Program-made: the position numbers and the translations under genes
In this document: positions 1 through 63,690 of the stretch, piece after piece
Layout: each line of letters begins with the position of its first letter
How positions within the stretch are numbered: the stretch's first letter is position 1
Origin: Thermodesulfobacteriota bacterium
GTDB taxonomy: Bacteria > Desulfobacterota > BSN033 > UBA1163
Direction of reading: 5' to 3'
Assembly (NCBI GenBank): GCA_030017685.1
Contig: JASEHH010000004.1
Location: forward strand, 24,695 to 88,384
DNA: 63,690 nt
The notes under the pieces: model-generated
The model's input: the letters and a program-made list of their open reading frames with translations, nothing else
Told to the model about the DNA's origin: nothing
Databases searched by the model: none

Positions 1-480
1 GACAGAACTGGTTGGTAATGTTCACAAAATGCTGGAAGGGTTTCGGGCAGCTCATAGGGAGATGGCTGCTAACCTAAGAGTGAGCCTTGAAAAAGGGGAA
101 ACCGAAAGGCTTAAAGAGTTTAAGAGTATGTGGACAGAACTGGTTGGTAATGTTCACAAAATGCTGGAAGGGTTTCGGGCAGCTCATGAGGAAATGGCAG
201 CCAATCTTAGGGCAAGTCTTGCAAAAGGAGAAACAGAGCGGCTCAAAGAGTTCAAGCCTTGGTGGGATGCTATTGAAAAGGAAGTGGCTGAGCTCCTAGA
301 GAAGTTTACAAAAGAGCATGCGGCTATGGCAGAGGAACTAAAAAAAGCCCTTGCAAAAGGAGAAACAGAGCGGCTCAAAGAGTTCAAGCCTTGGTGGAGT
401 AATATTGAGAAAGAGATACGTGATCTCTTGGAAGCCTTCAAGACTGAAAGAGAAAAGATGGCGGCTAATTGGCAAGCTCT
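1..480 (+). repeat. 132-bp tandem coding repeats
   Basis: Bases 1-28 are identical to bases 133-160, and the unit starting at 29 is nearly identical to the one starting at 161. The units starting at 293 and 425 are more diverged. The period is exactly 132 bp (44 codons), so copy number can change without shifting the frame. The near-identity of the left units points to recent duplication. Confidence 0.9.
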
Positions 481-622
481 AACTGCTACTATGGCCAAGA
501 AAAGAAGCGGCACCCCTGTGGTTTCAGCCGGCGCAGAAGTGAAGACCGTTGACGAGGCAGTAGCCGAGAAGGGAAGAGGCAAGAAAGAAGCAGGAAAAAC
601 AAAGGCAAGAGAAAGTAACTAA
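2..622 (+). CDS. GvpC-like repeat protein, 5' end outside window
   Basis: The reading frame is already open at base 2, so the gene begins upstream of the window. The visible protein is built from 44-residue units that start at bases 29, 161, 293 and 425 (the last is partial). Each unit is charged, helical and carries the core KGETERLKEFK followed by a Trp-containing segment. A basic, low-complexity tail of about 45 residues ends the protein. GvpC proteins, which clamp the outside of gas vesicles, are also made of amphipathic helical repeats (33 residues in cyanobacteria), and the gene lies at the head of a gas-vesicle cluster, so GvpC-like is the best reading. The 44-residue period is not the classical one. 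A different surface or structural protein is possible. Confidence 0.6.
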   Translation, partial: TELVGNVHKMLEGFRAAHREMAANLRVSLEKGETERLKEFKSMWTELVGNVHKMLEGFRAAHEEMAANLRASLAKGETERLKEFKPWWDAIEKEVAELLEKFTKEHAAMAEELKKALAKGETERLKEFKPWWSNIEKEIRDLLEAFKTEREKMAANWQALTATMAKKRSGTPVVSAGAEVKTVDEAVAEKGRGKKEAGKTKARESN

Positions 623-657
623 TCTAAAAGCAAAAAATAATTTTACACGAAATTTGG

Positions 658-707
658 GTAGGGCAAGGCTTCAGCCTTGCAATTAGCAGGCCTAAAGGCC
701 TGCCCTA
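658..707. repeat. Small dispersed inverted repeat, GTAGGGC...GCCCTAC type
   Basis: Ends are GTAGGGC and GCCCTAC, and inside are two short hairpins. Similar elements lie at 5030-5086 and 17102-17152, all between gas-vesicle genes. The rest of the gap from 623 to 833 holds another imperfect palindrome near 740-815 and no convincing gene. Confidence 0.7.
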
Positions 708-833
708 CAAAGCGAGCGAACAATGGGAGCATGGCAGTCTGACGAAATCGTCGCGAGGGCATAGCCAAGCAATCCTTACGAGATTCCTCGCTTCGCTTGG
801 AATGACACGTTATGTCAGGGAGGGGTTTAGATT

Positions 834-1163
834 ATGAGCGAAACAACATGCGCCTTCTGTAAGGGCAAAGGTAAAGATCCCTTTGAGCTACTCTCCAAGC
901 TTGCTAACTGTCAGGTATGTGGAGGCAAAGGTAAGGTCGAGGTTATAGAGCCAGCGATCAAATGTGCCTTTTGTAAAGGCACAGGTATCTATCCTCGTGA
1001 TGGCCGCGTTACATGTACCGTATGCAATGGTAAAGGTATGGTTACCGTGAAAGGTGAAACCGAAGGGTGTCCTAAATGTAAAGGCAGTGGGCAAGAAATA
1101 GAGAGTGGCCTGCCTTGTATTAAATGTGGGGGCAAAGGGGTAACCACAAAGGCACGGAAGTGA
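834..1163 (+). CDS. Protein of six DnaJ-type CxxCxGxG zinc motifs, copy 1
   Basis: This 109-residue protein consists almost entirely of CxxCxGxG motifs starting at Cys6, 26, 44, 61, 79 and 95. In DnaJ (Hsp40) four such motifs bind two zinc ions and help hold unfolded clients. Here there are six, enough for three zinc sites, and no J domain or C-terminal substrate domain. The last codons and the stop come from a dispersed ACGGAG-type repeat that begins near 1142. A paralogue with the same six-motif plan lies at 3353-3745. A GvpF/L protein carrying a J domain is encoded at 10059, so the two DnaJ halves may work together as separate chains. That cooperation is inference; the zinc motifs are directly visible. 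Confidence 0.8.
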   Translation: MSETTCAFCKGKGKDPFELLSKLANCQVCGGKGKVEVIEPAIKCAFCKGTGIYPRDGRVTCTVCNGKGMVTVKGETEGCPKCKGSGQEIESGLPCIKCGGKGVTTKARK

Positions 1164-1216
1164 CCACGGAGACACGGAGCTCCGTGCTCTCTATGAATTC
1201 CGTGATTCCGTGGTTG
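1142..1216. repeat. ACCACGGAGNCACGG dispersed repeat, imperfect palindrome
   Basis: The sequence reads as repeated 'cacggag' words, then its reverse complement ('ttccgtgattccgtggtt'). Related sequence flanks the GxxExxY gene at about 14083-14119 and 14517-14601. This copy supplies the stop codon of the gene before it. Confidence 0.75.
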
Positions 1217-1237
1217 CAAAGGGGTGGTTTTAAAGAG

Positions 1238-1531
1238 ATGACTAAACTAAACCCCGCACTACCAGAAAGCTCCGTCTGTAAAGATGGGGATGAACGAAGA
1301 AAATTCCTGAAGGGTAGTGCCCCCAAAGCCACGGATGTAAACCCGTGGTGCGGGGTAAATTCCTCCAGAGAATACTTTATTAAAAAGAGGAAGCAAGCGT
1401 TGACTAAAATTAATTCCTTCAGAGAAAACTTTAGAAAGAAGGAGAAGGAGATGAAGGCAGATTTAGAAGAGACAAGAAGGATCTGGAGGGGATTAAGCGA
1501 AAGATTCAAATGGTGGGGCTCGTTGCCCTGA
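1238..1531 (+). CDS. Small basic ORF with an internal palindromic insertion
   Basis: An open frame of 97 residues lies just before gvpN. The ATG at 1238 has only a weak ribosome site, and the longer open frame upstream of it is repeat DNA. The protein holds an internal duplication: the segment from 1238 (MTKL...) and the segment from 1396 (LTKINSFRENF) derive from the same sequence, but the first is interrupted by a palindromic element at 1251-1356. The C-terminal 40 residues are charged and helical. Function is unknown. A shorter gene starting at the TTG near 1396 is possible, and it may not be expressed at all. Confidence 0.4.
   Translation: MTKLNPALPESSVCKDGDERRKFLKGSAPKATDVNPWCGVNSSREYFIKKRKQALTKINSFRENFRKKEKEMKADLEETRRIWRGLSERFKWWGSLP
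1251..1356. repeat. CCCCG palindromic element inside an ORF
   Basis: The outer arms ACCCCGCAC (1251-1259) and GTGCGGGGT (1348-1356) are perfect complements. The element belongs to the family also seen at 5521, 15953, 18773, 19122 and 47092. It keeps the surrounding ORF open. Confidence 0.8.
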
Positions 1532-1554
1532 AATTAAAAGGGAGGTGAATCAAA

Positions 1555-2529
1555 ATGATTGATGAGATGACTACAGTCCTTGAGCCAAGTCCTCTGCCAG
1601 ACTTTGTGGAGACGAAATATATAAAGGATATTACTAACAGAACCCTTTCTTATATTAAGGCAGGTTTCCCGGTTCATTTCAGGGGGCCCTCAGGTACTGG
1701 CAAGACGACTCTGGCAATGCATATCGCAAGTAAGATTAATAGGCCGGTGGTAATGATTCACGGAGACGAGGAATTTACAACCTCTGACTTAGTTGGTGGA
1801 GAATACGGCTACAGATTTAAAAAGGTGGTTGACCGCTTTGTATCCCGTGTGCTCAAGGTAGAAGAGGATATGATTAAACGTTGGGTTGATAACCGTCTGA
1901 CCGTTGCCTGTAAATTCGGATTTACTCTCATCTATGATGAATTTACGCGATCAAGGCCAGAGGCGAATAACATACTTCTTTCTATTTTACAGGAGAAGAT
2001 AATGGATTTACCAGTAGGAAGGGGCGGCGAAGAGCCGTATTTAAGGGTCGCTCCAGATTTTACTGCTATCTTTACCTCTAACCCCGAAGAATATGCGGGA
2101 GTCCATAGAAGCCAGGATGCCTTGAGGGACAGGATGATAACGATGGATCTGGACCATTTTGACTATGATACAGAGGTGGCAATAACGAAGGCAAAATCCA
2201 AACTGTCACAAAAAGACGCCGAGAAAATAGTCAATATTGTAAGGGGCTTAAGAGAATCTGGAAAGTGTGAGTTTGCTCCGACCGTTCGCGGCTGCATAAT
2301 GATTGCAAAAACGCTTAAAGTTCAGAATATGCCTCCTTCTAACTCAGATGGGTTTCTAAAGGTGTGTCAGGATATCCTGGCATCTGAGACAAGCCGAGTT
2401 GGCTCAAAAACGAATCAAGCCAGGGTAAAAGAATTGGTTAAAGAGCTTGTAGGGAAAAAACTCGGAAAGAAAGAGACCGTTGAGGTAGAGAAGGAACCTG
2501 AAAAGGAAGCTGCTGTAGGTGCAGCTTAA
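1555..2529 (+). CDS. gvpN: Gas vesicle ATPase GvpN
   Basis: This is a 324-residue MoxR/CbbQ-type AAA+ ATPase and matches GvpN in length and layout. Walker A is GPSGTGKT at residues 44-51 and Walker B is LIYDE with Asp128 and Glu129. A sensor-like TSNPEEYAG segment follows, and the tail is rich in Glu and Lys. GvpN is a conserved gas-vesicle assembly factor, thought to use ATP during growth of the shell. The start has a good GGGAGGT ribosome site at about 1542. It lies between a doubtful small ORF and an AbrB-like gene, all co-directional. Confidence 0.93.
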   Translation: MIDEMTTVLEPSPLPDFVETKYIKDITNRTLSYIKAGFPVHFRGPSGTGKTTLAMHIASKINRPVVMIHGDEEFTTSDLVGGEYGYRFKKVVDRFVSRVLKVEEDMIKRWVDNRLTVACKFGFTLIYDEFTRSRPEANNILLSILQEKIMDLPVGRGGEEPYLRVAPDFTAIFTSNPEEYAGVHRSQDALRDRMITMDLDHFDYDTEVAITKAKSKLSQKDAEKIVNIVRGLRESGKCEFAPTVRGCIMIAKTLKVQNMPPSNSDGFLKVCQDILASETSRVGSKTNQARVKELVKELVGKKLGKKETVEVEKEPEKEAAVGAA

Positions 2530-2609
2530 AGGCCAGTAGGAAAGTCCAGCCGGCATAGAAAGATTAACGACGAAAAAGTCTATCCTTAATTAGGAAGGAG
2601 GAATTCAAA

Positions 2610-2780
2610 ATGACTCTTATGCGGGCATTTTCTAAGGTAGATAAGGAGGGAAAGATTGCGATTCCCGGCAATATTAAGCGGGAAACAGGCCTTAAAGAAG
2701 GCCAATTGGTTGAACTAAAGATTTTCGGAGCAAATACTAAAAAAAGCGTTCTTATTACAGCAAGAAAAAGTGCAAGATGA
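2610..2780 (+). CDS. Small AbrB/SpoVT-type swapped-hairpin protein
   Basis: This 56-residue gene has a strong ribosome site (AAGGAGG eight bases before ATG). The protein begins FSKVDKEGKIAIPGNIKRE and continues with GLKEGQLVEL, the pattern of the AbrB/MazE swapped-hairpin DNA-binding domain, in which 'D.kGri.iP..ir...gl..G..v.l' is typical. Such proteins act as transition-state regulators or as antitoxins. No toxin gene follows, so a local regulator or DNA architectural role in the gas-vesicle operon is the more likely reading. Confidence 0.75.
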   Translation: MTLMRAFSKVDKEGKIAIPGNIKRETGLKEGQLVELKIFGANTKKSVLITARKSAR

Positions 2781-2805
2781 CACGAAGTGTCATTTCGCTC
2801 TCTGT

Positions 2806-2870
2806 GTCATTCCCGCGAAAGCGGGAATCCAGAGATATTAGTATAGATTCCTGCTTCCGCAGGAATGACG
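2806..2870. repeat. GTCATTCC...GGAATGAC dispersed palindrome
   Basis: A hairpin GTCATTCCCGCGAAAGCGGG and a second hairpin ending in GGAATGAC are separated by an AT-rich spacer. The same family appears at 16333, 35258, 42230, 56531 and 58518. The gap from 2781 to 3006 has no other recognisable content. Confidence 0.85.
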
Positions 2871-3006
2871 ATGTAGTATATTTATTTATGAGACAGCACA
2901 CTAGGGGACTCGTAAATTTGGGATTTGGTTATTGGTGATTGTTTTTTAACCATTGGTAATTGGAGCTTATTTGGTGTTTGGTTATTGGTGGTTTGGAGGT
3001 GGAGGG

Positions 3007-3333
3007 ATGCCAAGAGGTGTAAGTGATATCAGTGGTCTTCGAAATATCAGGAGCATGCACAGCACAAGCCAGCGCTCTATACCCAAAAATCAAAGCTCGG
3101 CCTATTTAGATTTGTATATGCTCCGGAAGGAAAAGGAACGGTTAGAGAAAGAAGATGCCAATCTGGAAAAGCGAAAGGCAGGGATTCAAAAAAGATTAGA
3201 AGATATAAAGAAAGAAATGGAGGTATTGGAAAGCTCAGCCCAGCAGGAAATGGGATGGCAAGCGGGGCAAAGAGAGGTTGTGAAGGAAGAAACTCAAAAA
3301 AAGAAATGGAAGAAGATGGGATTGAGTTACTGA
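3007..3333 (+). CDS. Small coiled-coil protein of the gas vesicle cluster
   Basis: This encodes a 108-residue protein. The start at 3007 follows a GGAGG-type site; the open frame extends upstream to 2953, but those codons come from low-complexity AT-rich DNA. The first 40 residues are Ser/Arg-rich. From about residue 50 a charged heptad-like segment (LRKEKERLEKEDANLEKR) predicts a coiled coil, followed by a Lys-rich tail. By size, position after gvpN and the coiled coil it might be the protein called GvpV in other bacteria, but I cannot verify this. Confidence 0.6.
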   Translation: MPRGVSDISGLRNIRSMHSTSQRSIPKNQSSAYLDLYMLRKEKERLEKEDANLEKRKAGIQKRLEDIKKEMEVLESSAQQEMGWQAGQREVVKEETQKKKWKKMGLSY

Positions 3334-3352
3334 ATCAAAGGAGAAGTGAATT

Positions 3353-3745
3353 ATGGAAATGGCATGGAAGGCGTATCAGTGGGGAGGCGGCAAGATAAAG
3401 AGAATGGGTGAGATTCTAAAAGGTGAGATATTCGAATGTGCCTTTTGTAGAGGAAGTGGATTTTTAGCTGGGTCTAAAGGGATCAAATGCCCTGTTTGTA
3501 AAGGAGAAGGGGCTGTGAGTATTGAGGCCCCTGCTGTGCTCTGTGCCTTTTGTAATGGAAGGGGAAAGGCATATCCGAGAACAAATATTACCTGCCCTGC
3601 ATGTTTTGGTAAAGGCGTTATGAGTGCAGGCAGTGAAGATATTGAAACATGCCCTATCTGTAAAGGGGGAGGCAGAGAAAAAGGTAGTAATCTTCCTTGC
3701 TTAAAATGTAGGGGTAAAGGCGTTGTTATAACAGGGTCTACTTGA
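3353..3745 (+). CDS. Protein of six DnaJ-type CxxCxGxG zinc motifs, copy 2
   Basis: This is the 130-residue paralogue of the gene at 834. After a 28-residue N-terminal extension, CxxCxGxG motifs start at Cys29, 46, 64, 81, 100 and 116, and the spacing pattern matches copy 1. No J domain, membrane segment or DNA-binding motif is present. The start is supported by AAAGGAGA at 3339. The pair flanks gvpN and the AbrB-like gene. The likely role is a zinc-stabilised, chaperone-type binding module for gas-vesicle proteins, by analogy with the cysteine-rich domain of DnaJ. The client is unknown. Confidence 0.8.
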   Translation: MEMAWKAYQWGGGKIKRMGEILKGEIFECAFCRGSGFLAGSKGIKCPVCKGEGAVSIEAPAVLCAFCNGRGKAYPRTNITCPACFGKGVMSAGSEDIETCPICKGGGREKGSNLPCLKCRGKGVVITGST

Positions 3746-3764
3746 AATGGAAGAAAGATAAAAA

Positions 3765-4037
3765 ATGCCAACACCAGATGAAATTAAAATCTTTAAAATG
3801 ATCGACGCTGAAGGTGGTGAATCCACTATAGGAAAAATTGCTAGGAAAATGCATCTGGACACGAGTTACGCCAGAGTTATCCTTAATTCTATGGGACTGA
3901 AGGACCTTATAGATGTTTTTAGAACTGGGAAGGTCAGAATTGCAAGTAAAGGTTGGATAGCATTAGGGAAACAGCCCCAGCGTGGAGAAGGCCTACAAAG
4001 ATATTTAGAAGATCGAGACAAATGGAAAATTTTTTGA
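3765..4037 (+). CDS. Putative winged-helix protein, 90 aa
   Basis: The protein starts MPTPDEIKIFKMIDAEGGES and goes on IGKIARKMHLDTSYARVILNSMG, which reads as a helix-turn-helix/winged-helix fold of the type used in small regulators. A short basic wing-like stretch (RTGKVRIASKGW) follows. No catalytic motif is visible. It sits 19 bp after the second zinc protein in the same transcription unit. A regulator of the locus is plausible; protein-protein binding cannot be excluded. Confidence 0.6.
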   Translation: MPTPDEIKIFKMIDAEGGESTIGKIARKMHLDTSYARVILNSMGLKDLIDVFRTGKVRIASKGWIALGKQPQRGEGLQRYLEDRDKWKIF

Positions 4038-4070
4038 AGATAACATTAGAATCTGAAAGGAGGACAAACG

Positions 4071-4256
4071 ATGAGACTTAATTGTTTATCATGTGGTTAT
4101 GCGGTTGATTTGGATAATGCTTATGGGGACTATGACGGTCAGTTCAAATGTGTTATTTGTGGCGCAGTTATTAATATCAAGACCGAGGAGGGCAAACTTA
4201 AGTCGGCTAGTGTTGCCAAAGCTGGACAACGCCCCTCGGAGAAAAGAGCATTTTGA
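4071..4256 (+). CDS. Small zinc-ribbon protein, 61 aa
   Basis: Two CxxC knuckles (CLSC at residue 5 and CVIC at about residue 28) form a one-zinc ribbon, followed by a basic tail. The ribosome site AAAGGAGG lies just before the ATG. The function is not known. It is one of four small Cys-rich proteins in the cluster, in addition to the two CxxCxGxG proteins and the gene at 16501. Confidence 0.65.
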   Translation: MRLNCLSCGYAVDLDNAYGDYDGQFKCVICGAVINIKTEEGKLKSASVAKAGQRPSEKRAF

Positions 4257-4401
4257 GTAGAGACTAAACCACCGGGGCGGCCAGACGGATTGCAAAGATA
4301 TTCAGAAGAAAGACAAGGTTGTATTGGGTTCTTTACACCCTCATCTTGCAGGATAACTGTAAAGGGTAAGAGCAGGGTAAAGTAAGAAGGGAGATTAGCA
4401 G

Positions 4402-4941
4402 ATGGCAAAAGAAAAACCAAAGGGGGAAAAGGAAGAAGAGGGCTTAGATATTGATTTTGGGATAGGTAAGTTAAGCCTGGGGGGATTATTTAAAGGCATT
4501 GAGAAATTGATTGACCTGGCAGCAGAATTAAAGGACTCTGGCGGCGAACTCAAGAAAGAGGGAGAGATCGATCTGGGTCATTTAAAAGAGGGCATGAAAG
4601 GCGTTTTCGGTTTCTCCATAAAGACGGCAGTAGGTGGAAAACCAATCGTGGAACCTTTTGGTAACATTAAGAAGACCCCTAAAGGACCTACCGTCGAGGA
4701 AGAGAGAGAACCGATGACAGATGTTTTTGATGAAAAAGAGGAGATTCGTATCTATTCCGAGATGCCGGGAGTCAATGAAGAGGATATAAAGATAGATATA
4801 AAAGGAGATATATTGAATATTTCGGCCCATGGCGTAGAGAGGAAGTATCATAAAGAGATCCTCCTTCCCGTACAGGTCAAGAAGGAAGCCCTTTCTTATA
4901 CTTACAAGAATGGTATCCTGGAAATCAGGATTAAAAAATAG
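4402..4941 (+). CDS. gvpH: Gas vesicle protein GvpH, Hsp20-like
   Basis: This 179-residue protein has a Lys/Glu-rich head, a Gly-rich middle and a C-terminal alpha-crystallin-like domain from about residue 105 (PMTDVFDEKEEIRIYSEMPG, ending in NGILEIRIKK). GvpH proteins have this plan and behave as small heat-shock-type chaperones or regulators in gas-vesicle formation. The 'PGV.eEDIkIdi' and 'NGiLei' elements are the conserved Hsp20 signatures. The gap that follows to 5311 separates it from the ArsA-type gene. A second Hsp20-domain protein is encoded at 9185. Confidence 0.85.
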   Translation: MAKEKPKGEKEEEGLDIDFGIGKLSLGGLFKGIEKLIDLAAELKDSGGELKKEGEIDLGHLKEGMKGVFGFSIKTAVGGKPIVEPFGNIKKTPKGPTVEEEREPMTDVFDEKEEIRIYSEMPGVNEEDIKIDIKGDILNISAHGVERKYHKEILLPVQVKKEALSYTYKNGILEIRIKK

Positions 4942-5029
4942 ATGCGTAGATGAGTGAATGCCGGACTTATTAACTAATTTTTCATGACGGGTATGACACC
5001 CTCGAACCATGAAAATTGATTTATCTACC

Positions 5030-5086
5030 GTAGGGGCGGCCCTCTGTGGCCGCCTTATTGAGGAGCCCACAGAGGGGCTCCCCTAC
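5030..5086. repeat. GTAGGGGC...CCCCTAC inverted repeat in a gene-free gap
   Basis: This is a hairpin-rich element between gvpH and the ArsA-type gene, similar to those at 658 and 17102. The remainder of the gap (4942-5310) is AT-rich and has scattered 'ctgaa..ttcag' palindromes around 5160-5265. I see no gene; a 62-codon minus-strand frame there lacks a ribosome site. Confidence 0.7.
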
Positions 5087-5310
5087 ATTTGGGAATGAAG
5101 AACCTATTTTCTGAGCAATATAAACGCATTAAATAAAATAATTGTAAATAAACAAAATAGATGCTGAAACAATACTGAAACAAGTTCAGCACAAGGTTCA
5201 GCATGACAAAAACAAAGCAGATCGTCATTCGATCCTGAACTTAATTCAGGATGTTTCGGAATCTCAGGTCTTTCAAAACGATGTAAAAACATTAATTGTG
5301 TTTGGGTTAA

Positions 5311-6387
5311 ATGGGATTAATCGGATTAAGAGAAGGCGCGTTGAAACTGATTTTATTCGGCGGAAAAGGAGGGGTGGGAAAGACTACCTGTGCCTCAAGT
5401 ACTGGACTGTATTTAGCAAATAACAATAAAAATGCACTCCTCATCTCCACTGACCCGGCCCATTCTTTATCGGATAGCTTAGGGCAGAAAATAGGAGATG
5501 AGATTCACCCCGTTATATGTTTACCCCGCCCCGCAGAAAGCCCCGTGATTTATCACGGGGATGAATGCTGTAAATCCGGGGGGACCCCAATGCCCCGCGT
5601 TTTAACGCGGGGTCGGGGTTTACTGTCTAACGGGGTAAAGCAGATAGAAGGTGTAGATAAATTAAGTGCTATAGAGATAAGCGCGGAGAAGGCATTATCA
5701 AGGTTCAAAATAGAATATGACGATGAGCTAAGGAGACTCTTTGATACGAGTACTTATTTAGACAGGGAGGATATAGATTCCATACTTGCTCTGCCTATAC
5801 CGGGGATAGACGAGGTGATGGGATTTAAGACCATTGTGGACTTCATTGAAGAGGGGAAGTTTGATAAATACATAGTCGATACAGCACCAACAGGCCATGC
5901 CCTGAGGCTTTTGACCCTCCCGGAGCTTTTAGACGACTGGATAAAAGTTATGGCAAAGATGAGATGGAAATATAGATATATGGTTACGAGCTTTGCCGGA
6001 AAATATAAGCCTGACAGTGCTGATGATTTTCTTATGAGCATGAAAAAGACAGTTAAAAAGATTGAAGGTCTTCTCAGGGATCAAAGCAGGTGTGAATTCA
6101 TTATCGTGACCATACCAGAAGATATGGCGATTAAAGAGACGGAAAGGATGATAAAAAGTTTGGATCAATATGGGATGAAGGTAAAACAGATGGTCATCAA
6201 TCATGTTATCCCGGAGCAGGTTGACTGCCCTTTTTGTCAGGGAAGGAGAGAAGAGCAGGATGAATATATAGGACAGATAAGAGAAAAATTTAGCGATTTA
6301 AAAATAACGATTGTTCTCCTCCAGCCCCATGAGATAAAAGGGATAGATGCCTTGAAAAATCTCGGGAGTATGGTCTTTGCGGCATGA
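5311..6387 (+). CDS. ArsA/Get3-family ATPase with an in-frame repeat insertion
   Basis: The protein has a deviant Walker A (GGKGGVGKT, residues 17-25), the switch I-type STDPAHSLSDS, the switch II-type DTAPTGH and a late CPFC motif (Cys306/Cys309). Those are marks of the ArsA/Get3 (TRC40) family, and the CxxC is the zinc-dimer motif of Get3. Get3 carries hydrophobic tail-anchored proteins; ArsA drives arsenite export, but no arsB or arsD is near. Residues about 71-109 match no family segment and are encoded by a palindromic element at 5521-5638. The TTG at 5341 after AGAAGG is an alternative start. Its place between gvpH and the CDC48-type gene suggests chaperone work on gas-vesicle proteins. 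Confidence 0.85.
   Translation: MGLIGLREGALKLILFGGKGGVGKTTCASSTGLYLANNNKNALLISTDPAHSLSDSLGQKIGDEIHPVICLPRPAESPVIYHGDECCKSGGTPMPRVLTRGRGLLSNGVKQIEGVDKLSAIEISAEKALSRFKIEYDDELRRLFDTSTYLDREDIDSILALPIPGIDEVMGFKTIVDFIEEGKFDKYIVDTAPTGHALRLLTLPELLDDWIKVMAKMRWKYRYMVTSFAGKYKPDSADDFLMSMKKTVKKIEGLLRDQSRCEFIIVTIPEDMAIKETERMIKSLDQYGMKVKQMVINHVIPEQVDCPFCQGRREEQDEYIGQIREKFSDLKITIVLLQPHEIKGIDALKNLGSMVFAA
5521..5638. repeat. CCCCG palindromic element within the ArsA/Get3 gene
   Basis: The element runs from TTACCCCG (5521-5528) to CGGGGTAA (5631-5638) and contains further hairpins (GCCCCGTGATTTATCACGGGG; CCCCGCGTTTTAACGCGGGG). The right end, TCTAACGGGGTAAA, matches the intergenic copies at 18773 and 47092. It adds about 39 residues (Pro, Gly, Arg and Cys-rich) without a stop or frameshift. 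Confidence 0.85.
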
Positions 6388-6428
6388 GTTATGGACAAGG
6401 GTGCGGCTAAAGCCTAAAGACATTTTCA

Positions 6429-8579
6429 ATGAAAAAAGACAACACAACCCTGACATTAAAAGTAAAAGAAGCCTTGCCAAAAGATGTTGGCAGAGCTATT
6501 GCGAGGATAGATCCTAAAGATATGGAAAGCATGGGGATAGAAGTAGGTGAAATTGTATTAATTGAAGGAAAGAGAAAAACCCCTGCTAAAGCCATGCCAT
6601 TATTTTTGGAAGACAGAGGCAAAGGAGTTGTCCAGATAGACGGGATTTCGAGAGAAAATGCACAGATAGGGTTAGATGAAAAGGTAATCATTCAAAAAAC
6701 TTCGCAAAGGCCTGCAAGCAAGATCACTCTATCCCCGATCACTTCGGTCGGCTCATTCGAGAAGGAGAAAGATGTTAAGTACATCGGTTCGTTAATGGAA
6801 GGCCTTCCCCTTACGGTTGGAGACAAGGTGAGGGCTGCCCTTTTTGGGGCCAGATCTTGCGATTTCAAGGTACTGGATACAAGGCCAGAAGGCATCGTCG
6901 TCATCGAACCGACCACCCTGATCCGGATGGAGATCAAAGGAACAAAAGAGACCAAAGAGGCGCGGGTCTCTTATGAAGATATCGGCGGACTCCAAACCCA
7001 GATACAGCGGATCAGAGAGATGATCGAGTTGCCTCTCAAATACCCGGAGGTGTTTAGGAGGTTAGGGGTTGACGCCCCGAAAGGAGTATTTTTATATGGT
7101 CCTCCGGGTTGCGGGAAGACCTTGATTGCCCGTGCTGTTGCCAATGAAACAGAGGCATATTTCACCCACATCAGCGGCCCTGAGATCATGGGTAAATTTT
7201 ATGGAGAGAGTGAAGCCCGCCTGAGAAGTGTATTTGAAGATGCACAAAAACATGCCCCAGCGATCATCTTTATTGATGAGATAGATTCTATCGCTCCCAA
7301 AAGAGAAGAAATGGGCGGAGAAAAGCAGGTTGAACGAAGGGTAGTCGCCCAGCTTTTGGCTCTCATGGACGGATTGGAATCAAGGGGCGATATTATCGTG
7401 ATCGCTGCAACCAATATTCCTAATACCATCGATCCTGCATTGAGACGCCCCGGACGCTTTGACAGGGAGATAGCTATACCCATACCCAACAGAAATGGAA
7501 GACTTCAGATACTTCAGATCTATACAAGGGGAATGCCCCTTGCAGAAGATGTAGGTATCGAAAAGTTAGCCGATATTACCCATGGATTTGTGGGTGCAGA
7601 TATAGAGGCATTAGCAAGAGAGGCTGCAATGTCGGCTTTAAGAAAGATCCTGCCTAAGATTGATTTTGAGCTGGCGGATATCCCTTATGAAACGCTCATG
7701 GAGCTTCAAGTCACTATGGATAATTTTTTAGAGGCGATGACGGAGGTAGAACCCTCCGCGATAAGGGAGTTTTTTGTGGAGGTCCCTGATGTGAAATGGG
7801 AGGATGTGGGAGGATTGGAGAATATGAAGAGAGAGCTGATAGAGGCAATTGAATGGCCCCTTAAATATCCTGAACTTTTCAAAAAGGCCAATACCCAACC
7901 ACCCAAAGGGATATTGCTTCATGGAGCGCCGGGTACAGGAAAGACCCTATTAGCAAAGGCAGTTGCTAATGAGAGTGGAGTTAATTTTATCTCGGTCAAA
8001 GGGCCGAGCCTGATATCAAAGTATGTTGGAGAGAGTGAAAGGGGTATCCGGGAGGTTTTTAAAAAGGCAAAACAAGCGTCACCAACCATATTATTCTTTG
8101 ACGAAATAGACAGCCTGGTTCCTAAAAGAGGTGCAAGCAGCACCGATGCTCATGTGACAGAAAGGGTGATAAGCCAATTTCTAACAGAGATGGATGGTAT
8201 AGAGGAATTAAAAGGAGTGGTCGTCTTAGCTGCAACCAACAGATTAGATTTAGTTGACCCGGCAATTCTTAGAAGCGGTAGGTTTGACCTTTTATTTGAA
8301 CTTCCTATACCTGATGAAGAGACAAGGCTTTCGATATTTAAAATTCATACCAGGAATAAACCCCTTCATAAAGATGTGGACTTGAAGACATTAGCTAAGA
8401 AGACAAATGGAATGGCGGGGTCAGATATACAATTACTCTGCCAGAAGGCTTCAATGAATGCCATCCGTAAGTTTGTCAAAGGGAAGAAAGACACGGCAAA
8501 TGCCCGGTCTATGGAACTGTTCATAACCGGTGATGATTTTGAAGCGGCCTTGAAATCAATTCAATCTGAAAGGCCCTGA
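6429..8579 (+). CDS. CDC48/p97/VAT-type double AAA+ ATPase
   Basis: This 716-residue protein starts with a double-psi barrel N-domain typical of CDC48/VAT (residues 5-95, '[12 protein letters not shown]', '[10 protein letters not shown]'). Two AAA modules follow. The first has Walker A GPPGCGKT at 224-231 and Walker B Asp283/Glu284; the second has Walker A GAPGTGKT at 499-506 and Walker B Asp558/Glu559. Arg-finger regions [10 protein letters not shown] and [10 protein letters not shown] are present. The family unfolds or segregates protein complexes with ATP and is best known in archaea and eukaryotes. Next to two Hsp20-type genes and gvpN it probably remodels gas-vesicle precursors. That role is inference. 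Confidence 0.92.
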
Positions 8580-8580
8580 G

Positions 8581-9201
8581 ATGAGAAGACTGAAATACAT
8601 CCCCATCATCCATACCGGGGTTGAGATGGGATCGATGTATGGGACATTGAAAGCCGAGTATATTAAAAGATACGGCAAAAAAAAATGGGAAGAACATAAC
8701 AGAGTCATAGAAGATTTCTGGCAAGGGATTCGTAAAAAGGTCTTTGAATTAGGTTTGGATTACCAAAATACTCGATTGTATCAAGATGGACTGCCTGTAT
8801 GCGGAAAGGAGCTCGATTTAGTTCAAGAATTGGTCAAGATGGGAAGCCGGAACCACCAAATCCTTATGGAGCTTATCCAGTTAGGGACAAAATTAGAAGG
8901 GACAGAGGATCCAAAACTGCTTTTGGAAGAATATGCCTATTTAAAAAATGCATCTGCTGATTTGGACAAACCAAAAGTGAAAAGGAGATATCAACAGTTA
9001 GCAAAAAGCATCCTGCAGAAGAGAGATTCGTATATCAGCCAGCGAATTGACAAAACTTTACGGGAAGGTGAGACGGGGCTACTCTTCATCGGAATTACTC
9101 ACAGGGTGAATGAAAAATTACCTAAAGATATCGAAATAGAATACGTCATATATCGGCTTCCTTTCAAAGAAGGCTTGTTTCCGGATGAAAAAGAAAGTTA
9201 A
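8581..9201 (+). CDS. Unrecognised 206-aa protein linked to the CDC48 gene
   Basis: The start codon lies one base after the CDC48 stop (TGAgATG), so the two are translationally linked. The N-terminus (RRLKYIPIIHTGVEMGSM) and the segment GLLFIGITH at residues 166-174 look like beta-strand and loop elements of an alpha/beta fold; the middle is helical and charged. Asp/His-rich loops (HTGVEMG, GITHRVNE) could bind metal or nucleotide, but I do not recognise a family. Its 3' end overlaps the next gene by 17 bp. A cofactor or substrate adaptor for the CDC48-type ATPase is a reasonable guess. Confidence 0.7.
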   Translation: MRRLKYIPIIHTGVEMGSMYGTLKAEYIKRYGKKKWEEHNRVIEDFWQGIRKKVFELGLDYQNTRLYQDGLPVCGKELDLVQELVKMGSRNHQILMELIQLGTKLEGTEDPKLLLEEYAYLKNASADLDKPKVKRRYQQLAKSILQKRDSYISQRIDKTLREGETGLLFIGITHRVNEKLPKDIEIEYVIYRLPFKEGLFPDEKES

Positions 9202-9673
9202 GGGAATTCATGATATTACTACGTCGCTATACCGGGCAAGAATACCAGAAAACAGAGAGGCTCCCAAAAGGCTCGGACGAGACTCAAAAAAGAGATATTT
9301 CAAAAAAGGTGAAGGGAGCATCAGCGCTCCGAGGGTATGGTCATTTTCAACAAAACCTAAGTTTACCCGATATCAGAAATCGATCGAGAGGAGTTTATTC
9401 GTAGAAAGGATTGAGGAGCCTAAAACGAATGTGCTTGAGAAAACGGACAACTTGGTCATCATGGTTGAGTTACCCGAGGTGAAAAAAGAGGATATTCATT
9501 GGGAAATAAGCAATGATATTTTTTCTGTTCGTTCTCAGGATAAATTCGGTTCAAAGAAATATATGAAAGAGATGCTTTTACCTTTTGTAGCGGAGGAGGA
9601 CGATATTCAAACGAATTATAGGAATGGTATTTTTGAGATTAGTTTTCGCAGAAAAAAGGGTAAAAGGAAATGA
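9185..9673 (+). CDS. Second Hsp20-domain (GvpH-like) protein
   Basis: The first 75 residues are basic and probably disordered. The C-terminal part from about residue 80 is an alpha-crystallin-like domain (NLVIMVELPEVKKEDI, later NGIFEISFRRKKG). It lacks the usual C-terminal IxI tail. The gene starts inside the end of the previous gene and its stop overlaps the ATG of the response regulator, so it is part of a tight operon. It is diverged from the GvpH at 4402, so it is not a recent duplicate. A gas-vesicle-dedicated small heat-shock protein is likely. Confidence 0.75.
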   Translation: MKKKVKGIHDITTSLYRARIPENREAPKRLGRDSKKRYFKKGEGSISAPRVWSFSTKPKFTRYQKSIERSLFVERIEEPKTNVLEKTDNLVIMVELPEVKKEDIHWEISNDIFSVRSQDKFGSKKYMKEMLLPFVAEEDDIQTNYRNGIFEISFRRKKGKRK

Positions 9674-10062
9674 AAAAAACGATTCTCATTGTAGATGATG
9701 AAAAAGAATTATGTAAAATCCTCTCTGATAGTTTATCTCAGAATCACTATCGAGTTTTCGTTGCGTTCGATGGAAAAAGGGCACTCCAGTTAGTAAAAGA
9801 AGAGAAACCTGACCTGATTCTATTGGATATAAAAATGCCGAGGATGAATGGGATAGAGGTGCTTAAAAAAATTAAGAAGATGAAGAAAGAAATCGTTGTG
9901 ATTATGCTCACGGCCTATGGAACCCTTGAAACGGCAAGAAAGGCTATGAAGTTAGGAGCATATGATTACCTCACCAAGCCCTTTGACCTTTTCAATCTCA
10001 AATCTCTTGTGAAAGAGGCTTTAGGGAAGGTGAGCAAACCAATGAAAAAGGGAAAACGATGA
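9670..10062 (+). CDS. Single-domain response regulator (receiver only)
   Basis: This 130-residue receiver domain has the acidic pair Asp9/Asp10, phospho-acceptor Asp53 (LLDIKMP), Thr81 and Lys103 (LTKPFD). There is no output domain. It overlaps the genes on both sides by the ATGA pattern. The likely kinase partner is the PAS histidine kinase at 17201 in the same cluster. A receiver-only protein in a gas-vesicle operon may act by protein contact, for example on GvpF/L or the CDC48-type ATPase, rather than on DNA. Confidence 0.9.
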   Translation: MKKTILIVDDEKELCKILSDSLSQNHYRVFVAFDGKRALQLVKEEKPDLILLDIKMPRMNGIEVLKKIKKMKKEIVVIMLTAYGTLETARKAMKLGAYDYLTKPFDLFNLKSLVKEALGKVSKPMKKGKR

Positions 10063-11087
10063 AAGATGGATGGAAGCACTTATATGGTGTGATAGGAACG
10101 TCCGAAAATTTGAATATCGGTCCGATTAAAGTTGAAAATCAAAGCGGCGAAGTCTATCCGATAATTTATAAAGAATTATCTGCCATTGTCAGCAATACCT
10201 CCTTCGTGGATTACAAGAAAATGACCAAGGACATTGTTGTCCGAGATTTATTGAAACACCAGAAGGTCATTGAGAGTGTGATGGGTTCATATCCCATTAT
10301 TTCATTCAAATTCGGTTCTTTGGCTCATACTGAGGAGGAAGTAACACAAATTCTGATTCGTGGTTATGACCTCTTCAAATTTCTCCTTCCATGGGTGGGC
10401 GAAAGGGTAGAACTTGAGTTGGTAGCAACGTGGGATAGAGAAAAAATATTTAAGGCCCTTTATGAGGAAGAATCGGAGATCCAGTCCCTTCAGAAAAAAA
10501 TTGGAACAAAATCGGAAGAAGACGCCTTCTTGGAAAAGATCAAGTTGGGGGAGTTGGTCCGTCAGTGTCTTCTCAAGAAAAAGGTCTCGTCCAGAAAGCA
10601 GATCCTCTCCCAACTCAGAGAGTGCACTGAGTCTTATTGTGACCATGATGTCATGGATGATATCATGATCCTCAACACAGCCTTCCTTTTGAGAAAGGAG
10701 ATGGAAAAGGAGTTCGACAACCGAGTTCAGTACCTGGATGATGAATTTCTCGGGAAAATCTCTTTCAAAGTCATCGGTCCTCTTCCTCTATACAGTTTCG
10801 GGTGCATCGAAGTGGAATGGACCAGCGTCAGTGAGACTCGTGAGGCCCTTGCCCTTCTCGGTTTGAATGAGAATGCGTCATCAGCCGACGTCAGGAACGC
10901 CTACTATCAAAAGGCAAAGTCCCTTCATCCTGATAAGATGAGAGACCTTTTAAATTCTCCTCCGAAATTTGAAAAGTTGGCCGAGGCCTATAAGTTCCTT
11001 AGGAAGTATTATAACCAGCATCGTTCCTTTCCCAGAGAAGACCGCATCCTCTTGATGGAGGTCAGAACGAATGGTTCAAATTATTGA
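10059..11087 (+). CDS. GvpF/GvpL protein fused to a C-terminal J domain
   Basis: Residues 1-255 are a GvpF/GvpL domain: start 'HLYGVIGT', the central 'KHQKVIESVM.SYPIISFKFGS' and the ending 'FKVIGPLPLYSF'. GvpF/L proteins are accessory nucleation factors that contact GvpA. Residues about 260-318 form a J domain (ALALLGLNENASSADVRNAY, HPD at 290-292, then EAYKFLRKYY). J domains stimulate the ATPase of DnaK/Hsp70. The fusion would place an Hsp70-recruiting module on a gas-vesicle nucleation factor. The other three GvpF/L genes here lack the J domain. It overlaps the response regulator by four bases. Confidence 0.9.
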   Translation: MKDGWKHLYGVIGTSENLNIGPIKVENQSGEVYPIIYKELSAIVSNTSFVDYKKMTKDIVVRDLLKHQKVIESVMGSYPIISFKFGSLAHTEEEVTQILIRGYDLFKFLLPWVGERVELELVATWDREKIFKALYEEESEIQSLQKKIGTKSEEDAFLEKIKLGELVRQCLLKKKVSSRKQILSQLRECTESYCDHDVMDDIMILNTAFLLRKEMEKEFDNRVQYLDDEFLGKISFKVIGPLPLYSFGCIEVEWTSVSETREALALLGLNENASSADVRNAYYQKAKSLHPDKMRDLLNSPPKFEKLAEAYKFLRKYYNQHRSFPREDRILLMEVRTNGSNY

Positions 11088-11138
11088 AGGAAAGAGGATG
11101 AAGAAGGGGGTGGAAAATCATATCGTTATGGTAGATAG

Positions 11139-11372
11139 ATGAGGCTCTTAAAATATCTTCTATTTTTTCTTCTTCTAAATTTTGCTTTGGCAATATACGT
11201 TTCGTATGAATTGACGTGTGAGATTGAATATTATCAAGGAGTTTTAGAAAGGCAAGATAATATAATGCGTCAACACAAGAAGCGTATGATTGAATTAATA
11301 CAAAAATTGGAGGAGATGGAAAATGAAAGATTCCAGATTATCGAACAGAAAGCCAAAGTGCACAATTCTTGA
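11139..11372 (+). CDS. Small signal-anchor membrane protein with coiled coil
   Basis: The 77-residue protein has an N-terminal hydrophobic segment (LLKYLLFFLLLNFALAIYV, residues 3-21) acting as an uncleaved signal anchor. A charged helical region (residues 30-70) resembling a short coiled coil follows. This FtsL/FtsB-like layout does not prove that family. The start lacks a strong ribosome site. It overlaps the next small ORF by 50 bp. It may work with the lytic transglycosylase two genes downstream. Confidence 0.6.
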   Translation: MRLLKYLLFFLLLNFALAIYVSYELTCEIEYYQGVLERQDNIMRQHKKRMIELIQKLEEMENERFQIIEQKAKVHNS

Positions 11373-11556
11373 ATCGTTCGATGGAATGATCAAAGTTATT
11401 GGGCCGAATATTGTTAAGTCAAACCATGCGGAAATGAAGAACGCTTTTGATTTTATTGAAAAATCTTATTGGGAGATTAATATAAGCCACCTACATGGAC
11501 CTCATAGATTAAAACAAAAGGAGGAGAACTACCATGACGGTAATATTAAAGGATGA
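11323..11556 (+). CDS. Small ORF, 77 aa, unknown
   Basis: The start is supported by GGAGGAG eight to twelve bases upstream, inside the 3' end of the previous gene, and the 3' end overlaps the next gene by 23 bp. The sequence has no hydrophobic segment and no recognised motif; the middle (NAFDFIEKSYWEINISHL) could be helical. The double overlap fits translational coupling, but an unexpressed frame cannot be excluded. Confidence 0.45.
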   Translation: MKDSRLSNRKPKCTILESFDGMIKVIGPNIVKSNHAEMKNAFDFIEKSYWEINISHLHGPHRLKQKEENYHDGNIKG

Positions 11557-12187
11557 CCATGAGGAAGCGATTCGAAAAATAAAAAAGAGGTCTTTTAAAA
11601 TTCATATTTTAGGAATATGTTTTACGTTTTTATTATCTCTATTTTTAATGTATGGGAAAGTGATTTTAAAAATAGAGAAGGATTTAGCCAAGCAAAGTTA
11701 TAAAGTAGTTAAAGGCCATGTTATTGATATGAGAGCCAAATTTAAACTATTAGAGATAATAAGGACGAAGCCGATGAGTATTGGCCAGGCATTAGAGGTT
11801 GCAGATGTAGTTTTCGAGGAATCAAAACATCGAGAAATACCAATATCGATGGTTCTGGCTATTATCAATCAAGAATCTTCATATCGAAATAGTGCTGTAA
11901 GTGAGAGAGGTGCGAGAGGATTGATGCAGTTGATGCCGGGAACATGGAATCAATACATGGACGATCCTAAATTGAAAAAGGAGATAGAAAATAGCCATAT
12001 CCCAACGTTAAATATAAGGGCAGGAATGGCTTATCTTGGAGATTTAATAAAAAAGGAAAAGGATTGGAATAAAGTATTGAGCATTTATGTAAGTGGGAAT
12101 AAAGATATTGCGTCAAATCAAGTTTATATTAAACAGGTTTTTAATAAGGCAAAAGAATATAGTGAGGAATTAGACGGGAGGTGGTAG
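11534..12187 (+). CDS. Membrane-anchored lytic transglycosylase (SLT family)
   Basis: A transmembrane segment lies at residues 23-45. From about residue 85 an SLT/goose-lysozyme-type domain follows: AIINQESSYRNS with catalytic Glu114, then GARGLMQLMPGTW, and the later 'NIRAGMAYL'. Such enzymes cleave the murein glycan strand with formation of a 1,6-anhydro end. Gas-vesicle clusters do not need murein cleavage for assembly in the cytoplasm, so its presence is unusual. It might widen the wall for an envelope complex, or be a passenger. After the stop, 12188-12302 shows nothing recognisable. Confidence 0.88.
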   Translation: MTVILKDDHEEAIRKIKKRSFKIHILGICFTFLLSLFLMYGKVILKIEKDLAKQSYKVVKGHVIDMRAKFKLLEIIRTKPMSIGQALEVADVVFEESKHREIPISMVLAIINQESSYRNSAVSERGARGLMQLMPGTWNQYMDDPKLKKEIENSHIPTLNIRAGMAYLGDLIKKEKDWNKVLSIYVSGNKDIASNQVYIKQVFNKAKEYSEELDGRW

Positions 12188-12302
12188 TTGGCGTTTATCA
12201 TGAGAGGATCAAGTTGCTCTCTTCCATATTTCAATTTTACCGGGAGATGTCCTGAGGCAATCGTTTCATGTTAAATCGTGTGGAGCAAGACGAAGGAGTT
12301 TG

Positions 12303-13088
12303 ATGAAAGAAGGCAAATACATTTATTGCATTATCGAAACGAAGATCGAGAGGAACTTTGGCCCCATTGGCATTGGAGGAAGAGGCGATGAGGTGAGCAC
12401 CATTGGTTATGGGGATTTAAGTATGGTGATCAGCAACTCCCCTATGACAAAATATGTTGTCAGCCGAGAGAATTTATTGGCTCATGAAAAGGTTATTGAA
12501 GAGGTCATGAAAGAATTTACCGTTTTGCCGGTTAGATTTTGCACGATCGCTTCCAATGCTGATGAGGTAAGGAACCTTTTAGATAGAAGGTACAGGGAGT
12601 TTAAGAATCTTCTGAGAGATATGGATCATAAAATAGAATTAGGGACAAAAGGATTATGGAAAAATATGGACCTCATCTTCAAGGAGATTATAAAAGAGAA
12701 TCATGAGATTAAAAGGTTAAAAGAGAAGATGCAGAACGATAAGGGAAAAAAGAAATTCTCCTCCATGAAGACATCATTGGAGGCAAAAGTTGAAGTGGGT
12801 AAATTAGTAGAAGAGGCTCTAAAAGAAAAAAAAGATAAAGAAGCAGAGAAAATCGGAGAAACACTAAGAAGAGCAGCCATTGATTATAAACGCAATAAAA
12901 CGATAGGCGATGAAATGTTTATCAATGCTGCCTTTTTAATAGATAGAGGAAGGGAGAAGGAATTTGATAACATCATGGAGGATCTTAGCGAAGAATATAA
13001 AGACAGAATAAAATTTATGTACGCAGGGCCGCTACCGCCTTTTAATTTTGTCAACATCGTCATTTATCCAGAGGAATGGGAAAAGTGA
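12303..13088 (+). CDS. gvpL: Gas vesicle protein GvpF/GvpL, paralogue 2
   Basis: This 261-residue protein carries the family signature: 'GKYIYCII' at the start, 'NLLAHEKVIEEVMKEFTVLP' in the middle, 'INAAFLID' and the C-terminal 'AGPLPPFNFVNI'. GvpF/L proteins are shell-associated nucleation factors. The ATG at 12303 is preceded by GAAGGAG and preferred to the TTG just before it. It is most like the next gene, so the two probably arose by duplication. F and L cannot be told apart with confidence here. Confidence 0.9.
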   Translation: MKEGKYIYCIIETKIERNFGPIGIGGRGDEVSTIGYGDLSMVISNSPMTKYVVSRENLLAHEKVIEEVMKEFTVLPVRFCTIASNADEVRNLLDRRYREFKNLLRDMDHKIELGTKGLWKNMDLIFKEIIKENHEIKRLKEKMQNDKGKKKFSSMKTSLEAKVEVGKLVEEALKEKKDKEAEKIGETLRRAAIDYKRNKTIGDEMFINAAFLIDRGREKEFDNIMEDLSEEYKDRIKFMYAGPLPPFNFVNIVIYPEEWEK

Positions 13089-13096
13089 CTACGGTC

Positions 13097-13852
13097 ATGG
13101 AAGGGAAATACATTTATTGCATCATAGGAGGAAAGGGGAAAGTAGAGCAGTTTGGCCCCATAGGAATTGGCGACAGGAGAGATGAAGTATATACAATATG
13201 CTTTCAAGATATAGGAGCAGTGGTCAGTAATTCTCCGATTAAAAAGTATTCTGTGGCAAGGGAAAATTTAATTCCGCACGAGTGTGCCATTGAAGAAGTG
13301 ATGAAATCTTATACGGTTTTGCCAGTAAGATTTGCCACCATCGCTGAAAATGAAGATAAAGTAAAAAAAATTTTGGAAAAAGACCATGAGAGGTTCATTG
13401 ATTTATTGAAGAATATGGAAGGCAAAAAAGAACTCGGACTTAAAGCAATTTTTAAAGAAGATGTTATATACAAGGATATTTTAGAAAAATATAAAGATAT
13501 AAAGGTATTAAAAGAAAAAATTGCGACATTACCCTCTGAGAAGACATATTTCCAACGTATGGAAATAGGAAAAATGGTTGAGGCTGCTTTAGAAAAAGAG
13601 AAAGAGATTTATAGAGAGGATATCTTGGAGACCCTGTCGCCTTTAGCATTGGAAGTGAAAACCAATAATACCTACGGTGAACGGATGATTATCAATGCCG
13701 CCTTTTTGGTAGAAAGGCATAAAGAGGCAGAGTTTGACCAGAGGGTTCAGGAACTCGGTGAAAAATATGGTGATAAAATGAAATTTAAGTATGTGGGGAC
13801 ATTGCCACCATTTAATTTTGTTAATTTAACAATAAGTGTAGGAGAATACTAA
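13097..13852 (+). CDS. gvpF: Gas vesicle protein GvpF/GvpL, paralogue 3
   Basis: It is a close relative of the preceding protein (GKYIYCIIGGKGK, later ENLIPHECAIEEVMKSYTVL and TLPPFNFVNL). The start at 13097 aligns with the paralogue; an in-frame ATG at 13076 overlaps the previous gene and would add seven residues (MGKVTTV). It is 251 residues with the 13097 start. The gene is followed after three bases by gvpG, an order (gvpF-gvpG) common in gas-vesicle operons. Confidence 0.9.
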   Translation: MEGKYIYCIIGGKGKVEQFGPIGIGDRRDEVYTICFQDIGAVVSNSPIKKYSVARENLIPHECAIEEVMKSYTVLPVRFATIAENEDKVKKILEKDHERFIDLLKNMEGKKELGLKAIFKEDVIYKDILEKYKDIKVLKEKIATLPSEKTYFQRMEIGKMVEAALEKEKEIYREDILETLSPLALEVKTNNTYGERMIINAAFLVERHKEAEFDQRVQELGEKYGDKMKFKYVGTLPPFNFVNLTISVGEY

Positions 13853-13854
13853 AA

Positions 13855-14097
13855 GTGCTTTTAGATGATCTGTTATTACTACCAGTTAAAGGATTTATCG
13901 GTATTTTCAAAAAGGTCCAGGAGATGGCAGAGCGCGAGTTATCCGACGAGGATTATATTCGAGAGAGGCTTATGGAACTACAGTTAAAATTTGAGTTAGA
14001 CGAGATCGGTGAGGAAGAATATATAGATCAGGAAAAAGAACTAATGACACGATTGGATGCTATTAGAAAAGCAACCATGGAGAGCACGGAGAATTAA
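13855..14097 (+). CDS. gvpG: Gas vesicle protein GvpG
   Basis: The 80-residue protein begins 'MLLDDLLLLPVKGFIGIFKKV', the signature of GvpG, and continues as a charged helical segment (DEDYIRERLMELQLKFE). GvpG is a small accessory protein that interacts with GvpF in halophilic archaea. The start codon is GTG with AGGAG at 13841. The 3' end, including the stop, merges into the ACGGAG-type repeat. Confidence 0.92.
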   Translation: MLLDDLLLLPVKGFIGIFKKVQEMAERELSDEDYIRERLMELQLKFELDEIGEEEYIDQEKELMTRLDAIRKATMESTEN

Positions 14098-14119
14098 CAC
14101 GGAGGCACGGAAGTAACCA
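14083..14119. repeat. ACGGAG-type repeat left of the GxxExxY gene
   Basis: The repeated words 'cacggag' and 'cacggaag' overlap the gvpG stop. With 14517-14601 they bracket the GxxExxY gene, and they match 1142-1216. Confidence 0.7.
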
Positions 14120-14123
14120 CAGA

Positions 14124-14516
14124 ATGGAAACACAGAAAAGAACAAAGGGAGAATTTCTATATGGTGATTTAACCAATAAAATTATTGAGCTGGCTATAAA
14201 AGTACATAAGAAACTCGGACCCGGATTTATTGAAAAAATTTATGAAAAAGCTTTATCACATGAATTGAACAAAGAGGGTATAAAGTATGAAAAACAGAAA
14301 TCAATACGGGTGAAATATGACGAGATTTTATTAGGAGACCAAAGAGTAGATATGATTATAGAGGATAAGATTATAGTTGAGTTAAAAGCAGTTTCTGAAT
14401 TAAATGATATCCATCAAGCTCAGATGCTCTCATATTTAAAGGCAGCGGATAAGAAAGTTGGATTAATACTTAACTTTGGGAAGCCAAAGTTAGAGATTAA
14501 ACGTGTAATAAACTAA
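14124..14516 (+). CDS. GxxExxY protein
   Basis: This 130-residue protein has the defining motif GPGFIEKIYEKAL, that is GxxExxY. A PD-(D/E)xK-like core follows, including VDMIIEDKIIVELKAV (Asp...Glu-x-Lys). The biochemical function of the family is not established. Such genes occur in multiple copies in repeat-rich genomes and often sit among dispersed repeats; here both flanks are ACGGAG-type repeats. The gene splits gvpG from gvpO, so it looks like an inserted passenger, not a gas-vesicle gene. Confidence 0.9.
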   Translation: METQKRTKGEFLYGDLTNKIIELAIKVHKKLGPGFIEKIYEKALSHELNKEGIKYEKQKSIRVKYDEILLGDQRVDMIIEDKIIVELKAVSELNDIHQAQMLSYLKAADKKVGLILNFGKPKLEIKRVIN

Positions 14517-14601
14517 ATAACCACTGAGGCACGGAAGGGTAACACGGAGACATAGAAATCTGTGATTCCGTGGTCAAAAATTCCGTGATTCTGTGGTTGT
14601 A
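14517..14601. repeat. ACGGAG-type repeat right of the GxxExxY gene
   Basis: This is an imperfect palindrome of 'ggcacgga' and 'tccgtggt' words, matching 1142-1216 in composition and order. Confidence 0.75.
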
Positions 14602-14615
14602 AGGGAGGTATGAAA

Positions 14616-14879
14616 ATGGCAAAGGACGTAGGAACTTTAATTGAAAAGGCAAGGGGAGAGTTAAGCAAGTTGACAGGACTTAAAGCCTCTTCTACTGTAG
14701 GGGCTACCAAGGATGAGAAGGGATGGCATATATCTATTGAGATGTTGGAAAAACAATCCATCCCTGACCAGATGGACATCCTTGCAACATACGAAGCCCT
14801 TTTAGATGAAGAAGGGAATCTTTTGAGTTTTGAGCGAAAGTCAATGCGTAAGCGTATGGAGACAGAGGTAAAGGCGTAA
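14616..14879 (+). CDS. gvpO: Gas vesicle protein GvpO
   Basis: The protein (MAKDVGTLIEKARGELSKLTG, later W.ISIEMLEK.SIPD..DILATYEALLDE) has the GvpO layout: N-terminal helix followed by a compact beta domain ending in 'YEALLDEEGNLLSFERK'. GvpO is an accessory protein needed for gas-vesicle formation in archaea. Of two adjacent ATGs, the one at 14616 has the better spacing from GGGAGG, giving 87 residues. Confidence 0.88.
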   Translation: MAKDVGTLIEKARGELSKLTGLKASSTVGATKDEKGWHISIEMLEKQSIPDQMDILATYEALLDEEGNLLSFERKSMRKRMETEVKA

Positions 14880-14893
14880 TTTGGGTCTAAATA

Positions 14894-15691
14894 ATGGAAG
14901 GTTTGTATCTTTATTGTATCAGAGAAAAAACTGATACCCATTGTTTCTCTGCAAAGGGTATTGACGAAAAGGGAGAGGTTTTTGTCATTCCTTTTCGGAA
15001 ATTAGAGGCAGTTGTAAGTAATGTTTCCGTAGAGGAATTCGCATCTGAGGAGATTCAAAAAAAGGCAAAAGAGGACCTGAGCTGGATTAAAGAAAAAGTA
15101 GTTGCTCATGAGAAGGTTATAGAAGAAGCTATGAGGAAGGATGATAAGTTTTTAAGTGTAATTCCAATGAAGTTTGGTACCATTTTTAAAGAGAGGGTAA
15201 GATTAGAGGAGACCTTAAAAAAAGATTATTTCAAGATCAAAAAAGTTTTAGACAGAATTCGGGGAAAACAGGAGTGGAGTGTAAAGGTGTATCTGAAGGA
15301 TAGAGAAAAAATTGAGCAGTTGATAAAAGAGAAGAATGAAGCAATAAAGGAAAAGGAGGAAGAAATAGCCTCTTTACCTGAGGGCATAGCCTTTTTTATG
15401 GAGGAAGAACTAAAAGAGGTTATTTCAAAAGAAGTGGAAAAAGAATTAAGCAATGCCGCAGAGGTTTTATTTGAGAGATTAGGAAAACAACCTGTGGCTT
15501 CAGTCAAGGGTAAGATTTTGTATAAGGAGTTAACCGGCAGGCAGGAACCCATGATTTTAAATGCAGCCTATTTAATTTCTGAAGAGAAAATTGAGGGTTT
15601 TAAGAACGAGGCTGAGAAGCTAAATAAAGAGATTCAGACAAAGTTTTACCTTGAATATAGCGGCCCATGGCCTGCTTATAATTTTGTTTAA
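14894..15691 (+). CDS. gvpL: Gas vesicle protein GvpF/GvpL, paralogue 4
   Basis: The 265-residue protein starts 'MEGLYLYCI' and has 'VVAHEKVIEEAM', 'VIPMKFGTIF', 'ILNAAYLI' and ends 'YSGPWPAYNFV', all GvpF/L hallmarks. It carries a longer helical insert around residues 130-180 than its paralogues. The protein stops directly after the conserved 'YNFV', and the GvpJ-GvpK fusion begins three bases later. Confidence 0.9.
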   Translation: MEGLYLYCIREKTDTHCFSAKGIDEKGEVFVIPFRKLEAVVSNVSVEEFASEEIQKKAKEDLSWIKEKVVAHEKVIEEAMRKDDKFLSVIPMKFGTIFKERVRLEETLKKDYFKIKKVLDRIRGKQEWSVKVYLKDREKIEQLIKEKNEAIKEKEEEIASLPEGIAFFMEEELKEVISKEVEKELSNAAEVLFERLGKQPVASVKGKILYKELTGRQEPMILNAAYLISEEKIEGFKNEAEKLNKEIQTKFYLEYSGPWPAYNFV

Positions 15692-15694
15692 ACT

Positions 15695-16318
15695 ATGGCA
15701 AAACATCCTCTGATCAAAACCCCAGATGCCAGTATAATAAGTCCCATGGGAAGAAGTCCTGCATCTGAAAGGGTAACCCTTGTCGAGGCGTTAGATAAGG
15801 TTTTAGAAAAGGGGGCAGTCATCAATGGTGATGTAGTCATAAGAGTAGCGGATGTAGACCTTGTTTTTTTAGGTCTAAGGCTTATTCTTACCTCTATTTC
15901 TAAGGCAGAAGAGCTATCAGGTAAGAATTTCAGTAATCCCGATAAAGAATTTACCCCGCACCAGAGCAAACTCGGTGCGGGGTTTACCCCTGAAGATACG
16001 GCATATATACAGAAATTACAAAGGGAGATAAAAAGGGCTGAAGAAAATATCCCTAAACTCATTGATGCCAGTGATCCTAAAAAGGCAGAACAAGGTTTAG
16101 CCAAATTAGTTTTAGCTCTGGTTGAACTGATAAGAAAACTTATGGAAAAGGAAGCCTTTAGAAGGCTAAGAAGGGGAACTCTTTCCCCTGCAGAGATTCA
16201 AAAATTAGGATTGAGCCTTAAGGCGGTTCAGAAAAAGATAAAAGAGGTTCAGGCGATCTTTGGTATTGAGGATGAAGAGTTAAATTTAGATTTAGGTCCC
16301 ATAGGGAATCTAATGTGA
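15695..16318 (+). CDS. gvpK: GvpJ-GvpK fusion protein
   Basis: Residues 24-75 (VTLVEALDKVLEKGAVINGD..., 'IRVADVDLVFLGLRLILTSI') are a GvpA/GvpJ-family domain. Residues 130-205 (GLAKLVLALVELIRKLMEKEAFRR to ELNLDLGPIGNL) are a GvpK domain. GvpK normally stands alone. The two parts are joined by a linker that contains a palindromic repeat (15953-15983) read in frame as TPHQSKLGAG. The fusion would couple a minor shell protein to the accessory GvpK. Both domains look intact. Confidence 0.88.
   Translation: MAKHPLIKTPDASIISPMGRSPASERVTLVEALDKVLEKGAVINGDVVIRVADVDLVFLGLRLILTSISKAEELSGKNFSNPDKEFTPHQSKLGAGFTPEDTAYIQKLQREIKRAEENIPKLIDASDPKKAEQGLAKLVLALVELIRKLMEKEAFRRLRRGTLSPAEIQKLGLSLKAVQKKIKEVQAIFGIEDEELNLDLGPIGNLM
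15953..15983. repeat. Short CCCCG palindrome inside the gvpJ-gvpK linker
   Basis: Arms ACCCCGCACC (15953-15962) and GGTGCGGGGT (15974-15983) are perfectly complementary with an 11-base loop. It is the smallest member of the palindromic family in the window. Confidence 0.85.
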
Positions 16319-16332
16319 AAACAATTTGTTTT

Positions 16333-16450
16333 CGTCATTCCTGCAAAAGCAGGAATCCAGACATGTCCCTGCGAAAGCAGGGAACTAATTAATGAACTGG
16401 ATTCCCGTTTCCACGGGAAACCCTGGATTCCGCATCAAGTGCGGAATGAC
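16333..16450. repeat. GTCATTCC...GGAATGAC dispersed palindromes
   Basis: Two or three nested hairpins made of 'cattcctgc..gcaggaatcc' words end in GGAATGAC. They fill most of the gap between the gvpJ-gvpK gene and the next ORF. Confidence 0.85.
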
Positions 16451-16500
16451 AGAAAGGTAACCCTATAAAAAGCTACAGGGAATTATTAAAGTTAAAAATC

Positions 16501-16764
16501 ATGCATAAAGAAGAATCCAAGATAAGCTGTACAACATTCCAAAAGCAAGAGGCTGGAATAAAAGATCTTACAGATAAAATTAATGGGGCTAAAGGGGTGC
16601 AAGAAAAAGCAGGATTTGCTGAAGAGATTGAGAAAGAAGTGGATGTGCTTCTTTCTTGCCCGGATTATGAGAGTCAAAGCTTAGATTGTAAGAATTGCCA
16701 TTTCATTGCAAATTTACGCAAGAAAACAGCAGATCTGATTATAAAAGCTAAAAAGTTAACATAA
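16501..16764 (+). CDS. Small Cys-containing protein between gvpK and gvpJ
   Basis: This is an 87-residue, mostly helical protein. The C-terminal half has Cys residues in LLSCPDYESQSLDCKNCHF, which could bind one metal together with the His. It is not recognised. It has a weak ribosome site and lies 13 bp before a GvpA/J gene. The position argues for a gas-vesicle accessory role. Confidence 0.65.
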   Translation: MHKEESKISCTTFQKQEAGIKDLTDKINGAKGVQEKAGFAEEIEKEVDVLLSCPDYESQSLDCKNCHFIANLRKKTADLIIKAKKLT

Positions 16765-16777
16765 GAGGGGGTGTGTT

Positions 16778-17080
16778 ATGGCTGAAAGGATGGCACATGC
16801 GATTGAGACCACCAATTTGGCGGATATCTTGGAGAGGGTTTTGGATAAAGGAATTGTAATTGCCGGAGATATTCAGATCAGGATTGCCGATGTTGAACTT
16901 CTAACGATAAAGATAAGGTTATTGGTTGCTTCCGTAGATAAGGCAATGGAGATGGGAATAAACTGGTGGCAGAGCGATTCCTATCTATCCTCAAAAGCAA
17001 AAGAGACAGAAATAGAAAAAGAAAACAAAATCCTCAAAGAAAGACTGGATCGTTTAGAGACGAGAATAAAAGCGGATTAA
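16778..17080 (+). CDS. gvpJ: Gas vesicle shell-family protein GvpJ (GvpA-like)
   Basis: The first 60 residues have the GvpA/J/M pattern (NLADILERVLDKGIVIAGDI, 'IADVELLTIKIRLLVASVDKA'). The extra 40-residue C-terminus is a charged coiled coil (KETEIEKENKILKERLDRLE). A major shell protein GvpA is usually about 70 residues and highly hydrophobic at the end, so this tail points to the minor GvpJ class. GvpJ is thought to shape the conical ends. The ribosome site GAGGGGG is good. Confidence 0.85.
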   Translation: MAERMAHAIETTNLADILERVLDKGIVIAGDIQIRIADVELLTIKIRLLVASVDKAMEMGINWWQSDSYLSSKAKETEIEKENKILKERLDRLETRIKAD

Positions 17081-17101
17081 TACAAACGCATTAAATATTT
17101 T

Positions 17102-17152
17102 GTAGGGCAACCCTTCAGGGTTGCTAAAGGCAAGGCTGAAGCCTTGCCCTAC
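17102..17152. repeat. GTAGGGC...GCCCTAC inverted repeat
   Basis: This is the same type of element as 658-707, in the gap between gvpJ and the histidine kinase; inside it 'caaggctgaagccttg' forms a hairpin. Confidence 0.75.
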
Positions 17153-17200
17153 TCCATAAATCGGAACCTCAAGGAATCTTAAAGAAAAGAGAAAAAAGAG

Positions 17201-18763
17201 ATGAAAAACTTTCTTTCAGAACAGTTAGCTGTTCAAAGAGCATCTAAATTAGAGGATGCCCAAAATGAATGGAAGGTAATCTTCAATGCAATTGAGGAGG
17301 GCATATCGATTCATGATACTAATTTCAATATCCTCAGGGCAAACCAGCGTTTGGCCAGAATTTTAAATAAAAAGCTCTCTGACTTGATTGGGAAGAGGTG
17401 TTATGAAGTAATTCACCATTTATCCGAGCCTCTAAAGGGGTGCCCATGTCTTCAAGCGATAGAGACGAAAAAGTTTGCCAATGCAGAGGTGAAGATCCCT
17501 CATTTAAAAGGAGAATTTAACATTTCCATTTATCCATTACCCAATGCTGAAGGAGGTCTGAAAGGATTTGTTCACATTATGAGAGATATCACTGAACAGA
17601 AAAGACTTCAGGGCGAATTGGTTCAACTTGAAAAACTTTCGGGATTAGGAGAGTTGATTTCTTGTGTTGCTCATGAATTGAATAATCCTTTAACTTCGGT
17701 CATTGGATATGCCCAACTTCTTAAGGGTTCAAAAGAGGTAAGCGAGGAGATTAAAGAGGATTTGGAGAGGCTGCACGACGAAGCCATGCGAACCTCCGGT
17801 ATTGTTCAGAAATTCCTTGCCTTCGCCCGAAAGAGGAAATCTGAGAAGTCTTATGTCAATATCAATGAGATATTGAGAAGCACCGTTGCACTGAAGTCCT
17901 ATGATTCGAAGGCAAATAATGTTGCTGTCGTAGAAGATTTTCAAGCCGATTTACCAAGGACAATGGCGGATCCTCAACAACTTCAGCAGATCTTTTTGAA
18001 CCTCCTCACCAATGCTGAATATGCGATGAAGGAGGCCCACGGTCGTGGAAGACTGGAGATCCAGACAAGATTCGATTTGGAAAGGTCTTTGATCAGAATC
18101 TCCTTTAAAGACAATGGATCTGGGATTTCAGAAGAGAATCTTTCTAAGGTCTTTGAGTCCTTTTTTACCACAAAAGAGACAGGAACGGGTCTTGGTTTGA
18201 ACGTCTCCTATAAAATTGTCCAGGAACATGGAGGCACAATCTTCGTTAAGAGCCGTTTGGGAGAGGGGGCAACATTTACGGTGGAACTCCCGATCATCGA
18301 TTTGGAGGAAAAGATTGTTGAACCGGAAGAGAAGGAAGAAGAAGGGAGGGTTTCAGGCAAGAAAGTTCTGGTCATTGATGATGAACTTCTTATTTTAGAC
18401 CTCGTAAGAAATATTTTTGAAAGAGAAGGCATAGAAGTAGATACTGTATCGAATGGGGAATCGGCATTGAATAAACTTAAAAAAAGGATCTATGACTTAA
18501 TTATAATTGACCTGAAAATGCCGGGTTTGGACGGAATAAGTTTATATCAGGAGATCGTGAAGAGGAATTTAAAACTATCTAATAGAATCTTGTTCTTCAC
18601 GGGAGACACAAGCAGTTCAGAGACAAGGACGTTCTTTGAAGAGATCCAGGCGGAGTATATCTTCAAACCCTTCGACAATGCCGATTTTCTGAAGAGTGTA
18701 AAAAGAATATTGAAAAAGGAGAAAACACAATTTGTTTCCCGTTCAGATCTTCCCCAGGGCTGA
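17201..18763 (+). CDS. PAS histidine kinase with C-terminal receiver domain
   Basis: The 520-residue soluble protein has a PAS domain (about 24-135, with a CPC pair at 81-83). A HisKA domain follows with the phospho-acceptor His158 in VAHELNNPL. An HATPase domain comes next, with N-box 'NLLTNAEYAM', G1 DNGSGI and G2 GTGLGL. The receiver domain from about residue 388 (VLVIDDELL, LIIIDLKMPG) closes the protein. There is no membrane segment, so it senses a cytoplasmic cue. It is the last gene of the cluster and the likely partner of the receiver protein at 9670, controlling gas-vesicle formation. The pairing is inferred from linkage only. Confidence 0.92.
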   Translation: MKNFLSEQLAVQRASKLEDAQNEWKVIFNAIEEGISIHDTNFNILRANQRLARILNKKLSDLIGKRCYEVIHHLSEPLKGCPCLQAIETKKFANAEVKIPHLKGEFNISIYPLPNAEGGLKGFVHIMRDITEQKRLQGELVQLEKLSGLGELISCVAHELNNPLTSVIGYAQLLKGSKEVSEEIKEDLERLHDEAMRTSGIVQKFLAFARKRKSEKSYVNINEILRSTVALKSYDSKANNVAVVEDFQADLPRTMADPQQLQQIFLNLLTNAEYAMKEAHGRGRLEIQTRFDLERSLIRISFKDNGSGISEENLSKVFESFFTTKETGTGLGLNVSYKIVQEHGGTIFVKSRLGEGATFTVELPIIDLEEKIVEPEEKEEEGRVSGKKVLVIDDELLILDLVRNIFEREGIEVDTVSNGESALNKLKKRIYDLIIIDLKMPGLDGISLYQEIVKRNLKLSNRILFFTGDTSSSETRTFFEEIQAEYIFKPFDNADFLKSVKRILKKEKTQFVSRSDLPQG

Positions 18764-18772
18764 AAGAAGCAG

Positions 18773-18876
18773 TAAACCCCGTTAGAAAAAAAGGGGCTTT
18801 AATCCATCGTTCAAAAAGTAATGAACATTTTTTTTACATCCACGCTATAAATGGCGGGACTTTCTAACGGGGTAAA
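18773..18876. repeat. CCCCGTTAGA palindromic element, intergenic
   Basis: It starts TAAACCCCGTTAGAAA and ends TTTCTAACGGGGTAAA with a hairpin-poor middle. It is the first of two copies that bracket a tiny minus-strand gene and closes the gas-vesicle cluster on the right. Confidence 0.85.
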
Positions 18877-18919
18877 TCTTTGGGGGTATATGGGAAAATA
18901 AGTTTTTTAAAAATTAGGC

Positions 18920-19099
18920 CTAGGTTTTTCTCTTTTCTTTATACAATCCAATTATCATTAGTAATTCTTCAATATCGACATCTCCACATTCAGCACAAAG
19001 ATAAAAGAGATGAAATGTTCTTCTCCCATTAGTTACAGCGACACCCTGTAATCCTTGTTGGGTTCCGCACTTTAAACAGCGTTCCAGATTTTCTTCCAT
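18920..19099 (-). CDS. Tiny zinc-ribbon protein, 59 aa
   Basis: Reading from 19099 on the minus strand after GGAG there is a 59-codon ORF with CLKCG and CAECGD knuckles, a typical one-zinc ribbon, followed by a helix and a basic end (YKEKRKT). The function is unknown. It is flanked on both sides by CCCCGTTAGA palindromic elements and runs opposite to the gas-vesicle genes. The motif spacing and ribosome site make it a convincing gene. Confidence 0.65.
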   Translation of the reverse strand: MEENLERCLKCGTQQGLQGVAVTNGRRTFHLFYLCAECGDVDIEELLMIIGLYKEKRKT

Positions 19100-19121
19100 A
19101 TAACTCCGTGACTGACTCCTC

Positions 19122-19280
19122 TTTACCCCGTTAGAAATAATGCCCCCCCTGCTCCCTCCGGGCCAGAGGCCCTATGGGCCGGAGGCTGCGGCGGGGTAAC
19201 ATCTTAGAATAATTCCGGCGGGGTCTAATGCCCCGCTCGGTTTCGAGTCGCAACGACTGGAATTTCTAACGGGGTTTACC
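19122..19280. repeat. CCCCGTTAGA palindromic element, larger copy
   Basis: It runs from TTTACCCCGTTAGAAA to TTTCTAACGGGGTTTA and contains GC-rich hairpins ('gggccagaggccctatgggcc'). It shares its ends with 18773-18876 and 47092-47258. Confidence 0.85.
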
Positions 19281-19336
19281 TCCCCTTTTCTTTGTAAATT
19301 ATACCAAACTTCGAGGTTAAGGTTATTTCCTTGCTT

Positions 19337-19537
19337 TCAAGGGCACAAATCCAACGAAGTTATATCCTCATTTATCCATTTGGTAAGGGTAGAGTTTAAA
19401 GGGTCATTATGATAATTTTCCAACACTTCCCTCGCCTTTTGAGGAGACCAGAGTAAAAGATTTTTCTTGGCCCTGCATTCAGGTATATCCTGATACATTC
19501 CGTGAGATACCGAAACCAGAGCTTCGTATACTGTCAT
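19337..19537 (-). CDS. Small ORF after ltaE, 66 aa
   Basis: This lies six bases downstream of the threonine aldolase stop on the same strand. The sequence (MTVYEALVSVSHGMYQDIPE, later SPQKAREVLENYHNDP) looks protein-like but matches no family I know. The ribosome site is weak. It might be the second gene of a small operon or noise. Confidence 0.4.
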   Translation of the reverse strand: MTVYEALVSVSHGMYQDIPECRAKKNLLLWSPQKAREVLENYHNDPLNSTLTKWINEDITSLDLCP

Positions 19538-19543
19538 TAGTTT

Positions 19544-20584
19544 TTATTTTCCGGAAAATACTTTAGCAAAAACATTCAAGGCCATTTCAATATCTTCACT
19601 CGATATATCCAGATGCGTGACCAGGCGGATTTGTGTTTTTCCGAAGGCATGGATGAGGATTCCGTGGGGCTTCATGGCTTCTGCAATCTGAAGGCCTGTT
19701 TTTCCGGTCTCGGTCACATCGAATATGACAATATTGGTTTCCACATGCTTAGGATCAAGAGAAACTCCTTTCAGTTCTTTCAAACCCACTGCGAGACGTT
19801 TTGCATTCTGATGGTCTTCTTTTAGGCGTTCGATATGATGTTCCAGCGCATAAAGTCCGGCCGCCGCAATGATTCCGACCTGACGCATCCCGCCCCCAAA
19901 CATCTTTCTAAAACGGTGGACCCGGTCAATAAATATTCTGGACCCTGCAACAAGAGATCCGATAGGGGCGCCCAATCCTTTCGAGAGGCAGACTGAGACA
20001 GAGTCAGCCCATTGGCCGTATTCATGGGGGCTGATCCCGGTGGCGACAGAAGCATTCCATAGCCTGGCACCGTCGAGATGAACCAAGAGGCCTTTTGATT
20101 TTGCTAACCGGAAGATCTCTGCCATCTTATCGATTGGATAGATGGATCCTCCTCCACGATTATGAGTATTTTCGAGACAGACCAGCCGGGTGACCGGAAA
20201 GTGGTGGTCATCCGGCCGAATCGCTTCTTCGGTCTGAGAAGCATCGAGAATGCCCCGGACACCCCTGAGACAATAAAACTGGATTCCCGACAGGACTGCT
20301 GCTCCTCCTCCTTCAAAGTTATAGGGATGGGAGGTGGCTTCAATGATGACCTCATCGCCCGGTTGGGTATGAGATTTGATCGCGAGTTGGTTGGCCATGG
20401 TTCCCGAGGGAACGAATAGGGCCGCTTCCTTTCCGAGCATCTGAGCCACCCTCTCCTGGAGTGCGTTGACCGTAGGGTCCTCACCGAAGACATCATCTCC
20501 GACCTCTGCCTCTGACATGGCCTTTCTCATGGCAGGAGTGGGCCGGGTCACAGTGTCGCTTCTGAGATCGATCCATTTTTTCAT
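19544..20584 (-). CDS. ltaE: Low-specificity L-threonine aldolase
   Basis: The 346-residue PLP enzyme cleaves L-threonine or L-allo-threonine to glycine and acetaldehyde. It begins '[20 protein letters not shown]', typical of the family, and has HLDGAR with Asp171, and the Schiff-base Lys202 in CLSKGLGAP. The length is normal. It is read away from the lipoprotein gene at 20738, so the 150-bp gap between them must hold promoters for both. Confidence 0.95.
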
Positions 20585-20737
20585 CTTTCATCTCCCAGGG
20601 GTGCTTGTTTCGTTAAGAAAATACAATTTTAACCCATGGGTGTCAAGGTTCGCTGAAACTCTCCAAACTCTCCAAATCTCTTGCTTTTGATCGAACGATG
20701 AGATATCTTATTTGACAGGGAGGTTGGAATTCGATTC

Positions 20738-21964
20738 ATGTCAAAAGGGGCGATCCTATTTTTCGCCTTTTCTCTCTTTCTCTCCGGGTGTTCAACCAGA
20801 CTGACGGTCCAGCCAACTTCTCCCCTGCCTTCGATGGAGCCCCTCTACTATCCTGATGAATATTTTTCTGGCATCCCCGTGGAAGAAAAAGTGGCGGAGA
20901 TAGCTGAGAAGGTAGAAAAAAAGGAGGAGAAGGCCGAGAAGCACGAGGTGAGTCATCTCACAGCCGCTCCCATGCCAGCAGAGGTCCCAAAAGAATCTTT
21001 AAGTCTTCCCGACATCACTGTTTCCAATCTCTTTCTCAAACAGAAGAGGAGGCTGTTTGCCACCCTCACCAATATTGGCACAGCTCCATTTCCAATGGAG
21101 AGCGGAGGTTTGAGCCTATTTGTGGATGGTCGATTGGAGAAGAGTTATGCATTAAAAAGCCTTTCAGATCATGGTCTCCTCAAACCCCAGGAAAGTATTA
21201 CGCTATCCACTCCATTTTCACTTTTCGGCCGGCATGAGGTGGAGGTGAAGGTTGATACTCAAGTGGAACAGAGAGAATTGGACAAAGAGAATAACCAGCT
21301 AAAGAAGATACTCGAAGGACTTCCCATCGGTCCGGATATCGTGATCAGGGATTTTCATTTGACAGAGGATCTGGAACTCAGTATCATCCTCTCCAACAAC
21401 GGGGAGGCGGACCTCCGGAAGGGCGTGACCTTCAGGATTCGCATCTATTTAAACGATCGGAAGATTTCAGATTTTGAACATTTCATTTCAGAGGAATTAA
21501 AGGCCCATTCCGGAAATCTTTACACCCTTTCGCCCCCGTATCGGGTCAGCATTAAGGGAATCTCCAGGGTGAGGGTCTCTCTTGCCCCCAAGCTCCGTTC
21601 GGATGACATCCGTTTAGAGAATAATATTCTTGAGAGGAGGTTCATCATCTTTCCCTTTCAGATCGGAGCCCAAGGGAGGGAGCAATTCTCATTTTTTGTC
21701 CCATCCCCTCCGTTGAGGGGTGAAGAGCCATCAGAGAAGATAAGGATGGAGGTGAGGTGGGAAGGATCCTCCACTCCGCTAAAATTTTCCTTCGGGGGAT
21801 CGGAAGATAGCAGGGCTCTTTTGGACATTTCAGGGATGAGTCCGGTTAAAGTCGAATGGCCCATCCCCGCCGGTGAAACTCAACGGGAGAACCACTGGAG
21901 GGTCTCCGTGACCAACCCCATTGAGAATAGAGTGGAAGGGCATCTCATCATACAATATCCCTAA
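20738..21964 (+). CDS. Lipoprotein with CARDB-like repeats
   Basis: The signal peptide ends in the lipobox LFLSGC (Cys18), so it is a lipid-anchored envelope protein of 408 residues. A Glu/Lys-rich spacer follows (residues 50-75). Two Ig-like segments come next, beginning near residues 90 (LPDITVSNLFLKQKRRLFAT) and 197 (PDIVIRDFHLTEDLELSIIL); this pattern is that of CARDB adhesion-type domains. The last 90 residues form another beta-rich domain. The substrate is unknown. It stands alone, followed by a long inverted repeat. Confidence 0.85.
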   Translation: MSKGAILFFAFSLFLSGCSTRLTVQPTSPLPSMEPLYYPDEYFSGIPVEEKVAEIAEKVEKKEEKAEKHEVSHLTAAPMPAEVPKESLSLPDITVSNLFLKQKRRLFATLTNIGTAPFPMESGGLSLFVDGRLEKSYALKSLSDHGLLKPQESITLSTPFSLFGRHEVEVKVDTQVEQRELDKENNQLKKILEGLPIGPDIVIRDFHLTEDLELSIILSNNGEADLRKGVTFRIRIYLNDRKISDFEHFISEELKAHSGNLYTLSPPYRVSIKGISRVRVSLAPKLRSDDIRLENNILERRFIIFPFQIGAQGREQFSFFVPSPPLRGEEPSEKIRMEVRWEGSSTPLKFSFGGSEDSRALLDISGMSPVKVEWPIPAGETQRENHWRVSVTNPIENRVEGHLIIQYP

Positions 21965-22015
21965 TCCAGCAGAGATGGAACCCAACAGGGTTTGGAGATT
22001 AATATTCGAAACAAA

Positions 22016-22174
22016 GAAATTAAACTCTAAATTCAAAACCCTAAACTCTAAACAAACTCAAATGCCAAAAACACAAAACTCAACACTGTATGTCTAAAGA
22101 ACTTTTTTGAACATTTGGATTTTAAGTTTTGTATTTATTTAGGATTTAGTGTTTAGGGTTTTGAGTTTAATTTC
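22016..22174. repeat. Long AT-rich inverted repeat
   Basis: The ends GAAATTAAACTC (22016-22027) and GAGTTTAATTTC (22163-22174) are perfect complements, and inside 'caaaaccctaaactctaaa' pairs imperfectly with 'gtgtttagggttttgag'. The right end reads open into rmuC and creates a false longer N-terminus. A cruciform or a transcript hairpin is possible. Confidence 0.85.
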
Positions 22175-22207
22175 GTGTTACGGAAACATCAACTCAGAGG
22201 AGCAGGC

Positions 22208-23353
22208 ATGGAAGGAATCTATATTCTCTCAGGAGTGATCATCGCCCTGGCTGTGGTATTTTTCTTCCTCATGGAGCAGAGGTTGAAGAAGATAGCGGAA
22301 GAGGTGAGAAAAGACCAGTCCTCACAGACCGTATGGACGTTGATTCAGCAACAGGTTGAAAAGTTGAGAGAGCAGATGAATGACGGCCTTGCCAGAAATA
22401 TCTCCCAGCTCTCCCAGCAGCAGGATACCATCAATGCACAGTTGAGGGGGATTACCGATCAGGTCAACCAGCAGCTTCAAAACTCAAGCGGGGAGATCAG
22501 TAAACGATTGGATAATGCCGCCAGGGTGATCGGGGATGTCCAGAAGAATATCGGAGAACTTTCGGAGGCCAGCAGGCGAATCTTTGAGGTCGGGAAAGAC
22601 ATCGCTACGCTCCAGGAAATCCTCCAGCCCCCGAAATTGAGGGGTGGGTTGGGGGAACAATTTTTGGGAGAACTGTTATCCCAGGTCCTCCCACCCGAAT
22701 TCTTTACCCTTCAATACACGTTTTCCAGCGGGGAGAGGGTGGATGCGGTGGTGAGGCTGGGAGAAAGGCTTGTTCCCATCGATTCCAAATTCCCGCTCGA
22801 TAATTTTAAACGGCTCATCGAATGTAAAACCGAGGAAGAGAAGAAGGCCTCTCAGAAGACCTTTGCGAGAGATGTGAAAAAACATATTGACGATATTGCA
22901 AGCAAATATATTCTGCCCCAGGAGGGGACTTACGATTTTGCCCTGCTCTATATTCCCGCCGAAAATGTCTATTATGAGACCATTACAAAGGACGAGGCCT
23001 TTGGAGAGGAGAAGGGGATTTTGAATTATGCGTTGAAAAAGAAGGTGATCCCGGTCTCGCCCAATTCCTTCTTTGCCTATCTCCAGGTGATCGTTCTTGG
23101 ATTAAGGGGATTGAAAATTGAAAAGGATGCCCATCGAATACTGGATTCTCTCTCAGGTCTGAATAAAGAATTGGAGGCCTTTCAGGGAGACTTCCAATTG
23201 GTCGGAAAACATATCACCAATGCGATGAATAAATATGAAGAGGCGAGGAGACGTCTGGATAAATTCGGCTTCAAACTGGAACAGATCGAGAGCCAGCCCG
23301 CCCTGCCACTGCCTGAAAAAGGAAATGAGTCTAAAAATGAGAAGATAGGATGA
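22208..23353 (+). CDS. rmuC: DNA recombination protein RmuC
   Basis: The protein has an N-terminal membrane segment (YILSGVIIALAVVFFFL), a coiled-coil region (residues 30-130) and the RmuC nuclease-like domain (GGLGEQFLGELLSQVLP, 'VDAVVRLGERLVPIDSKFPLD'). RmuC limits recombination at inverted repeats in E. coli, notable in a genome so rich in palindromes. The ATG at 22208 follows AGAGGAG; the open frame starts 33 bp earlier within an inverted repeat. It overlaps the HD gene by four bases. Confidence 0.93.
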   Translation: MEGIYILSGVIIALAVVFFFLMEQRLKKIAEEVRKDQSSQTVWTLIQQQVEKLREQMNDGLARNISQLSQQQDTINAQLRGITDQVNQQLQNSSGEISKRLDNAARVIGDVQKNIGELSEASRRIFEVGKDIATLQEILQPPKLRGGLGEQFLGELLSQVLPPEFFTLQYTFSSGERVDAVVRLGERLVPIDSKFPLDNFKRLIECKTEEEKKASQKTFARDVKKHIDDIASKYILPQEGTYDFALLYIPAENVYYETITKDEAFGEEKGILNYALKKKVIPVSPNSFFAYLQVIVLGLRGLKIEKDAHRILDSLSGLNKELEAFQGDFQLVGKHITNAMNKYEEARRRLDKFGFKLEQIESQPALPLPEKGNESKNEKIG

Positions 23354-23940
23354 TTCCGACAAGAGAAGATTGTTTGAGATTGGTGGTTCAATACGGGATG
23401 CTTGAACATATCATCGATCATAGCATCGCAGTGGCAAGGGTGGCCCTCTTTCTTTCGATCAAGTTAAACAGAAACGGGCAGAGAATCGACCTTCCTCTGG
23501 TCGAAGCCGCGGCCCTGCTTCACGATCTGACCAAGACAGAGTGCCTCAGGACGAAGGAAGACCATGCCCTGACAGGATCGAGGCTTTTGAAGGGAATGGG
23601 GTACGAGAGGATAGGGGATGTGGTTGCGGAGCATATCCATTTATCGAAAGAGACGGATCCCTCACGGATATCGGAAGAGGAAGTGGTCAATTATGCCGAC
23701 AAACGAGTTCGACATGACCGAATCGTCTCCCTCGATGAGAGGTTTGAAGACCTAAAGGGACGATACGGAAAGAGTGAGAGAGCCCTCGAGCTGTTAGGAG
23801 GACTGAGAAGAGCCACTTTTGAGATTGAAAGAAAAATCTTTTCCATCCTGAAGATCGATCCAGATGATCTCCAGGACCATTTGTTTGAAGCGGGTGACGG
23901 GCACATGGAGGGTACCAGCGAGGGAAAACAGTTCCTTTAG
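23350..23940 (+). CDS. HD-domain phosphohydrolase
   Basis: The 196-residue protein shows His24, the HD doublet His58-Asp59 in ALLHDLTKTE, the following 'EDHALTGSRLLKGMG' and 'VAEHIHLS' motifs. That metal-binding set is typical of small HD hydrolases, often acting on nucleotides or phosphoesters. Substrate unknown. It is co-transcribed with rmuC (ATGA overlap). Confidence 0.88.
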   Translation: MIPTREDCLRLVVQYGMLEHIIDHSIAVARVALFLSIKLNRNGQRIDLPLVEAAALLHDLTKTECLRTKEDHALTGSRLLKGMGYERIGDVVAEHIHLSKETDPSRISEEEVVNYADKRVRHDRIVSLDERFEDLKGRYGKSERALELLGGLRRATFEIERKIFSILKIDPDDLQDHLFEAGDGHMEGTSEGKQFL

Positions 23941-23979
23941 GATCGGAAGAAAGTGGAGAGATATTTTAAAATAATTAAC

Positions 23980-24009
23980 TTGACTTTTAAAATATCAGTG
24001 ATTTATGAT
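23980..24009 (+). promoter_or_regulatory. Sigma70-type promoter of the HU gene
   Basis: TTGACT (23980-23985) and TATGAT (24004-24009) are separated by 18 bp, placing a start near 24016, about 50 bases before the HU start codon. Confidence 0.65.
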
Positions 24010-24067
24010 GAACATCAATTTCAATGAGGCCAAAATAAGATTTCAAATAAAGGAGGAGGTGATTTAA

Positions 24068-24340
24068 ATGACGAAAGCGGAATTGGTGGCCGCCATTGGC
24101 AAGGAAGCCAAGGTCTCAAAAGCGTCGGCTGAAAAAGCCCTGAATGCCTTTACTGCGACTGTGACAAAGGCTCTTAAAAAGGGTGACAGGTTGAGCCTTC
24201 CTGGGTTCGGGACTTTTTCTGTGACGAGGAGAAAAGCGAGGATAGGGCGAAACCCTCAGACAGGAAAGGAGATTAAAATTCCTGCTGCAAAAGTGGCCAA
24301 ATTCAAAGCAGGAAATCTTCTGAAAAGTGCGGTAAAGTAA
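24068..24340 (+). CDS. hup: HU-family DNA-binding protein
   Basis: This is a 90-residue histone-like protein with the standard layout: helical N-terminus (MTKAELVAAIGKEAKVS), 'LPGFGTFSV' and the DNA-binding arm 'RKARIGRNPQTGKEIKIPA'. HU bends and compacts DNA. It has its own promoter, the strong ribosome site AAAGGAGGAGGTG, and a strong terminator, so it is a single-gene unit. Confidence 0.97.
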   Translation: MTKAELVAAIGKEAKVSKASAEKALNAFTATVTKALKKGDRLSLPGFGTFSVTRRKARIGRNPQTGKEIKIPAAKVAKFKAGNLLKSAVK

Positions 24341-24363
24341 TTTTAAAAATTCTGATCCGTTCT

Positions 24364-24402
24364 TAATAAAAAAGGGGAGAAATATCTCCCCTTTTTTATT
24401 AA
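24364..24402 (+). terminator. Rho-independent terminator after HU
   Basis: The stem AAAAAAGGGGAGA/TCTCCCCTTTTTT has a short loop and the right arm carries a T-run. The sequence is nearly symmetrical and could also work from the other side. Confidence 0.92.
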
Positions 24403-24979
24403 GAAAAGGGTAGATAAGCGAGGATTTTCAAAGAAATATTTAAACAGGTTTTGAACAGTGGCATGTTCGGAAGAAAGTGAAGCACCACAAGATATTGTAT
24501 TTTTATATTGAAGAGACACAATAATTTAACTTATTGAAATAACAAGGCTATTTAGGACATTTTATGTCCTTTAATTTTTTTTTGCAATGAAATAAATTGG
24601 TTGGAAAAACAAAACCATTTTTTTCCACAGGATTTACACATCTGCGGGGTATACTCCCCAGGCCTTGATTTTATTGACTCTAAGGGGCATATCCTCTTCT
24701 TAACCTTGACCTTAAGTTGATTGCATCTTTTATCTTCATTTCATGCAGTCAGGATCGATAAGAGATGACTCCATTCCTCGGAAGAGCAGGAATATCAACT
24801 CTTCCCTTCCGTTCACTTCTGGAGGAGGCCAGAGTTAAGGGCAAGGTTAAGGTTGTAAGAAAATAAAACCTTAACCTAACCCTGTTTAGAGGGGGGAAGA
24901 GGGGGGTAATAATAATCAGGGTTGAAAGAGAGAGGGCTTTTTTGTTATCGTCTAAGGGAAACCTTTTCGGGGATAGATC
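24403..24979. other. Gene-free gap before selB
   Basis: The gap is AT-rich on the left, with a 'aggacattttatgtcct' hairpin near 24555. On the right, near 24833-24890, is an inverted repeat of AAGGTTAAGG and CCTTAACCT words. I looked for tRNA-Sec here because selB follows and saw none. Minus-strand frames here are shadows. Confidence 0.6.
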
Positions 24980-26896
24980 ATGAAACATGTGATTCTTGGC
25001 ACGGCAGGACATATCGACCATGGGAAGACCTCCCTGGTCAAAGCCCTCACCGGTGTGGATACGGATCGATTGAAGGAGGAGAAGGAGAGAGGGATTACAA
25101 TTGAATTGGGATTCACCTTTTTGGATCTCCCCAGTGGAACGCGGCTGGGTATTGTCGATGTGCCAGGCCATGAAAGATTTGTTAAGCATATGGTGGCAGG
25201 AGCATGGGGAATTGATCTGGTGGCCCTCGTCATCGCGGCGGATGAGGGGGTAATGCCGCAGACAAAAGAACATCTCGATATCTGTACTCTTCTGAAGGTC
25301 AAAAAAGGACTGATCATCCTCACCAAGATGGATCTGGTCGATTCGGAACTTTTAGAGATGGTTAAGGAAGAAGTGACGGAAACTGTCAGGAATACCTTTT
25401 TAAAGGAGGCTCCCATTCTCCCTGTTTCTTCCACTACTGGCGAGGGGATCCAGCCATTGATCTCGGTCCTTGACCATCTTTCAAAAGAGGTGGAGGAGAG
25501 ATCCTCTGACGGTCTTTTCCGGTTGCCCATTGACCGGGTCTTCATTATGAAAGGATTCGGCACAGTGGCAACGGGAACAATCGTCTCGGGTGAAATTACA
25601 CTTGGAGAGACGCTGGAAGTCCTTCCCTCCGGTATTGAGGGCAAAATCCGGAATATACAGGTCTATAACCAGTCTGTGGAGAAAGCCGAAGCCGGACAGC
25701 GGGCAGCCATCAATATTCAAGGGATTGAGACTTCTGAGGTCAACAGGGGAGATGTCCTCGCCCGCCCCCATACCCTTACTCCGACAAGAATCATTGACGC
25801 CTATCTCGAGTATCTACCCGACGCTCCGAGACCGCTCAAAAACAGAACCATCCAGAGATTTCACATTGGCACAAATCTGGCTGCGGCCTCGATCTACCTC
25901 ATGGATCGAGAGGAGCTGTCACCGGGAGAGGGAGGCTTTGTTCAGTTTAGATTAGACCGGCCCATTGTGGCCTTGCCTCAGGACCGCTTTGTGATCCGGG
26001 GTTCATCGGCCATTCAGACCTGTGGAGGAGGGGTCATTCTGGATACCCATCCTGATAAACATAAACGATTTTCAAAAAAGGTCGTCTCCGATTTAACCCT
26101 CCTCAGAGACGGAAGCGGAGAGGAAGCCCTTCGTCAGCATATCCTCCATGCGGGCACAGGAGGAATGATTCTGGATGACCTTCTAAAGCGAGTAGCCATG
26201 GCCCCCAATAAGGCCCAGGTCATTCTCAGGAGGATGGTTGAGAAAAGGGAACTCATCCTGATCGATCCAGAGAAACTTAAGGTTGTTGATTTCTCTCAAT
26301 ACCAGGGATTGAAGGAGATCGTATTGGCACAGTTAAAGGAATTTCATGTCCGTTTTCCGATGAAATCGGGACTGGCAAAGGAAGAGTTGAGGACGAAACT
26401 CCCGTCGGCAGTGGATATGAAACTCTTTCAAATCCTGATCGGCGAGCTCATCCGGTCCGGGAAGATCGTTCTGGAAAAAGATAAGTTAAGATTGCCTGAG
26501 CACCGAGTCTCCTCTTCCGATGAGAAGGGTCTGGTCAAAAAGGTGGAAGAGGCCATCCTGAAGGGGGGGCTCCAGCCTCCCTCTCCAAAAGAACTGTCGG
26601 AGACATGGTCTGAAGAGGAGGAGGGGATTCAGGCGATCTTCGAACACCTTGTTCATGAAGGCATCCTGATAAAGATCAAAAGTGGGATCTATTTTCATCG
26701 CACACCCTTCGAAGATTTGAAGGAAAATTTGATCCGTTTTTTAAAGAAGAACAGAGAGATCACCACCCCACAATTTAAGGAGATGACAGGGGTTTCGAGG
26801 AAATACGCCATTCCTCTGATCGAATATTTCGATCAGATCAGATTGACCCTGAGGTTGGGAGACAAGAGAGTTTTAAGGACAGGGAAGGGGGATTAA
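24980..26896 (+). CDS. selB: Selenocysteine-specific elongation factor SelB
   Basis: The 638-residue GTPase has G1 GHIDHGKT (10-17), G3 DVPGHE and G4 TKMD, EF-Tu-like domains II and III, and a winged-helix C-terminal region (from about residue 370). SelB brings Sec-tRNA to UGA codons next to a SECIS hairpin. Its presence says that the organism makes selenoproteins, as expected of an anaerobe with formate dehydrogenase or similar enzymes. No selA, selD or tRNA-Sec is visible in this window. Confidence 0.96.
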
Positions 26897-26936
26897 ATGG
26901 TAGGGAACGGTTTAAAGCCATTCCCCACAGAATTGA

Positions 26937-27130
26937 TCAGAAAATAAAAATCTAACAGTAAGGGTAACGAGGCCCGTATCGTTAATAAAAGGCTACGTTT
27001 ATCGTCTCTTAATTCTTTACACGTAACCTTAACCAGTAACCGAAACGGGTTTCGTAACCGTAACCCAAACACCCGGAGTATTTTTATGGTTTGCGGGTGT
27101 CACTGTCGTCATGACCCATTATTAAGAAAG
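26937..27130. repeat. About 190-bp dispersed repeat, copy 1
   Basis: It contains 'taagggtaacgaggcccg' and 'cgtatcgttaataaaaggct', then 'ctttacacgtaacc' and 'cgtaacccaa', and ends near 'ttaagaaag'. A second full copy is at 38048-38244 and a related partial copy at 45341-45540. It directly precedes the TPR gene and adds a spurious open N-terminus (from 27086). Confidence 0.85.
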
Positions 27131-27139
27131 GGGTTAAAC

Positions 27140-27841
27140 ATGAAAGTGAAGAAGAAGATTACAAAGAAGAAGTTAAAACAACCGGATGAATTTCTCAGTT
27201 TCACGGAAAAGTCCTATCTCTTTATCAGCCACCATATCAAAAAAATGGCCATCGGCGCGATTCTCGTTCTGGTCCTTTTCTTATCTTTCTTCCTGTTTCG
27301 GATGTGGGATCAAAAAAAGGAAGATGAGGCAAATCAAAAATTTATTTTAGCCCTTGAAGCCTATCAGATGGTCAGTTCTCCATACCGTGAAGGTTCACCG
27401 GCTGAGTATAAAAAAGTGCTGGAAGGATTTGAAGAGGTGATCAAGACCTATTCACGAACCTCTTCGGCAAAGTCCTCTCTCATCTATAAGGGGGGTATTC
27501 ATCTCCGCCTGGGTGAATTTGATGAGGCAATCAATGCCTATGACAGCTTCCTTAAGAAGGCCGGCAAAGAAAGGCTGTATCAACTTTTTGCCCTGGAAGG
27601 ATTAGGGTATGCTCATGAGGGGAAGAAGGATTATGAAAAGGCGGCCAAAGCCTATCGGGAGATCATCAAATTGGGCGAGAAATACCATTGGGCGGGGGCT
27701 CATTTGAATATCGCGAGGTGTTATGAAAAGTTAGGTAAAACCGATGAAGCTCTCGAGAACTACAGGACTTTTTTAAAAGTCTCACCAAAATCGCTCTCGA
27801 CCAACTCCGTTCTCAGGAAAGTATCCATTTTTGAGAAGTAA
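27140..27841 (+). CDS. Membrane-anchored TPR protein
   Basis: A basic N-terminus, one transmembrane helix (residues 39-59, IGAILVLVLFLSFFLF) and at least three TPR units (residues 110-220: 'GEFDEAINAYDSFL', 'KDYEKAAKAYREII', 'GKTDEALENYRTFL') indicate an inner-membrane protein with a periplasmic TPR domain, like YfgM or BamD-type adaptors. The start was set at 27140 because upstream codons are repeat DNA. It stands alone. Confidence 0.85.
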   Translation: MKVKKKITKKKLKQPDEFLSFTEKSYLFISHHIKKMAIGAILVLVLFLSFFLFRMWDQKKEDEANQKFILALEAYQMVSSPYREGSPAEYKKVLEGFEEVIKTYSRTSSAKSSLIYKGGIHLRLGEFDEAINAYDSFLKKAGKERLYQLFALEGLGYAHEGKKDYEKAAKAYREIIKLGEKYHWAGAHLNIARCYEKLGKTDEALENYRTFLKVSPKSLSTNSVLRKVSIFEK

Positions 27842-27880
27842 TTGAATAAGTTGCAACCCCTCAGTTATGGTTGCTGCAGC

Positions 27881-27952
27881 TCGATAGGCGGGACATTCCT
27901 GTCCCGCCTATGTTGGAGGCGGGGTTAGACCTGCAGCAGGCCCCGCCTATCG
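27881..27952. repeat. GATAGGCGGG inverted repeat
   Basis: The hairpin 'gataggcgggac attcct gtcccgcctat' is nested in a wider pairing of TCGATAGGCGGG with CCCGCCTATCGA. It lies between the TPR gene and iorA and may terminate transcription, although no T-run follows. Confidence 0.7.
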
Positions 27953-28092
27953 ACTTACGGGCTGGACGTTTTGAGAAGGCGGGTATTTGAACAAGTTAAA
28001 TATTTCACTTGACAAATATGGAAATATCAGTAAGTTTGTGATAAAAATTACATAGTCAGATGGAGAAAGAGAGCCAATCGCAGGAGGCTATT

Positions 28093-29907
28093 ATGGAGAA
28101 AATATTACAGGGGAATTATGCAATTGCAAGGGGAGCATGGGAAGCAGGGGTTAAGGTCGCCTGTGCCTATCCCGGCACGCCGAGCAGTGAAATTATTTTT
28201 GCAATTTCCAGTCAATATAAAAAAGATATACAGGCCGAATGGTCTCCAAACGAAAAAGTTGCCCTCGAGGTGGCAAGCGGCGCTTCATTTGCCGGTGCAA
28301 GGGCTCTGGCCTGCATGAAGCATGTGGGGTTAAATGTTGCTTCAGACCCTTTCATGACACTTTCCTATACAGGTGTTAAGGGCGGACTTGTCGTTCTCGT
28401 GGCTGATGATCCTTACGCCCATAGCTCCCAGAATGAACAAGACAGCCGCCACTGGGCAAGGTTTGGGAAAGTTCCCATGATTGAGCCCTCAGATTCCCAG
28501 GAATGCAAGGACTTTACCAAACTGGCATTTGACCTGAGCGAACAGTTTGACACCCCCGTGCTTATGAGAACGGAGACCCGAATCTCTCATTCCTTTTCAC
28601 CCGTTTTACTGGAAGATCGGAGAGAGTCGCTCATCCCTATCGGCCTCGATGTGAAGGATGCGCCCAAATATACAATGGTTCCTATTTATGTTCGTATGAG
28701 GCGGGTCGTTGTTGAGGAGAGGATGAAGAAGTTAGAGGCATTTGCTGATGAGTTCAAGTATAATGTGATGGAGATCAATGACCCGAAAATCGGGGTGATT
28801 ACAAGCGGCGTCTGTTACAATTATGCAAAAGAAGTCTTTCCGAATTATTCCTACCTGAAATTAGGGATAGTCTGGCCTCTTCCAAAGAAAATCATCAGAG
28901 AGTTTTTTGCCAAAGTTAAAAAAGTAATCATTGTAGAGGAACTCGATCCTTTCCTCGAAACGGAGATCAGGGCAATGGGCTACAAGATCTTTCACGGAAA
29001 GGATGTTCTGCCCAGCCTCTATGAATTCAATCCGGAGATCATTGAGAAAGCGATCAAAGGAAAGCGCTACAAACCTCCTAAAGAGAGAATCAATGTGGAT
29101 GAACTGCCCAAGAGGCCTCCGAACCTCTGTTCGGCCTGTTCGCACCGGCCCTTCTTCTATGCCTTAAAAAAGTTGGGAGTTTTTGTTTTTGGGGATATCG
29201 GATGTTACACTCTTGCCGCAGCGCCGCCGCTCAACGCCGTCCATTCCACCGTCTGTATGGGAGCCGGAGTTGGGGGTGCGTTCGGTGCATCGAAGGCACT
29301 GGGAAAAGAAGGGCTGGGAAAGGTCTGCTCGGTCATCGGAGACTCAACCTTTCTCCACGGAGGAATCACCCCTCTGATGGATATTGTCTATAATAAGGGG
29401 AATGCGACGACCATCATCCTTGATAACCGAACAACCGGAATGACAGGCCTTCAGGAACATCCTGGAACGGGTTTTACGATCACAGGGGAGCCGACCAACC
29501 AGATTGACCTGGAGGTTTTAGTGCGGGCGCTGGGTGTCAAACATGTAAGAAAAGTAGATCCCTATCATATTAAAGAGACGATGGAGGTCATCAAGGAGGA
29601 GATCGAAAGGGATGAGGCCTCCGTGATTATTACTGTTAACGGACCCTGCATGCTCCACCGGAGAGAGAAGAGAAAATTTGAGCATCCCTATTATGAGATT
29701 GAGATAGGGAATTGCAGGGGCTGCGGGATGTGTCTGGATATCGGGTGCCCGGCCATCAGTTGGAGAGAGGTCATGGGTGAGGAGGCTCTGACCACTGACG
29801 GGCACAAGCGCAAGGGTGTCGTCTCTATCAATCGCTTACAATGTCCGGGGTGCGGCGTTTGCCAGCAGATCTGCAAGTTTGAGTCGATCGTTCCGGGAAA
29901 GGCATAG
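28093..29907 (+). CDS. iorA: Indolepyruvate:ferredoxin oxidoreductase alpha subunit
   Basis: The protein oxidatively decarboxylates aryl pyruvates from aromatic amino acids to aryl-CoA with reduction of ferredoxin. It shows the pyrimidine-binding TPP domain first (AYPGTPSSEIIF), the PP domain with GDS near residue 415, and a C-terminal 2[4Fe-4S] domain (CRGCGMC, CPGCGVC). The start at 28093 is preceded by AGGAGG; an in-frame ATG at 28060 has none. It is oxygen-sensitive and typical of strict anaerobes. iorB follows after 9 bp. Confidence 0.95.
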   Translation: MEKILQGNYAIARGAWEAGVKVACAYPGTPSSEIIFAISSQYKKDIQAEWSPNEKVALEVASGASFAGARALACMKHVGLNVASDPFMTLSYTGVKGGLVVLVADDPYAHSSQNEQDSRHWARFGKVPMIEPSDSQECKDFTKLAFDLSEQFDTPVLMRTETRISHSFSPVLLEDRRESLIPIGLDVKDAPKYTMVPIYVRMRRVVVEERMKKLEAFADEFKYNVMEINDPKIGVITSGVCYNYAKEVFPNYSYLKLGIVWPLPKKIIREFFAKVKKVIIVEELDPFLETEIRAMGYKIFHGKDVLPSLYEFNPEIIEKAIKGKRYKPPKERINVDELPKRPPNLCSACSHRPFFYALKKLGVFVFGDIGCYTLAAAPPLNAVHSTVCMGAGVGGAFGASKALGKEGLGKVCSVIGDSTFLHGGITPLMDIVYNKGNATTIILDNRTTGMTGLQEHPGTGFTITGEPTNQIDLEVLVRALGVKHVRKVDPYHIKETMEVIKEEIERDEASVIITVNGPCMLHRREKRKFEHPYYEIEIGNCRGCGMCLDIGCPAISWREVMGEEALTTDGHKRKGVVSINRLQCPGCGVCQQICKFESIVPGKA

Positions 29908-29916
29908 GAGGAAAAA

Positions 29917-30501
29917 ATGGAAGAAAAAGTGACCAATGTTCTGTTATCGGGAGTAGGAGGTCAGGGAACGATTCTGGCCAGTGATATACTCTGTTCGGTC
30001 TTTCATGAAATCGGCTATGATGTGAAGAAGAGCGAGGTTCACGGAATGGCTCAAAGAGGGGGAGATGTGACCACCCATTTCCGGTTTGGCAAAAAGGTCT
30101 ATTCGCCTCTGATCAAGTACGGCGATGTCGATTTTCTAATCTCCTTTGAACTCCTTGAGGGGCTGCGATACATCAACTGGGTGAAAAAGGAAGGAAAAGT
30201 GCTCCTCAACGATCAGGAGGTGTACCCTCCCGCGGTCAACCTTGGCAAGATGAAATACCCAGAAGAAGTGGCCAAGACATTTAAAAAATTGTTTAAAGGA
30301 AATGCCTTTGTCATCAAAGCCCTGGATATCGCCGTGAAATGCGGGGATGCGAGGGCCATCAATATTGTCACCCTTGGCGCCTTTTCAAAATTTTTTGATA
30401 TTAAAGATGAAATCTGGGAGAGAAACCTTCTGCAACACCTTCCCGAAAAAGTCCACCAGCTTAACCTCAATGCCTTCAGGGAAGGAAAGATGGCCATTTG
30501 A
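29917..30501 (+). CDS. iorB: Indolepyruvate:ferredoxin oxidoreductase beta subunit
   Basis: This 194-residue gamma-type domain protein begins with GVGGQGTILASDILC, the conserved signature of the catalytic gamma domain in 2-oxoacid oxidoreductases, then 'SEVHGMAQRGGDVTTH'. It pairs with IorA in an iorAB operon. The gene is followed by a strong terminator. Confidence 0.95.
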   Translation: MEEKVTNVLLSGVGGQGTILASDILCSVFHEIGYDVKKSEVHGMAQRGGDVTTHFRFGKKVYSPLIKYGDVDFLISFELLEGLRYINWVKKEGKVLLNDQEVYPPAVNLGKMKYPEEVAKTFKKLFKGNAFVIKALDIAVKCGDARAINIVTLGAFSKFFDIKDEIWERNLLQHLPEKVHQLNLNAFREGKMAI

Positions 30502-30523
30502 CAAGACAGGACGTTTGTCATTT

Positions 30524-30562
30524 AAGGGGCGAAGAGAGTTTCTCTTCGCCCCTTTGTTTTTT
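30524..30562 (+). terminator. Rho-independent terminator after iorB
   Basis: The stem GGGGCGAAGAGA (30526-30537), loop GTT and TCTCTTCGCCCC (30541-30552) is perfect and followed by TTTGTTTTTT. Confidence 0.93.
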
Positions 30563-30604
30563 GTGTCCGCTCATTTATAATTTGAGAAGCGGAGGTAACG
30601 CACC

Positions 30605-33250
30605 ATGAGACGGTTCCGATTCGTTTATTTGATTGCTATCACCCTATCAGTTCTTCTCCTCGTAGTCCATCATGCCCAATCAAAAGAGCGGGTCCATCAA
30701 TTCACAATGGAGAATGGCCTGAAGGTGATCCTCGAGGAGAACCGCACCTCTCCTGTAGTTGCCCTCCAGGTTTGGGTAAAGACGGGAAGCGCAGATGAAA
30801 GAGATGATGAAGCAGGGATGTGCCATTTCATCGAGCACATGATTTTCAAGGGAACAGTGAAGAGAAAAGTAGGGGAAATGGCAAAGGAGGTCGAATCCCT
30901 GGGCGGTTCGATCAATGCCTATACCTCGTATGACCACACCGTTTATCATATCACGATCGCCAGCCGCTACGCGGACATTGCCCTCGATATCCTGGCCGAT
31001 GCGGTTCAAGGCTCTGTTTTCGACCCGGCCGAACTCGAAAAGGAGAGGGAGGTTATCCTGGAAGAGATTCGAATGGGAGAAGACGACCCTTCTCGGAAAC
31101 TCTTCCGGCAAACGGCGGCCACTGCCTTTCAGCGCCATCCCTATGGAAGGCCGGTTATTGGGTATGAAAAGACGATCAGGGCAATCACAAGAGATCAGAT
31201 GCTTGCTTTTTTCAAGCGATGGTATACGCCGGACCGTATTTTTTTCGTCGCTGCCGGCGACTTTGACCTTCAAGAGATGGAAAGAAAGGCAAGGGTCTTA
31301 TTTAAGGAATTTAAACGGGCCTCCGTGCGCCTTCCTGAAAGGTTGCAGGAGCCGGAGCAGAAAGAAACCCGGTCTAACCTCACCTTTGGAAACTTCAAGG
31401 AGACCTACCTTCAGATGGCGGTTCCCATCTCTTCCGTTACACATGAGGATACTCCAGGTCTTGATGTTTTAGAGCAGATATTAGGAGGAGGGGAGACCTC
31501 CCGTCTGGTGCAGAAAGTGAAGTTAGAGAAGGGACTGGTTCACTCGATCTCCGCATCTACTTATACGCCAAAAGATCCGGGCCTCTTTATCATCGGAGCC
31601 ACTCTCCAGGCCGAGAATCTGGAGAGGGCTGTAGAGGAGATTCTAAAAGAGGTAAACCGGTTGATCCATGAAGGCGTTACGGCTGAAGAGCTTTACCGGG
31701 TCAGGGTCAATGTTGAAAGCGGTCTCATCTATGACCGGCAGACCGTTCAGGGACAGGCAAGAAAGCTGGGTTATTATGAAGCCACCACAGGGGATGTCCA
31801 ATTCGAAAAGAAATACATAAAGAGAATCAGCCTCCTTCAGAGTGAGGACATAAAGAGAATAGGAGAAAAATATTTTAAACCCTTCCGGTGGAGCGTAAGT
31901 CTCCTGGCGCCGGCAGAAAAGGCCGATGGACTTAAGAAGGTCTCTTTGAGCGCCGTTGTTGAAAAAGCAGGTTCATCGGTCGTTCCCATTGACAAGAAAA
32001 AGCCCCTGCCGGTGTCGAAGACAGTTCTGGAAAACGGGATCCGTCTCATCGTAAAAGAGAACCGGAACAATCCCATTGTATCCATTCAAGTCTCCTTTCT
32101 GGCCGGCGTTCGTTTCGAAGAGGAAGCCCAAAACGGAATCAACCAGTTTATGGCTGTGATGATTACAAAGGGCACAGAGAAGCAGACCAGCCTCGAAATC
32201 GCCAAAAAGGTGGAGAAGATGGCAGGCTCCCTCAGCGGCTTTTCAGGCTATAACAGCTTTGGCTTGAGCTTTACTTTCCTGAGCCAGCACTTTGATGAGG
32301 CCATGACCCTGCTCGGCGAGGTTGTTAAACACCCCTCATTTGATACGGATGAAATGGAGAAGAGGAGGCGGTCCATACTTGCTGCAATCCGGCAGCAAGA
32401 GGATGATCTGGACCGGATGGTCTTCAAACTGTTCCGGAAGGTTCTTTATGAGAAGCATCCCTATCGTCTGGATACGATTGGGACACTCGATACCATCCAG
32501 AGGATCACACAGAAGGAGTTAAAGGAATATTACAGGCGCATCGCCGTCCCTGAGAATATGGTTTTAACCATTGTGGGAGATGTCGATTTAAACCAGGTGG
32601 CCTCTGCCGTTCAAAAGGAGCTTGGAAAGATACAAAAGTCCAATTTTGTCCCCCCCGAAGTGCCCAAAGAGCCACCTCTCCAAAAGACGAGGAAGTCAGA
32701 GGTTTATAAGGAGAAGGAGCAGGCCCATTTTGTCCTTGGATTCCAGGGCGCCACTGTCCAGAGCAGGGACCGGTATGTTCTCGACGTTCTGGATGCGGCC
32801 CTGTCCGGCATGGGAGGAAGGCTCTTCTACCAATTAAGGGATAAGGAGAGCCTGGCCTATGCTCTGGCATTTATCAGCAATGTGAATCTGGATCCCGGGT
32901 ATATCTGTGTCTATATGGGGACCCATCCGGATAAGATCGAGACCGCTATTGCCGGTGTCCTCAGGGAGCTGAAGAAGGTCAAAGACGAGGGGCTGACAGA
33001 GGATGAGGTGGAGAGGGCAAAGCGATACCTGATCGGCAACTTTGAGATTGGCCTTCAGACCAACGGCGCCCATGCGAGACAGATGTCCGTGGACGAGTTG
33101 ATGGGGCTGGGATACAACCATTTGCAGAGATATCCGAATGAGATTCAGAAGGTGACAAGAGAGGATGTCCACCGGGTTGCGAAGGAGTATTTCAAACTGG
33201 AGGCCTATGCTCTCGCCATCATCCGACCTCCGGAAGCAAAGAAACAATGA
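30605..33250 (+). CDS. Tandem M16 zinc protease, probably exported
   Basis: The signal peptide or anchor (residues 7-22) is followed by two M16 modules of about 420 residues each. The first has the inverted zinc motif HFIEH at 74-78 and the downstream EVILEEI glutamate region, so it is catalytic. The second has 'INQFMAVMITKG' in the same place and lacks the zinc ligands, so it forms the inactive half of the clamshell, as in mitochondrial processing peptidase pairs. The fused form is common in bacteria. Its stop overlaps the next start (ATGA). Confidence 0.92.
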   Translation: MRRFRFVYLIAITLSVLLLVVHHAQSKERVHQFTMENGLKVILEENRTSPVVALQVWVKTGSADERDDEAGMCHFIEHMIFKGTVKRKVGEMAKEVESLGGSINAYTSYDHTVYHITIASRYADIALDILADAVQGSVFDPAELEKEREVILEEIRMGEDDPSRKLFRQTAATAFQRHPYGRPVIGYEKTIRAITRDQMLAFFKRWYTPDRIFFVAAGDFDLQEMERKARVLFKEFKRASVRLPERLQEPEQKETRSNLTFGNFKETYLQMAVPISSVTHEDTPGLDVLEQILGGGETSRLVQKVKLEKGLVHSISASTYTPKDPGLFIIGATLQAENLERAVEEILKEVNRLIHEGVTAEELYRVRVNVESGLIYDRQTVQGQARKLGYYEATTGDVQFEKKYIKRISLLQSEDIKRIGEKYFKPFRWSVSLLAPAEKADGLKKVSLSAVVEKAGSSVVPIDKKKPLPVSKTVLENGIRLIVKENRNNPIVSIQVSFLAGVRFEEEAQNGINQFMAVMITKGTEKQTSLEIAKKVEKMAGSLSGFSGYNSFGLSFTFLSQHFDEAMTLLGEVVKHPSFDTDEMEKRRRSILAAIRQQEDDLDRMVFKLFRKVLYEKHPYRLDTIGTLDTIQRITQKELKEYYRRIAVPENMVLTIVGDVDLNQVASAVQKELGKIQKSNFVPPEVPKEPPLQKTRKSEVYKEKEQAHFVLGFQGATVQSRDRYVLDVLDAALSGMGGRLFYQLRDKESLAYALAFISNVNLDPGYICVYMGTHPDKIETAIAGVLRELKKVKDEGLTEDEVERAKRYLIGNFEIGLQTNGAHARQMSVDELMGLGYNHLQRYPNEIQKVTREDVHRVAKEYFKLEAYALAIIRPPEAKKQ

Positions 33251-34077
33251 CAGGAAGGCTGAGGCTTAACCCCTTTTCGCTCAAAGACACCCTTGAGTGC
33301 GGGCAGTTCTTTCGTTTCACCAAGGCCCTGAATGCCTATCTTATTCAGACCTCTGATCGAATCTTCCCGGTCTGGCAAAAAGGGGATGTCCTCTTCTATG
33401 ATGGGGTGGAGGAATCCTTCCTCCTCCGGTTCTTCAGACTGGATGAGGATATGGGTGCCATTTTAAGGGAGATTGATTGCGACCCCTTCATGCATCAGGC
33501 GATTCAGGAGTATCCTGGGATGAGGCTGATCCGGCAGGACCCCTGGGAGTGCCTGGTCTCATTCCTTTTCTCCTCTGCCAAGGCCATTCCTCATATCCGG
33601 TGCCTGATTGAAGCCTTATGCAAATCCTCCGGGAGAAAAGTGACCTGGGACTCCCATATCGGATACGGATTTCCGGAGCCCAACTGCATCCAGGGATCTC
33701 AGCAGTTGGAAGAGGTGAAAGCGGGTTTCAGGACGGACTATCTGATCAAAACGAGCCAGTGTATTGATCGAGACCAGCTCCTCGCATTAAGAGAGCTGAC
33801 ATACGAAGAGGCTAAAAAGAGGTTGATGGGTCTTCCCGGGGTTGGGAAGAAGATCGCTGATTGCGTCCTCCTCTATTCACTCGATTTTCTCGAAGCCTTT
33901 CCCATCGACACCTGGATTAAAAAGGGATTGCAGAAGACCTATTTGAATGGGGAAAAGGTTGGAGAAAGGAGGATGGAGGAATTTGTCCGGAGCCATTTCG
34001 GCCCCTACGCCGGCTACGCCCAGCTCTATCTCTACAATTATTGGCGAAACCACCCTTTCGAGCGTAGTGTTTCTTAA
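33247..34077 (+). CDS. OGG1-type 8-oxoguanine DNA glycosylase
   Basis: The 276-residue protein has the OGG N-domain (FSLKDTLECGQFFRF) and the helix-hairpin-helix GPD core LPGVGKKIADC with catalytic Lys202 and Asp221 in FPIDTWI. It is a bifunctional glycosylase/AP-lyase that removes 8-oxoG. The OGG1 form is commoner in eukaryotes, archaea and some anaerobic bacteria than MutM-type enzymes. It is translationally coupled to the M16 protease, whose role is unrelated. Confidence 0.9.
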   Translation: MTGRLRLNPFSLKDTLECGQFFRFTKALNAYLIQTSDRIFPVWQKGDVLFYDGVEESFLLRFFRLDEDMGAILREIDCDPFMHQAIQEYPGMRLIRQDPWECLVSFLFSSAKAIPHIRCLIEALCKSSGRKVTWDSHIGYGFPEPNCIQGSQQLEEVKAGFRTDYLIKTSQCIDRDQLLALRELTYEEAKKRLMGLPGVGKKIADCVLLYSLDFLEAFPIDTWIKKGLQKTYLNGEKVGERRMEEFVRSHFGPYAGYAQLYLYNYWRNHPFERSVS

Positions 34078-34172
34078 ATGACTTTAACAAGAATATCATT
34101 TCGGTCTTGATCGGGAATCGAGTTTTTTTAACGCTTGACGGCCTCATGCTTTTTGAAAGAAATAATGCCAAC

Positions 34173-34188
34173 AAAATAGACCTGACCC
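34173..34188. repeat. AAAATAGACCTGACCC motif
   Basis: This is a short shared word found also at 61392-61408 and, with changes, at 62343-62359. I know of this word as a repeat near REP-associated (Y1) transposase genes; no transposase is present here. The remaining gap 34078-34314 holds nothing else clear. Confidence 0.5.
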
Positions 34189-34314
34189 TTTGGCGTTTTT
34201 CTTGTTTTTCTCCTGATCATCATTACTCTGAAAACGATGAGAAAGGATTGTCTTGATGTTCAAGGCCTCTAAAAGGTAAAATAAAATGAACAATCTTTGG
34301 AGGGCACTGATATC

Positions 34315-35244
34315 ATGTTTTGGAAAAAGAAACGCATCGGCCTTGCCCTTGGAGGCGGGGGTGCCAGAGGGCTCGCCCATATCGGCGTGTTAAGGGTGCT
34401 TGAAAGGGAAGGGATACCTATTGATCTTATTGTGGGAACCAGTATTGGGGCGTTAGTGGGTGGAGCCTACGCCAGTGGAATCAGCCCGGATGAATTGCAA
34501 AAGAAGGTGGAGATGTACCTAAACAGTGCTGAATTTCGATCTTCGGCGATGAAGGCCTTTGAAAAGGCTCATGCAAAGGGAGAGTTAGGTCTGGCTCAAA
34601 AAATTCAGACCTACTTAAGAAATTGGTTTTATCTGATTCAGGCCATGTTCAAACCAGGCATACTTTCTAATGAGGATTTCCAAACGACCATCAATTATTT
34701 TATTCCCGACATCTCGATTGAAGAGACCCGAATTCCCTTCCGGGCCGTGGCCACCGACCTGGCGAGCGGCGAACAGATCATTTTTTCTCATGGGCCCCTG
34801 CGGCAGGCTGTGATGGCAAGTTGTGCCGTTCCAGGAGCCATCGCGCCGCTTAAAGAGGGAGAGAGGCTTCTGTCCGATGGAGGCATTATCTCCCTTGTCC
34901 CAAGTTCTGTGGCAAGAAAGGAAGGGGCGGACATTGTGATTTCTGTGGCCGTAGACCAATGCGTTAGCTCGGAAGAACTGCGGACTGTAGCGGACGTATA
35001 TCACAGGGTCAGTGAGATTATGGGAGAAAAGCTGAAACATTACGAGTTGGCAAATGCAGATGTTGTGATCCTTCCTGAAGTAGGTGATTCACATTGGTCT
35101 AACTTCTCACAGGCCATGAATTTGATTGATGAAGGTGAAAAAGCTGCAAGGGAGAAGCTTGACGATATTCGTCATGTCATGCCTGGCATTAAAAAGTGGT
35201 TTAGATTTAAAAAGAGGGCCAAAACGCACAAAAAAAGAGTGTGA
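34315..35244 (+). CDS. Patatin-like phospholipase (RssA family)
   Basis: The 309-residue protein has the oxyanion motif GGGGARG (residues 13-19), the nucleophile Ser43 in GTSIG and Asp188 in DGG, the catalytic dyad of patatins. It acts on acyl lipids or acyl-esters. The ATG at 34315 was chosen over the TTG at 34297, which lies in its own GGAGGG ribosome site. A MITE-like element follows directly. Confidence 0.93.
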   Translation: MFWKKKRIGLALGGGGARGLAHIGVLRVLEREGIPIDLIVGTSIGALVGGAYASGISPDELQKKVEMYLNSAEFRSSAMKAFEKAHAKGELGLAQKIQTYLRNWFYLIQAMFKPGILSNEDFQTTINYFIPDISIEETRIPFRAVATDLASGEQIIFSHGPLRQAVMASCAVPGAIAPLKEGERLLSDGGIISLVPSSVARKEGADIVISVAVDQCVSSEELRTVADVYHRVSEIMGEKLKHYELANADVVILPEVGDSHWSNFSQAMNLIDEGEKAAREKLDDIRHVMPGIKKWFRFKKRAKTHKKRV

Positions 35245-35257
35245 AAAAGCAAAATTC

Positions 35258-35409
35258 ATGGACTCGTAAAAAGTCGTCATTCCCGTGAAACTTGTCCTCA
35301 TGAAAATGGGGAACGGGAATCCAGAAAATTCTAATTGTATGAAAATACTGGATTCCTGCTTGCGCAGGAATGACAGAAAATCGCCTTTTCGGACTTTTTA
35401 CGAGTCCAT
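35258..35409. repeat. MITE-like element with ATGGACTCGTAAAAAGTC ends
   Basis: Terminal inverted repeats ATGGACTCGTAAAAAGTC and its complement enclose a GTCATTCC...GGAATGAC core. It is related to the copies at 56531 and 58518, with 20 bp more in the left hairpin. Confidence 0.9.
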
Positions 35410-35441
35410 CAAAATTAGTGTTTGGAATTTCCGGATCAGGC

Positions 35442-36770
35442 TCAGGCTTTCACAATTTTTTTCTTCCACCGCTTCAAATTCTTTGTCGCATTTCGGGTGT
35501 CGATGGTCAGGGGTGCGTTCGCAACGACCCATTCATAATCGACCTGGCTATGATCGGTGATCACGACGGCGGCATCGATTCGACGAAGCAACGGCTTTGT
35601 GAGAGGGGAGGATTTCAATTTGAAATGATACTTCCTGAAAGAGGGAAGCACAGGGATATAGGGGTCGTGATAGAGAAGAATGGCTCCCTTTTTCTGAAGA
35701 AGGTCCATGATGGCAAGGGCAGGGGATTCACGGGCATCATCCACATCCTTTTTATATGCCACTCCGAGGATCAGGATCTTTGCTCCTCTTATGCTTCTCC
35801 TCCTTTCATTCAGGGCGTCTTGAATCTTGGTGACCACATAGTAAGGGATGTGGACATTGATCTCTCCTGCCAGAAAGATAAATCTTGTTGTGAAATCATA
35901 TTCCTGGGCCTTCCAGGAGAGATAGTAGGGATCGATCGGAATACAATGTCCGCCCATTCCAGGACCGGGATAGAAGGGGGTGAACCCGAAGGGTTTGGTG
36001 CTGGCTGCCTCGATCACTTCCCAGATGTCGATTCCCATCCGGTCTGCAAGCATCTTCAACTCGTTAACAAGAGCAATGTTGACACTCCGGTAGATGTTTT
36101 CGAGAAGTTTGGTCAACTCTGCAACGCGGGGTGAGGAGACCGGAACGACTTTTTGAATGACCTGGCGGTAAAGCGCTATGGCGGTTTTTTTGCAGGATGG
36201 GGTGACGCCGGAGACCACCTTTGGGATCCGGGAGGTAGTAAATCCTTTATTTCCCGGGTCTTCTCTCTCCGGAGAGTAGCCGAGGAAAAAATCCCGTCCA
36301 ACCTTCAAGCCCGTGGATTCCAGTTCAGGCAGAATCAATTCTTCCGTTGTGCCGGGATAAGTAGTGCTCTCAAGAACGATCAACTGTCCTTTTCTCAGAC
36401 AAGAATGGATGGAGCCAGTTGTCTTTTCGATATATTGCAGATCAGGTTCTTTCTTTTCAGTTAAAGGGGTGGGAACGCAGATCAGAATGCAATCCGGTTC
36501 TGAAAGGCGGGAGAAATCGTCTGTCACATCGAATTGGCCATTCCTGACAAAGGGTGAGATTTGAGAGGAAGGGATGGTTTTTATGTAGCTTCGCCCCTGC
36601 TTCAGGGAAGAGACTTTTTTGGAATCGACATCGAATCCCAAAACCTTATATCCCACCTCGCAAAACCTCAGGACCAGGGGAAGGCCCACATAGCCCAGGC
36701 CAATCACGCCAACCGTGGCCTCTTTCCGAAGTATCCTCTCAATGAGGTGTTCCAACTTATTCGCTTTCAT
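35442..36770 (-). CDS. Nucleotide-sugar dehydrogenase (UDP-hexose/HexNAc type)
   Basis: This NAD-dependent enzyme oxidises UDP-glucose- or UDP-N-acetylhexosamine-type sugars to uronic acids. It has GVIGLGYVGLP (from residue 21) and the catalytic Cys in GGHCIPIDPYYLSWKA, a variant typical of the UDP-GlcNAc/ManNAc dehydrogenase group (WbpA/WbpO/TviB). The start was placed at 36770 (MKANKLE), since the codons upstream lie in the end of the neighbouring gene. It follows an aminotransferase gene on the same strand. Confidence 0.92.
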   Translation of the reverse strand: MKANKLEHLIERILRKEATVGVIGLGYVGLPLVLRFCEVGYKVLGFDVDSKKVSSLKQGRSYIKTIPSSQISPFVRNGQFDVTDDFSRLSEPDCILICVPTPLTEKKEPDLQYIEKTTGSIHSCLRKGQLIVLESTTYPGTTEELILPELESTGLKVGRDFFLGYSPEREDPGNKGFTTSRIPKVVSGVTPSCKKTAIALYRQVIQKVVPVSSPRVAELTKLLENIYRSVNIALVNELKMLADRMGIDIWEVIEAASTKPFGFTPFYPGPGMGGHCIPIDPYYLSWKAQEYDFTTRFIFLAGEINVHIPYYVVTKIQDALNERRRSIRGAKILILGVAYKKDVDDARESPALAIMDLLQKKGAILLYHDPYIPVLPSFRKYHFKLKSSPLTKPLLRRIDAAVVITDHSQVDYEWVVANAPLTIDTRNATKNLKRWKKKIVKA

Positions 36771-36810
36771 AATTTTTCCTAATGTTGTGCTATATTGCCC
36801 CAATCTTCCA

Positions 36811-37968
36811 TCATTCCAACATTCCATAATTCCGGTAGAAGGTCCTGATCCGGTCCACGACCCTCTCCTGTTGATCTCCAGTTAACTCGGGAAAGATTGG
36901 CAGGGCCAAGGTTTCATCCGCAGCTTTTTCAGAGATCGGAAAGTCCCCCCGGCGGTGTTTTAAAAAGGAAAAACATTCCTGTAGATGGAGAGGAAGGGGA
37001 TAGTAAATGTCCGTTCCGACTCCCTGCTCCGTCAAAAACTTCCTTAGATCGTCCCTTTTCGGGACCCGGATCACGTACTGGTGAAAGATGTGACGATTTT
37101 CATACTGAATGACGGGAAGTTTAACTCCTTCCACCGTTGAAAGAATATCCTGAAACAATGCCTGATAGCGGTTTGCTTTTTTCTGCCGCTCCTCCGTCCA
37201 TTTTTCAAGATATTTAAACTTGACCAGGAGAATGGCCGCTTGAATCGTGTCGAGTCGGCTGTTCATCCCGATCGTCTTATGAAAATATTTGGGCTGGCTT
37301 CCATGGACCCTCAAAAGCCGGACTTTCTCGGCCAGATTGGGGTTGTCGGTAACCACCATTCCCGCATCCCCGAAGGCGCCGAGGTTCTTGGTTGGATAAA
37401 AAGAGAAGCATCCCAGGTCTCCGATCTGGCCCGCTCTCCGGCCATTCGAATCAGGACGGAGCCTATATTCTGCCCCCAAAGCCTGAGCCGCATCTTCAAT
37501 CACGTAAAGTTGTTTGTCCTTTGCAATTTGAAGAATGGGATCCATATCTGCGCATTGCCCGTAGAGATGGACCGGGATGATGGCTTTTGTTTTCGGGGTG
37601 ATTTTTTCCGCAATCCTGGAGGGATCGATATTATAAGTCTCCTGATCGATGTCAACAAAGACGGGAATTGCGCCGAGGCGTGAAACAGAACCAGCCGTGG
37701 CGAAGAAGGTGAACGGGGGAAGCATCACCTCGTCACCCGGTCCAATACCGGTAGACATTAGAGACAGAAGAAGGGCGTCCGATCCCGAAGCCACGCCCAC
37801 GGCATATCGGGTCTGACAATAGCTGGCAATGGCTTTTTCTAGACCTTCGATCTGGGGGCCCATGATGAATTGCTGGGTCTTAAAGACCTCATTCAGGGCT
37901 GATTTGATCTCCTCTTCGATTAAGGAGAATTGAGGGGTTAAATCGAAAAAGGGGACTTTCATCTTCAT
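36811..37968 (-). CDS. DegT/DnrJ/EryC1-family sugar aminotransferase
   Basis: The PLP enzyme begins MKMKVPFFDLTPQ, characteristic of the family, and has VIEDAAQALGAEY and the Lys in GDLGCFSFYPTKNLGAFGDAG. With the dehydrogenase downstream it forms a pair like WbpA-WbpE that makes amino-uronic sugars for surface polysaccharides. The product is 385 residues with the start at 37968. Confidence 0.92.
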   Translation of the reverse strand: MKMKVPFFDLTPQFSLIEEEIKSALNEVFKTQQFIMGPQIEGLEKAIASYCQTRYAVGVASGSDALLLSLMSTGIGPGDEVMLPPFTFFATAGSVSRLGAIPVFVDIDQETYNIDPSRIAEKITPKTKAIIPVHLYGQCADMDPILQIAKDKQLYVIEDAAQALGAEYRLRPDSNGRRAGQIGDLGCFSFYPTKNLGAFGDAGMVVTDNPNLAEKVRLLRVHGSQPKYFHKTIGMNSRLDTIQAAILLVKFKYLEKWTEERQKKANRYQALFQDILSTVEGVKLPVIQYENRHIFHQYVIRVPKRDDLRKFLTEQGVGTDIYYPLPLHLQECFSFLKHRRGDFPISEKAADETLALPIFPELTGDQQERVVDRIRTFYRNYGMLE

Positions 37969-38047
37969 CGAATCTCCAATTTTTCTGGGGGAAATATGGT
38001 CTTGAAAATAAAATAAAAAAAGTGGATAGTCAAGGCAAAATTGTTTA

Positions 38048-38244
38048 GAGAATAAAAGCCTAACGGTAAGGGTCACGAGGCCCGTATCGTTAATAAAAGG
38101 CTACGTTGATCGTCTCTAAATTCTTTACACGTAACCGTTACCGAATTACGAAACGGGCTTCGTAACCTTAACCGTAACCCAACCCCCAAGTGTATTTTCA
38201 TGGTTTGCCGGTGACGAACCCGTCATAAAAGATTGTTAAGAAAG
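38048..38244. repeat. About 190-bp dispersed repeat, copy 2
   Basis: It aligns along its length with 26937-27130, with 'cgaggcccgtatcgttaata' (38079-38098) and 'ctttacacgtaacc' identical. It ends immediately before trmJ. Confidence 0.87.
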
Positions 38245-38245
38245 A

Positions 38246-38986
38246 ATGGAAGATATGCAAGCAAAGATTGTTCTTGATTCCATCTCCATCATTTTAGTAA
38301 GGCCCAGATTTCCCGAGAATATCGGTTCGGTGGCGAGGGCGATGAAGAATATGGGGATTCATCGATTGATCGTGGTCGATGGGTGCTCTCCTCTACACAT
38401 GAATGCCTACAAACTGGCTTCTGGGGCTGAGGAGATTTTGGAAAGGGCTGAGGAATGTCCCACACTCAGCGAAGCGATTTCAGAGATGGGGTGCGTTGTC
38501 GGAACAACTTCACGGACCGGAAAGGAGAGAACGCCTCTCCTGACACCCGAAGAACTGGCGACCAAACTGATTCCCATTTCGAAAAAGAATTTCATCGGTT
38601 TGGTCTTTGGCTCAGAAAAGGAAGGGTTGAAGAACGAAGAGCTCTCGCTCTGCCATCTCTATACCAGAATCCCTTCTTCCGAGTCTTTTCCCTCCCTCAA
38701 TCTGGCACAGGCGGTGATGGTGCTCTGTTACGAACTCTTTCAATCTTCAAATTTGATTTCAAGGCGTCACGCTCCATTGGCATCCGCTGAGCAGATGGAG
38801 AAGATGTTTGAGCATATGGAAAGGACATTACTGGATATTGGATTTTTAGAGGCCGAAAATATGAAAAGGATCATGAGGACGCTCAGGCGACTCTTTGGAA
38901 GGAGCCAGATGGAAGAAAGGGATGTCCAAATCCTTCAGGGCATCTGGAGCAGGGTGGATTGGATATTGAGAAGAAAAAAAGTCTAA
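38246..38986 (+). CDS. trmJ: TrmJ-family tRNA/rRNA 2'-O-methyltransferase
   Basis: This SpoU/TrmD-fold (SPOUT) enzyme has RPRFPENIGSVARAMKNMG near residue 19, 'GLVFGSEKEGL' and 'SLNLAQAVMVLCYEL', all SPOUT knot motifs of TrmJ, which methylates position 32 of tRNA. The C-terminal domain of about 80 residues fits TrmJ. The stop lies within an inverted repeat that can terminate both directions. Confidence 0.88.
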   Translation: MEDMQAKIVLDSISIILVRPRFPENIGSVARAMKNMGIHRLIVVDGCSPLHMNAYKLASGAEEILERAEECPTLSEAISEMGCVVGTTSRTGKERTPLLTPEELATKLIPISKKNFIGLVFGSEKEGLKNEELSLCHLYTRIPSSESFPSLNLAQAVMVLCYELFQSSNLISRRHAPLASAEQMEKMFEHMERTLLDIGFLEAENMKRIMRTLRRLFGRSQMEERDVQILQGIWSRVDWILRRKKV

Positions 38987-39026
38987 TAGTCTCATAGTAT
39001 TTTTTCAACTATAAGACTATTAGACC
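38981..39026. terminator. Bidirectional terminator-like inverted repeat
   Basis: GTCTAATAGTCTCATAGT pairs almost perfectly with ACTATAAGACTATTAGAC around TATTTTTTCA. A-runs and T-runs flank it, so it could serve trmJ and the convergent slipin operon. Confidence 0.65.
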
Positions 39027-39047
39027 AGAAGACGATCAGACTCAGAA

Positions 39048-39806
39048 TTACTGCTTTTTCATAAAAGGTGTTAGCAGGTCGATCGGGACAGGGAAGATAA
39101 TGGTCGAGTTTTTCTCTGTGGCCACCTCGGTCAGGGTCTGAAGAAATCTCAATTGGATCGTGGCCGGATTTTTGCCGATCACATCGGCGGCCTCGGCCAA
39201 TTTTGCGGCGGCCTGGGCCTCACCCTCCGCATGGATGATCTTAGCCCTTCTCTCTCTTTCTGCTTCGGCCTGTTTTGCAATGGCCCTCTGCATCTCTACG
39301 GGTAGATCTACGGCCTTGGTTTCTACCAGGGAAACCTTGATGCCCCAGGGATCGGTGTGTTTGTCCAGGATCTCCTGAAGTTGAATATTGATCTTATCCC
39401 GGCGGGAGAGCAAATCATCCAGGTCGAACTGACCGACAACACTTCGTAGAGTGGTCTGGGCAAGCTGGGAGGTGGCATAGAGATAGTTTTCGACCTCAGT
39501 CAACGCTTTATTCGGATCGATCACCCTGAAATAAACCACGGCATTCACCTTGATGGAGACGTTGTCCTGGGTGATCACATCCTGGGGGGGAATGTCGAGG
39601 GCGACGGTCCGGAGGCTTACTTTGATCAACTTATCAACTCCGGGGATGATGATGATCAAACCCGGTCCCTTGGCTCCGATCAGTCTTCCGAGCCGGAAGA
39701 CGACGCCCCTTTCATACTCCCTGAGAATCTTGATTGCTGAAGCGGCCAAAATTAACAAAAAGACGATGAGAAAAAATAATCCCGACGGCAGTCCTGTTAT
39801 ACCCAT
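39048..39806 (-). CDS. Slipin (SPFH/stomatin-family membrane protein)
   Basis: The N-terminal membrane segment (residues 8-24) is followed by the SPFH domain ([10 protein letters not shown], '[15 protein letters not shown]') and a helical Ala/Glu-rich tail ([18 protein letters not shown]). Slipins organise membrane microdomains and pair with NfeD proteases. Here the NfeD gene lies 12 bp upstream in the same operon. Confidence 0.95.
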
Positions 39807-39818
39807 TTTATTTCCTCC

Positions 39819-41120
39819 TTATTCGATTTTTTTTACCTTTAAGATTAAGTTCGTTACCCCGATCACCTGGACTTTTTCCCCTTTTTCAATGGGTTGATCG
39901 GCCATGGCATTCCAGAATTCGCCATGGATTGAAACCTTTCCTTCCGGGGCGAGGCTGATCACAACGGTTCCTGTTTCCCCTATGATTCCCTCCTTTCCTG
40001 TAGTAGGTTGGGTCAGGCGCGCCCGAATGGCCATCGTCACCGCAAAGACAAAAAAAGCGGCGCTGACCAGAACGGCAGGAATGATGACGGTCAAAGAGAT
40101 CCTCATATATTCGGTTGGACTCTCGATTAACATCAGAGAGCCCAGTAAGAGGGAAATCACCCCTGCGACAGCCAGCAGGCCATGGCTCACCACTTTGATT
40201 TCAGCGATGAAGAGGATGATGGCGAAGAGAATGAGGGCCAGGCCTGCGAAATTGATGGGAAGCATCTGCAGGGCATAAAAGGCAAGGATGAGAAATATTC
40301 CTCCGACCACTCCGGGAAGGATGGATCCCGGGTTCGATAGCTCGAAAAAGATGCCATAAATCCCAAGCATCAGTAGGATATAAGCAATGGAGGGGTTCGA
40401 GATAATGTCCAGGAAGCGGTAACGCCAGCTCATCTCAAGGGATCGTGGCTTAACCCCCTTGGTCAAAAGAGTACGGGTGACTCCGTCAAATTTGATCACT
40501 TTTCCATCGATCTTGGCCAGAAGATCCTGCAGGTCGGGGCTGACAAAATCGACGACATTCAACTTCACCGCCTCTTCCTCCGTGATGGAAGCGCTCTTTC
40601 TCACCGCCTTTTCACCCCAATCAACGTTTTTCCCCCTCGTCTTGGCGATCGTCTTGATATAGGAAACCGTATCATTGACGATCTTTTCACTCATCGTCTT
40701 ACTCTCTTTTCCTTCTCCAAGCGAGACAGGATGGGCTGCTCCGATATGGGTGCCAGGGGCCATGACAGCGATGTGGGCTGACATCGTGATGAAGACGCCG
40801 GCCGAGGCTGCCCTTCCTCCGCTCGGTGAGACGTAGACGATGATCGGGATGCTTGAGGTAAGGATCTTTTTGACGATGAGTCTCATCGAATCCATCAGGC
40901 CTCCAGGCGTATCGAGCTGGATGATGAGGCACTGGGCTCCTTTCTCAGTGGCCTGATCAATCGATTCGACAATAAATTTGGATGTGGCCGGGTTGATGAT
41001 TCCGTCCACCTCAATGACATAAACCGGAGCCTTCTCCTGAGAGTATGCCGGGAGGCCTATAAATAGGCCAAAAAGAAGAAAGACGAAAAGAAAAATGAGT
41101 AATCTGTATCCCTTCAGCAT
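39819..41120 (-). CDS. NfeD-type membrane serine protease (ClpP class)
   Basis: After the signal peptide a ClpP-like domain holds LDTPGG, VSPSGGRAASAGVFI (nucleophile Ser) and the 'MAPGTHIGAAHPV' stretch. Membrane helices (about residues 230-370) and a C-terminal OB-fold NfeD domain follow. Such proteases cut the hydrophobic tail of partner stomatins, which fits the downstream slipin. Confidence 0.94.
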   Translation of the reverse strand: MLKGYRLLIFLFVFLLFGLFIGLPAYSQEKAPVYVIEVDGIINPATSKFIVESIDQATEKGAQCLIIQLDTPGGLMDSMRLIVKKILTSSIPIIVYVSPSGGRAASAGVFITMSAHIAVMAPGTHIGAAHPVSLGEGKESKTMSEKIVNDTVSYIKTIAKTRGKNVDWGEKAVRKSASITEEEAVKLNVVDFVSPDLQDLLAKIDGKVIKFDGVTRTLLTKGVKPRSLEMSWRYRFLDIISNPSIAYILLMLGIYGIFFELSNPGSILPGVVGGIFLILAFYALQMLPINFAGLALILFAIILFIAEIKVVSHGLLAVAGVISLLLGSLMLIESPTEYMRISLTVIIPAVLVSAAFFVFAVTMAIRARLTQPTTGKEGIIGETGTVVISLAPEGKVSIHGEFWNAMADQPIEKGEKVQVIGVTNLILKVKKIE

Positions 41121-41198
41121 TTTATCTCCTTATTTTCTTATAGCTAAAATATCCTAAAAAGAAGAGAATGTCAAATCGTACTTAACCTTAATTGCAAT

Positions 41199-41400
41199 TC
41201 AGACACTGGACTTTAGACGTTAGACATCAGACTCTTCTAATATATGAAATTAATTCTATATTTCACTCTTTTGAAATTTTTTCGTATATACCAAGAGTCC
41301 CAGTTCCACTGATATCTGCCAGTCCTTTATCTTTGTGTCACCTCTGGCTATTTCTACTCTTCAGTCTGACGTCTGAGGTCTATAGTCTTACTGTCTGAAT
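41199..41400. repeat. Long imperfect inverted repeat of CAGAC/GTCTG words
   Basis: 'ttcagacac..gacgttagacatcagac' on the left faces 'cagtctgacgtctgag..ctgtctgaa' on the right, around an AT-rich centre. It fills the gap between the NfeD promoter side and the RNase Z-like gene. Confidence 0.65.
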
Positions 41401-41415
41401 CACAGTAACCTTAAC

Positions 41416-42171
41416 CTAAATCTTCACACCCATGAGATCTTCTCCGAGAATGGCCTCTCCCGGATAGACCTGTCTGCACTGGTTTAAAATGTCATATTGG
41501 TCACAGATGGGATAGAGGTGGGTGAGGAGCAATCTTTTGCAGCGGGATTCTCGTGCAATCCTTCCGGCAAGAGATGGGGTGAGGTGGCCATCCACTTTTT
41601 TTTCGTCGGGGAAGGAACATTCCAGAACGAGGAGATCTGCCTCAGAGGCGAGGTTCACAATATTTTCACAGTAGTCCGTATCACCGGAGATGACAAGCGA
41701 CTTTCCATCTCTCCATTCGATTCGATAACCGACACTCTCCGGAAGATGAGCCATGGGTTCTGAGAGGATCTTCATCTCACCAAAGAGGAGAGGTTTTGAA
41801 GAGATTTCTTTGATCCTTAAATGGTAGGTGTGGGGTTCGATCCAGGAACCATAGAGGTTTCTCATCTTATCGAAATGGCGTCTGAATCCCGGTCCTCCTG
41901 CGCAAATCAGCTCCTTTTCACGCGGGAGATCTCCGTATTTGCAGGCAAAGAGAATCGGGACGAGATCTGCAGTATGATCGGGATGGATGTGGGTGTAGAG
42001 GAGGAGATCGATATCCCGGTAGGTGACCCCGACCTTCAGCATGTTTCTCAAGGCACCTGAACCGCTATCGATTAAAATTCGAGAATTTCCCGAGAAGAGA
42101 AGGAGGCCAGGAGCCCCTCTCCTTAAAGAGGGAACTCCTGTTCCTGAGCCGAGGATAACCAATTCAGGCAA
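41416..42171 (-). CDS. Metallo-beta-lactamase-fold hydrolase, RNase Z-like
   Basis: The zinc motif HIHPDHTADLVP (HxHxDH), the later SGDTDYC and 'LLLTHLYP' assign it to the MBL-fold RNase Z/ElaC-like group, whose members include tRNA 3' processing enzymes and other phosphodiesterases. The natural start is a TTG at 42171 preceded by GGAGG. The longer open frame, up to 42297, only translates a GTCATTCC repeat (MSFLRKQESR). This gives 251 residues. Confidence 0.88.
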   Translation of the reverse strand: MPELVILGSGTGVPSLRRGAPGLLLFSGNSRILIDSGSGALRNMLKVGVTYRDIDLLLYTHIHPDHTADLVPILFACKYGDLPREKELICAGGPGFRRHFDKMRNLYGSWIEPHTYHLRIKEISSKPLLFGEMKILSEPMAHLPESVGYRIEWRDGKSLVISGDTDYCENIVNLASEADLLVLECSFPDEKKVDGHLTPSLAGRIARESRCKRLLLTHLYPICDQYDILNQCRQVYPGEAILGEDLMGVKI

Positions 42172-42229
42172 TCTTTTTCCTCCAGTGGTAGTGTTATGCG
42201 TCCAACGCATCTTTACATTTGGCTGGCAT

Positions 42230-42295
42230 GTCATGCCGCACTTGATGCGGCATCCAGTCTCTATTTTTCTGGATTCCTGCTTTCGCAGGAATGAC
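42230..42295. repeat. GTCATGCC...GGAATGAC dispersed palindrome
   Basis: Two hairpins, 'gccgcacttgatgcggc' and 'ttcctgctttcgcaggaa'. It belongs to the same family as 2806 and 16333, and is read open in the N-terminal extension of the MBL gene. Confidence 0.85.
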
Positions 42296-42445
42296 AACTA
42301 AAGTAAAGGCATTTATAAACGAAGTATGGCAGAATCATATCAAAACTAACATAAAATGAGCAAATTTCAAACCCTGAATCGTTTGACATCCTGCAGCTTT
42401 TTTAATAATTTGTAGATGGCAGAAACAATGACAGAGGCCGAAAGC

Positions 42446-43516
42446 ATGATCGAAATCGATGGATCTTACGGAGAAGGAGGAGGGCAGATATTAAGAACCG
42501 GTCTCGCTTACTCCGCCATCCTGAATAGGCCGATTAAAATCGGCCGTATACGAGCGGGACGGAGGAATCCCGGGCTACAGCCCCAGCACCTGAAAAGCAT
42601 AGAAGCGCTGGCAAAGATTACGAAAGCCAGAACAGAGGGGGTTAAAATCGGGTCAGATGCCATTACCTTTATCCCCGAAGAGATTGTTCCGGGTCACTAC
42701 GAGTTCGACATAGGGACAGCAGGCTCTGTGACACTTCTTCTTCAGGCGCTTCTTCTTCCTCTCTCTCTTTGTCAGTCGAGCTCACATTTAGTCCTGAAAG
42801 GAGGAACCCATGTGGAGTGGAGCCCTCCTTTTGATTATCTCTCCGAAATCCTTTTCCCAACCCTTGCTTCAATGGGGATTCAAGCAAGGGCTAAGATCGA
42901 AAGGTGGGGTTGGTATCCCAAGGGCGGCGGCAGGATAGAGATTGAGATTTATCCTGCCTCTGATTTGCCCCCCGTTTTATTGAACAATCGTGGTTCTCTG
43001 AGGAGAATTTATGGCATTTCGGCTATTTCCAATCTTCCGAAACATGTAGCTGAAAGACAGAGGGACCGTGCCCTCAGGAGAATAGAGAAAGATTTGAAGA
43101 GGGAGGCAGAGATTGAGATTCTTCCTGAGATCCCTTCGAATGGTCAGGGATCGTTCATCTTTCTCGTTGCTGAATCAGAGGAAGTGAAAGCAGGGTTTTC
43201 ATCCCTGGGGAAAAAGGGGAAGAGGGCAGAGGAGGTGGCTGACGAGGCGGTCGATTCCCTGAAAGGGTATATGGAGTCTGACGGCTGTGTCGATCCCCAT
43301 TTGGCAGACCAGCTGGTTCCCTTTATGGCTTTAAGAAAAGGAAGCTCCTCCTTGACCACCACACGAATCACTGAACATCTATTAACCAATCTCTGGGTCA
43401 TCAGCCATTTTCTCGATATCACCCTTCTCAGGGAAGGGGAGAAAGGAGATCCGGGCAGGGTTGAAATGTTCCGTCAGAAATTTGATCTATCTGTCCTCCG
43501 ACCTTCAACAATCTAA
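42446..43516 (+). CDS. rtcA: RNA 3'-terminal phosphate cyclase
   Basis: RtcA converts RNA 3'-phosphate to a 2',3'-cyclic phosphate with ATP. The protein starts MIEIDGSYGEGGGQILRTGL, has IGTAGSVTLLLQ, and the conserved His in DPHLADQLVPFMAL, which forms the AMP adduct. The ATG at 42446 fits the family start and follows GAGG; the ATG at 42416 adds ten residues. No rtcB or rtcR is nearby. Confidence 0.93.
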   Translation: MIEIDGSYGEGGGQILRTGLAYSAILNRPIKIGRIRAGRRNPGLQPQHLKSIEALAKITKARTEGVKIGSDAITFIPEEIVPGHYEFDIGTAGSVTLLLQALLLPLSLCQSSSHLVLKGGTHVEWSPPFDYLSEILFPTLASMGIQARAKIERWGWYPKGGGRIEIEIYPASDLPPVLLNNRGSLRRIYGISAISNLPKHVAERQRDRALRRIEKDLKREAEIEILPEIPSNGQGSFIFLVAESEEVKAGFSSLGKKGKRAEEVADEAVDSLKGYMESDGCVDPHLADQLVPFMALRKGSSSLTTTRITEHLLTNLWVISHFLDITLLREGEKGDPGRVEMFRQKFDLSVLRPSTI

Positions 43517-43631
43517 TCCTTTGATAAGCTCCCTTCGACAGGCTCAGGGTGAACGGAATTTAGTTATTTCTAAGAAACTCACTATACCCACTTCAAGCCC
43601 GGAAGTACTTAAATTTTTAACAACATAAAGG

Positions 43632-43660
43632 TTGACTTGATTTCTATGGCATATTAGAAT
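43632..43660 (+). promoter_or_regulatory. Sigma70-type promoter before hflX
   Basis: TTGACT (43632-43637) and TAGAAT (43655-43660) have a 17-bp spacer. Transcription would begin near 43667, so any start codon for hflX must lie downstream of it. Confidence 0.65.
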
Positions 43661-43682
43661 TTTTAGAAAGAAGGAGGAATCA

Positions 43683-45356
43683 ATTAGCAAGGTCTTTGGA
43701 AATACCATCGGTTTAAAGCCCAATCAGATCCGAAGGATCGGATATATCTACCGGAGGAAGATCCCGCCCCAGAAGATCGTCACCCCTGAAGTCGCACGCC
43801 TTTTGATAGACCTTTCGAATGAAATCCGTCGCCAGATCGGCATCCTCGTCGGAAGGAGAGGGTCAATTGAGATGGTCGTGGTTGGAGACCAGAGAGGGAT
43901 AACAATCCCCGATCTCTCACGGTATAGGACTGGAATTCCGCGATTGAGGGGTCTGCGGTTGATCCACACGCATCTTCAGGGAGAGCCTCTGTCAGAAGAA
44001 GATCTGACCGATCTGGCCCTTTTAAGGCTGGACATGATGGTCGCCCTATTCGCCGATGGTAAGGGTGACCAGGAATCGGTCCACTCGGCCCATCTGCTTC
44101 CTGACAATCCCGAGAAAAGGGTGTGGGAGGTCACCCCCCCGTCTTCGTTGAGGCAGTTGGATATCGATTTTTTAAAGTGGATTCAGTCTCTCGAAGATGA
44201 ATTTCAAAAGGGCCAGAGAGCGCTCTCCACCAGGGGACCCCGGGAAAAGGCCATCCTCCTCTCGGTGAGCAGGGAGAAGAGGGAGGTTTTAGAGAACTCT
44301 ATGGAGGAGTTAAAAGACCTGGCAGAATCGAGCGGCGTACGGGTGGCTGAAGCCATCATCCAGAGGCCACAGAATATTTCGCAGTCCACCCTGATCGGAG
44401 AGGGGAAGTTAAAAGAGTTACTGGTAAAATGTATGCAATTAGGAGTGGATCTGATCATCTTCGATCAGAACCTGACGCCCGGACAGATGGCCTCAATCTC
44501 TGACCGGACGGAATTGCGGGTGATCGATCGGACTCAGCTCATTCTGGACATCTTTGCCCAGAGGGCCCACACAAGGGATGGCAAGACTCAGGTTGAGCTG
44601 GCTCAGTTGAAATACCTCCTCCCGCGTCTGGCCAGGAAAACCTTAGCCCTCTCAAGGCTAACCGGAGGAATTGGAGGGAGGGGGCCGGGCGAAACAAAAC
44701 TTGAGATTGATCGCCGGAGAGCGAGGGAAAGGATTCATCTTCTTGAGAGGGAGCTGGAGAAGTTAAGCCAGAGGAGGGAGCAGAGAAGGGCGCTTCGAAA
44801 AAGGGCCGGAATCCCCGTCCTTTCGATCATTGGATATACCAATGCCGGGAAGTCAACCTTTTTTAATCTTTTGACGAAAAGCCAGTTCAATGTGGAAGAT
44901 AAACTCTTTGCCACCCTGGATACGGCTACACGAAGATTAAGGTTAACGAACTCCCTCCTGACGAAGAAGAGTCAGGATGAAGTGGTGATCTCCGATACGG
45001 TCGGTTTTATTAAGGACCTGCCCAGAGACCTGATGGGAGCGTTTCGCCCTACCTTCGATGAGCTTAGGGAATCCGACTTATTGATTCATCTGGTCGATGT
45101 CAGCAGTCCGAGGCGCCATGATCATATGGAGGCGGTAGAAAAGATCCTTCTCGAATTGGGGTTGGAAGAGATTCCCAGATTTCTGGTTTTCAATAAAGAG
45201 GATAAATTGGATCAGGGGGAGGTGAGGGCGCTTTGCAAGCGATATGGGGCTGTTTCGATCTCCGCCCTCCGGCCTGAAAGCCTTGAAATTTTCTTTCAGT
45301 CTCTGGAGAGAAAGTTAAGGGAGATCCCTTCACTTGGTCAGAAAATAAAAGTCTAA
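43683..45356 (+). CDS. hflX: GTPase HflX, apparent ATT start codon
   Basis: HflX rescues or splits stalled ribosomes. The 557-residue product has the N-terminal region found in Geobacter-like forms (GLKPNQIRRIGYIYRRKIPP), the HflX domain (IIQRPQNISQSTLIGEGKL), GGIGGRGPGETKLE and the G1 motif GYTNAGKS at 384-391. The first conventional start in frame is TTG 43803, which would cut off 40 family-like residues. The in-frame stop at 43638 and the promoter at 43632-43660 leave only an ATT at 43683, positioned five bases after AAGGAGG. I read this as an AUU start. A single-base sequence error at 43685 (ATG) is the alternative. Confidence 0.8.
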   Translation: MSKVFGNTIGLKPNQIRRIGYIYRRKIPPQKIVTPEVARLLIDLSNEIRRQIGILVGRRGSIEMVVVGDQRGITIPDLSRYRTGIPRLRGLRLIHTHLQGEPLSEEDLTDLALLRLDMMVALFADGKGDQESVHSAHLLPDNPEKRVWEVTPPSSLRQLDIDFLKWIQSLEDEFQKGQRALSTRGPREKAILLSVSREKREVLENSMEELKDLAESSGVRVAEAIIQRPQNISQSTLIGEGKLKELLVKCMQLGVDLIIFDQNLTPGQMASISDRTELRVIDRTQLILDIFAQRAHTRDGKTQVELAQLKYLLPRLARKTLALSRLTGGIGGRGPGETKLEIDRRRARERIHLLERELEKLSQRREQRRALRKRAGIPVLSIIGYTNAGKSTFFNLLTKSQFNVEDKLFATLDTATRRLRLTNSLLTKKSQDEVVISDTVGFIKDLPRDLMGAFRPTFDELRESDLLIHLVDVSSPRRHDHMEAVEKILLELGLEEIPRFLVFNKEDKLDQGEVRALCKRYGAVSISALRPESLEIFFQSLERKLREIPSLGQKIKV

Positions 45357-45540
45357 AGGTAAGGGTAACGAGGCCCGCCCTGTACCATATTAGGTTCAGG
45401 GCCCGTATCGTTAAATTGAAAATGACGTTTGTCGTTGTCGAAGCTCGTATCGAGACTCGTGGATTGAATCTGGATGCTCGAGCATCATTTTTCGAGCCTC
45501 TTGCTTCGATACGAGCATCGTTACCCATAACCATTTAACT
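45341..45540. repeat. Related dispersed repeat, copy 3 (partial, rearranged)
   Basis: The left part ('gtaagggtaacgaggcccg', 'ggcccgtatcgtta') matches 26937 and 38048 and includes the last codons and stop of hflX. The rest, with paired 'gctcgtatcgagactcg' words, is different. Nothing else is visible in this gap apart from the guaB promoter. Confidence 0.75.
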
Positions 45541-45560
45541 ATAAAACCAAACGCCACAGG

Positions 45561-45589
45561 TTGACAAAGCGGGTTTGGTCTGATATATG
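45561..45589 (+). promoter_or_regulatory. Sigma70-type promoter of guaB
   Basis: TTGACA (45561-45566) and TATATG (45584-45589) with a 17-bp spacer, about 30 bp before the guaB ATG. Confidence 0.65.
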
Positions 45590-45621
45590 AAAGAAAATCT
45601 TTTACATGGAGAGGATAGAGG

Positions 45622-47091
45622 ATGGAGAACCATCTGAATCATATTACGGAATATCTCACTTTCGATGACGTCTTGCTGATCCCCAGTTTTTCAGAGGTCC
45701 TGCCAAAAGAGGTTGATATCAGCACGCAATTGACCCGGGAGATCCGGTTGAACATCCCTCTGGTCAGCGCCGCCATGGATACGGTGACGGAGGCGAGGAC
45801 AGCCATTGCCATGGCTCAAGAGGGAGGGGTTGGAATCATCCACCGAAATCTCTCCATCTCCGATCAGGCCACGGAAGTGGACAAGGTAAAGAAGTCGGAA
45901 AGTGGAATGATCCTCCATCCCATCACCATGCATCCCGATCAGAGGATCCATGAAGCCATGGAGGTCATGAGGAAATACCGGATCTCAGGGGTTCCCATCA
46001 CCAAAGAAGGAAAGCTTGTCGGAATTCTCACCAACCGGGATCTCCGGTTCGAGAAGAGACTGGACGAAAAGATTTCGACGGTGATGACAAAGGACCGGCT
46101 CATCACCGTCCCGGTTGGGACAACGCTCGAGCAGGCCAAGGAGATCCTCCATAAGAACAGGATCGAGAAATTGCTGGTCGTTGATGAGCATAATAACCTA
46201 AAAGGTCTGATTACGATCAAAGACATCGAAAAGATAAGAAAATACCCGAATTCGTGCAAAGACTCCCATGGCCGGCTTCGGGTTGGAGCTGCGATCGGGA
46301 CGGGAAAGGACAGGGAGCAGAGGACAGAGGCGCTCATCCAGGCGGGGCTCGATGTCCTGGTCATCGATACCGCCCATGGCCATACGAAGGATGTCCTGGA
46401 GGCGATCCGTGACACGAAAAGAAATTTCCCGAATTGTCAGCTGATTGGCGGAAACATCGCTACGAAAGAGGGGATGCTCGATCTGATCAAGGCCGGGATC
46501 GACGGCGTCAAGGTCGGTGTGGGGCCAGGGTCGATCTGCACCACACGGATCGTCGCAGGAGTGGGCGTTCCCCAGCTCTCTGCGATCCTGGAGGTTGCCG
46601 AGGTCTCAAAGAAGCATGAAGTGCCCATCATCGCCGACGGAGGCATTAAATTCTCCGGGGACGTCACCAAAGCCCTTGCGGCAGGAGCCCATTCGGTGAT
46701 GATCGGGAATCTCTTTGCCGGAGCTGACGAAAGCCCCGGTGAAATTGTGCTCTATCAAGGGCGAAGCTATAAGGTTTATCGAGGCATGGGCTCCCTGGAG
46801 GCGATGAAGGAGGGGAGCAAGGATCGATATATGCAGGCGGATGTGGAGAGCGAAACGAAACTGGTTCCCGAAGGGATAGAGGGAAGGGTTCCCTATCGAG
46901 GGGCCATCTCTTTCTGCATCCATCAACTCATCGGAGGGCTCAAGGCGGGCATGGGATATATGGGCGCCAAGGATATTGAGGAGATGCGAAAGAAGGCCAG
47001 ATTCATCCGGATCACCTCCTCAGGATTGAAAGAGAGCCATGTCCATGATGTGATCATCACCAAAGAAGCTCCGAATTATCGACTGGAGTAG
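45622..47091 (+). CDS. guaB: IMP dehydrogenase
   Basis: GuaB oxidises IMP to XMP with NAD, the first step to GMP. The 489-residue protein has the (beta/alpha)8 catalytic barrel with Cys306 in GSICTTRI, interrupted by two CBS domains (about 95-205). Length and motifs are normal. guaA, the next enzyme of the pathway, lies three genes downstream. Confidence 0.97.
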
Positions 47092-47258
47092 ACCCCGTTA
47101 GAAACGGGTGGGAATTTAACCCCCCTTTTCTAAGCCGCCGGCCCAGGCTCCGCCCCAGAGGGGCTTCTGCCCCGGAGGGAGGGCCTCATGGCCCGGAGGG
47201 ATGAATATTATCTATTTTTATCATCTCCGCCATAAATGTCGGGGCTTTCTAACGGGGT
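47092..47258. repeat. CCCCGTTAGA palindromic element between guaB and a membrane gene
   Basis: Starts ACCCCGTTAGAAA directly after the guaB stop and ends TTTCTAACGGGGTA. The middle includes 'gccccagaggggcttctgcccc' hairpins. Same family as 19122-19280. Confidence 0.85.
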
Positions 47259-47278
47259 AGAAAAGGGAAGGGGTCGCC

Positions 47279-49222
47279 TTGAAGAAAAAGACCATATTGC
47301 TCTTCCTCGTCATCATCCTCTCCCTGCTTTACTATCTGGGCTTTCTGACTCGAAAGGAGACTCTTCCGTTATCAAAGGAATTCTTTTCCACAGAGAGTTC
47401 CTCCTCGGTTGAACAGGCCCTGGATCTCAAAGGGGTTGGGTTAATCCGATCGAAGATGGCTGAAAGGAAACCTCTTTCGTTTGACAAGAAGGAACTGGAT
47501 CAGCTCTACCAACTGAAATTGGACAGGGGGATCCGGAATCTTTACACTCTTTCTTTATTACTGACCAGGCAAGCGAAACAGGCAAGAGAAGCAGGTGACC
47601 TAAGTCGGGCCATTGAACTGGCGGCCTATGCCAACAAACTCTCGCCCGATGTTCCCCAACCCTACTTCGAACTGGCCCGATCCCGCTTCAAAAAGAAACC
47701 GTTTCAACTCGACGAGGTTCTTCCTGAAATCCTTCAGGGGTACGAAGCGAAATTCCGACATTATCCTGCTTCTCTGAACCTCTTTTACCATATCTTCTAT
47801 ATTCTCTCCAACGCCATCCTGATGGCTTTCATCATTTTCGGTATCGTCATCCTCTGGAAATACTTCCCCCTCTATTTCTATGACATCCGGAGAAATTTAA
47901 CACAGGAGGTCTCCACTCTCTTCGTCAACGGCCTGAAGGTCTTCATCCTTTTCATCCCATTCTTTCTGCGGCTTGATATCTCGTGGGCCATTCTCTTCTG
48001 GTCCATTCTGTTGTGGGGCTATGTGCCGGCAAGGGAGAGGCAATTCGTTGTAGTCTTTCTGATCATTTTAGCCTATCTTCCCTTCTTCCTCCGCACCTCC
48101 TCCTCTTTTTTAAACGGACCCGCTTCGGATATCATTCTGGAGATGAATGAGGCCAACTATGAAAACTGGGATAAGGGGACAGAGGAGAAATTGAAGGCCT
48201 GGTCGCTCTCCCGTTCCGATGACCCCGTAGCCCTCTTCACCTTGGGCCTGGTTGAGAAGAAGCAGGGACGCTACCCTCAGGCCGAAGACTTTTACCGGAG
48301 GGCGATCGAACGCGATCCAAATTTGAGCGATGCCTATTCCAATCTGGGAAATGTCTATCTGGCCCAGAAGCAAATCCAGTTGGCAATTGCCTCTTATCAA
48401 CGGGCAATCGAGCTCAATCCGAATAAAGGATCCTACTACTACAATCTCTATCGTGCCTATTCTCAGGAGACCTTTCTCTCCGGAAAGTCGGACAGGGCCT
48501 TCCAGAAGGCCCGACAACTCGATCCCGGATTGGTCCAGTATTATTCAGCGATCGATTCTTCCAATATGAACCGGCTGGTGATCGATGAGGTCCTGACCAC
48601 GCAGATGCTCTGGAGTAGATTTCTGGACCAGTATATCGGAAGGGAGGGATTATTGTTCCGCCTCTTTAAGGCCTGGTTTGAGGGGATTCCTTCCGCCCTT
48701 CCCCTTCTGGCGCCCATTCTCTTCCTGGCTTTTCTCATCGGGATGTCGAGATATTCGCGGGCGAAGCGTTTCTTAACCCGGTGTCCCATGTGCGGGAGCG
48801 CCACCCATCGGTTCTATTTAAGCACTTCGGAAACCCCGGAGCAGGAATTCATCTGTTTTAACTGTTATCGGCTTTTTGTACAGAAAGAGAAGCTCCATCC
48901 CAAGATCATGGAGAAGAAATCCCTCCAGGCCAAGTCATTTCAAAAGCAGGACCATTTTACGGGAAAATTTCTTTCCTACTTCCTGGTTGGGTTCGGGGAC
49001 CTGTGGAGAGGACATCCGCTAAAGGGCCTCCTGCTCCTCTCCCTCTTTTTCATCTTCATCCTGAGGTTTGTCTTCTGGAGCGGGGTTCTCCCGGAGTCGG
49101 GCCTGCAATCGCCGCTTTCCTGGGGAGGCCTCTTTTTCTGGGGAAGTCTCTTCGGCCTGTTCTACTTCCTCACCTATCGACGGGTGCGGCGACAAAAACC
49201 AGAGTTCGAGATTCCCAAATAA
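47279..49222 (+). CDS. Multi-pass membrane protein with TPR domain and zinc knuckles
   Basis: The 647-residue protein starts with TTG after AAGGGG. It has an N-terminal signal anchor, membrane helices near residues 180-280, two or more TPR units around residues 320-400 ('AEDFYRRAIERDPNLSDAYSNLG', split here by one loop), another helix near 475, CPMC and CFNC knuckles near 505-540, and two final helices. It is not a named family to me; it resembles hypothetical proteins of Deltaproteobacteria linked to secretion or assembly. The gene downstream (DUF4388) is 12 bp away, so they probably act together. Confidence 0.75.
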   Translation: MKKKTILLFLVIILSLLYYLGFLTRKETLPLSKEFFSTESSSSVEQALDLKGVGLIRSKMAERKPLSFDKKELDQLYQLKLDRGIRNLYTLSLLLTRQAKQAREAGDLSRAIELAAYANKLSPDVPQPYFELARSRFKKKPFQLDEVLPEILQGYEAKFRHYPASLNLFYHIFYILSNAILMAFIIFGIVILWKYFPLYFYDIRRNLTQEVSTLFVNGLKVFILFIPFFLRLDISWAILFWSILLWGYVPARERQFVVVFLIILAYLPFFLRTSSSFLNGPASDIILEMNEANYENWDKGTEEKLKAWSLSRSDDPVALFTLGLVEKKQGRYPQAEDFYRRAIERDPNLSDAYSNLGNVYLAQKQIQLAIASYQRAIELNPNKGSYYYNLYRAYSQETFLSGKSDRAFQKARQLDPGLVQYYSAIDSSNMNRLVIDEVLTTQMLWSRFLDQYIGREGLLFRLFKAWFEGIPSALPLLAPILFLAFLIGMSRYSRAKRFLTRCPMCGSATHRFYLSTSETPEQEFICFNCYRLFVQKEKLHPKIMEKKSLQAKSFQKQDHFTGKFLSYFLVGFGDLWRGHPLKGLLLLSLFFIFILRFVFWSGVLPESGLQSPLSWGGLFFWGSLFGLFYFLTYRRVRRQKPEFEIPK

Positions 49223-49234
49223 GAGGAGAAATCG

Positions 49235-50347
49235 ATGGCGCTTCAAGGGACACTGAAAGACTTCAGCATCACCGAGATCATCCAGCTCATCGGACAGCAG
49301 CTCAAAACAGGAGTCTTGAAGATACGCCGGGGAAAGAATCTGGTCGAGACCTCTTTTGTCGACGGGATGATCGTCCATGTCTACTCCAATTACCGGGGAG
49401 AGAAAGACCTCATCGGCGAGATCCTGGTCAAGGCCCAGTTGATCACCGACGAACAACTCGAAAGGGTGCTGAAGGTTCAGAAGGAGACGCTTAAATATAT
49501 AGGAGAGATTCTGGTCGAGCTCGGATTGTTGACGAAAGAGGACATCTTGAAGGTGATCACGACTCAAATCTATGAGACGATCTACGACCTTTTCTGGTGG
49601 GAGGATGGGACCTTCAATTTCGATCTTAAACTGGTGGAAAGTTATAAGAAGATCCCCTTCGCTCTCAGCACGGAGCAGGTCCTGTTGAACATCCTCCGGA
49701 TGGTGGATGAGTGGTCGGAGATTGAAAAAAAGATCTTTTCTCCTCACCTCGTCTTTCGAAAACCGCCCGGGATAGAGGAGAAATCAGCAGGTGTCCTCTC
49801 CCCTCAGAGCCTGATGAGGGAGAAGTTGACTTCGGAACAGGAGTTGATCCTAAACCTGGTCGAAGGGACCCGAACCGTACAGGAGATCATCGACCGATGC
49901 CTTCTGGGGAAGTTCAACACCAGCGAGATCTTACTCAACCTCATGGAGATGGGTTTTATCGAGGTAGCCGGGATCCGCACCCCGAGCCTCGTCAAGAAGG
50001 TGAGGATGATCAATTTCAGGGAGGCGCTGGCTTTCGTCTATTATGGCGCCTTTTTGATCTTAATCTTTCTCCTCCTGATCTACTTTAAGCCCAATTTTTT
50101 GCGACTCTTCTGGGATTCGAAGATCGAACGGGTCAATATCGAAGCGCCCGCCCTTTTCGTCCATCGAGCTCAACTCGACCGGATCAAGAGCGCCCTGGAA
50201 ATATTCTACCTGGAGAGGGGGGCCTATCCTCAAAAACTGGAAGAGCTAGCGACTGCCCGGCTCATCCGGAAAGACGACCTCTTCTATCGTAAAGGTGTCT
50301 CCTATCAGTACGAGGTGAAAGATGGGAAATATATTTTGAAGCATTGA
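49235..50347 (+). CDS. DUF4388 (PATAN-type) protein with TM and pseudopilin-like tail
   Basis: The first 120 residues (MALQGTLKDFSITEIIQLIG, 'TGVLKIRRG') are the DUF4388/PATAN domain found in signal-transduction and motility proteins of delta-proteobacteria. A winged-helix-like middle (residues 195-255) comes next. There is one transmembrane helix at 268-289, and the C-terminus (AQLDRIKSALEIFYLERGAYP to YEVKDGKYIL) resembles the mature part of a type II secretion pseudopilin G. The combination suggests a membrane regulator with an outside sensing module. Confidence 0.82.
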   Translation: MALQGTLKDFSITEIIQLIGQQLKTGVLKIRRGKNLVETSFVDGMIVHVYSNYRGEKDLIGEILVKAQLITDEQLERVLKVQKETLKYIGEILVELGLLTKEDILKVITTQIYETIYDLFWWEDGTFNFDLKLVESYKKIPFALSTEQVLLNILRMVDEWSEIEKKIFSPHLVFRKPPGIEEKSAGVLSPQSLMREKLTSEQELILNLVEGTRTVQEIIDRCLLGKFNTSEILLNLMEMGFIEVAGIRTPSLVKKVRMINFREALAFVYYGAFLILIFLLLIYFKPNFLRLFWDSKIERVNIEAPALFVHRAQLDRIKSALEIFYLERGAYPQKLEELATARLIRKDDLFYRKGVSYQYEVKDGKYILKH

Positions 50348-50405
50348 AGAAAGCCTTTTCCGTTTTTCACATCCCTTTCTCATCCTATGATCCCGAAGGA
50401 AAAGA

Positions 50406-51965
50406 ATGGAGAGATCTTCAATCTTCGATAAGATACTCATACTCGATTTTGGCTCCCAATATACCCAGTTGATCGCCCGCCGCGTGAGGGAATGCCAGAT
50501 CTACAGCGAGATCCAACCCTACGATTTCCCCCTAAAGGGGATCAAGGCACTCTCCCCGAAGGGGATCATCCTCTCAGGAGGACCTTCCAGCGTTTATGAG
50601 TCAGGAGCCCCTTGTTGCGACCCCCAACTCCTGCGAATGGGAATTCCCATTTTAGGGATCTGTTATGGGATGCAATTGATCGGCAACCTTTTAGGAGGGG
50701 AGGTCGCCCATTCGGAGAAGAGAGAATACGGAAAAGTTAGGTTGATCATCGACCGTGGGGGAAGACTCTTTAAAGGGATCGGAGAAAAAGGAAATTCGCT
50801 CCAGGTATGGATGAGCCATGGAGACCAGATCCGGCGGTTGCCTCCCGGGTTTCATTCGGTCGCCCATTCCTGCAATACGCCCTTTGCCGCCATCGAAGAT
50901 CGCCGGAGAAGGATCTACGGACTTCAGTTTCATCCGGAGGTGGTCCATACCCGCAAAGGGATCGACCTCATCCGTAATTTTCTTTTCCATATCTGTAACT
51001 GTCAACATCTCTGGAACATGCGGTCTTTTATGGAGGAGGCCACGGGTCATCTGAGGAAAAGGATCGGTTCGGGAAGAGTGATCTGCGGCCTGAGCGGAGG
51101 AGTCGATTCCACGGTCGTCGCTCTTCTTCTCCATCGGGTGATCGGCGATCGCTTGAAATGTATCTTCGTGAATAATGGACTGTTGAGACGGAATGAGGCT
51201 TCGCAGGTCGTTGACCTCTTCAGCCGCCATTTTAATATCCCTCTCATCCATGTGGATGCCGAAGAGCATTTTCTGAAACGTTTGAAGGGAGTGACCGATC
51301 CGGAAGAGAAGAGGAAGAAGATCGGGAGGGAGTTTATTGGTGTTTTCGAAAAGGAGGCGAGGAAGATCGGTGGGGTGAAATATCTGGCTCAGGGAACCCT
51401 CTATCCCGATGTGATTGAAAGCATCTCGTGGAAGGGGCCTTCTGCCACGATCAAAAGTCATCATAACGTGGGGGGATTGCCGGAGAAGATGAGATTGAGG
51501 CTGGTGGAACCCCTGCGAGAATTGTTTAAGGATGAGGTGAGAGAGCTGGGCAGGGAACTGGGCCTTCCCTCGGAGGTGATCCACCGGCAGCCCTTTCCGG
51601 GGCCGGGACTCGCCATTCGAATCGTCGGAGAGGTCAATAAGGAAAGGCTGGAGATTTTAAGAGATGCGGATGAGATCGTCATGGAAGAGATGAGGAAGAA
51701 CGATCTCCTAAATCGGGTCTGGCAATGCTTTGCGGTGCTGCTTCCCATCAAGACCGTGGGCGTGATGGGCGATTTACGGACCTATGAAAACGTGGTTGCC
51801 TTGCGGATTGTAGAAAGCCAGGACGGCATGACGGCAGATTGGGTGAAGCTACCCCATCGGATCCTGGAACAGATGGCCAACCGGATCATCAATGAGGTGA
51901 AGAGAGTGAACCGGGTGGTGTATGATATCAGTTCCAAGCCGCCCAGCACCATTGAGTGGGAGTAA
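50406..51965 (+). CDS. guaA: GMP synthase (glutamine-hydrolysing)
   Basis: GuaA makes GMP from XMP with ATP and glutamine. The class I amidotransferase domain has the nucleophile Cys86 in GICYGMQL and a downstream His in [11 protein letters not shown]. The ATP pyrophosphatase domain has [12 protein letters not shown], and the dimerisation domain ends in the conserved 'PPSTIEWE'. The length, 519, is normal. Forms a near-cluster with guaB. Confidence 0.97.
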
Positions 51966-51970
51966 ATAAA

Positions 51971-52070
51971 ATAGGTCTAGGTTCAGGCTTAGGTTAAGGA
52001 TTAAGATTTTATTTCCTTAACCTCAACCTTAGCCTTCGCCTCAATATAATCCTTAACCTTGACTTTTACT
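51971..52070. repeat. Inverted repeat of AGGTTAAGG / CCTTAACCT words
   Basis: Between guaA and dnaE, 'ggttcaggcttaggttaaggatta' faces 'ccttaacctcaaccttagcctt'. Similar words occur at 24833-24890 and in the 190-bp repeats. Confidence 0.65.
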
Positions 52071-52095
52071 CTTTAGCATTTGAAAGTTAAATGAT

Positions 52096-55000
52096 ATGGC
52101 GCACAACGAATTTGTCCATCTCCATCTCCATAGTCAGTACAGCCTGCTGGACGGAGCCATCCGGTTTGATGAGGTCTTCGATTTAGCAAAGAAGTACCGG
52201 ATGGATACCGTGGCGCTGACCGATCACGGGAATATGTTCGGAGCCATCGAATTTTACCAGATGGCCATCAAACACGGGATCAAACCCATCGTGGGATGTG
52301 AGGTTTATGTGGCTCCCGGAAGCCGGTTTGAGAAAAAGACCGCGGCGGAAGGGGGAGAGGGTCCCTTTCATCTCACCCTCCTGGTCAAAAATCGGACAGG
52401 CTACTTCAACCTCATCAAACTGATCAGTCTCGCCCATCTCGAGGGTTTTTACTATAAACCGAGGGTCGATAAGGAACTTCTGAGCAAGTATCACGAGGGG
52501 TTGATCTGCCTCAGCGGATGCCTCAAGGGAGAGATTGCCGTCCTGGCCGGTCGGGGAGAGATGAAGAGAGGTCTCCAGGCCGCCGAAGAATATCGAAAGA
52601 TCTTTGACAATCGCCGGTTCTTCATCGAACTCATGAAAAATGGAGTTGAGAACCAGACCCTGGTCAATGAACGACTCCTCGAGATCGGTCGAGAGCTCTT
52701 CATTCCCGTGGTAGCGACCAATGATTGCCATTATCTCCACCGCGAAGATGCGCAAGCCCACGAGATTTTGCTGTGCATCCAGACCGGCAAGACGCTCAGT
52801 GATAGGGAACGGATGAGATTTTCTTCGGATGAATTCTATTTCAGATCTCCCAAAGAGATGATGGAGCTCTTCAGAGAGACTCCGGAGGCCATTGCTCACA
52901 CGATGGAGATCGCAGAGGAATGTAACCTGGAGTTGAAGTTTGACGAGAAGCATATTCCTCGAATCACCGTCCCTTCCGGAGAATCGCCGGACAGCCATCT
53001 CGAAAGGCTTGCACGGGAAGGACTGGAGCGAAGACTTCTGCCCTATCGGAACGAGGAGGATTTCCACGAACGGGCCTTGCGATACCGTGGTCGTCTCGAA
53101 GAGGAATTGAAGATCATCACGTCCATGGGATATCCCGGATATTTTTTAATTGTGGCCGATTTCATTCATTATGCCAAACAGAAAGGAATTCCGGTCGGGC
53201 CCGGGCGAGGTTCAGTGGCTGGAAGCCTGGTCGCCTATGCGCTCAATATCACGGACCTGGATCCCATCGAATATGACCTCATCTTCGAAAGATTTTTGAA
53301 TCCGGGTCGCAAGAGCAGCATGCCGGATGTGGATGTCGATTTCTGTATGGAGGGAAGGGATGAGGTGATCCGGTATGTGATGGATAAATACGGAAAGGAG
53401 AATGTTGCTCAGATCATCACTTTTGGAAAGATGCAGGCAAGGGCGGTCCTGCGGGATGTGGGCCGGGTGATGGGCATTCCCTATGCTGAAGTGGACCGAA
53501 TCGCCAAGCTCATCCCGGGCGCTCCCAATATCAGTCTCGCAGAGGCTCTGGAAAAAGAGGTTCAATTGAAGGAGATGATCCAGAAGGACTCGAAAATCGC
53601 CTCCCTCTTTAAGATTGCCAGATCACTCGAAGGGTTGACCCGTCATGCCTCCACCCATGCGGCAGGAGTGGTCATCTCGAACCGGCCTTTAATGGAATAC
53701 CTCCCTCTCTACCGCGTGCCGGACGGTGAGGTGGTCACCCAGTATGCGATGAAAGAGGTGGAGGCCATCGGATTGGTCAAATTCGATTTTTTGGGGCTTA
53801 AGACCCTGACGATGGTGAACCATGCCATCAATCTCATTGAGATGAGCCGGGGAATAAAGATTGAACTCCCGGAGATCCCTCTCGATGACTCCGAGGTGTT
53901 CGCATCACTTGGGGCCGGGTCCAATCTCGGCATCTTTCAGTTGGAGAGTTCCGGGATGAGGGATCTCCTGACCAAACTCAAACCGGAAAGCTTCAAAGAC
54001 ATCATCGCCCTGGTGGCCCTCTACCGGCCAGGTCCTCTCGACAGCGGAATGGTGGAGGAGTTTGTCAAGCGGAGACACGGGAAGGTGGCCATCTCCTATG
54101 AAGTTCCGGCTCTTGAAGGGATTCTGAAGGATACCTATGGGGTCATCGTCTACCAGGAACAGGTGATGCGCATTGCGAGCAGCCTTGCCCATTTTACGCT
54201 CGAAGATGCGGATAACCTGCGGAGGGGCATGGCCAAGAAGGACTCCGCAGAGATGGAGAAGCAGAAGGAAAAGTTTTTAGAGGGATCGAAAAAGAGCCGG
54301 ATCTCTCCCAAGAAGGCCGAGAAGATCTTTGAGCAGATGGAGACCTTTGGCCGGTACGGCTTCAATAAATCACACAGCGCGGCTTATGCCCTCATCGCCT
54401 ATCAGACCGCTTATTTGAAGACCCATTATCCGATCGAGTTTATGGCCGCCCTTCTGACCAGCGAGGTGCAGAACGCGGATAAGATCATGCGATATATCGC
54501 AGAGTGTCGCGAGATGTCGATTTCCATCCTGCCTCCGGACATCAATGAAAGTCACAGGGATTTTACCGTTGTGGGAAATCAGATTCGGTTCGGGCTGGCT
54601 GCGGTCAAGAACGTGGGGGATGCCGCCATCGAGGCCATCCTCAAAGAGAAGGAGGAGAAGGGAAGGTTTCAATCCCTTTACGATTTCAGCCGGAGGGTCG
54701 ATCTGAGAAAGGTAAATCGCCGGGTGATCGAAAGTCTGATCAAATGCGGCGCGTTCGACTTCTCAAAGGCAAATCGCTCCCAGATGCTGACCGTTCTGGA
54801 GGAGATCCTGGAGCGATCGCAGGGAAGTCAGCGGAAGAGAGATGTCACCCAGATGAGCATGTGGGAAGTCTCATCAGGAGAAAGAGAGGAGTCCTACCCT
54901 GAGATCGATGAGTTTCCTGAAAGTCAATTGATTCTTTTTGAAAAGGAGACGATCGGATTCTATATCTCACGGCATCCCCTGTCGGCCTATCAGGAGGAGA

Positions 55001-55557
55001 TCAAGAGGCATACGAACGAAGATACCTCAACCCTGCCCCGGTTGCAGAATGGGCAGGAGGTGAAGATCTGCGGCCTGGTCAGCAGTCTGAAGGAGATCGT
55101 CACCAAAAAAGGGGACCGGATGGCCTTTTTAAACCTTGAGGATATGAAGGGGTTTGTAGAGGTCATCCTTTTTCCGGAAGTATTTAAAAGCGCTTCAAGC
55201 TGCCTCAGGGGAGGAGATCCCCTCCTGGTTCGCGGGAGTCTCGATCTCGCCGAGGACCGTATCAAAATCAAAGCGACGGAGGTGCGATCCCTTGCCGATT
55301 TGGCATCCTCTTCCCCCAGGCCCTTTCATTTAAAGATCCCTCGCTCCTCTTTATCGCAAGCGGGTCTTGCCCAGATGAAGGAGGCGATCCTTTCCCATAA
55401 GGGGTCCTGCCGGATCTTTTTCCATATCACCAACGGAGAACAACAGGAGACCGTGATCGCGTTTTCCGATGAGTACCGGGTTGATCCCTCTCCGATTTTT
55501 CAAGATCACATCAAAACGCTATTTCCCTCTCCACGACTCTCTTTCGAATGGGGTTAG
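52096..55557 (+). CDS. dnaE: DNA polymerase III alpha subunit
   Basis: The 1153-residue polymerase has an N-terminal PHP domain (HLHLHSQYSLLDG), the catalytic PDVDVDF with Asp411, Asp413 and Asp415, the fingers domain, a helix-hairpin-helix region and a C-terminal OB-fold ('VKICGLVSSLKEI'). It is the replicative polymerase of the DnaE1 type. accA follows after three bases, so they form an operon. Confidence 0.98.
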   Translation: MAHNEFVHLHLHSQYSLLDGAIRFDEVFDLAKKYRMDTVALTDHGNMFGAIEFYQMAIKHGIKPIVGCEVYVAPGSRFEKKTAAEGGEGPFHLTLLVKNRTGYFNLIKLISLAHLEGFYYKPRVDKELLSKYHEGLICLSGCLKGEIAVLAGRGEMKRGLQAAEEYRKIFDNRRFFIELMKNGVENQTLVNERLLEIGRELFIPVVATNDCHYLHREDAQAHEILLCIQTGKTLSDRERMRFSSDEFYFRSPKEMMELFRETPEAIAHTMEIAEECNLELKFDEKHIPRITVPSGESPDSHLERLAREGLERRLLPYRNEEDFHERALRYRGRLEEELKIITSMGYPGYFLIVADFIHYAKQKGIPVGPGRGSVAGSLVAYALNITDLDPIEYDLIFERFLNPGRKSSMPDVDVDFCMEGRDEVIRYVMDKYGKENVAQIITFGKMQARAVLRDVGRVMGIPYAEVDRIAKLIPGAPNISLAEALEKEVQLKEMIQKDSKIASLFKIARSLEGLTRHASTHAAGVVISNRPLMEYLPLYRVPDGEVVTQYAMKEVEAIGLVKFDFLGLKTLTMVNHAINLIEMSRGIKIELPEIPLDDSEVFASLGAGSNLGIFQLESSGMRDLLTKLKPESFKDIIALVALYRPGPLDSGMVEEFVKRRHGKVAISYEVPALEGILKDTYGVIVYQEQVMRIASSLAHFTLEDADNLRRGMAKKDSAEMEKQKEKFLEGSKKSRISPKKAEKIFEQMETFGRYGFNKSHSAAYALIAYQTAYLKTHYPIEFMAALLTSEVQNADKIMRYIAECREMSISILPPDINESHRDFTVVGNQIRFGLAAVKNVGDAAIEAILKEKEEKGRFQSLYDFSRRVDLRKVNRRVIESLIKCGAFDFSKANRSQMLTVLEEILERSQGSQRKRDVTQMSMWEVSSGEREESYPEIDEFPESQLILFEKETIGFYISRHPLSAYQEEIKRHTNEDTSTLPRLQNGQEVKICGLVSSLKEIVTKKGDRMAFLNLEDMKGFVEVILFPEVFKSASSCLRGGDPLLVRGSLDLAEDRIKIKATEVRSLADLASSSPRPFHLKIPRSSLSQAGLAQMKEAILSHKGSCRIFFHITNGEQQETVIAFSDEYRVDPSPIFQDHIKTLFPSPRLSFEWG

Positions 55558-55560
55558 AAG

Positions 55561-56532
55561 ATGGTCAAGCATTATCTCGATTTTGAGAAACCACTCGTCG
55601 AACTGGAAAACGAGATCGAACATTTAAAGAGATTTTCAAAAGGGAAACATCTCCATATCGACGAGCAGATCAAGAACCTCGAAGAAAAGCTTCGCCGGTT
55701 GCGGAAAGAGGTCTTTTCGAGCCTGACGGGCTGGCAGATTACGCAGCTGGCCCGGCATATCGACAGGCCCAAAGCCTCCTATTATATTCAAGCGATCTTC
55801 AAAGATTTTGTTGAACTCCACGGAGACCGATATTACGGGGATGATCCGGCCATCATCGGGGGAATGGCCAGGTTTAATGGAAAGCCGGTCATCGTGGTGG
55901 CTCACCAGAAGGGAGCCGACGTCAAGGAGATGGCGGACCGGAATTTCGGGATGCCTCATCCGGAGGGATACCGGAAGGCATTGAGGCTGATGAAGATGGC
56001 GGAGGTGTTTCAAAAACCGGTCATCACCATGATTGACACGCCGGGCGCCTTTCCGGGAATAGGGGCCGAGGAAAGGGGGCAGGCTGAGGCCATTGCCCGG
56101 AATCTCAAAATGATGGCGATGCTTCGGACACCAATCCTTACCCTTGTCATCGGAGAAGGGGGAAGCGGAGGCGCCCTGGCCATCGGAGTAGGGGACCGAA
56201 TATTAATGATGGAATATTCCATCTATTCGGTCATCTCTCCGGAGGGATGTGCGGCCATCCTCTGGAAAGACGGCGAAAAGGGCAAGGCTGTGGCTGCGGA
56301 TTCCCTAAAATTGACCGCCAGCGATCTGTTTAGATTGGGAGTCATCGATGAGGTGATTGATGAACCTCTGGGAGGGGCGCATCGGGACCCCGGAGTGATG
56401 GCCGACCGTTTAAAAGGGGCGTTGGAAAAACATCTGATGGAGTTGGAGAAGATGGAAATGGCTTCCCTCTTGGAGAATCGGTATGAGAAATTCAGAAAGA
56501 TGGGGACCTTTCTCGAGGGGAGTGAAAAGTGA
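55561..56532 (+). CDS. accA: Acetyl-CoA carboxylase carboxyltransferase, alpha subunit
   Basis: AccA with AccD transfers the carboxyl group to acetyl-CoA to form malonyl-CoA for fatty-acid synthesis. The 323-residue protein has the usual N-terminal helical segment (YLDFEKPLVELENEIEHLKR) and crotonase-fold motifs GGMARFNGKPV and 'GEGGSGGALAIGVGD'. Its stop codon overlaps the first base pairs of a MITE-like element, so the element lies flush against the gene. Confidence 0.97.
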   Translation: MVKHYLDFEKPLVELENEIEHLKRFSKGKHLHIDEQIKNLEEKLRRLRKEVFSSLTGWQITQLARHIDRPKASYYIQAIFKDFVELHGDRYYGDDPAIIGGMARFNGKPVIVVAHQKGADVKEMADRNFGMPHPEGYRKALRLMKMAEVFQKPVITMIDTPGAFPGIGAEERGQAEAIARNLKMMAMLRTPILTLVIGEGGSGGALAIGVGDRILMMEYSIYSVISPEGCAAILWKDGEKGKAVAADSLKLTASDLFRLGVIDEVIDEPLGGAHRDPGVMADRLKGALEKHLMELEKMEMASLLENRYEKFRKMGTFLEGSEK

Positions 56533-56662
56533 TGGTCTCGTAAAAAGTCGTCATTCCCGTGAAAACGGGAATCCAGAAAATTCTAACTACCTGAAAATAC
56601 TGGATTCCTGCTTGCGCAGGAATGACAGAAAATAGCCTTTTCAGACTTTTTACGAGACCATC
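56531..56662. repeat. 132-bp MITE-like element, left of mutL
   Basis: The terminal inverted repeats GATGGTCTCGTAAAAAGTC and GACTTTTTACGAGACCATC are perfect over 19 bp. The core has two GTCATTCC-type hairpins. It reads open into mutL and makes a false upstream start at 56622. Confidence 0.93.
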
Positions 56663-56732
56663 AAAAGTAGAGTCCCAAAAAAATAAAAATCTCTCCTCCA
56701 CCTTCCACTTTCTACCTTCTACTTTCGAGAAA

Positions 56733-58490
56733 ATGATGGCAGGTAAAATTCGAGTTTTGCCGGAGGCTGTTGCACAAAAGATTGCGGCTGGAGAGGTCGT
56801 TGAAAGGCCGGCCTCTGTGGTGAAGGAGCTGATGGAAAACGCAATCGATGCGGGGGCTTCTGAGATCGTCGTGGAGCTCAGATCGGGCGGACTCCAGCTC
56901 ATCCGGGTGGTCGATAACGGGGAAGGAATGGTTCCCGAAGATGTTCCTCTTGCCCTCCAGCGATTCGCCACCAGCAAGATCCGGAAGGCCGAAGACCTCT
57001 ATGCCATCGAGACGCTGGGGTTCAGGGGGGAGGCATTGCCCAGCATCGCCTCTGTCTCACAGATGGTTCTCAAAACCCGACCATCGAATTCAATCAGCGG
57101 GACAAAAGTGGTCTCTGAAGGAGGCGAGGTCAAAAGTATTTCAGAGACCGGCTGTCCCGTGGGGACCGAGGTGGAAGTCCATCAGCTCTTCTACAATCTT
57201 CCGGTGCGGAGAAAATTTTTAAGATCGATTCGGACGGAACTCCGATACGCCCTCCTTCACTTTCACAGGGTGAGCCTTGCTCATCCCTCCATCACGTTTA
57301 AGTTCATCCATGACGGCCGCATGCTCCAGGAGTTGTTGAAAACGGAGTCGTTACTGATCCGGGTCGAAGCGATTCTCGGGAGGGAGGTGATCGACCACCT
57401 CGAGGCCATCCGGTTTGAGGAGGCTGAGATTAAGATTGAGGGTTTTACAAGCCTTCCCTCCCTCGCAAAGGGAAACAGAGATGGGATCTCCCTCTATATC
57501 CACTGCAGATACGTGAAGGATCGAATCCTCTATAAGGCCATCCTGGAGGCTTACCGACATATTCTTCCTGCTGATAAATATCCCGTTTCCATTCTATGGA
57601 TCAGCCTTCCTCCTTCTTCCGTCGATGTGAATGTTCATCCAACCAAGGCGGAGGTGAAATTTAAAGAACCGGAGAGAATCTATCAGGCCGTATGGTCTTC
57701 GATCCGGAGAGCGCTGGAAGAAATTCCTCCGCATGGGAAATGGGGTTCTCCGGAGAAAAGAAAAGAGGTCACCCGGGAAGGAGAACTCCAGGCCTCTCTT
57801 TCCTTCCAGAATTCACGGAAACCCTATTCCGAAACCTGGGCAGAGGAGATCAACCCTCCAAAGGTGGGAGAGGGAGAAGGCATTGGATGGGAAGTGGGGA
57901 AGGGGACCCCTTACCGAGTTGTCGGTCAGCTCTGGGGGACCTATATCCTCTGCGAAGCAGAGGGAACTCTCATCTTTGTTGACCAGCATGCCGCCCACGA
58001 AAGGATTCTGTATGAGAAATTGAAAAGGAAATTTGAGGAGCGGTCCCTGGCCACAGAGACCTTACTTCTCCCCGTTCTGATGGAACTTTCACTCGAGGAA
58101 TCGCTCGTCCTCGATTCGGCTGAAGAGGCCTTTGAAGCGATCGGATTTGAAATCGAATCCGTGGGAGAGAGGCTCTACGCCATTCGATCCATTCCCTCCT
58201 TTATCGAGCAGAAGGAGGCGGGGCAGAGGGTGAGGGAGATGCTGGAGGAACTCTCTCTTTTAAAGAGGGGAGGGGAGGGTTCGACCCCTCTGCATGCCCT
58301 TCTTATATCCCTGGCCTGCCATTCTGCGGTGCGGGCCAACTTTCCTTTGAGGCGGGAAGAGATGGAAGAGTTGATCGGAAATCTCTATCCCTTCAACCCT
58401 TCGACCACCTGCCCGCATGGCCGGCCCGTCTTCTTTGTCCTGCCCCTGGAGACATTAAATAAAGAATTTAAAAGAAAATCCTTATCCTGA
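56733..58490 (+). CDS. mutL: DNA mismatch repair protein MutL (endonuclease type)
   Basis: The protein (585 residues) has the GHKL ATPase motifs ENAIDAGAS, DNGEGM and GFRGEAL. Unlike E. coli MutL, its C-terminus carries the endonuclease motif DQHAAHERILYE, matching DQHA(x)2E(x)4E and beginning at Asp417, with a CPHGRP motif near the end, so it should nick DNA itself. The start is one of two adjacent ATGs at 56733/56736. MITE-like elements in opposite orientation flank the gene. Confidence 0.96.
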   Translation: MMAGKIRVLPEAVAQKIAAGEVVERPASVVKELMENAIDAGASEIVVELRSGGLQLIRVVDNGEGMVPEDVPLALQRFATSKIRKAEDLYAIETLGFRGEALPSIASVSQMVLKTRPSNSISGTKVVSEGGEVKSISETGCPVGTEVEVHQLFYNLPVRRKFLRSIRTELRYALLHFHRVSLAHPSITFKFIHDGRMLQELLKTESLLIRVEAILGREVIDHLEAIRFEEAEIKIEGFTSLPSLAKGNRDGISLYIHCRYVKDRILYKAILEAYRHILPADKYPVSILWISLPPSSVDVNVHPTKAEVKFKEPERIYQAVWSSIRRALEEIPPHGKWGSPEKRKEVTREGELQASLSFQNSRKPYSETWAEEINPPKVGEGEGIGWEVGKGTPYRVVGQLWGTYILCEAEGTLIFVDQHAAHERILYEKLKRKFEERSLATETLLLPVLMELSLEESLVLDSAEEAFEAIGFEIESVGERLYAIRSIPSFIEQKEAGQRVREMLEELSLLKRGGEGSTPLHALLISLACHSAVRANFPLRREEMEELIGNLYPFNPSTTCPHGRPVFFVLPLETLNKEFKRKSLS

Positions 58491-58517
58491 TCCATCCATC
58501 ATTTACTTCCTTTATAT

Positions 58518-58649
58518 GATGGTCTCGTAAAAAGTCTAAAAAGGCTATTTTCTGTCATTCCTGCGCAAGCAGGAATCCAGTATTTTCATGTAGTTAGAAT
58601 TTTCTGGATTCCCGTTTTCACGGGAATGACGACTTTTTACGATTCCGTC
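58518..58649. repeat. 132-bp MITE-like element, right of mutL
   Basis: It is nearly the reverse complement of 56531-56662, with one diverged terminal repeat (GACTTTTTACGATTCCGTC). The same 132-bp length is kept. Confidence 0.92.
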
Positions 58650-59253
58650 TTATATGCGATCGGAAAAGTTGCCTGTCCTCTTTTTTAGAAACCCTTCATT
58701 CTTCCCATATTGATACGTTCGACGGCCCCAAACCCCTATTTAAAAATCGGGGTAAAAAGCGCCGCTCAGTATCAACCCTGAGCAAACCCCGGGCGCCTGT
58801 CCTGAACGAAGTTGAAGGGTCAGACCGGGGAGTCGAATGGGTTGATTTACATATCACAAGTATTTCAGGTAGCTGCAACCCTGAGCCTGTCGAAGGATGA
58901 ACGTCTCGCTCAGGACAGGACTGTCGAACCATATACAGACTTATGACACAGTAATCTCTAATTTCAGTATCGAGCATCCCCACAATTTTTTATCCCGTCC
59001 CTGAAAAATGGTGGCAAGAGCTGTCAAATAGTGTCAAAGAGGTGATTAAGTCCTTGACATTTCAATTGATTTAGAATATTTTGTTTGCTACTACATTCTC
59101 CATTAAGGGCCATGGCAGACGAAGACAGAAGCATAAAGCACGGGAGAGGGAAGAGGCTGGTTTTTTTTGAGGCAAAGAAGTCCCAGGGGGGCCCCGAATG
59201 GGCCGGGAATAAGTAATTGAGCCAATTCAGGCAATGATTCCGGGTTTCATTGA
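58650..59253. other. Gene-free gap with repeats and an unexplained leader before vanZ
   Basis: The left half carries 'cctgagc..gtcgaagg' and 'cctgtcctgaac' words common to dispersed repeats. From the promoter at 59054 to the ATG is a leader of about 160 bases, with 'gaggcaaagaagtccc' followed by GGGGGGCCCC and 'gggccgggaataagt'. It does not match a cyclic di-GMP riboswitch consensus that I could verify. No gene is visible. Confidence 0.5.
59054..59082 (+). promoter_or_regulatory. Sigma70-type promoter upstream of the VanZ-like gene
   Basis: TTGACA (59054-59059) with TATTTT (59077-59082), 17-bp spacer. It leaves a leader of about 160 bases. Confidence 0.55.
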
Positions 59254-59694
59254 ATGCTGATGATGAATAGAGTCTTTTCGATCATGGCGGTAGCCTATAT
59301 TTTGGGTATCCTGGTTCTGCCCAGGCTGATTCCGGAGACAGCGATGGTGCGGATCTGGAACCCCTACAGTCTTCTCCATGTGCCCCTCTACGGGGCCCTG
59401 ATGGTTCTCCTCACCTTTGCTTTTCTTCCCCGCCTGGTCGATTCGAAACCGTTCTCTTTCAGGCCTTTTTCCCTCCTGTTGCCCGGTGGGATCGCCTCTC
59501 TCGTCGGGATCCTCGACGAGGTGAATCAGGCCTCTATTCCTCATCGCGATGCCTCAATCACGGATGTTTTCCTCGATGTGGCGGGGATTTTCCTGGCAGC
59601 CCTGTCCATCAGCTACTGGCAGAAGAGAAAGAAGAGCAACAGAGGCTTAAAAAAAACGGGTCAGCCTGAGACTATGCAAAGTCCCGTTTTGTGA
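59254..59694 (+). CDS. VanZ-like membrane protein
   Basis: The 146-residue protein has three or four membrane helices and the VanZ signatures 'LLHVPLYGALMVLLT' and 'DEVNQASIPHRDASITDVFLDVAG'. The original VanZ gives teicoplanin resistance; in Gram-negative anaerobes such proteins often lie near surface-polysaccharide or exosortase loci and their role is unknown. The antiterminator remnant downstream would fit a polysaccharide locus. Confidence 0.85.
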   Translation: MLMMNRVFSIMAVAYILGILVLPRLIPETAMVRIWNPYSLLHVPLYGALMVLLTFAFLPRLVDSKPFSFRPFSLLLPGGIASLVGILDEVNQASIPHRDASITDVFLDVAGIFLAALSISYWQKRKKSNRGLKKTGQPETMQSPVL

Positions 59695-59919
59695 ACCCTT
59701 GGAATATTGCAACCTCGACCGTAAGGGATTTGATGTGATGATGGATCGGGTCTGTTTTTCCATCGACACAACGGATACTCACGGCCTCCTCCAGAAGGTT
59801 TTTGGACCTGAAGCCTTCTGATCGATACCCACACCCTCACCCTTCCCCTTGGAGGGGGAGAAGTAGGTGGGTGAAGGAAAAAATTAAAACTCATAACTCA
59901 TAACTAAAAACTAATAATT

Positions 59920-60418
59920 ATGAATCTCTGGTACGTCATCCAAACTAAGCCGAGGAAAGAAAAAGAGGCAGCCTCTTACCTCTGGACAAGGGGGTTGGAG
60001 GTCTTCAACCCTTTGACAGAAGTCCTCTCTCCAAGAAATGCAAGGATGGAAAAAATACAGAAGTCTCTCTTTCCCAATTATGTCTTTGTGAAGTTTGACC
60101 TCGATCAAAGTTACAATTTAGTTCGGTGGGCAAGAGGGGGTTAAGAAAGTACTGGGCTTTGGAGGATCTCACATCCCTCTCTCCGACGAAGTCATCGAGC
60201 TGATCAAGAGGAGGACCGACACGAATGGCATTGTGAGAAAAACCTGTCACTTCGAGGCCAATGAGGTCATCCGAATCAAATCAGGTCCCTTAAGGGATCT
60301 TTTAGGTATTTTTGATCGATGGGTCTCTGATAGTGAGCGGGTAAGGATTCTTTTAAATTTCATTGGGTACCAACCCACGATTGAAATCCATCATTCGTTT
60401 CTTGAAAAGGTGGCTTAA
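59920..60418 (+). pseudogene. NusG/RfaH-like antiterminator broken by a frameshift
   Basis: Frame one (59920-60144) gives the NusG N-domain: MNLWYVIQTKPRKEKEAAS, 'FPNYVFVKFDL', then stops after RWARGG. One G fewer in the GGGGG run at 60136-60140 continues as RWARGVKKVLGFGGSHIPLS through a KOW-like C-domain (EVIRIKSGPLRDLLGIFDRW) to 60418. So one intact protein of about 165 residues has become two frames. RfaH/UpxY-type proteins help elongate polysaccharide operons. The run could also be a sequencing error or a slippage site. Confidence 0.8.
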
Positions 60419-60573
60419 GTCAATAGAAGAGTACTGCGGTGATGTGATGCTGCAGTGCTGAAGTGAATGAACCTCGAATCAACACCAGCCGTCTTTGATA
60501 TTACATTCGGATCAGAGTTGAACCGAAATGGCGGTAGCCTATTCAATAAACCCTTATCAATTTCACCTGAATA

Positions 60574-60616
60574 CTTGAACCCTTGAACCCTCGAATCCTC
60601 GAACCCTTGAACCTTG
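60574..60616. repeat. CTTGAACCC short tandem repeat
   Basis: This run repeats 'cttgaaccct' and 'tcgaaccctt' units. Similar words recur near 62487. The remaining gap 60419-60722 has no gene. Confidence 0.7.
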
Positions 60617-60722
60617 TAATTGAATTTTGAAGGTTTGACCCCCATGGCCCCCGATTCTGCGACATTGACAATCCTTTCTAAAATATGCATAATGCGGGTA
60701 TACATATTAGGGGAGGCAGACG

Positions 60723-60959
60723 ATGAAAGCATCTGTTATAGACTTGCGTTACCGGATGAACGAGATTCTTAAAGCCATCGATCGCAACGAGGAGGTGACC
60801 ATCCTGTATCACGGCAAAGTGAAAGGGGTCATCAAACCTATTATCTCAAGGGGCCGCAGACGGATATCAGATCATCCCTTCTTCAACATGTACCAATCAA
60901 AAGAGGCAGTCAATGGGGTGATGGCTCATCTCAGGGAAGATCGATATCGTGCTATTTGA
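60723..60959 (+). CDS. Antitoxin of a PIN toxin pair (Phd/prevent-host-death type)
   Basis: The 78-residue protein begins MKASVIDLRYRMNEILKAID and has 'EEVTILYHGKVKGVIKP', the Phd/YefM antitoxin pattern that binds DNA with its N-terminus and the toxin with its C-terminus. It is preceded by a good AGGGGAGG site. The ORF overlaps the toxin start by 11 bp. Confidence 0.85.
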   Translation: MKASVIDLRYRMNEILKAIDRNEEVTILYHGKVKGVIKPIISRGRRRISDHPFFNMYQSKEAVNGVMAHLREDRYRAI

Positions 60960-61326
60960 CACCGACATCCTCATATGGATCCAAAGAGGGAACCTTCGGG
61001 CTGCGACGTTAGTCGAAAGGGAAGAAGAGCGCTGTATTTCCGTGCTGACCTACATGGAGCTACTTCAGGGGGCGAAGGAGAAACGACAACATGAACACAT
61101 CCTGGACTTCCTACGTGAATACAGCTTTCGGGTTCTTCCCCTGAGCGAGAATATTGGCCATAGGGCAGCCATTTATATTGAGGAATATTCTCTGCCTCAC
61201 GGTCTCCGGGCCGGCGACGCCATGATAGCAGCCACCGCTACCGAAAACGGACTCACCCTGTGCACGAGCAACGTTAGACACTATCGACCCATCAAGGAGC
61301 TGAAACTAAGGGTTTTCAAACCCTAA
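60949..61326 (+). CDS. PIN-domain ribonuclease toxin (VapC-like)
   Basis: The 125-residue protein has the acidic quartet of PIN domains: Asp4 and Asp6 region (LFDTDILIW), Glu at MELLQGA, and the C-terminal Asp in RAGDAMIAATA. It is a VapC-type endoribonuclease that cuts tRNA or rRNA. GTG at 60949 is the start. The gene overlaps its antitoxin, standard for the family. Confidence 0.9.
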   Translation: MLFDTDILIWIQRGNLRAATLVEREEERCISVLTYMELLQGAKEKRQHEHILDFLREYSFRVLPLSENIGHRAAIYIEEYSLPHGLRAGDAMIAATATENGLTLCTSNVRHYRPIKELKLRVFKP

Positions 61327-61391
61327 TTTGACACTCAAAACAGCAAATTTAGGACCCCATTCCCAATGAGTCAAAAGGGCATGATGCAAAG

Positions 61392-61408
61392 AAAATAGAC
61401 CTGACCCC
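61392..61408. repeat. AAAATAGACCTGACCCC motif
   Basis: Second copy of the short word seen at 34173; a third, changed copy is at 62343-62359. Confidence 0.5.
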
Positions 61409-61440
61409 GATCCCATTAAAACCTGGCACCCAGGATTTCG

Positions 61441-61905
61441 ATGAATTTATTTGAAAAATTGCTTCAAATAGCAGACGCACTAGAAAGAGAAAAGGTCGAA
61501 TATATTCTCATCGGTGACTTTGCAGTTATTTTATATGGTTTACCTCGACTTACTCAGGATCTTGATCTCTTTATCAACAACAAGACGGACAACGTGCAAA
61601 GGTTAAAAACCGCCCTGAATCGGGTCTTCCAAGACAAGAGCATTGAAGAAATCACTGTTGAGGAATTGGATCGATATCCCGTCATTCGCTACGGATCACC
61701 AGATGGATTTACTCTTGACTTTGTGGTTAAGATCGGAGAAATGTTTACTTTTGCAGATTTATCCTATGAAGTCCTTGATATTGAAGGTCATCATATTAAG
61801 GTAGCAACGCCGGAATGTCTATTAAGGATGAAAGAAGGTACCATGCGACCGATTGATCAAAACGACGCTATCTTTTTAAGGGAATTCATCAGGAGGAGGG
61901 GTTGA
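61441..61905 (+). CDS. Nucleotidyltransferase-fold protein (AbiEii/MNT-like)
   Basis: The protein begins MNLFEKLLQIADALERE and has 'YILIGDFAVILYGLPRLTQDLDLFI' with the GG-like GDF and DLDLF motifs of nucleotidyltransferase toxins or antitoxins (Asp-x-Asp). The third acid is probably in 'TLDFVVKI'. Length 154. Such genes usually pair with a small partner; the ORF 5 bp downstream is the candidate. Confidence 0.82.
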   Translation: MNLFEKLLQIADALEREKVEYILIGDFAVILYGLPRLTQDLDLFINNKTDNVQRLKTALNRVFQDKSIEEITVEELDRYPVIRYGSPDGFTLDFVVKIGEMFTFADLSYEVLDIEGHHIKVATPECLLRMKEGTMRPIDQNDAIFLREFIRRRG

Positions 61906-61909
61906 TATC

Positions 61910-62128
61910 ATGCCTGTGATAAAATACAGGAGTTTTGAAGAGGCTCAAAAGGCGATGTGGTGTTTCTGGCCGACAGGGGAATATTATCGGAAGTTGGCAG
62001 ACCTTTTTGAGTTTTCTAATCAAATTTTCTCGCATTTTCAAAGGCCGCTTCCGGGTATTCTCAAATATAAAAGTTTTGATCAGTCAAGCCGATTGTCGAT
62101 TGATCAGAACCCAAAATCTGGAAACTGA
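61910..62128 (+). CDS. Small partner of the nucleotidyltransferase, 72 aa
   Basis: It starts MPVIKYRSFEEAQKAMW and has another KYKSFDQ near the end, so the motif KYRSFEEA is repeated at both ends. No known domain. The C-terminal tail (SSRLSIDQNPKSG) reads like non-coding sequence and the gene may be truncated. Its position makes it the likely cognate of the upstream enzyme. Confidence 0.6.
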   Translation: MPVIKYRSFEEAQKAMWCFWPTGEYYRKLADLFEFSNQIFSHFQRPLPGILKYKSFDQSSRLSIDQNPKSGN

Positions 62129-62646
62129 ATAAGTTTAGGGGAGGGATTATCTTATTGCTAAGAACTTACCATCTTTTTATCCGTCACCTTGAGGGCTATT
62201 TTGGCCTTCGGGAAGTATCACACGTGGGCCAATGTCCCTACCCGTCCCGGCAATCAAGTCCGCTTAAGTGGACGGGCGGTTTCAAAAATGGTTTTCATCT
62301 TTGATCCTCCCTTGACCCATATTGTCGTTGCTCCATGTCAAGAAAATAGGCCTGACACCTTTCCGGCTGTTCACAACAATTTAAATAACTTAACTACGTC
62401 CCCAAGGGCTGATACGCTTAAAACTTAAAAAATGGATTCTCACTTCATATTCAATCAAACAAACCAAATAGACTAAACAAACCGACCTTGAACCCTTGAA
62501 CCCTTCTTGTCCCTTTTCTGAAGGGGGAGATGAAGTGGGTTATGCCCCCCAGCCTTCTGACCCAAATTGACTTTTTCAACCCGTTTGTTATAATGAAATT
62601 CCGAAAAAGAGAAAAATACAGAATCTCACGGACAAAGGGGGGCGGA
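62129..62646. other. Gene-free gap between two accessory pairs
   Basis: It contains the AAAATAGGCCTGACACC motif (62343-62359), 'ccttgaacccttgaaccctt' near 62487 and no credible gene. A 79-codon plus-strand frame here lacks protein character. Confidence 0.6.
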
Positions 62647-62880
62647 ATGGCCACAAAGAAGGTGACTCTTCGGTTAGATGATTATGTCAGAGGGATCGAA
62701 GGGTTAAGGCCTGAAGAGCAATTAACCCTCATCGAAATCATCTCTGTCAAACTGAAAAAAGTTCTAAGGCAGAAAAAGCGGAGCCATAGCGTTATGGAGC
62801 TTGAAGGATTGGGTGCCCACATATGGAAAGGTATGGATGCCCAAGGATATGTCAATGAAGAGAGGAAATCTTGGGGCTAA
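62647..62880 (+). CDS. Probable antitoxin of the second PIN pair, 77 aa
   Basis: The start at 62647 (MATKKVTLRLDDYVRGIEGL) follows GGGGGCGG; upstream codons are non-conserved. The remainder, 'LRPEEQLTLIEIISVKLKKVL' and a basic end, fits a small antitoxin. The end overlaps the PIN gene by ten bases. Confidence 0.65.
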   Translation: MATKKVTLRLDDYVRGIEGLRPEEQLTLIEIISVKLKKVLRQKKRSHSVMELEGLGAHIWKGMDAQGYVNEERKSWG

Positions 62881-63470
62881 TCGAAGAACTTCGTGACCAG
62901 AAGATCTGCCTTGATACTTCACCCATTATTTATTTTATCGAAAAGCATTCAAAATACTGGAATCTTGTACGCCCGGTTTTCATCGAAATCAATTCCGGAA
63001 ACATCGAAGCGATTACTTCAACGCTCACGCTTTTAGAAGTGCTGGTCCTCCCTTTCAGAACTGGAAATGAAGACCTGGCCGAGAAATACCGTGAAATCCT
63101 TTTGTCCTCCAAAGGTCTAACCACTTTTGAGATTCTACACGAAATATACGAATTGGCAGCTCAATTAAGGGCGAAATATTCGATAAAAACTCCAGATGCT
63201 ATCCAGATTGCGGTAGGGGTTCGATACGGAGCGAGTAAATTCTTAACGAATGATCCCGGCCTGAAGAAAATATCTGAAATCAAAGTATATGTTCTTGACG
63301 ATATCCCCTTCTCTCGTACGACCTGTGATTTATCATTCTCTTCCCAACGGAGCGATCGTCTCTCTTCCATCTGTCTTTCAGAAGGCGCGGGAGCAAGTTA
63401 CGATAGTCAACAATGTCCCCAAGACCGGAAGGAGCTTGTAGGCTTTACACCTATTGAAGTGGCGCTATGA
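62871..63470 (+). CDS. PIN-domain toxin with an extra C-terminal tail
   Basis: PIN motifs are DTSPIIYFIE (Asp18), TLLEVLVLP (Glu) and TPDAIQIAVG (Asp), with NDP near the end of the domain. The start is TTG at 62871. The PIN domain ends near residue 148 (VYVLDDIPF). About 50 residues beyond it look unlike the family and are Ser/Cys-rich, perhaps because the original stop was lost by a small change. Its stop overlaps the next ATG. Confidence 0.82.
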   Translation: MGLIEELRDQKICLDTSPIIYFIEKHSKYWNLVRPVFIEINSGNIEAITSTLTLLEVLVLPFRTGNEDLAEKYREILLSSKGLTTFEILHEIYELAAQLRAKYSIKTPDAIQIAVGVRYGASKFLTNDPGLKKISEIKVYVLDDIPFSRTTCDLSFSSQRSDRLSSICLSEGAGASYDSQQCPQDRKELVGFTPIEVAL

Positions 63471-63646
63471 CATCTGGGATCAAGCCTACGAACTATCAGG
63501 TTCAGGTAAAAATATTTGAAGCGGGCGGTTGCACATACGTGCGAACCCAAGGTGATCATCTTGTTTATCATTATCCTGGAGCAAAAAGGCCCGTTGTGAT
63601 TCCTAAATATAAAGAAGTGCCTGTATTTATTATCGGAACAACATGA
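63467..63646 (+). CDS. HicA-like toxin, 59 aa
   Basis: The 59-residue ORF has the HicA-like core: 'VKIFEAGGCTYVRTQGDHLVYHYP', split as a helix, a conserved Gly-Asp-His (GDH) and a strand ending in RPVVIP. HicA is a small dsRBD-fold mRNA interferase using that His. It starts by ATGA overlap and is followed by another ATGA overlap. The usual HicB partner should follow. Confidence 0.7.
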   Translation: MTSGIKPTNYQVQVKIFEAGGCTYVRTQGDHLVYHYPGAKRPVVIPKYKEVPVFIIGTT

Positions 63647-63690
63647 AAGTCGTTGGTATGTCGGTAGAAGAGTATCTCTCGCTCCTTGAA
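63643..63690 (+). CDS. Start of the next gene, partial (HicB position)
   Basis: ATG at 63643 overlaps the HicA-like stop, and sixteen codons (MKVVGMSVEEYLSLLE) run to the window end. By position it should be the antitoxin, although this start does not look like classic HicB. Too short for more. Confidence 0.5.
   Translation, partial: MKVVGMSVEEYLSLLE

Follow-up and report, generated by a model that had tools for sequence, protein, structure and literature searches.

The very hydrophobic protein GvpA has to reach the gas-vesicle shell without aggregating. In the GET/TRC pathway, which serves hydrophobic clients, feeding by Hsp70/Hsp40 is combined with clean-up by CDC48, a family of segregases. 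DnaJ carries a zinc domain with four motifs. BSD2 is a zinc-only chaperone of the Rubisco large subunit (PDB 6ekb, 8ilb).

Statements on gas-vesicle clusters in this section refer to excerpts of the cited papers. An ArsA-family ATPase and an Hsp20 encoded with gvp genes are already known from several phyla since 2010; the ArsA protein was proposed to energise vesicle biogenesis and Hsp20 to act as a chaperone (PMC2963123). A term search of that text returned no CDC48, and its excerpts mention neither J domains nor zinc proteins. GvpF has been proposed as chaperone of GvpA (PMC11445434, PMC9501494); in an E. coli study, binding of the two was seen only with GvpG or all other Gvps removed (PMC11445434 / PMC9501494). 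Haloarchaeal GvpH prevents aggregation of GvpM, keeping it soluble (PMC6107691), and GvpF there binds GvpA (PMC6107691, PMC9501494). The Serratia 39006 cluster resembles the present one in its gvpH, several gvpF, gvr regulators and gvpN, and GvpN and GvpV were suggested as possible chaperones; CDC48, Get3, a J fusion or a zinc protein are not named in the parts covered, and a term search gave zero occurrences of DnaJ, Hsp20 and ATPase (PMC4982088). Deletion mutants of gvpH still make vesicles in Serratia and Halobacterium, while an older gvpH insertion study reported much reduced production (PMC4982088), and gvpH deletion from the Serratia cluster lowered the ultrasound signal in E. coli (PMC10344784). 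As acoustic reporters, heterologous clusters frequently do not work when moved to another host; 15 were tested, and five are named with detectable vesicles in E. coli (PMC10344784). In a limited literature survey, we found no earlier mention of the CDC48, J-fusion or zinc parts of gvp operons.

Gene arrangement of the gas-vesicle cluster

An earlier note, made from the sequence of the window (the whole analysed stretch of 63,690 nt), had described GvpN, two zinc proteins, two Hsp20s, a Get3-type ATPase, CDC48 and a GvpF/L-J protein as neighbors. This gene set is real: family matches place all of its members on the plus strand at 834-11087, within a plus-strand run of gvp genes. The principal features are the following.

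29..622, + strand: GvpC-like repeat protein (by eye), an ORF with 132-nt internal repeats; nothing over Pfam cut-off
834..1163, + strand: ZnJ1, zinc-only DnaJ-like protein upstream of gvpN; Pfam PF00684 (DnaJ_CXXCXGXG) 5.1e-11
1555..2529, + strand: GvpN AAA ATPase; TIGR02640 341.5 bits, cut-off 266.8
3353..3745, + strand: ZnJ2, second zinc-only DnaJ-like protein, downstream of gvpN; PF15777 6.4e-14, PF00684 6.4e-12, ZnJ model 1.8e-24
3765..4037, + strand: small protein that looks wHTH-like by eye; unmatched in Pfam and NCBIfam, with related proteins in some other gvp clusters
4071..4256, + strand: Zn61, small zinc-ribbon-like protein; PF21344 0.0066, weak and under cut-off; recurs in the gvp clusters of the phylum
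4402..4941, + strand: Hsp20a, GvpH-like small heat-shock protein; NF041800 141.9 bits, cut-off 140
5311..6387, + strand: Get3/ArsA1, single-domain TRC40/GET3/ArsA ATPase; TIGR00345 276.7 bits, cut-off 135; in-frame insert at ~5505-5636
6429..8579, + strand: CDC48/p97-type double-ring AAA ATPase; TIGR01243 932 bits, cut-off 802.65
8581..9201, + strand: X206, conserved protein recurring in gvp clusters; TraB/PrgY/gumN 0.0023, weak and under cut-off; AF2 pLDDT 86.4
9185..9673, + strand: Hsp20b, small heat-shock protein; Pfam HSP20 3.3e-6, NF041800 65, under cut-off
9670..10062, + strand: response-regulator receiver domain protein; PF00072 1.3e-34
10059..11087, + strand: GvpF/L with C-terminal J domain, HPD intact; PF06386 (GvpL_GvpF) 7.9e-46, PF00226 1.3e-10
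11534..12187, + strand: lytic transglycosylase (SLT) within the cluster; PF01464 3.2e-21
12300..13088, + strand: GvpF/L; PF06386 6.5e-64
13076..13852, + strand: GvpF/L; PF06386 4.9e-67 (genome search)
13855..14097, + strand: GvpG; PF05120 3.8e-20
14610..14879, + strand: GvpO; PF05800 2.1e-18
14894..15691, + strand: GvpF/L; PF06386 6.1e-57
15695..16318, + strand: GvpA/J-type domain fused to GvpK; PF00741 5.5e-13, PF05121 4.1e-28
16778..17080, + strand: GvpA/J-type protein; PF00741 7.5e-17

Profile matches thus identify a gas-vesicle cluster with gvpA-type, F/L, G, K and N genes together. It extends beyond 834-11087: genes for GvpF/L, G, O, K and A-type proteins continue downstream up to 17080, and a gvpA-type gene (L005:17542-17748) has its start about 1.75 kb before the window. 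X206, Hsp20b and the response regulator lie between CDC48 and GvpF/L-J, and the gap between Hsp20a and Get3 is 369 nt. As a chance control, the same profiles applied to positions 20001-63690 of the window and 1-25300 of the contig yielded zero chaperone matches and found gvpA alone. For X206, comparison of the AF2 model with PDB folds gave no significant match. A separate gvpH gene, also listed earlier, had to be rejected: the gene in question is Hsp20a, assigned to Hsp20 by NF041800 and scoring 20.4 with Pfam GvpH (PF05455; cut-off 22).

Recurrence of the chaperone set

We collected GvpN loci as the best 80 of 577 relatives from an alignment led by the window's own sequence, and the loci therefore lean to this cluster type; 48 of them have at least 8 kb downstream. 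Within these 48 (from the best 80 of 577), Hsp20 is present in 46, GvpF/L-J in 45, CDC48 in 41, Get3/ArsA in 39 and a zinc protein in 26. Hsp20, ArsA, CDC48 and GvpF/L-J occur together in 36/48 by strict scores, and the exact consecutive order Hsp20-Get3-CDC48-GvpF/L+J is found in 32/48 using loose tags; the window itself departs from this order by the three genes ahead of its fusion. The gaps along this order have medians of 5, 19 and 19 nt and maxima of 754, 2480 and 636 nt. Carriers of the set fall under 15 phylum labels, so that, among these best-scoring loci, the chaperone families recur beside gvp genes in distant bacterial groups and are not confined to one genome.

A second sample covered 395 genomes of the phylum, divided by the presence of GvpF/L into 33 gvp-positive and 362 gvp-negative genomes. 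CDC48_N was found in 25/33 of the former vs 16/362 of the latter (Fisher 4e-22, a value that ignores shared descent). Among the 33 gvp-positive genomes, Hsp20 was counted in 24, CDC48 in 20, ArsA in 15, ZnJ in 12 and GvpF/L+J in 9, which is below the 48-locus set partly because of broken contigs and of gvp contigs left out. The set is not universally needed for vesicle formation: the Spartinivicinus gvp cluster carries none of it, the Halobacterium pNRC200 cluster gave a weak Hsp20 match alone and no J domain, CDC48, Get3 or zinc protein in profile searches, and the gvpH deletants mentioned above still form vesicles.

A possible folding line for shell proteins

The sequences directly show that these genes are present, how their domains are arranged, that their catalytic motifs are intact, and that their order and their linkage to gvp genes recur over many phyla. 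We consider it probable that they define a chaperone-equipped class of gas-vesicle operon, whose helpers most likely maintain the small, hydrophobic shell proteins of the GvpA/J type in soluble form and supply them to the shell as it grows. In view of its recurrence, the helper set may represent a dedicated folding line for shell proteins that has so far escaped notice. The co-occurrence check suggested in the earlier note came out in favor of the folding path proposed there, which is also in line with the ZnJ linkage and CDC48 separation described below and with the published chaperone-like roles of GvpF and GvpH; calling the path complete was an overstatement.

We infer a joint folding function with the following clients and order of hand-over. 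The GvpF/L part of GvpF/L-J would bind nascent GvpA, and its J domain would recruit the ordinary cellular DnaK, which is encoded elsewhere in the genome together with other J proteins. Hsp20 and the six-motif zinc proteins might act as holdases for exposed hydrophobic stretches, the Get3-type ATPase could shield the client and pass it on with ATP, and CDC48 would unfold or strip misassembled subunits, without feeding a proteasome. The same kinds of proteins handle hydrophobic clients in the GET/TRC pathway (Get3 ATPase, Hsp70 with its J protein, CDC48 segregase), whereas the presumed client here is an organelle shell protein. Only tentatively can this be extended to a bacterial organelle operon that travels horizontally with its own GET-like relay for hydrophobic proteins, in which GvpF/L-J would bring DnaK to the nascent shell protein, a dedicated protein with three zinc sites and Hsp20 would hold the client, Get3 would pass it on and CDC48 would check the shell for errors. 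If true, this would be a Get3 pathway ending at a protein-only organelle shell instead of a membrane.

A recurrent, ready-made chaperone set provides named, deletable parts to test, including the J domain on the GvpF/L family, whose GvpF is reported as the first GvpA binder, and the gvp-linked family of zinc proteins. It would also offer a likely client for bacterial Get3 and CDC48 proteins. Within the gene set, a J domain with HPD, a trait of type I Hsp40, occurs in GvpF/L-J only. The HPD motif is intact in 61/64 members found of this family, and the three J domains lacking it all belong to Chloroflexota.

Get3/ArsA and CDC48 proteins

The Get3/ArsA1 protein exceeds the cut-off of the GET3/TRC40/ArsA family model and possesses the P-loop and switch motifs. 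It consists of a single Get3-size domain, as in most of the wide loci, in contrast to the two-domain gvp ArsA of ~600 aa in the excerpts of PMC2963123. Across 46 ArsA1 proteins, the P-loop and DPAH are present in all 46, DTAP(T/V)G in 45 and CxxCxxR in just 29. The inter-subunit CxxC, here CPFC, aligns with that of archaeal 3zq6 and 3ug6; the top PDB sequence match, however, is algal ArsA1 (5zme), above archaeal Get3, a further difference from the GET/TRC pathway. The protein in the window has a 44-residue in-frame insert that is lacking in six aligned relatives and may impair it.

CDC48 shows the architecture of the CDC48/p97 family, with N domain, CDC48_2 and two AAA rings. Its relatives have two Walker A motifs in 69/70 and two aromatic pore loops, one per ring, in 65/70 cases, while the proteasome-coupling C-terminal HbYX was found in 0/70. 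On the CDC48 tree, gvp and non-gvp labels require 2 changes vs 14.6 when shuffled, and the gvp-linked proteins are mostly set apart from the remaining CDC48. Aromatic pore loops in each ring of a segregase, together with the missing HbYX, fit extraction without a proteasome and would suit an alternative in which the set dismantles and recycles vesicles, whether finished, collapsed or defective. CDC48 would then be the motor that strips GvpA from the shell, and the extracted subunits would stay soluble with the help of Hsp20, zinc proteins and DnaK. The Halobacterium cluster, which lacks CDC48 by profiles, agrees with such a role in turnover. Yet the chaperone genes lie amid the assembly genes for GvpN, F/L, G and O with mostly small gaps, and the GvpF/L family, to which the J domain is joined, includes GvpF, the reported early partner of GvpA; we regard turnover as unlikely.

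Zinc proteins

Chaperoning of shell proteins, our preferred reading, would include ZnJ1 and ZnJ2, which contain six CxxCxGxG motifs apiece. In ZnJ1, 12 cysteines are invariant across 23 aligned sequences. Strong ZnJ matches (E <= 1e-15) in the 395 genomes of the phylum all lie on gvp contigs (21/21, in 12 gvp-positive genomes). The architecture of a type I DnaJ, a four-motif zinc domain and a C-terminal substrate-binding domain in one protein, was not found here. Zinc and J modules reside on separate proteins, but the term "split DnaJ" is an analogy and overstates the case, because there are six motifs instead of four and the profile search reported no DnaJ C-terminal family for ZnJ1, ZnJ2 or GvpF/L-J. 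Foldseek with the ZnJ1 AF2 model (pLDDT 90.9) gave as best whole-length match BSD2 (6ekb), a weak one (8.5e-3, TM by query 0.26). ZnJ shares with BSD2 the DnaJ-type zinc module and the lack of both a J and a C-terminal domain, but it differs by its six motifs and 12 cysteines.

Both zinc proteins also score above the Pfam Anti-TRAP cut-off (PF15777; 36.1 and 52.1 vs 32), and a local alignment of ZnJ1 to anti-TRAP structures shows 50-54% identity in a stretch of ~30 residues. The zinc proteins might accordingly bind a regulator rather than clients, with Get3 and CDC48 gating operon expression or vesicle number, and response regulators and kinases do flank the cluster (one by profile, others by eye). 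We consider such a regulatory function improbable: the scores with NCBIfam anti-TRAP (RtpA) are under its cut-off (42.0 and 53.1 vs 65), the best whole-length fold match, albeit weak, is a zinc-only chaperone, and the J fusion and Hsp20 would be left unexplained.

Horizontal movement of the cluster

GvpN is 83-89% identical in MAGs carrying the labels of several other phyla, and gvpF/L is absent from the genomes sampled in the same genus (6) and elsewhere in the same family (6); the cluster thus seems to have moved horizontally. That these genes form one mobile operon which transfer holds together, and share no function, is the least probable explanation, given intact catalytic motifs, a domain fusion and a gene order that is often conserved amid otherwise variable gvp genes. 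Apart from the chaperone-equipped cluster, the same genome encodes another ArsA-family pair elsewhere.

Arrangement of the chaperone-like genes

The forward strand of the window carries, from 834 to 17080, a run of gas-vesicle genes with a few others interspersed. Its first part, up to 11087, contains the following genes in this order:

834–1163, +, ZnJ1, zinc-only DnaJ-like protein
next, +, GvpN
3353–3745, +, ZnJ2, zinc-only DnaJ-like protein
next, +, small unassigned protein
next, +, small zinc ribbon
4402–4941, +, Hsp20a, small heat-shock protein
5311–6387, +, Get3/ArsA ATPase
6429–8579, +, CDC48
8581–9201, +, X206
9185–9673, +, Hsp20b, small heat-shock protein
next, +, response regulator
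10059–11087, +, GvpF/L-J, GvpF/L with a C-terminal J domain

CDC48 (TIGR01243), the Get3/ArsA ATPase (GET3_arsA_TRC40, TIGR00345), GvpN (TIGR02640) and Hsp20a (NF041800) scored over the cut-offs of curated models. Profiles built from the window proteins gave no chaperone match in the rest of the window (43.7 kb) or at contig positions 1–25300.

A gvpA-type gene lies just upstream in the contig, together with more GvpC-like repeat proteins recognized by eye. Also by eye, response regulators, kinases and an NtrC-type activator flank the cluster on both sides (12547–17093 of the upstream contig region L005 and 17201–18763 of the window), and the upstream gvpA-type and GvpC-like genes sit behind the upstream block. 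Matches to sigma-54 sites were at or below chance level in number; a single sigma-54-like site with one mismatch (L005:17368–17382) lies ~160 bp upstream of gvpA. Sigma-70 promoter-like sites were likewise at chance (37 found, 38.1 expected), and we therefore claim no operon boundaries. A further protein of the cluster (15695–16318) joins a GvpA/J-type domain to GvpK.

Recurrence of the set at other gas-vesicle loci

The earlier note had proposed to look for these chaperone-like families beside gvp genes in other genomes, and they recur there. Scanning GTDB genomes with a GvpN alignment yielded at least 577 relatives, of which we retained the 80 most like the window's GvpN; the shares given here are thus not those of all gas-vesicle clusters. 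By strict scores, with profiles seeded from window proteins and then rebuilt on the same loci, the 48 loci that extend 8 kb or more past gvpN contained Hsp20 in 46 cases, GvpF/L with a J domain in 45, CDC48 in 41, Get3/ArsA in 39 and ZnJ in 26, and the first four occurred together in 36. Counting all 80 loci, the four were present in 41 by loose tags and in 40 by strict scores, the strict recount having dropped tags for CDC48 (three), ArsA (two) and Hsp20 (one). The loci with all four (loose tags) fall under 15 phylum labels, including Bacteroidota, Chlorobiota, Elusimicrobiota, Nitrospirota, Planctomycetota, Ignavibacteriota, Atribacterota and Zixiibacteriota, although nearly all come from MAGs and several labels stand for one MAG each.

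In 32 of the 48 loci (loose tags), Hsp20, a single-domain Get3, CDC48 and GvpF/L with its J domain are consecutive among the annotated genes, the median gaps being 5, 19 and 19 nt for the pairs found. The window departs from this order, as X206, Hsp20b and the response regulator lie between CDC48 and GvpF/L-J.

Distribution within the phylum

We sampled 395 genomes of the window's phylum, and 33 of them encode GvpF/L over the cut-off; G100, marginal and below it, was excluded. The gvp regions scanned were the window and 40 others, many ending at contig ends, and five gvp-bearing contigs lay outside the scan (G124, G198 twice, G278 and G354), so that the region counts are lower bounds: of the 33 genomes, at least 24 have Hsp20 there, 20 CDC48, 15 ArsA (two-domain form in 14), 12 ZnJ and 9 GvpF/L with a J domain. 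A whole-genome search for CDC48_N (E ≤ 0.001) matched 25 of the 33 gvp-bearing genomes vs 16 of the 362 others (Fisher 4e-22, descent ignored). Comparison of the two result tables placed CDC48_N on the gvpF/L contig in 21 of these 25; in G006, G286 and G354 it lies on another contig, adjoining Hsp20 with X206 or ArsA, and in G035 neither applies.

The sample included six genomes of the same genus and six more of the same family, and none of them yielded gvpF/L; MAGs labelled as other phyla carry GvpN proteins with 83–89% identity. On these grounds the operon reads as recently transferred, with binning errors possible for MAGs.

Gvp clusters of the phylum come in at least two layouts: the first has GvpO and the GvpF/L–J fusion, and the second lacks the fusion and has two-domain ArsA; in a quick tree their CDC48 proteins fall mostly into two separate clades. 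A lytic transglycosylase is encoded inside the window's cluster (11534–12187) and at the same place in another gvp locus, L110, and SLT proteins were found in the gvp regions of 6/33 phylum genomes, the window's included. X206 (alignment A2) is conserved in gvp clusters, in 18/33 phylum genomes and 16 of the 80 wide loci; it gives a faint TraB-like signal, and a fold search returned no significant match.

Properties of the individual proteins

Six CxxCxGxG motifs are present in 53 of 71 ZnJ family members, and each motif contributes two of the 12 cysteines that never vary across 23 aligned sequences; these would provide three zinc sites. The earlier note had spoken of a split DnaJ; in the strict sense this does not hold, since these are zinc proteins with six motifs for which no DnaJ C-terminal domain was reported. 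When the ZnJ alignment was searched against the 395 genomes, all 21 matches at E ≤ 1e-15 were on gvp contigs, in 12 genomes. The weaker matches among those listed were mostly ORFs of ~300–430 residues that aligned with the model's later portion, and we take them to be ordinary DnaJ; besides these, the gvp-negative G196 gave one full-length yet weak match (2.8e-10, 150 aa) and G053 a short one (79 aa). The structure model (pLDDT 90.9) matched Arabidopsis BSD2 best in the PDB, though weakly (E 8.5e-3), followed by DnaJ zinc domains and anti-TRAP. BSD2 is a zinc-only assembly chaperone for Rubisco. The Anti-TRAP score of ZnJ was above the cut-off in Pfam and under it in NCBIfam. Selenocysteine at an in-frame TGA of two ZnJ2 relatives was ruled out, the TGA being an ordinary stop.

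Two Walker A motifs occur in 69 of 70 CDC48 proteins, and an HbYX tail in none of the 70. A quick tree set 50 gvp-linked CDC48 proteins alongside 16 others (simple model, 66 of 93 rows after thinning, long branches flagged, including the Nostoc and Methylosinus rows); on it the labels need 2 changes vs 14.6 when shuffled, and the second CDC48 of the window's genome clusters with the non-gvp proteins. Because the two labels largely separate, the gvp-linked copies are mostly dedicated ones. A cyanobacterial gvp cluster on Nostoc plasmid p4 (L194, 9801–13584) has an ArsA of two-domain size adjoining an AAA ATPase with a 672-bit match to the CDC48 profile.

The P-loop is intact in 46/46 Get3 homologues and the switch motifs in 46/46 and 45/46. 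The CxxC of archaeal Get3 is also found in the window protein, and CxxCxxR in only 29/46 relatives. Its best PDB sequence match is algal ArsA1; another ArsA-family pair is encoded on a different contig of the same genome. Directly after the switch I region the window protein carries a 44-residue in-frame insert, absent from six aligned relatives; the other single-domain relatives listed have 303–337 residues vs its 358, leaving scant room for one. The insert DNA (~5505–5636, ~132 nt) contains palindromes, one of its ends resembles a short window repeat near 19121 in inverted order, and its appearance suggests a small repeat element; a genome search with it gave just one further, weak match.

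Relation to known operons and possible function

ArsA with Hsp20 in gvp operons, in a role energizing biogenesis, was proposed in 2010 (PMC2963123). In public annotation, a CDC48 family ATPase lies two genes from gvpH on a Methylosinus plasmid, and an ArsA family ATPase on a Nostoc plasmid. Our literature search, which left subscription journals largely uncovered and does not prove absence from print, turned up no publication dealing with the CDC48, J-fusion or zinc parts; PMC6107691 names Cdc48d as a purification contaminant in gas-vesicle work, and PMC2405808 and PMC4046663, which mention gas vesicles and DnaJ, are unrelated. We therefore call the cluster a variant of a known operon type.

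GvpF has been proposed to bind GvpA first and to act as its chaperone (PMC11445434, PMC9501494), the pair being detected in E. coli only without GvpG or without the other Gvps (PMC11445434), and GvpH is described as keeping GvpM soluble (PMC6107691). In the likeliest reading, the J domain on GvpF/L would bring in DnaK at the GvpF–GvpA binding step, with Hsp20 and ZnJ holding the subunits, Get3 shielding and then handing them over, and CDC48 unfolding or stripping wrong ones. In the main rival explanation, the set would act in vesicle turnover. A contribution of the set to efficiency or robustness is more likely than a universal requirement, because a profile search found most of the set missing from the Halobacterium cluster and gvpH deletion is described as tolerated in Halobacterium and Serratia (PMC4982088), yet deleting any of several genes, gvpH included, from the Serratia cluster in E. 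coli is described as cutting or abolishing the ultrasound signal (PMC10344784).

DnaK and other J proteins are encoded elsewhere in the window's genome. Hsp70 responds to the HPD motif of the J domain, and this motif is intact in 61 of 64 GvpF/L–J fusions. The three fusions without it (L132, L134, L145) are all from Chloroflexota and each directly follows GvpN; no CDC48 or ArsA was seen in these loci, two of which are <9 kb. HPD is thus missing in 3/8 fusions from loci without CDC48 vs 0/56 with it (Fisher 0.0013, the three cases not being independent), a hint of correlated loss. These Chloroflexota fusions possibly represent a natural uncoupling of the chaperone line.
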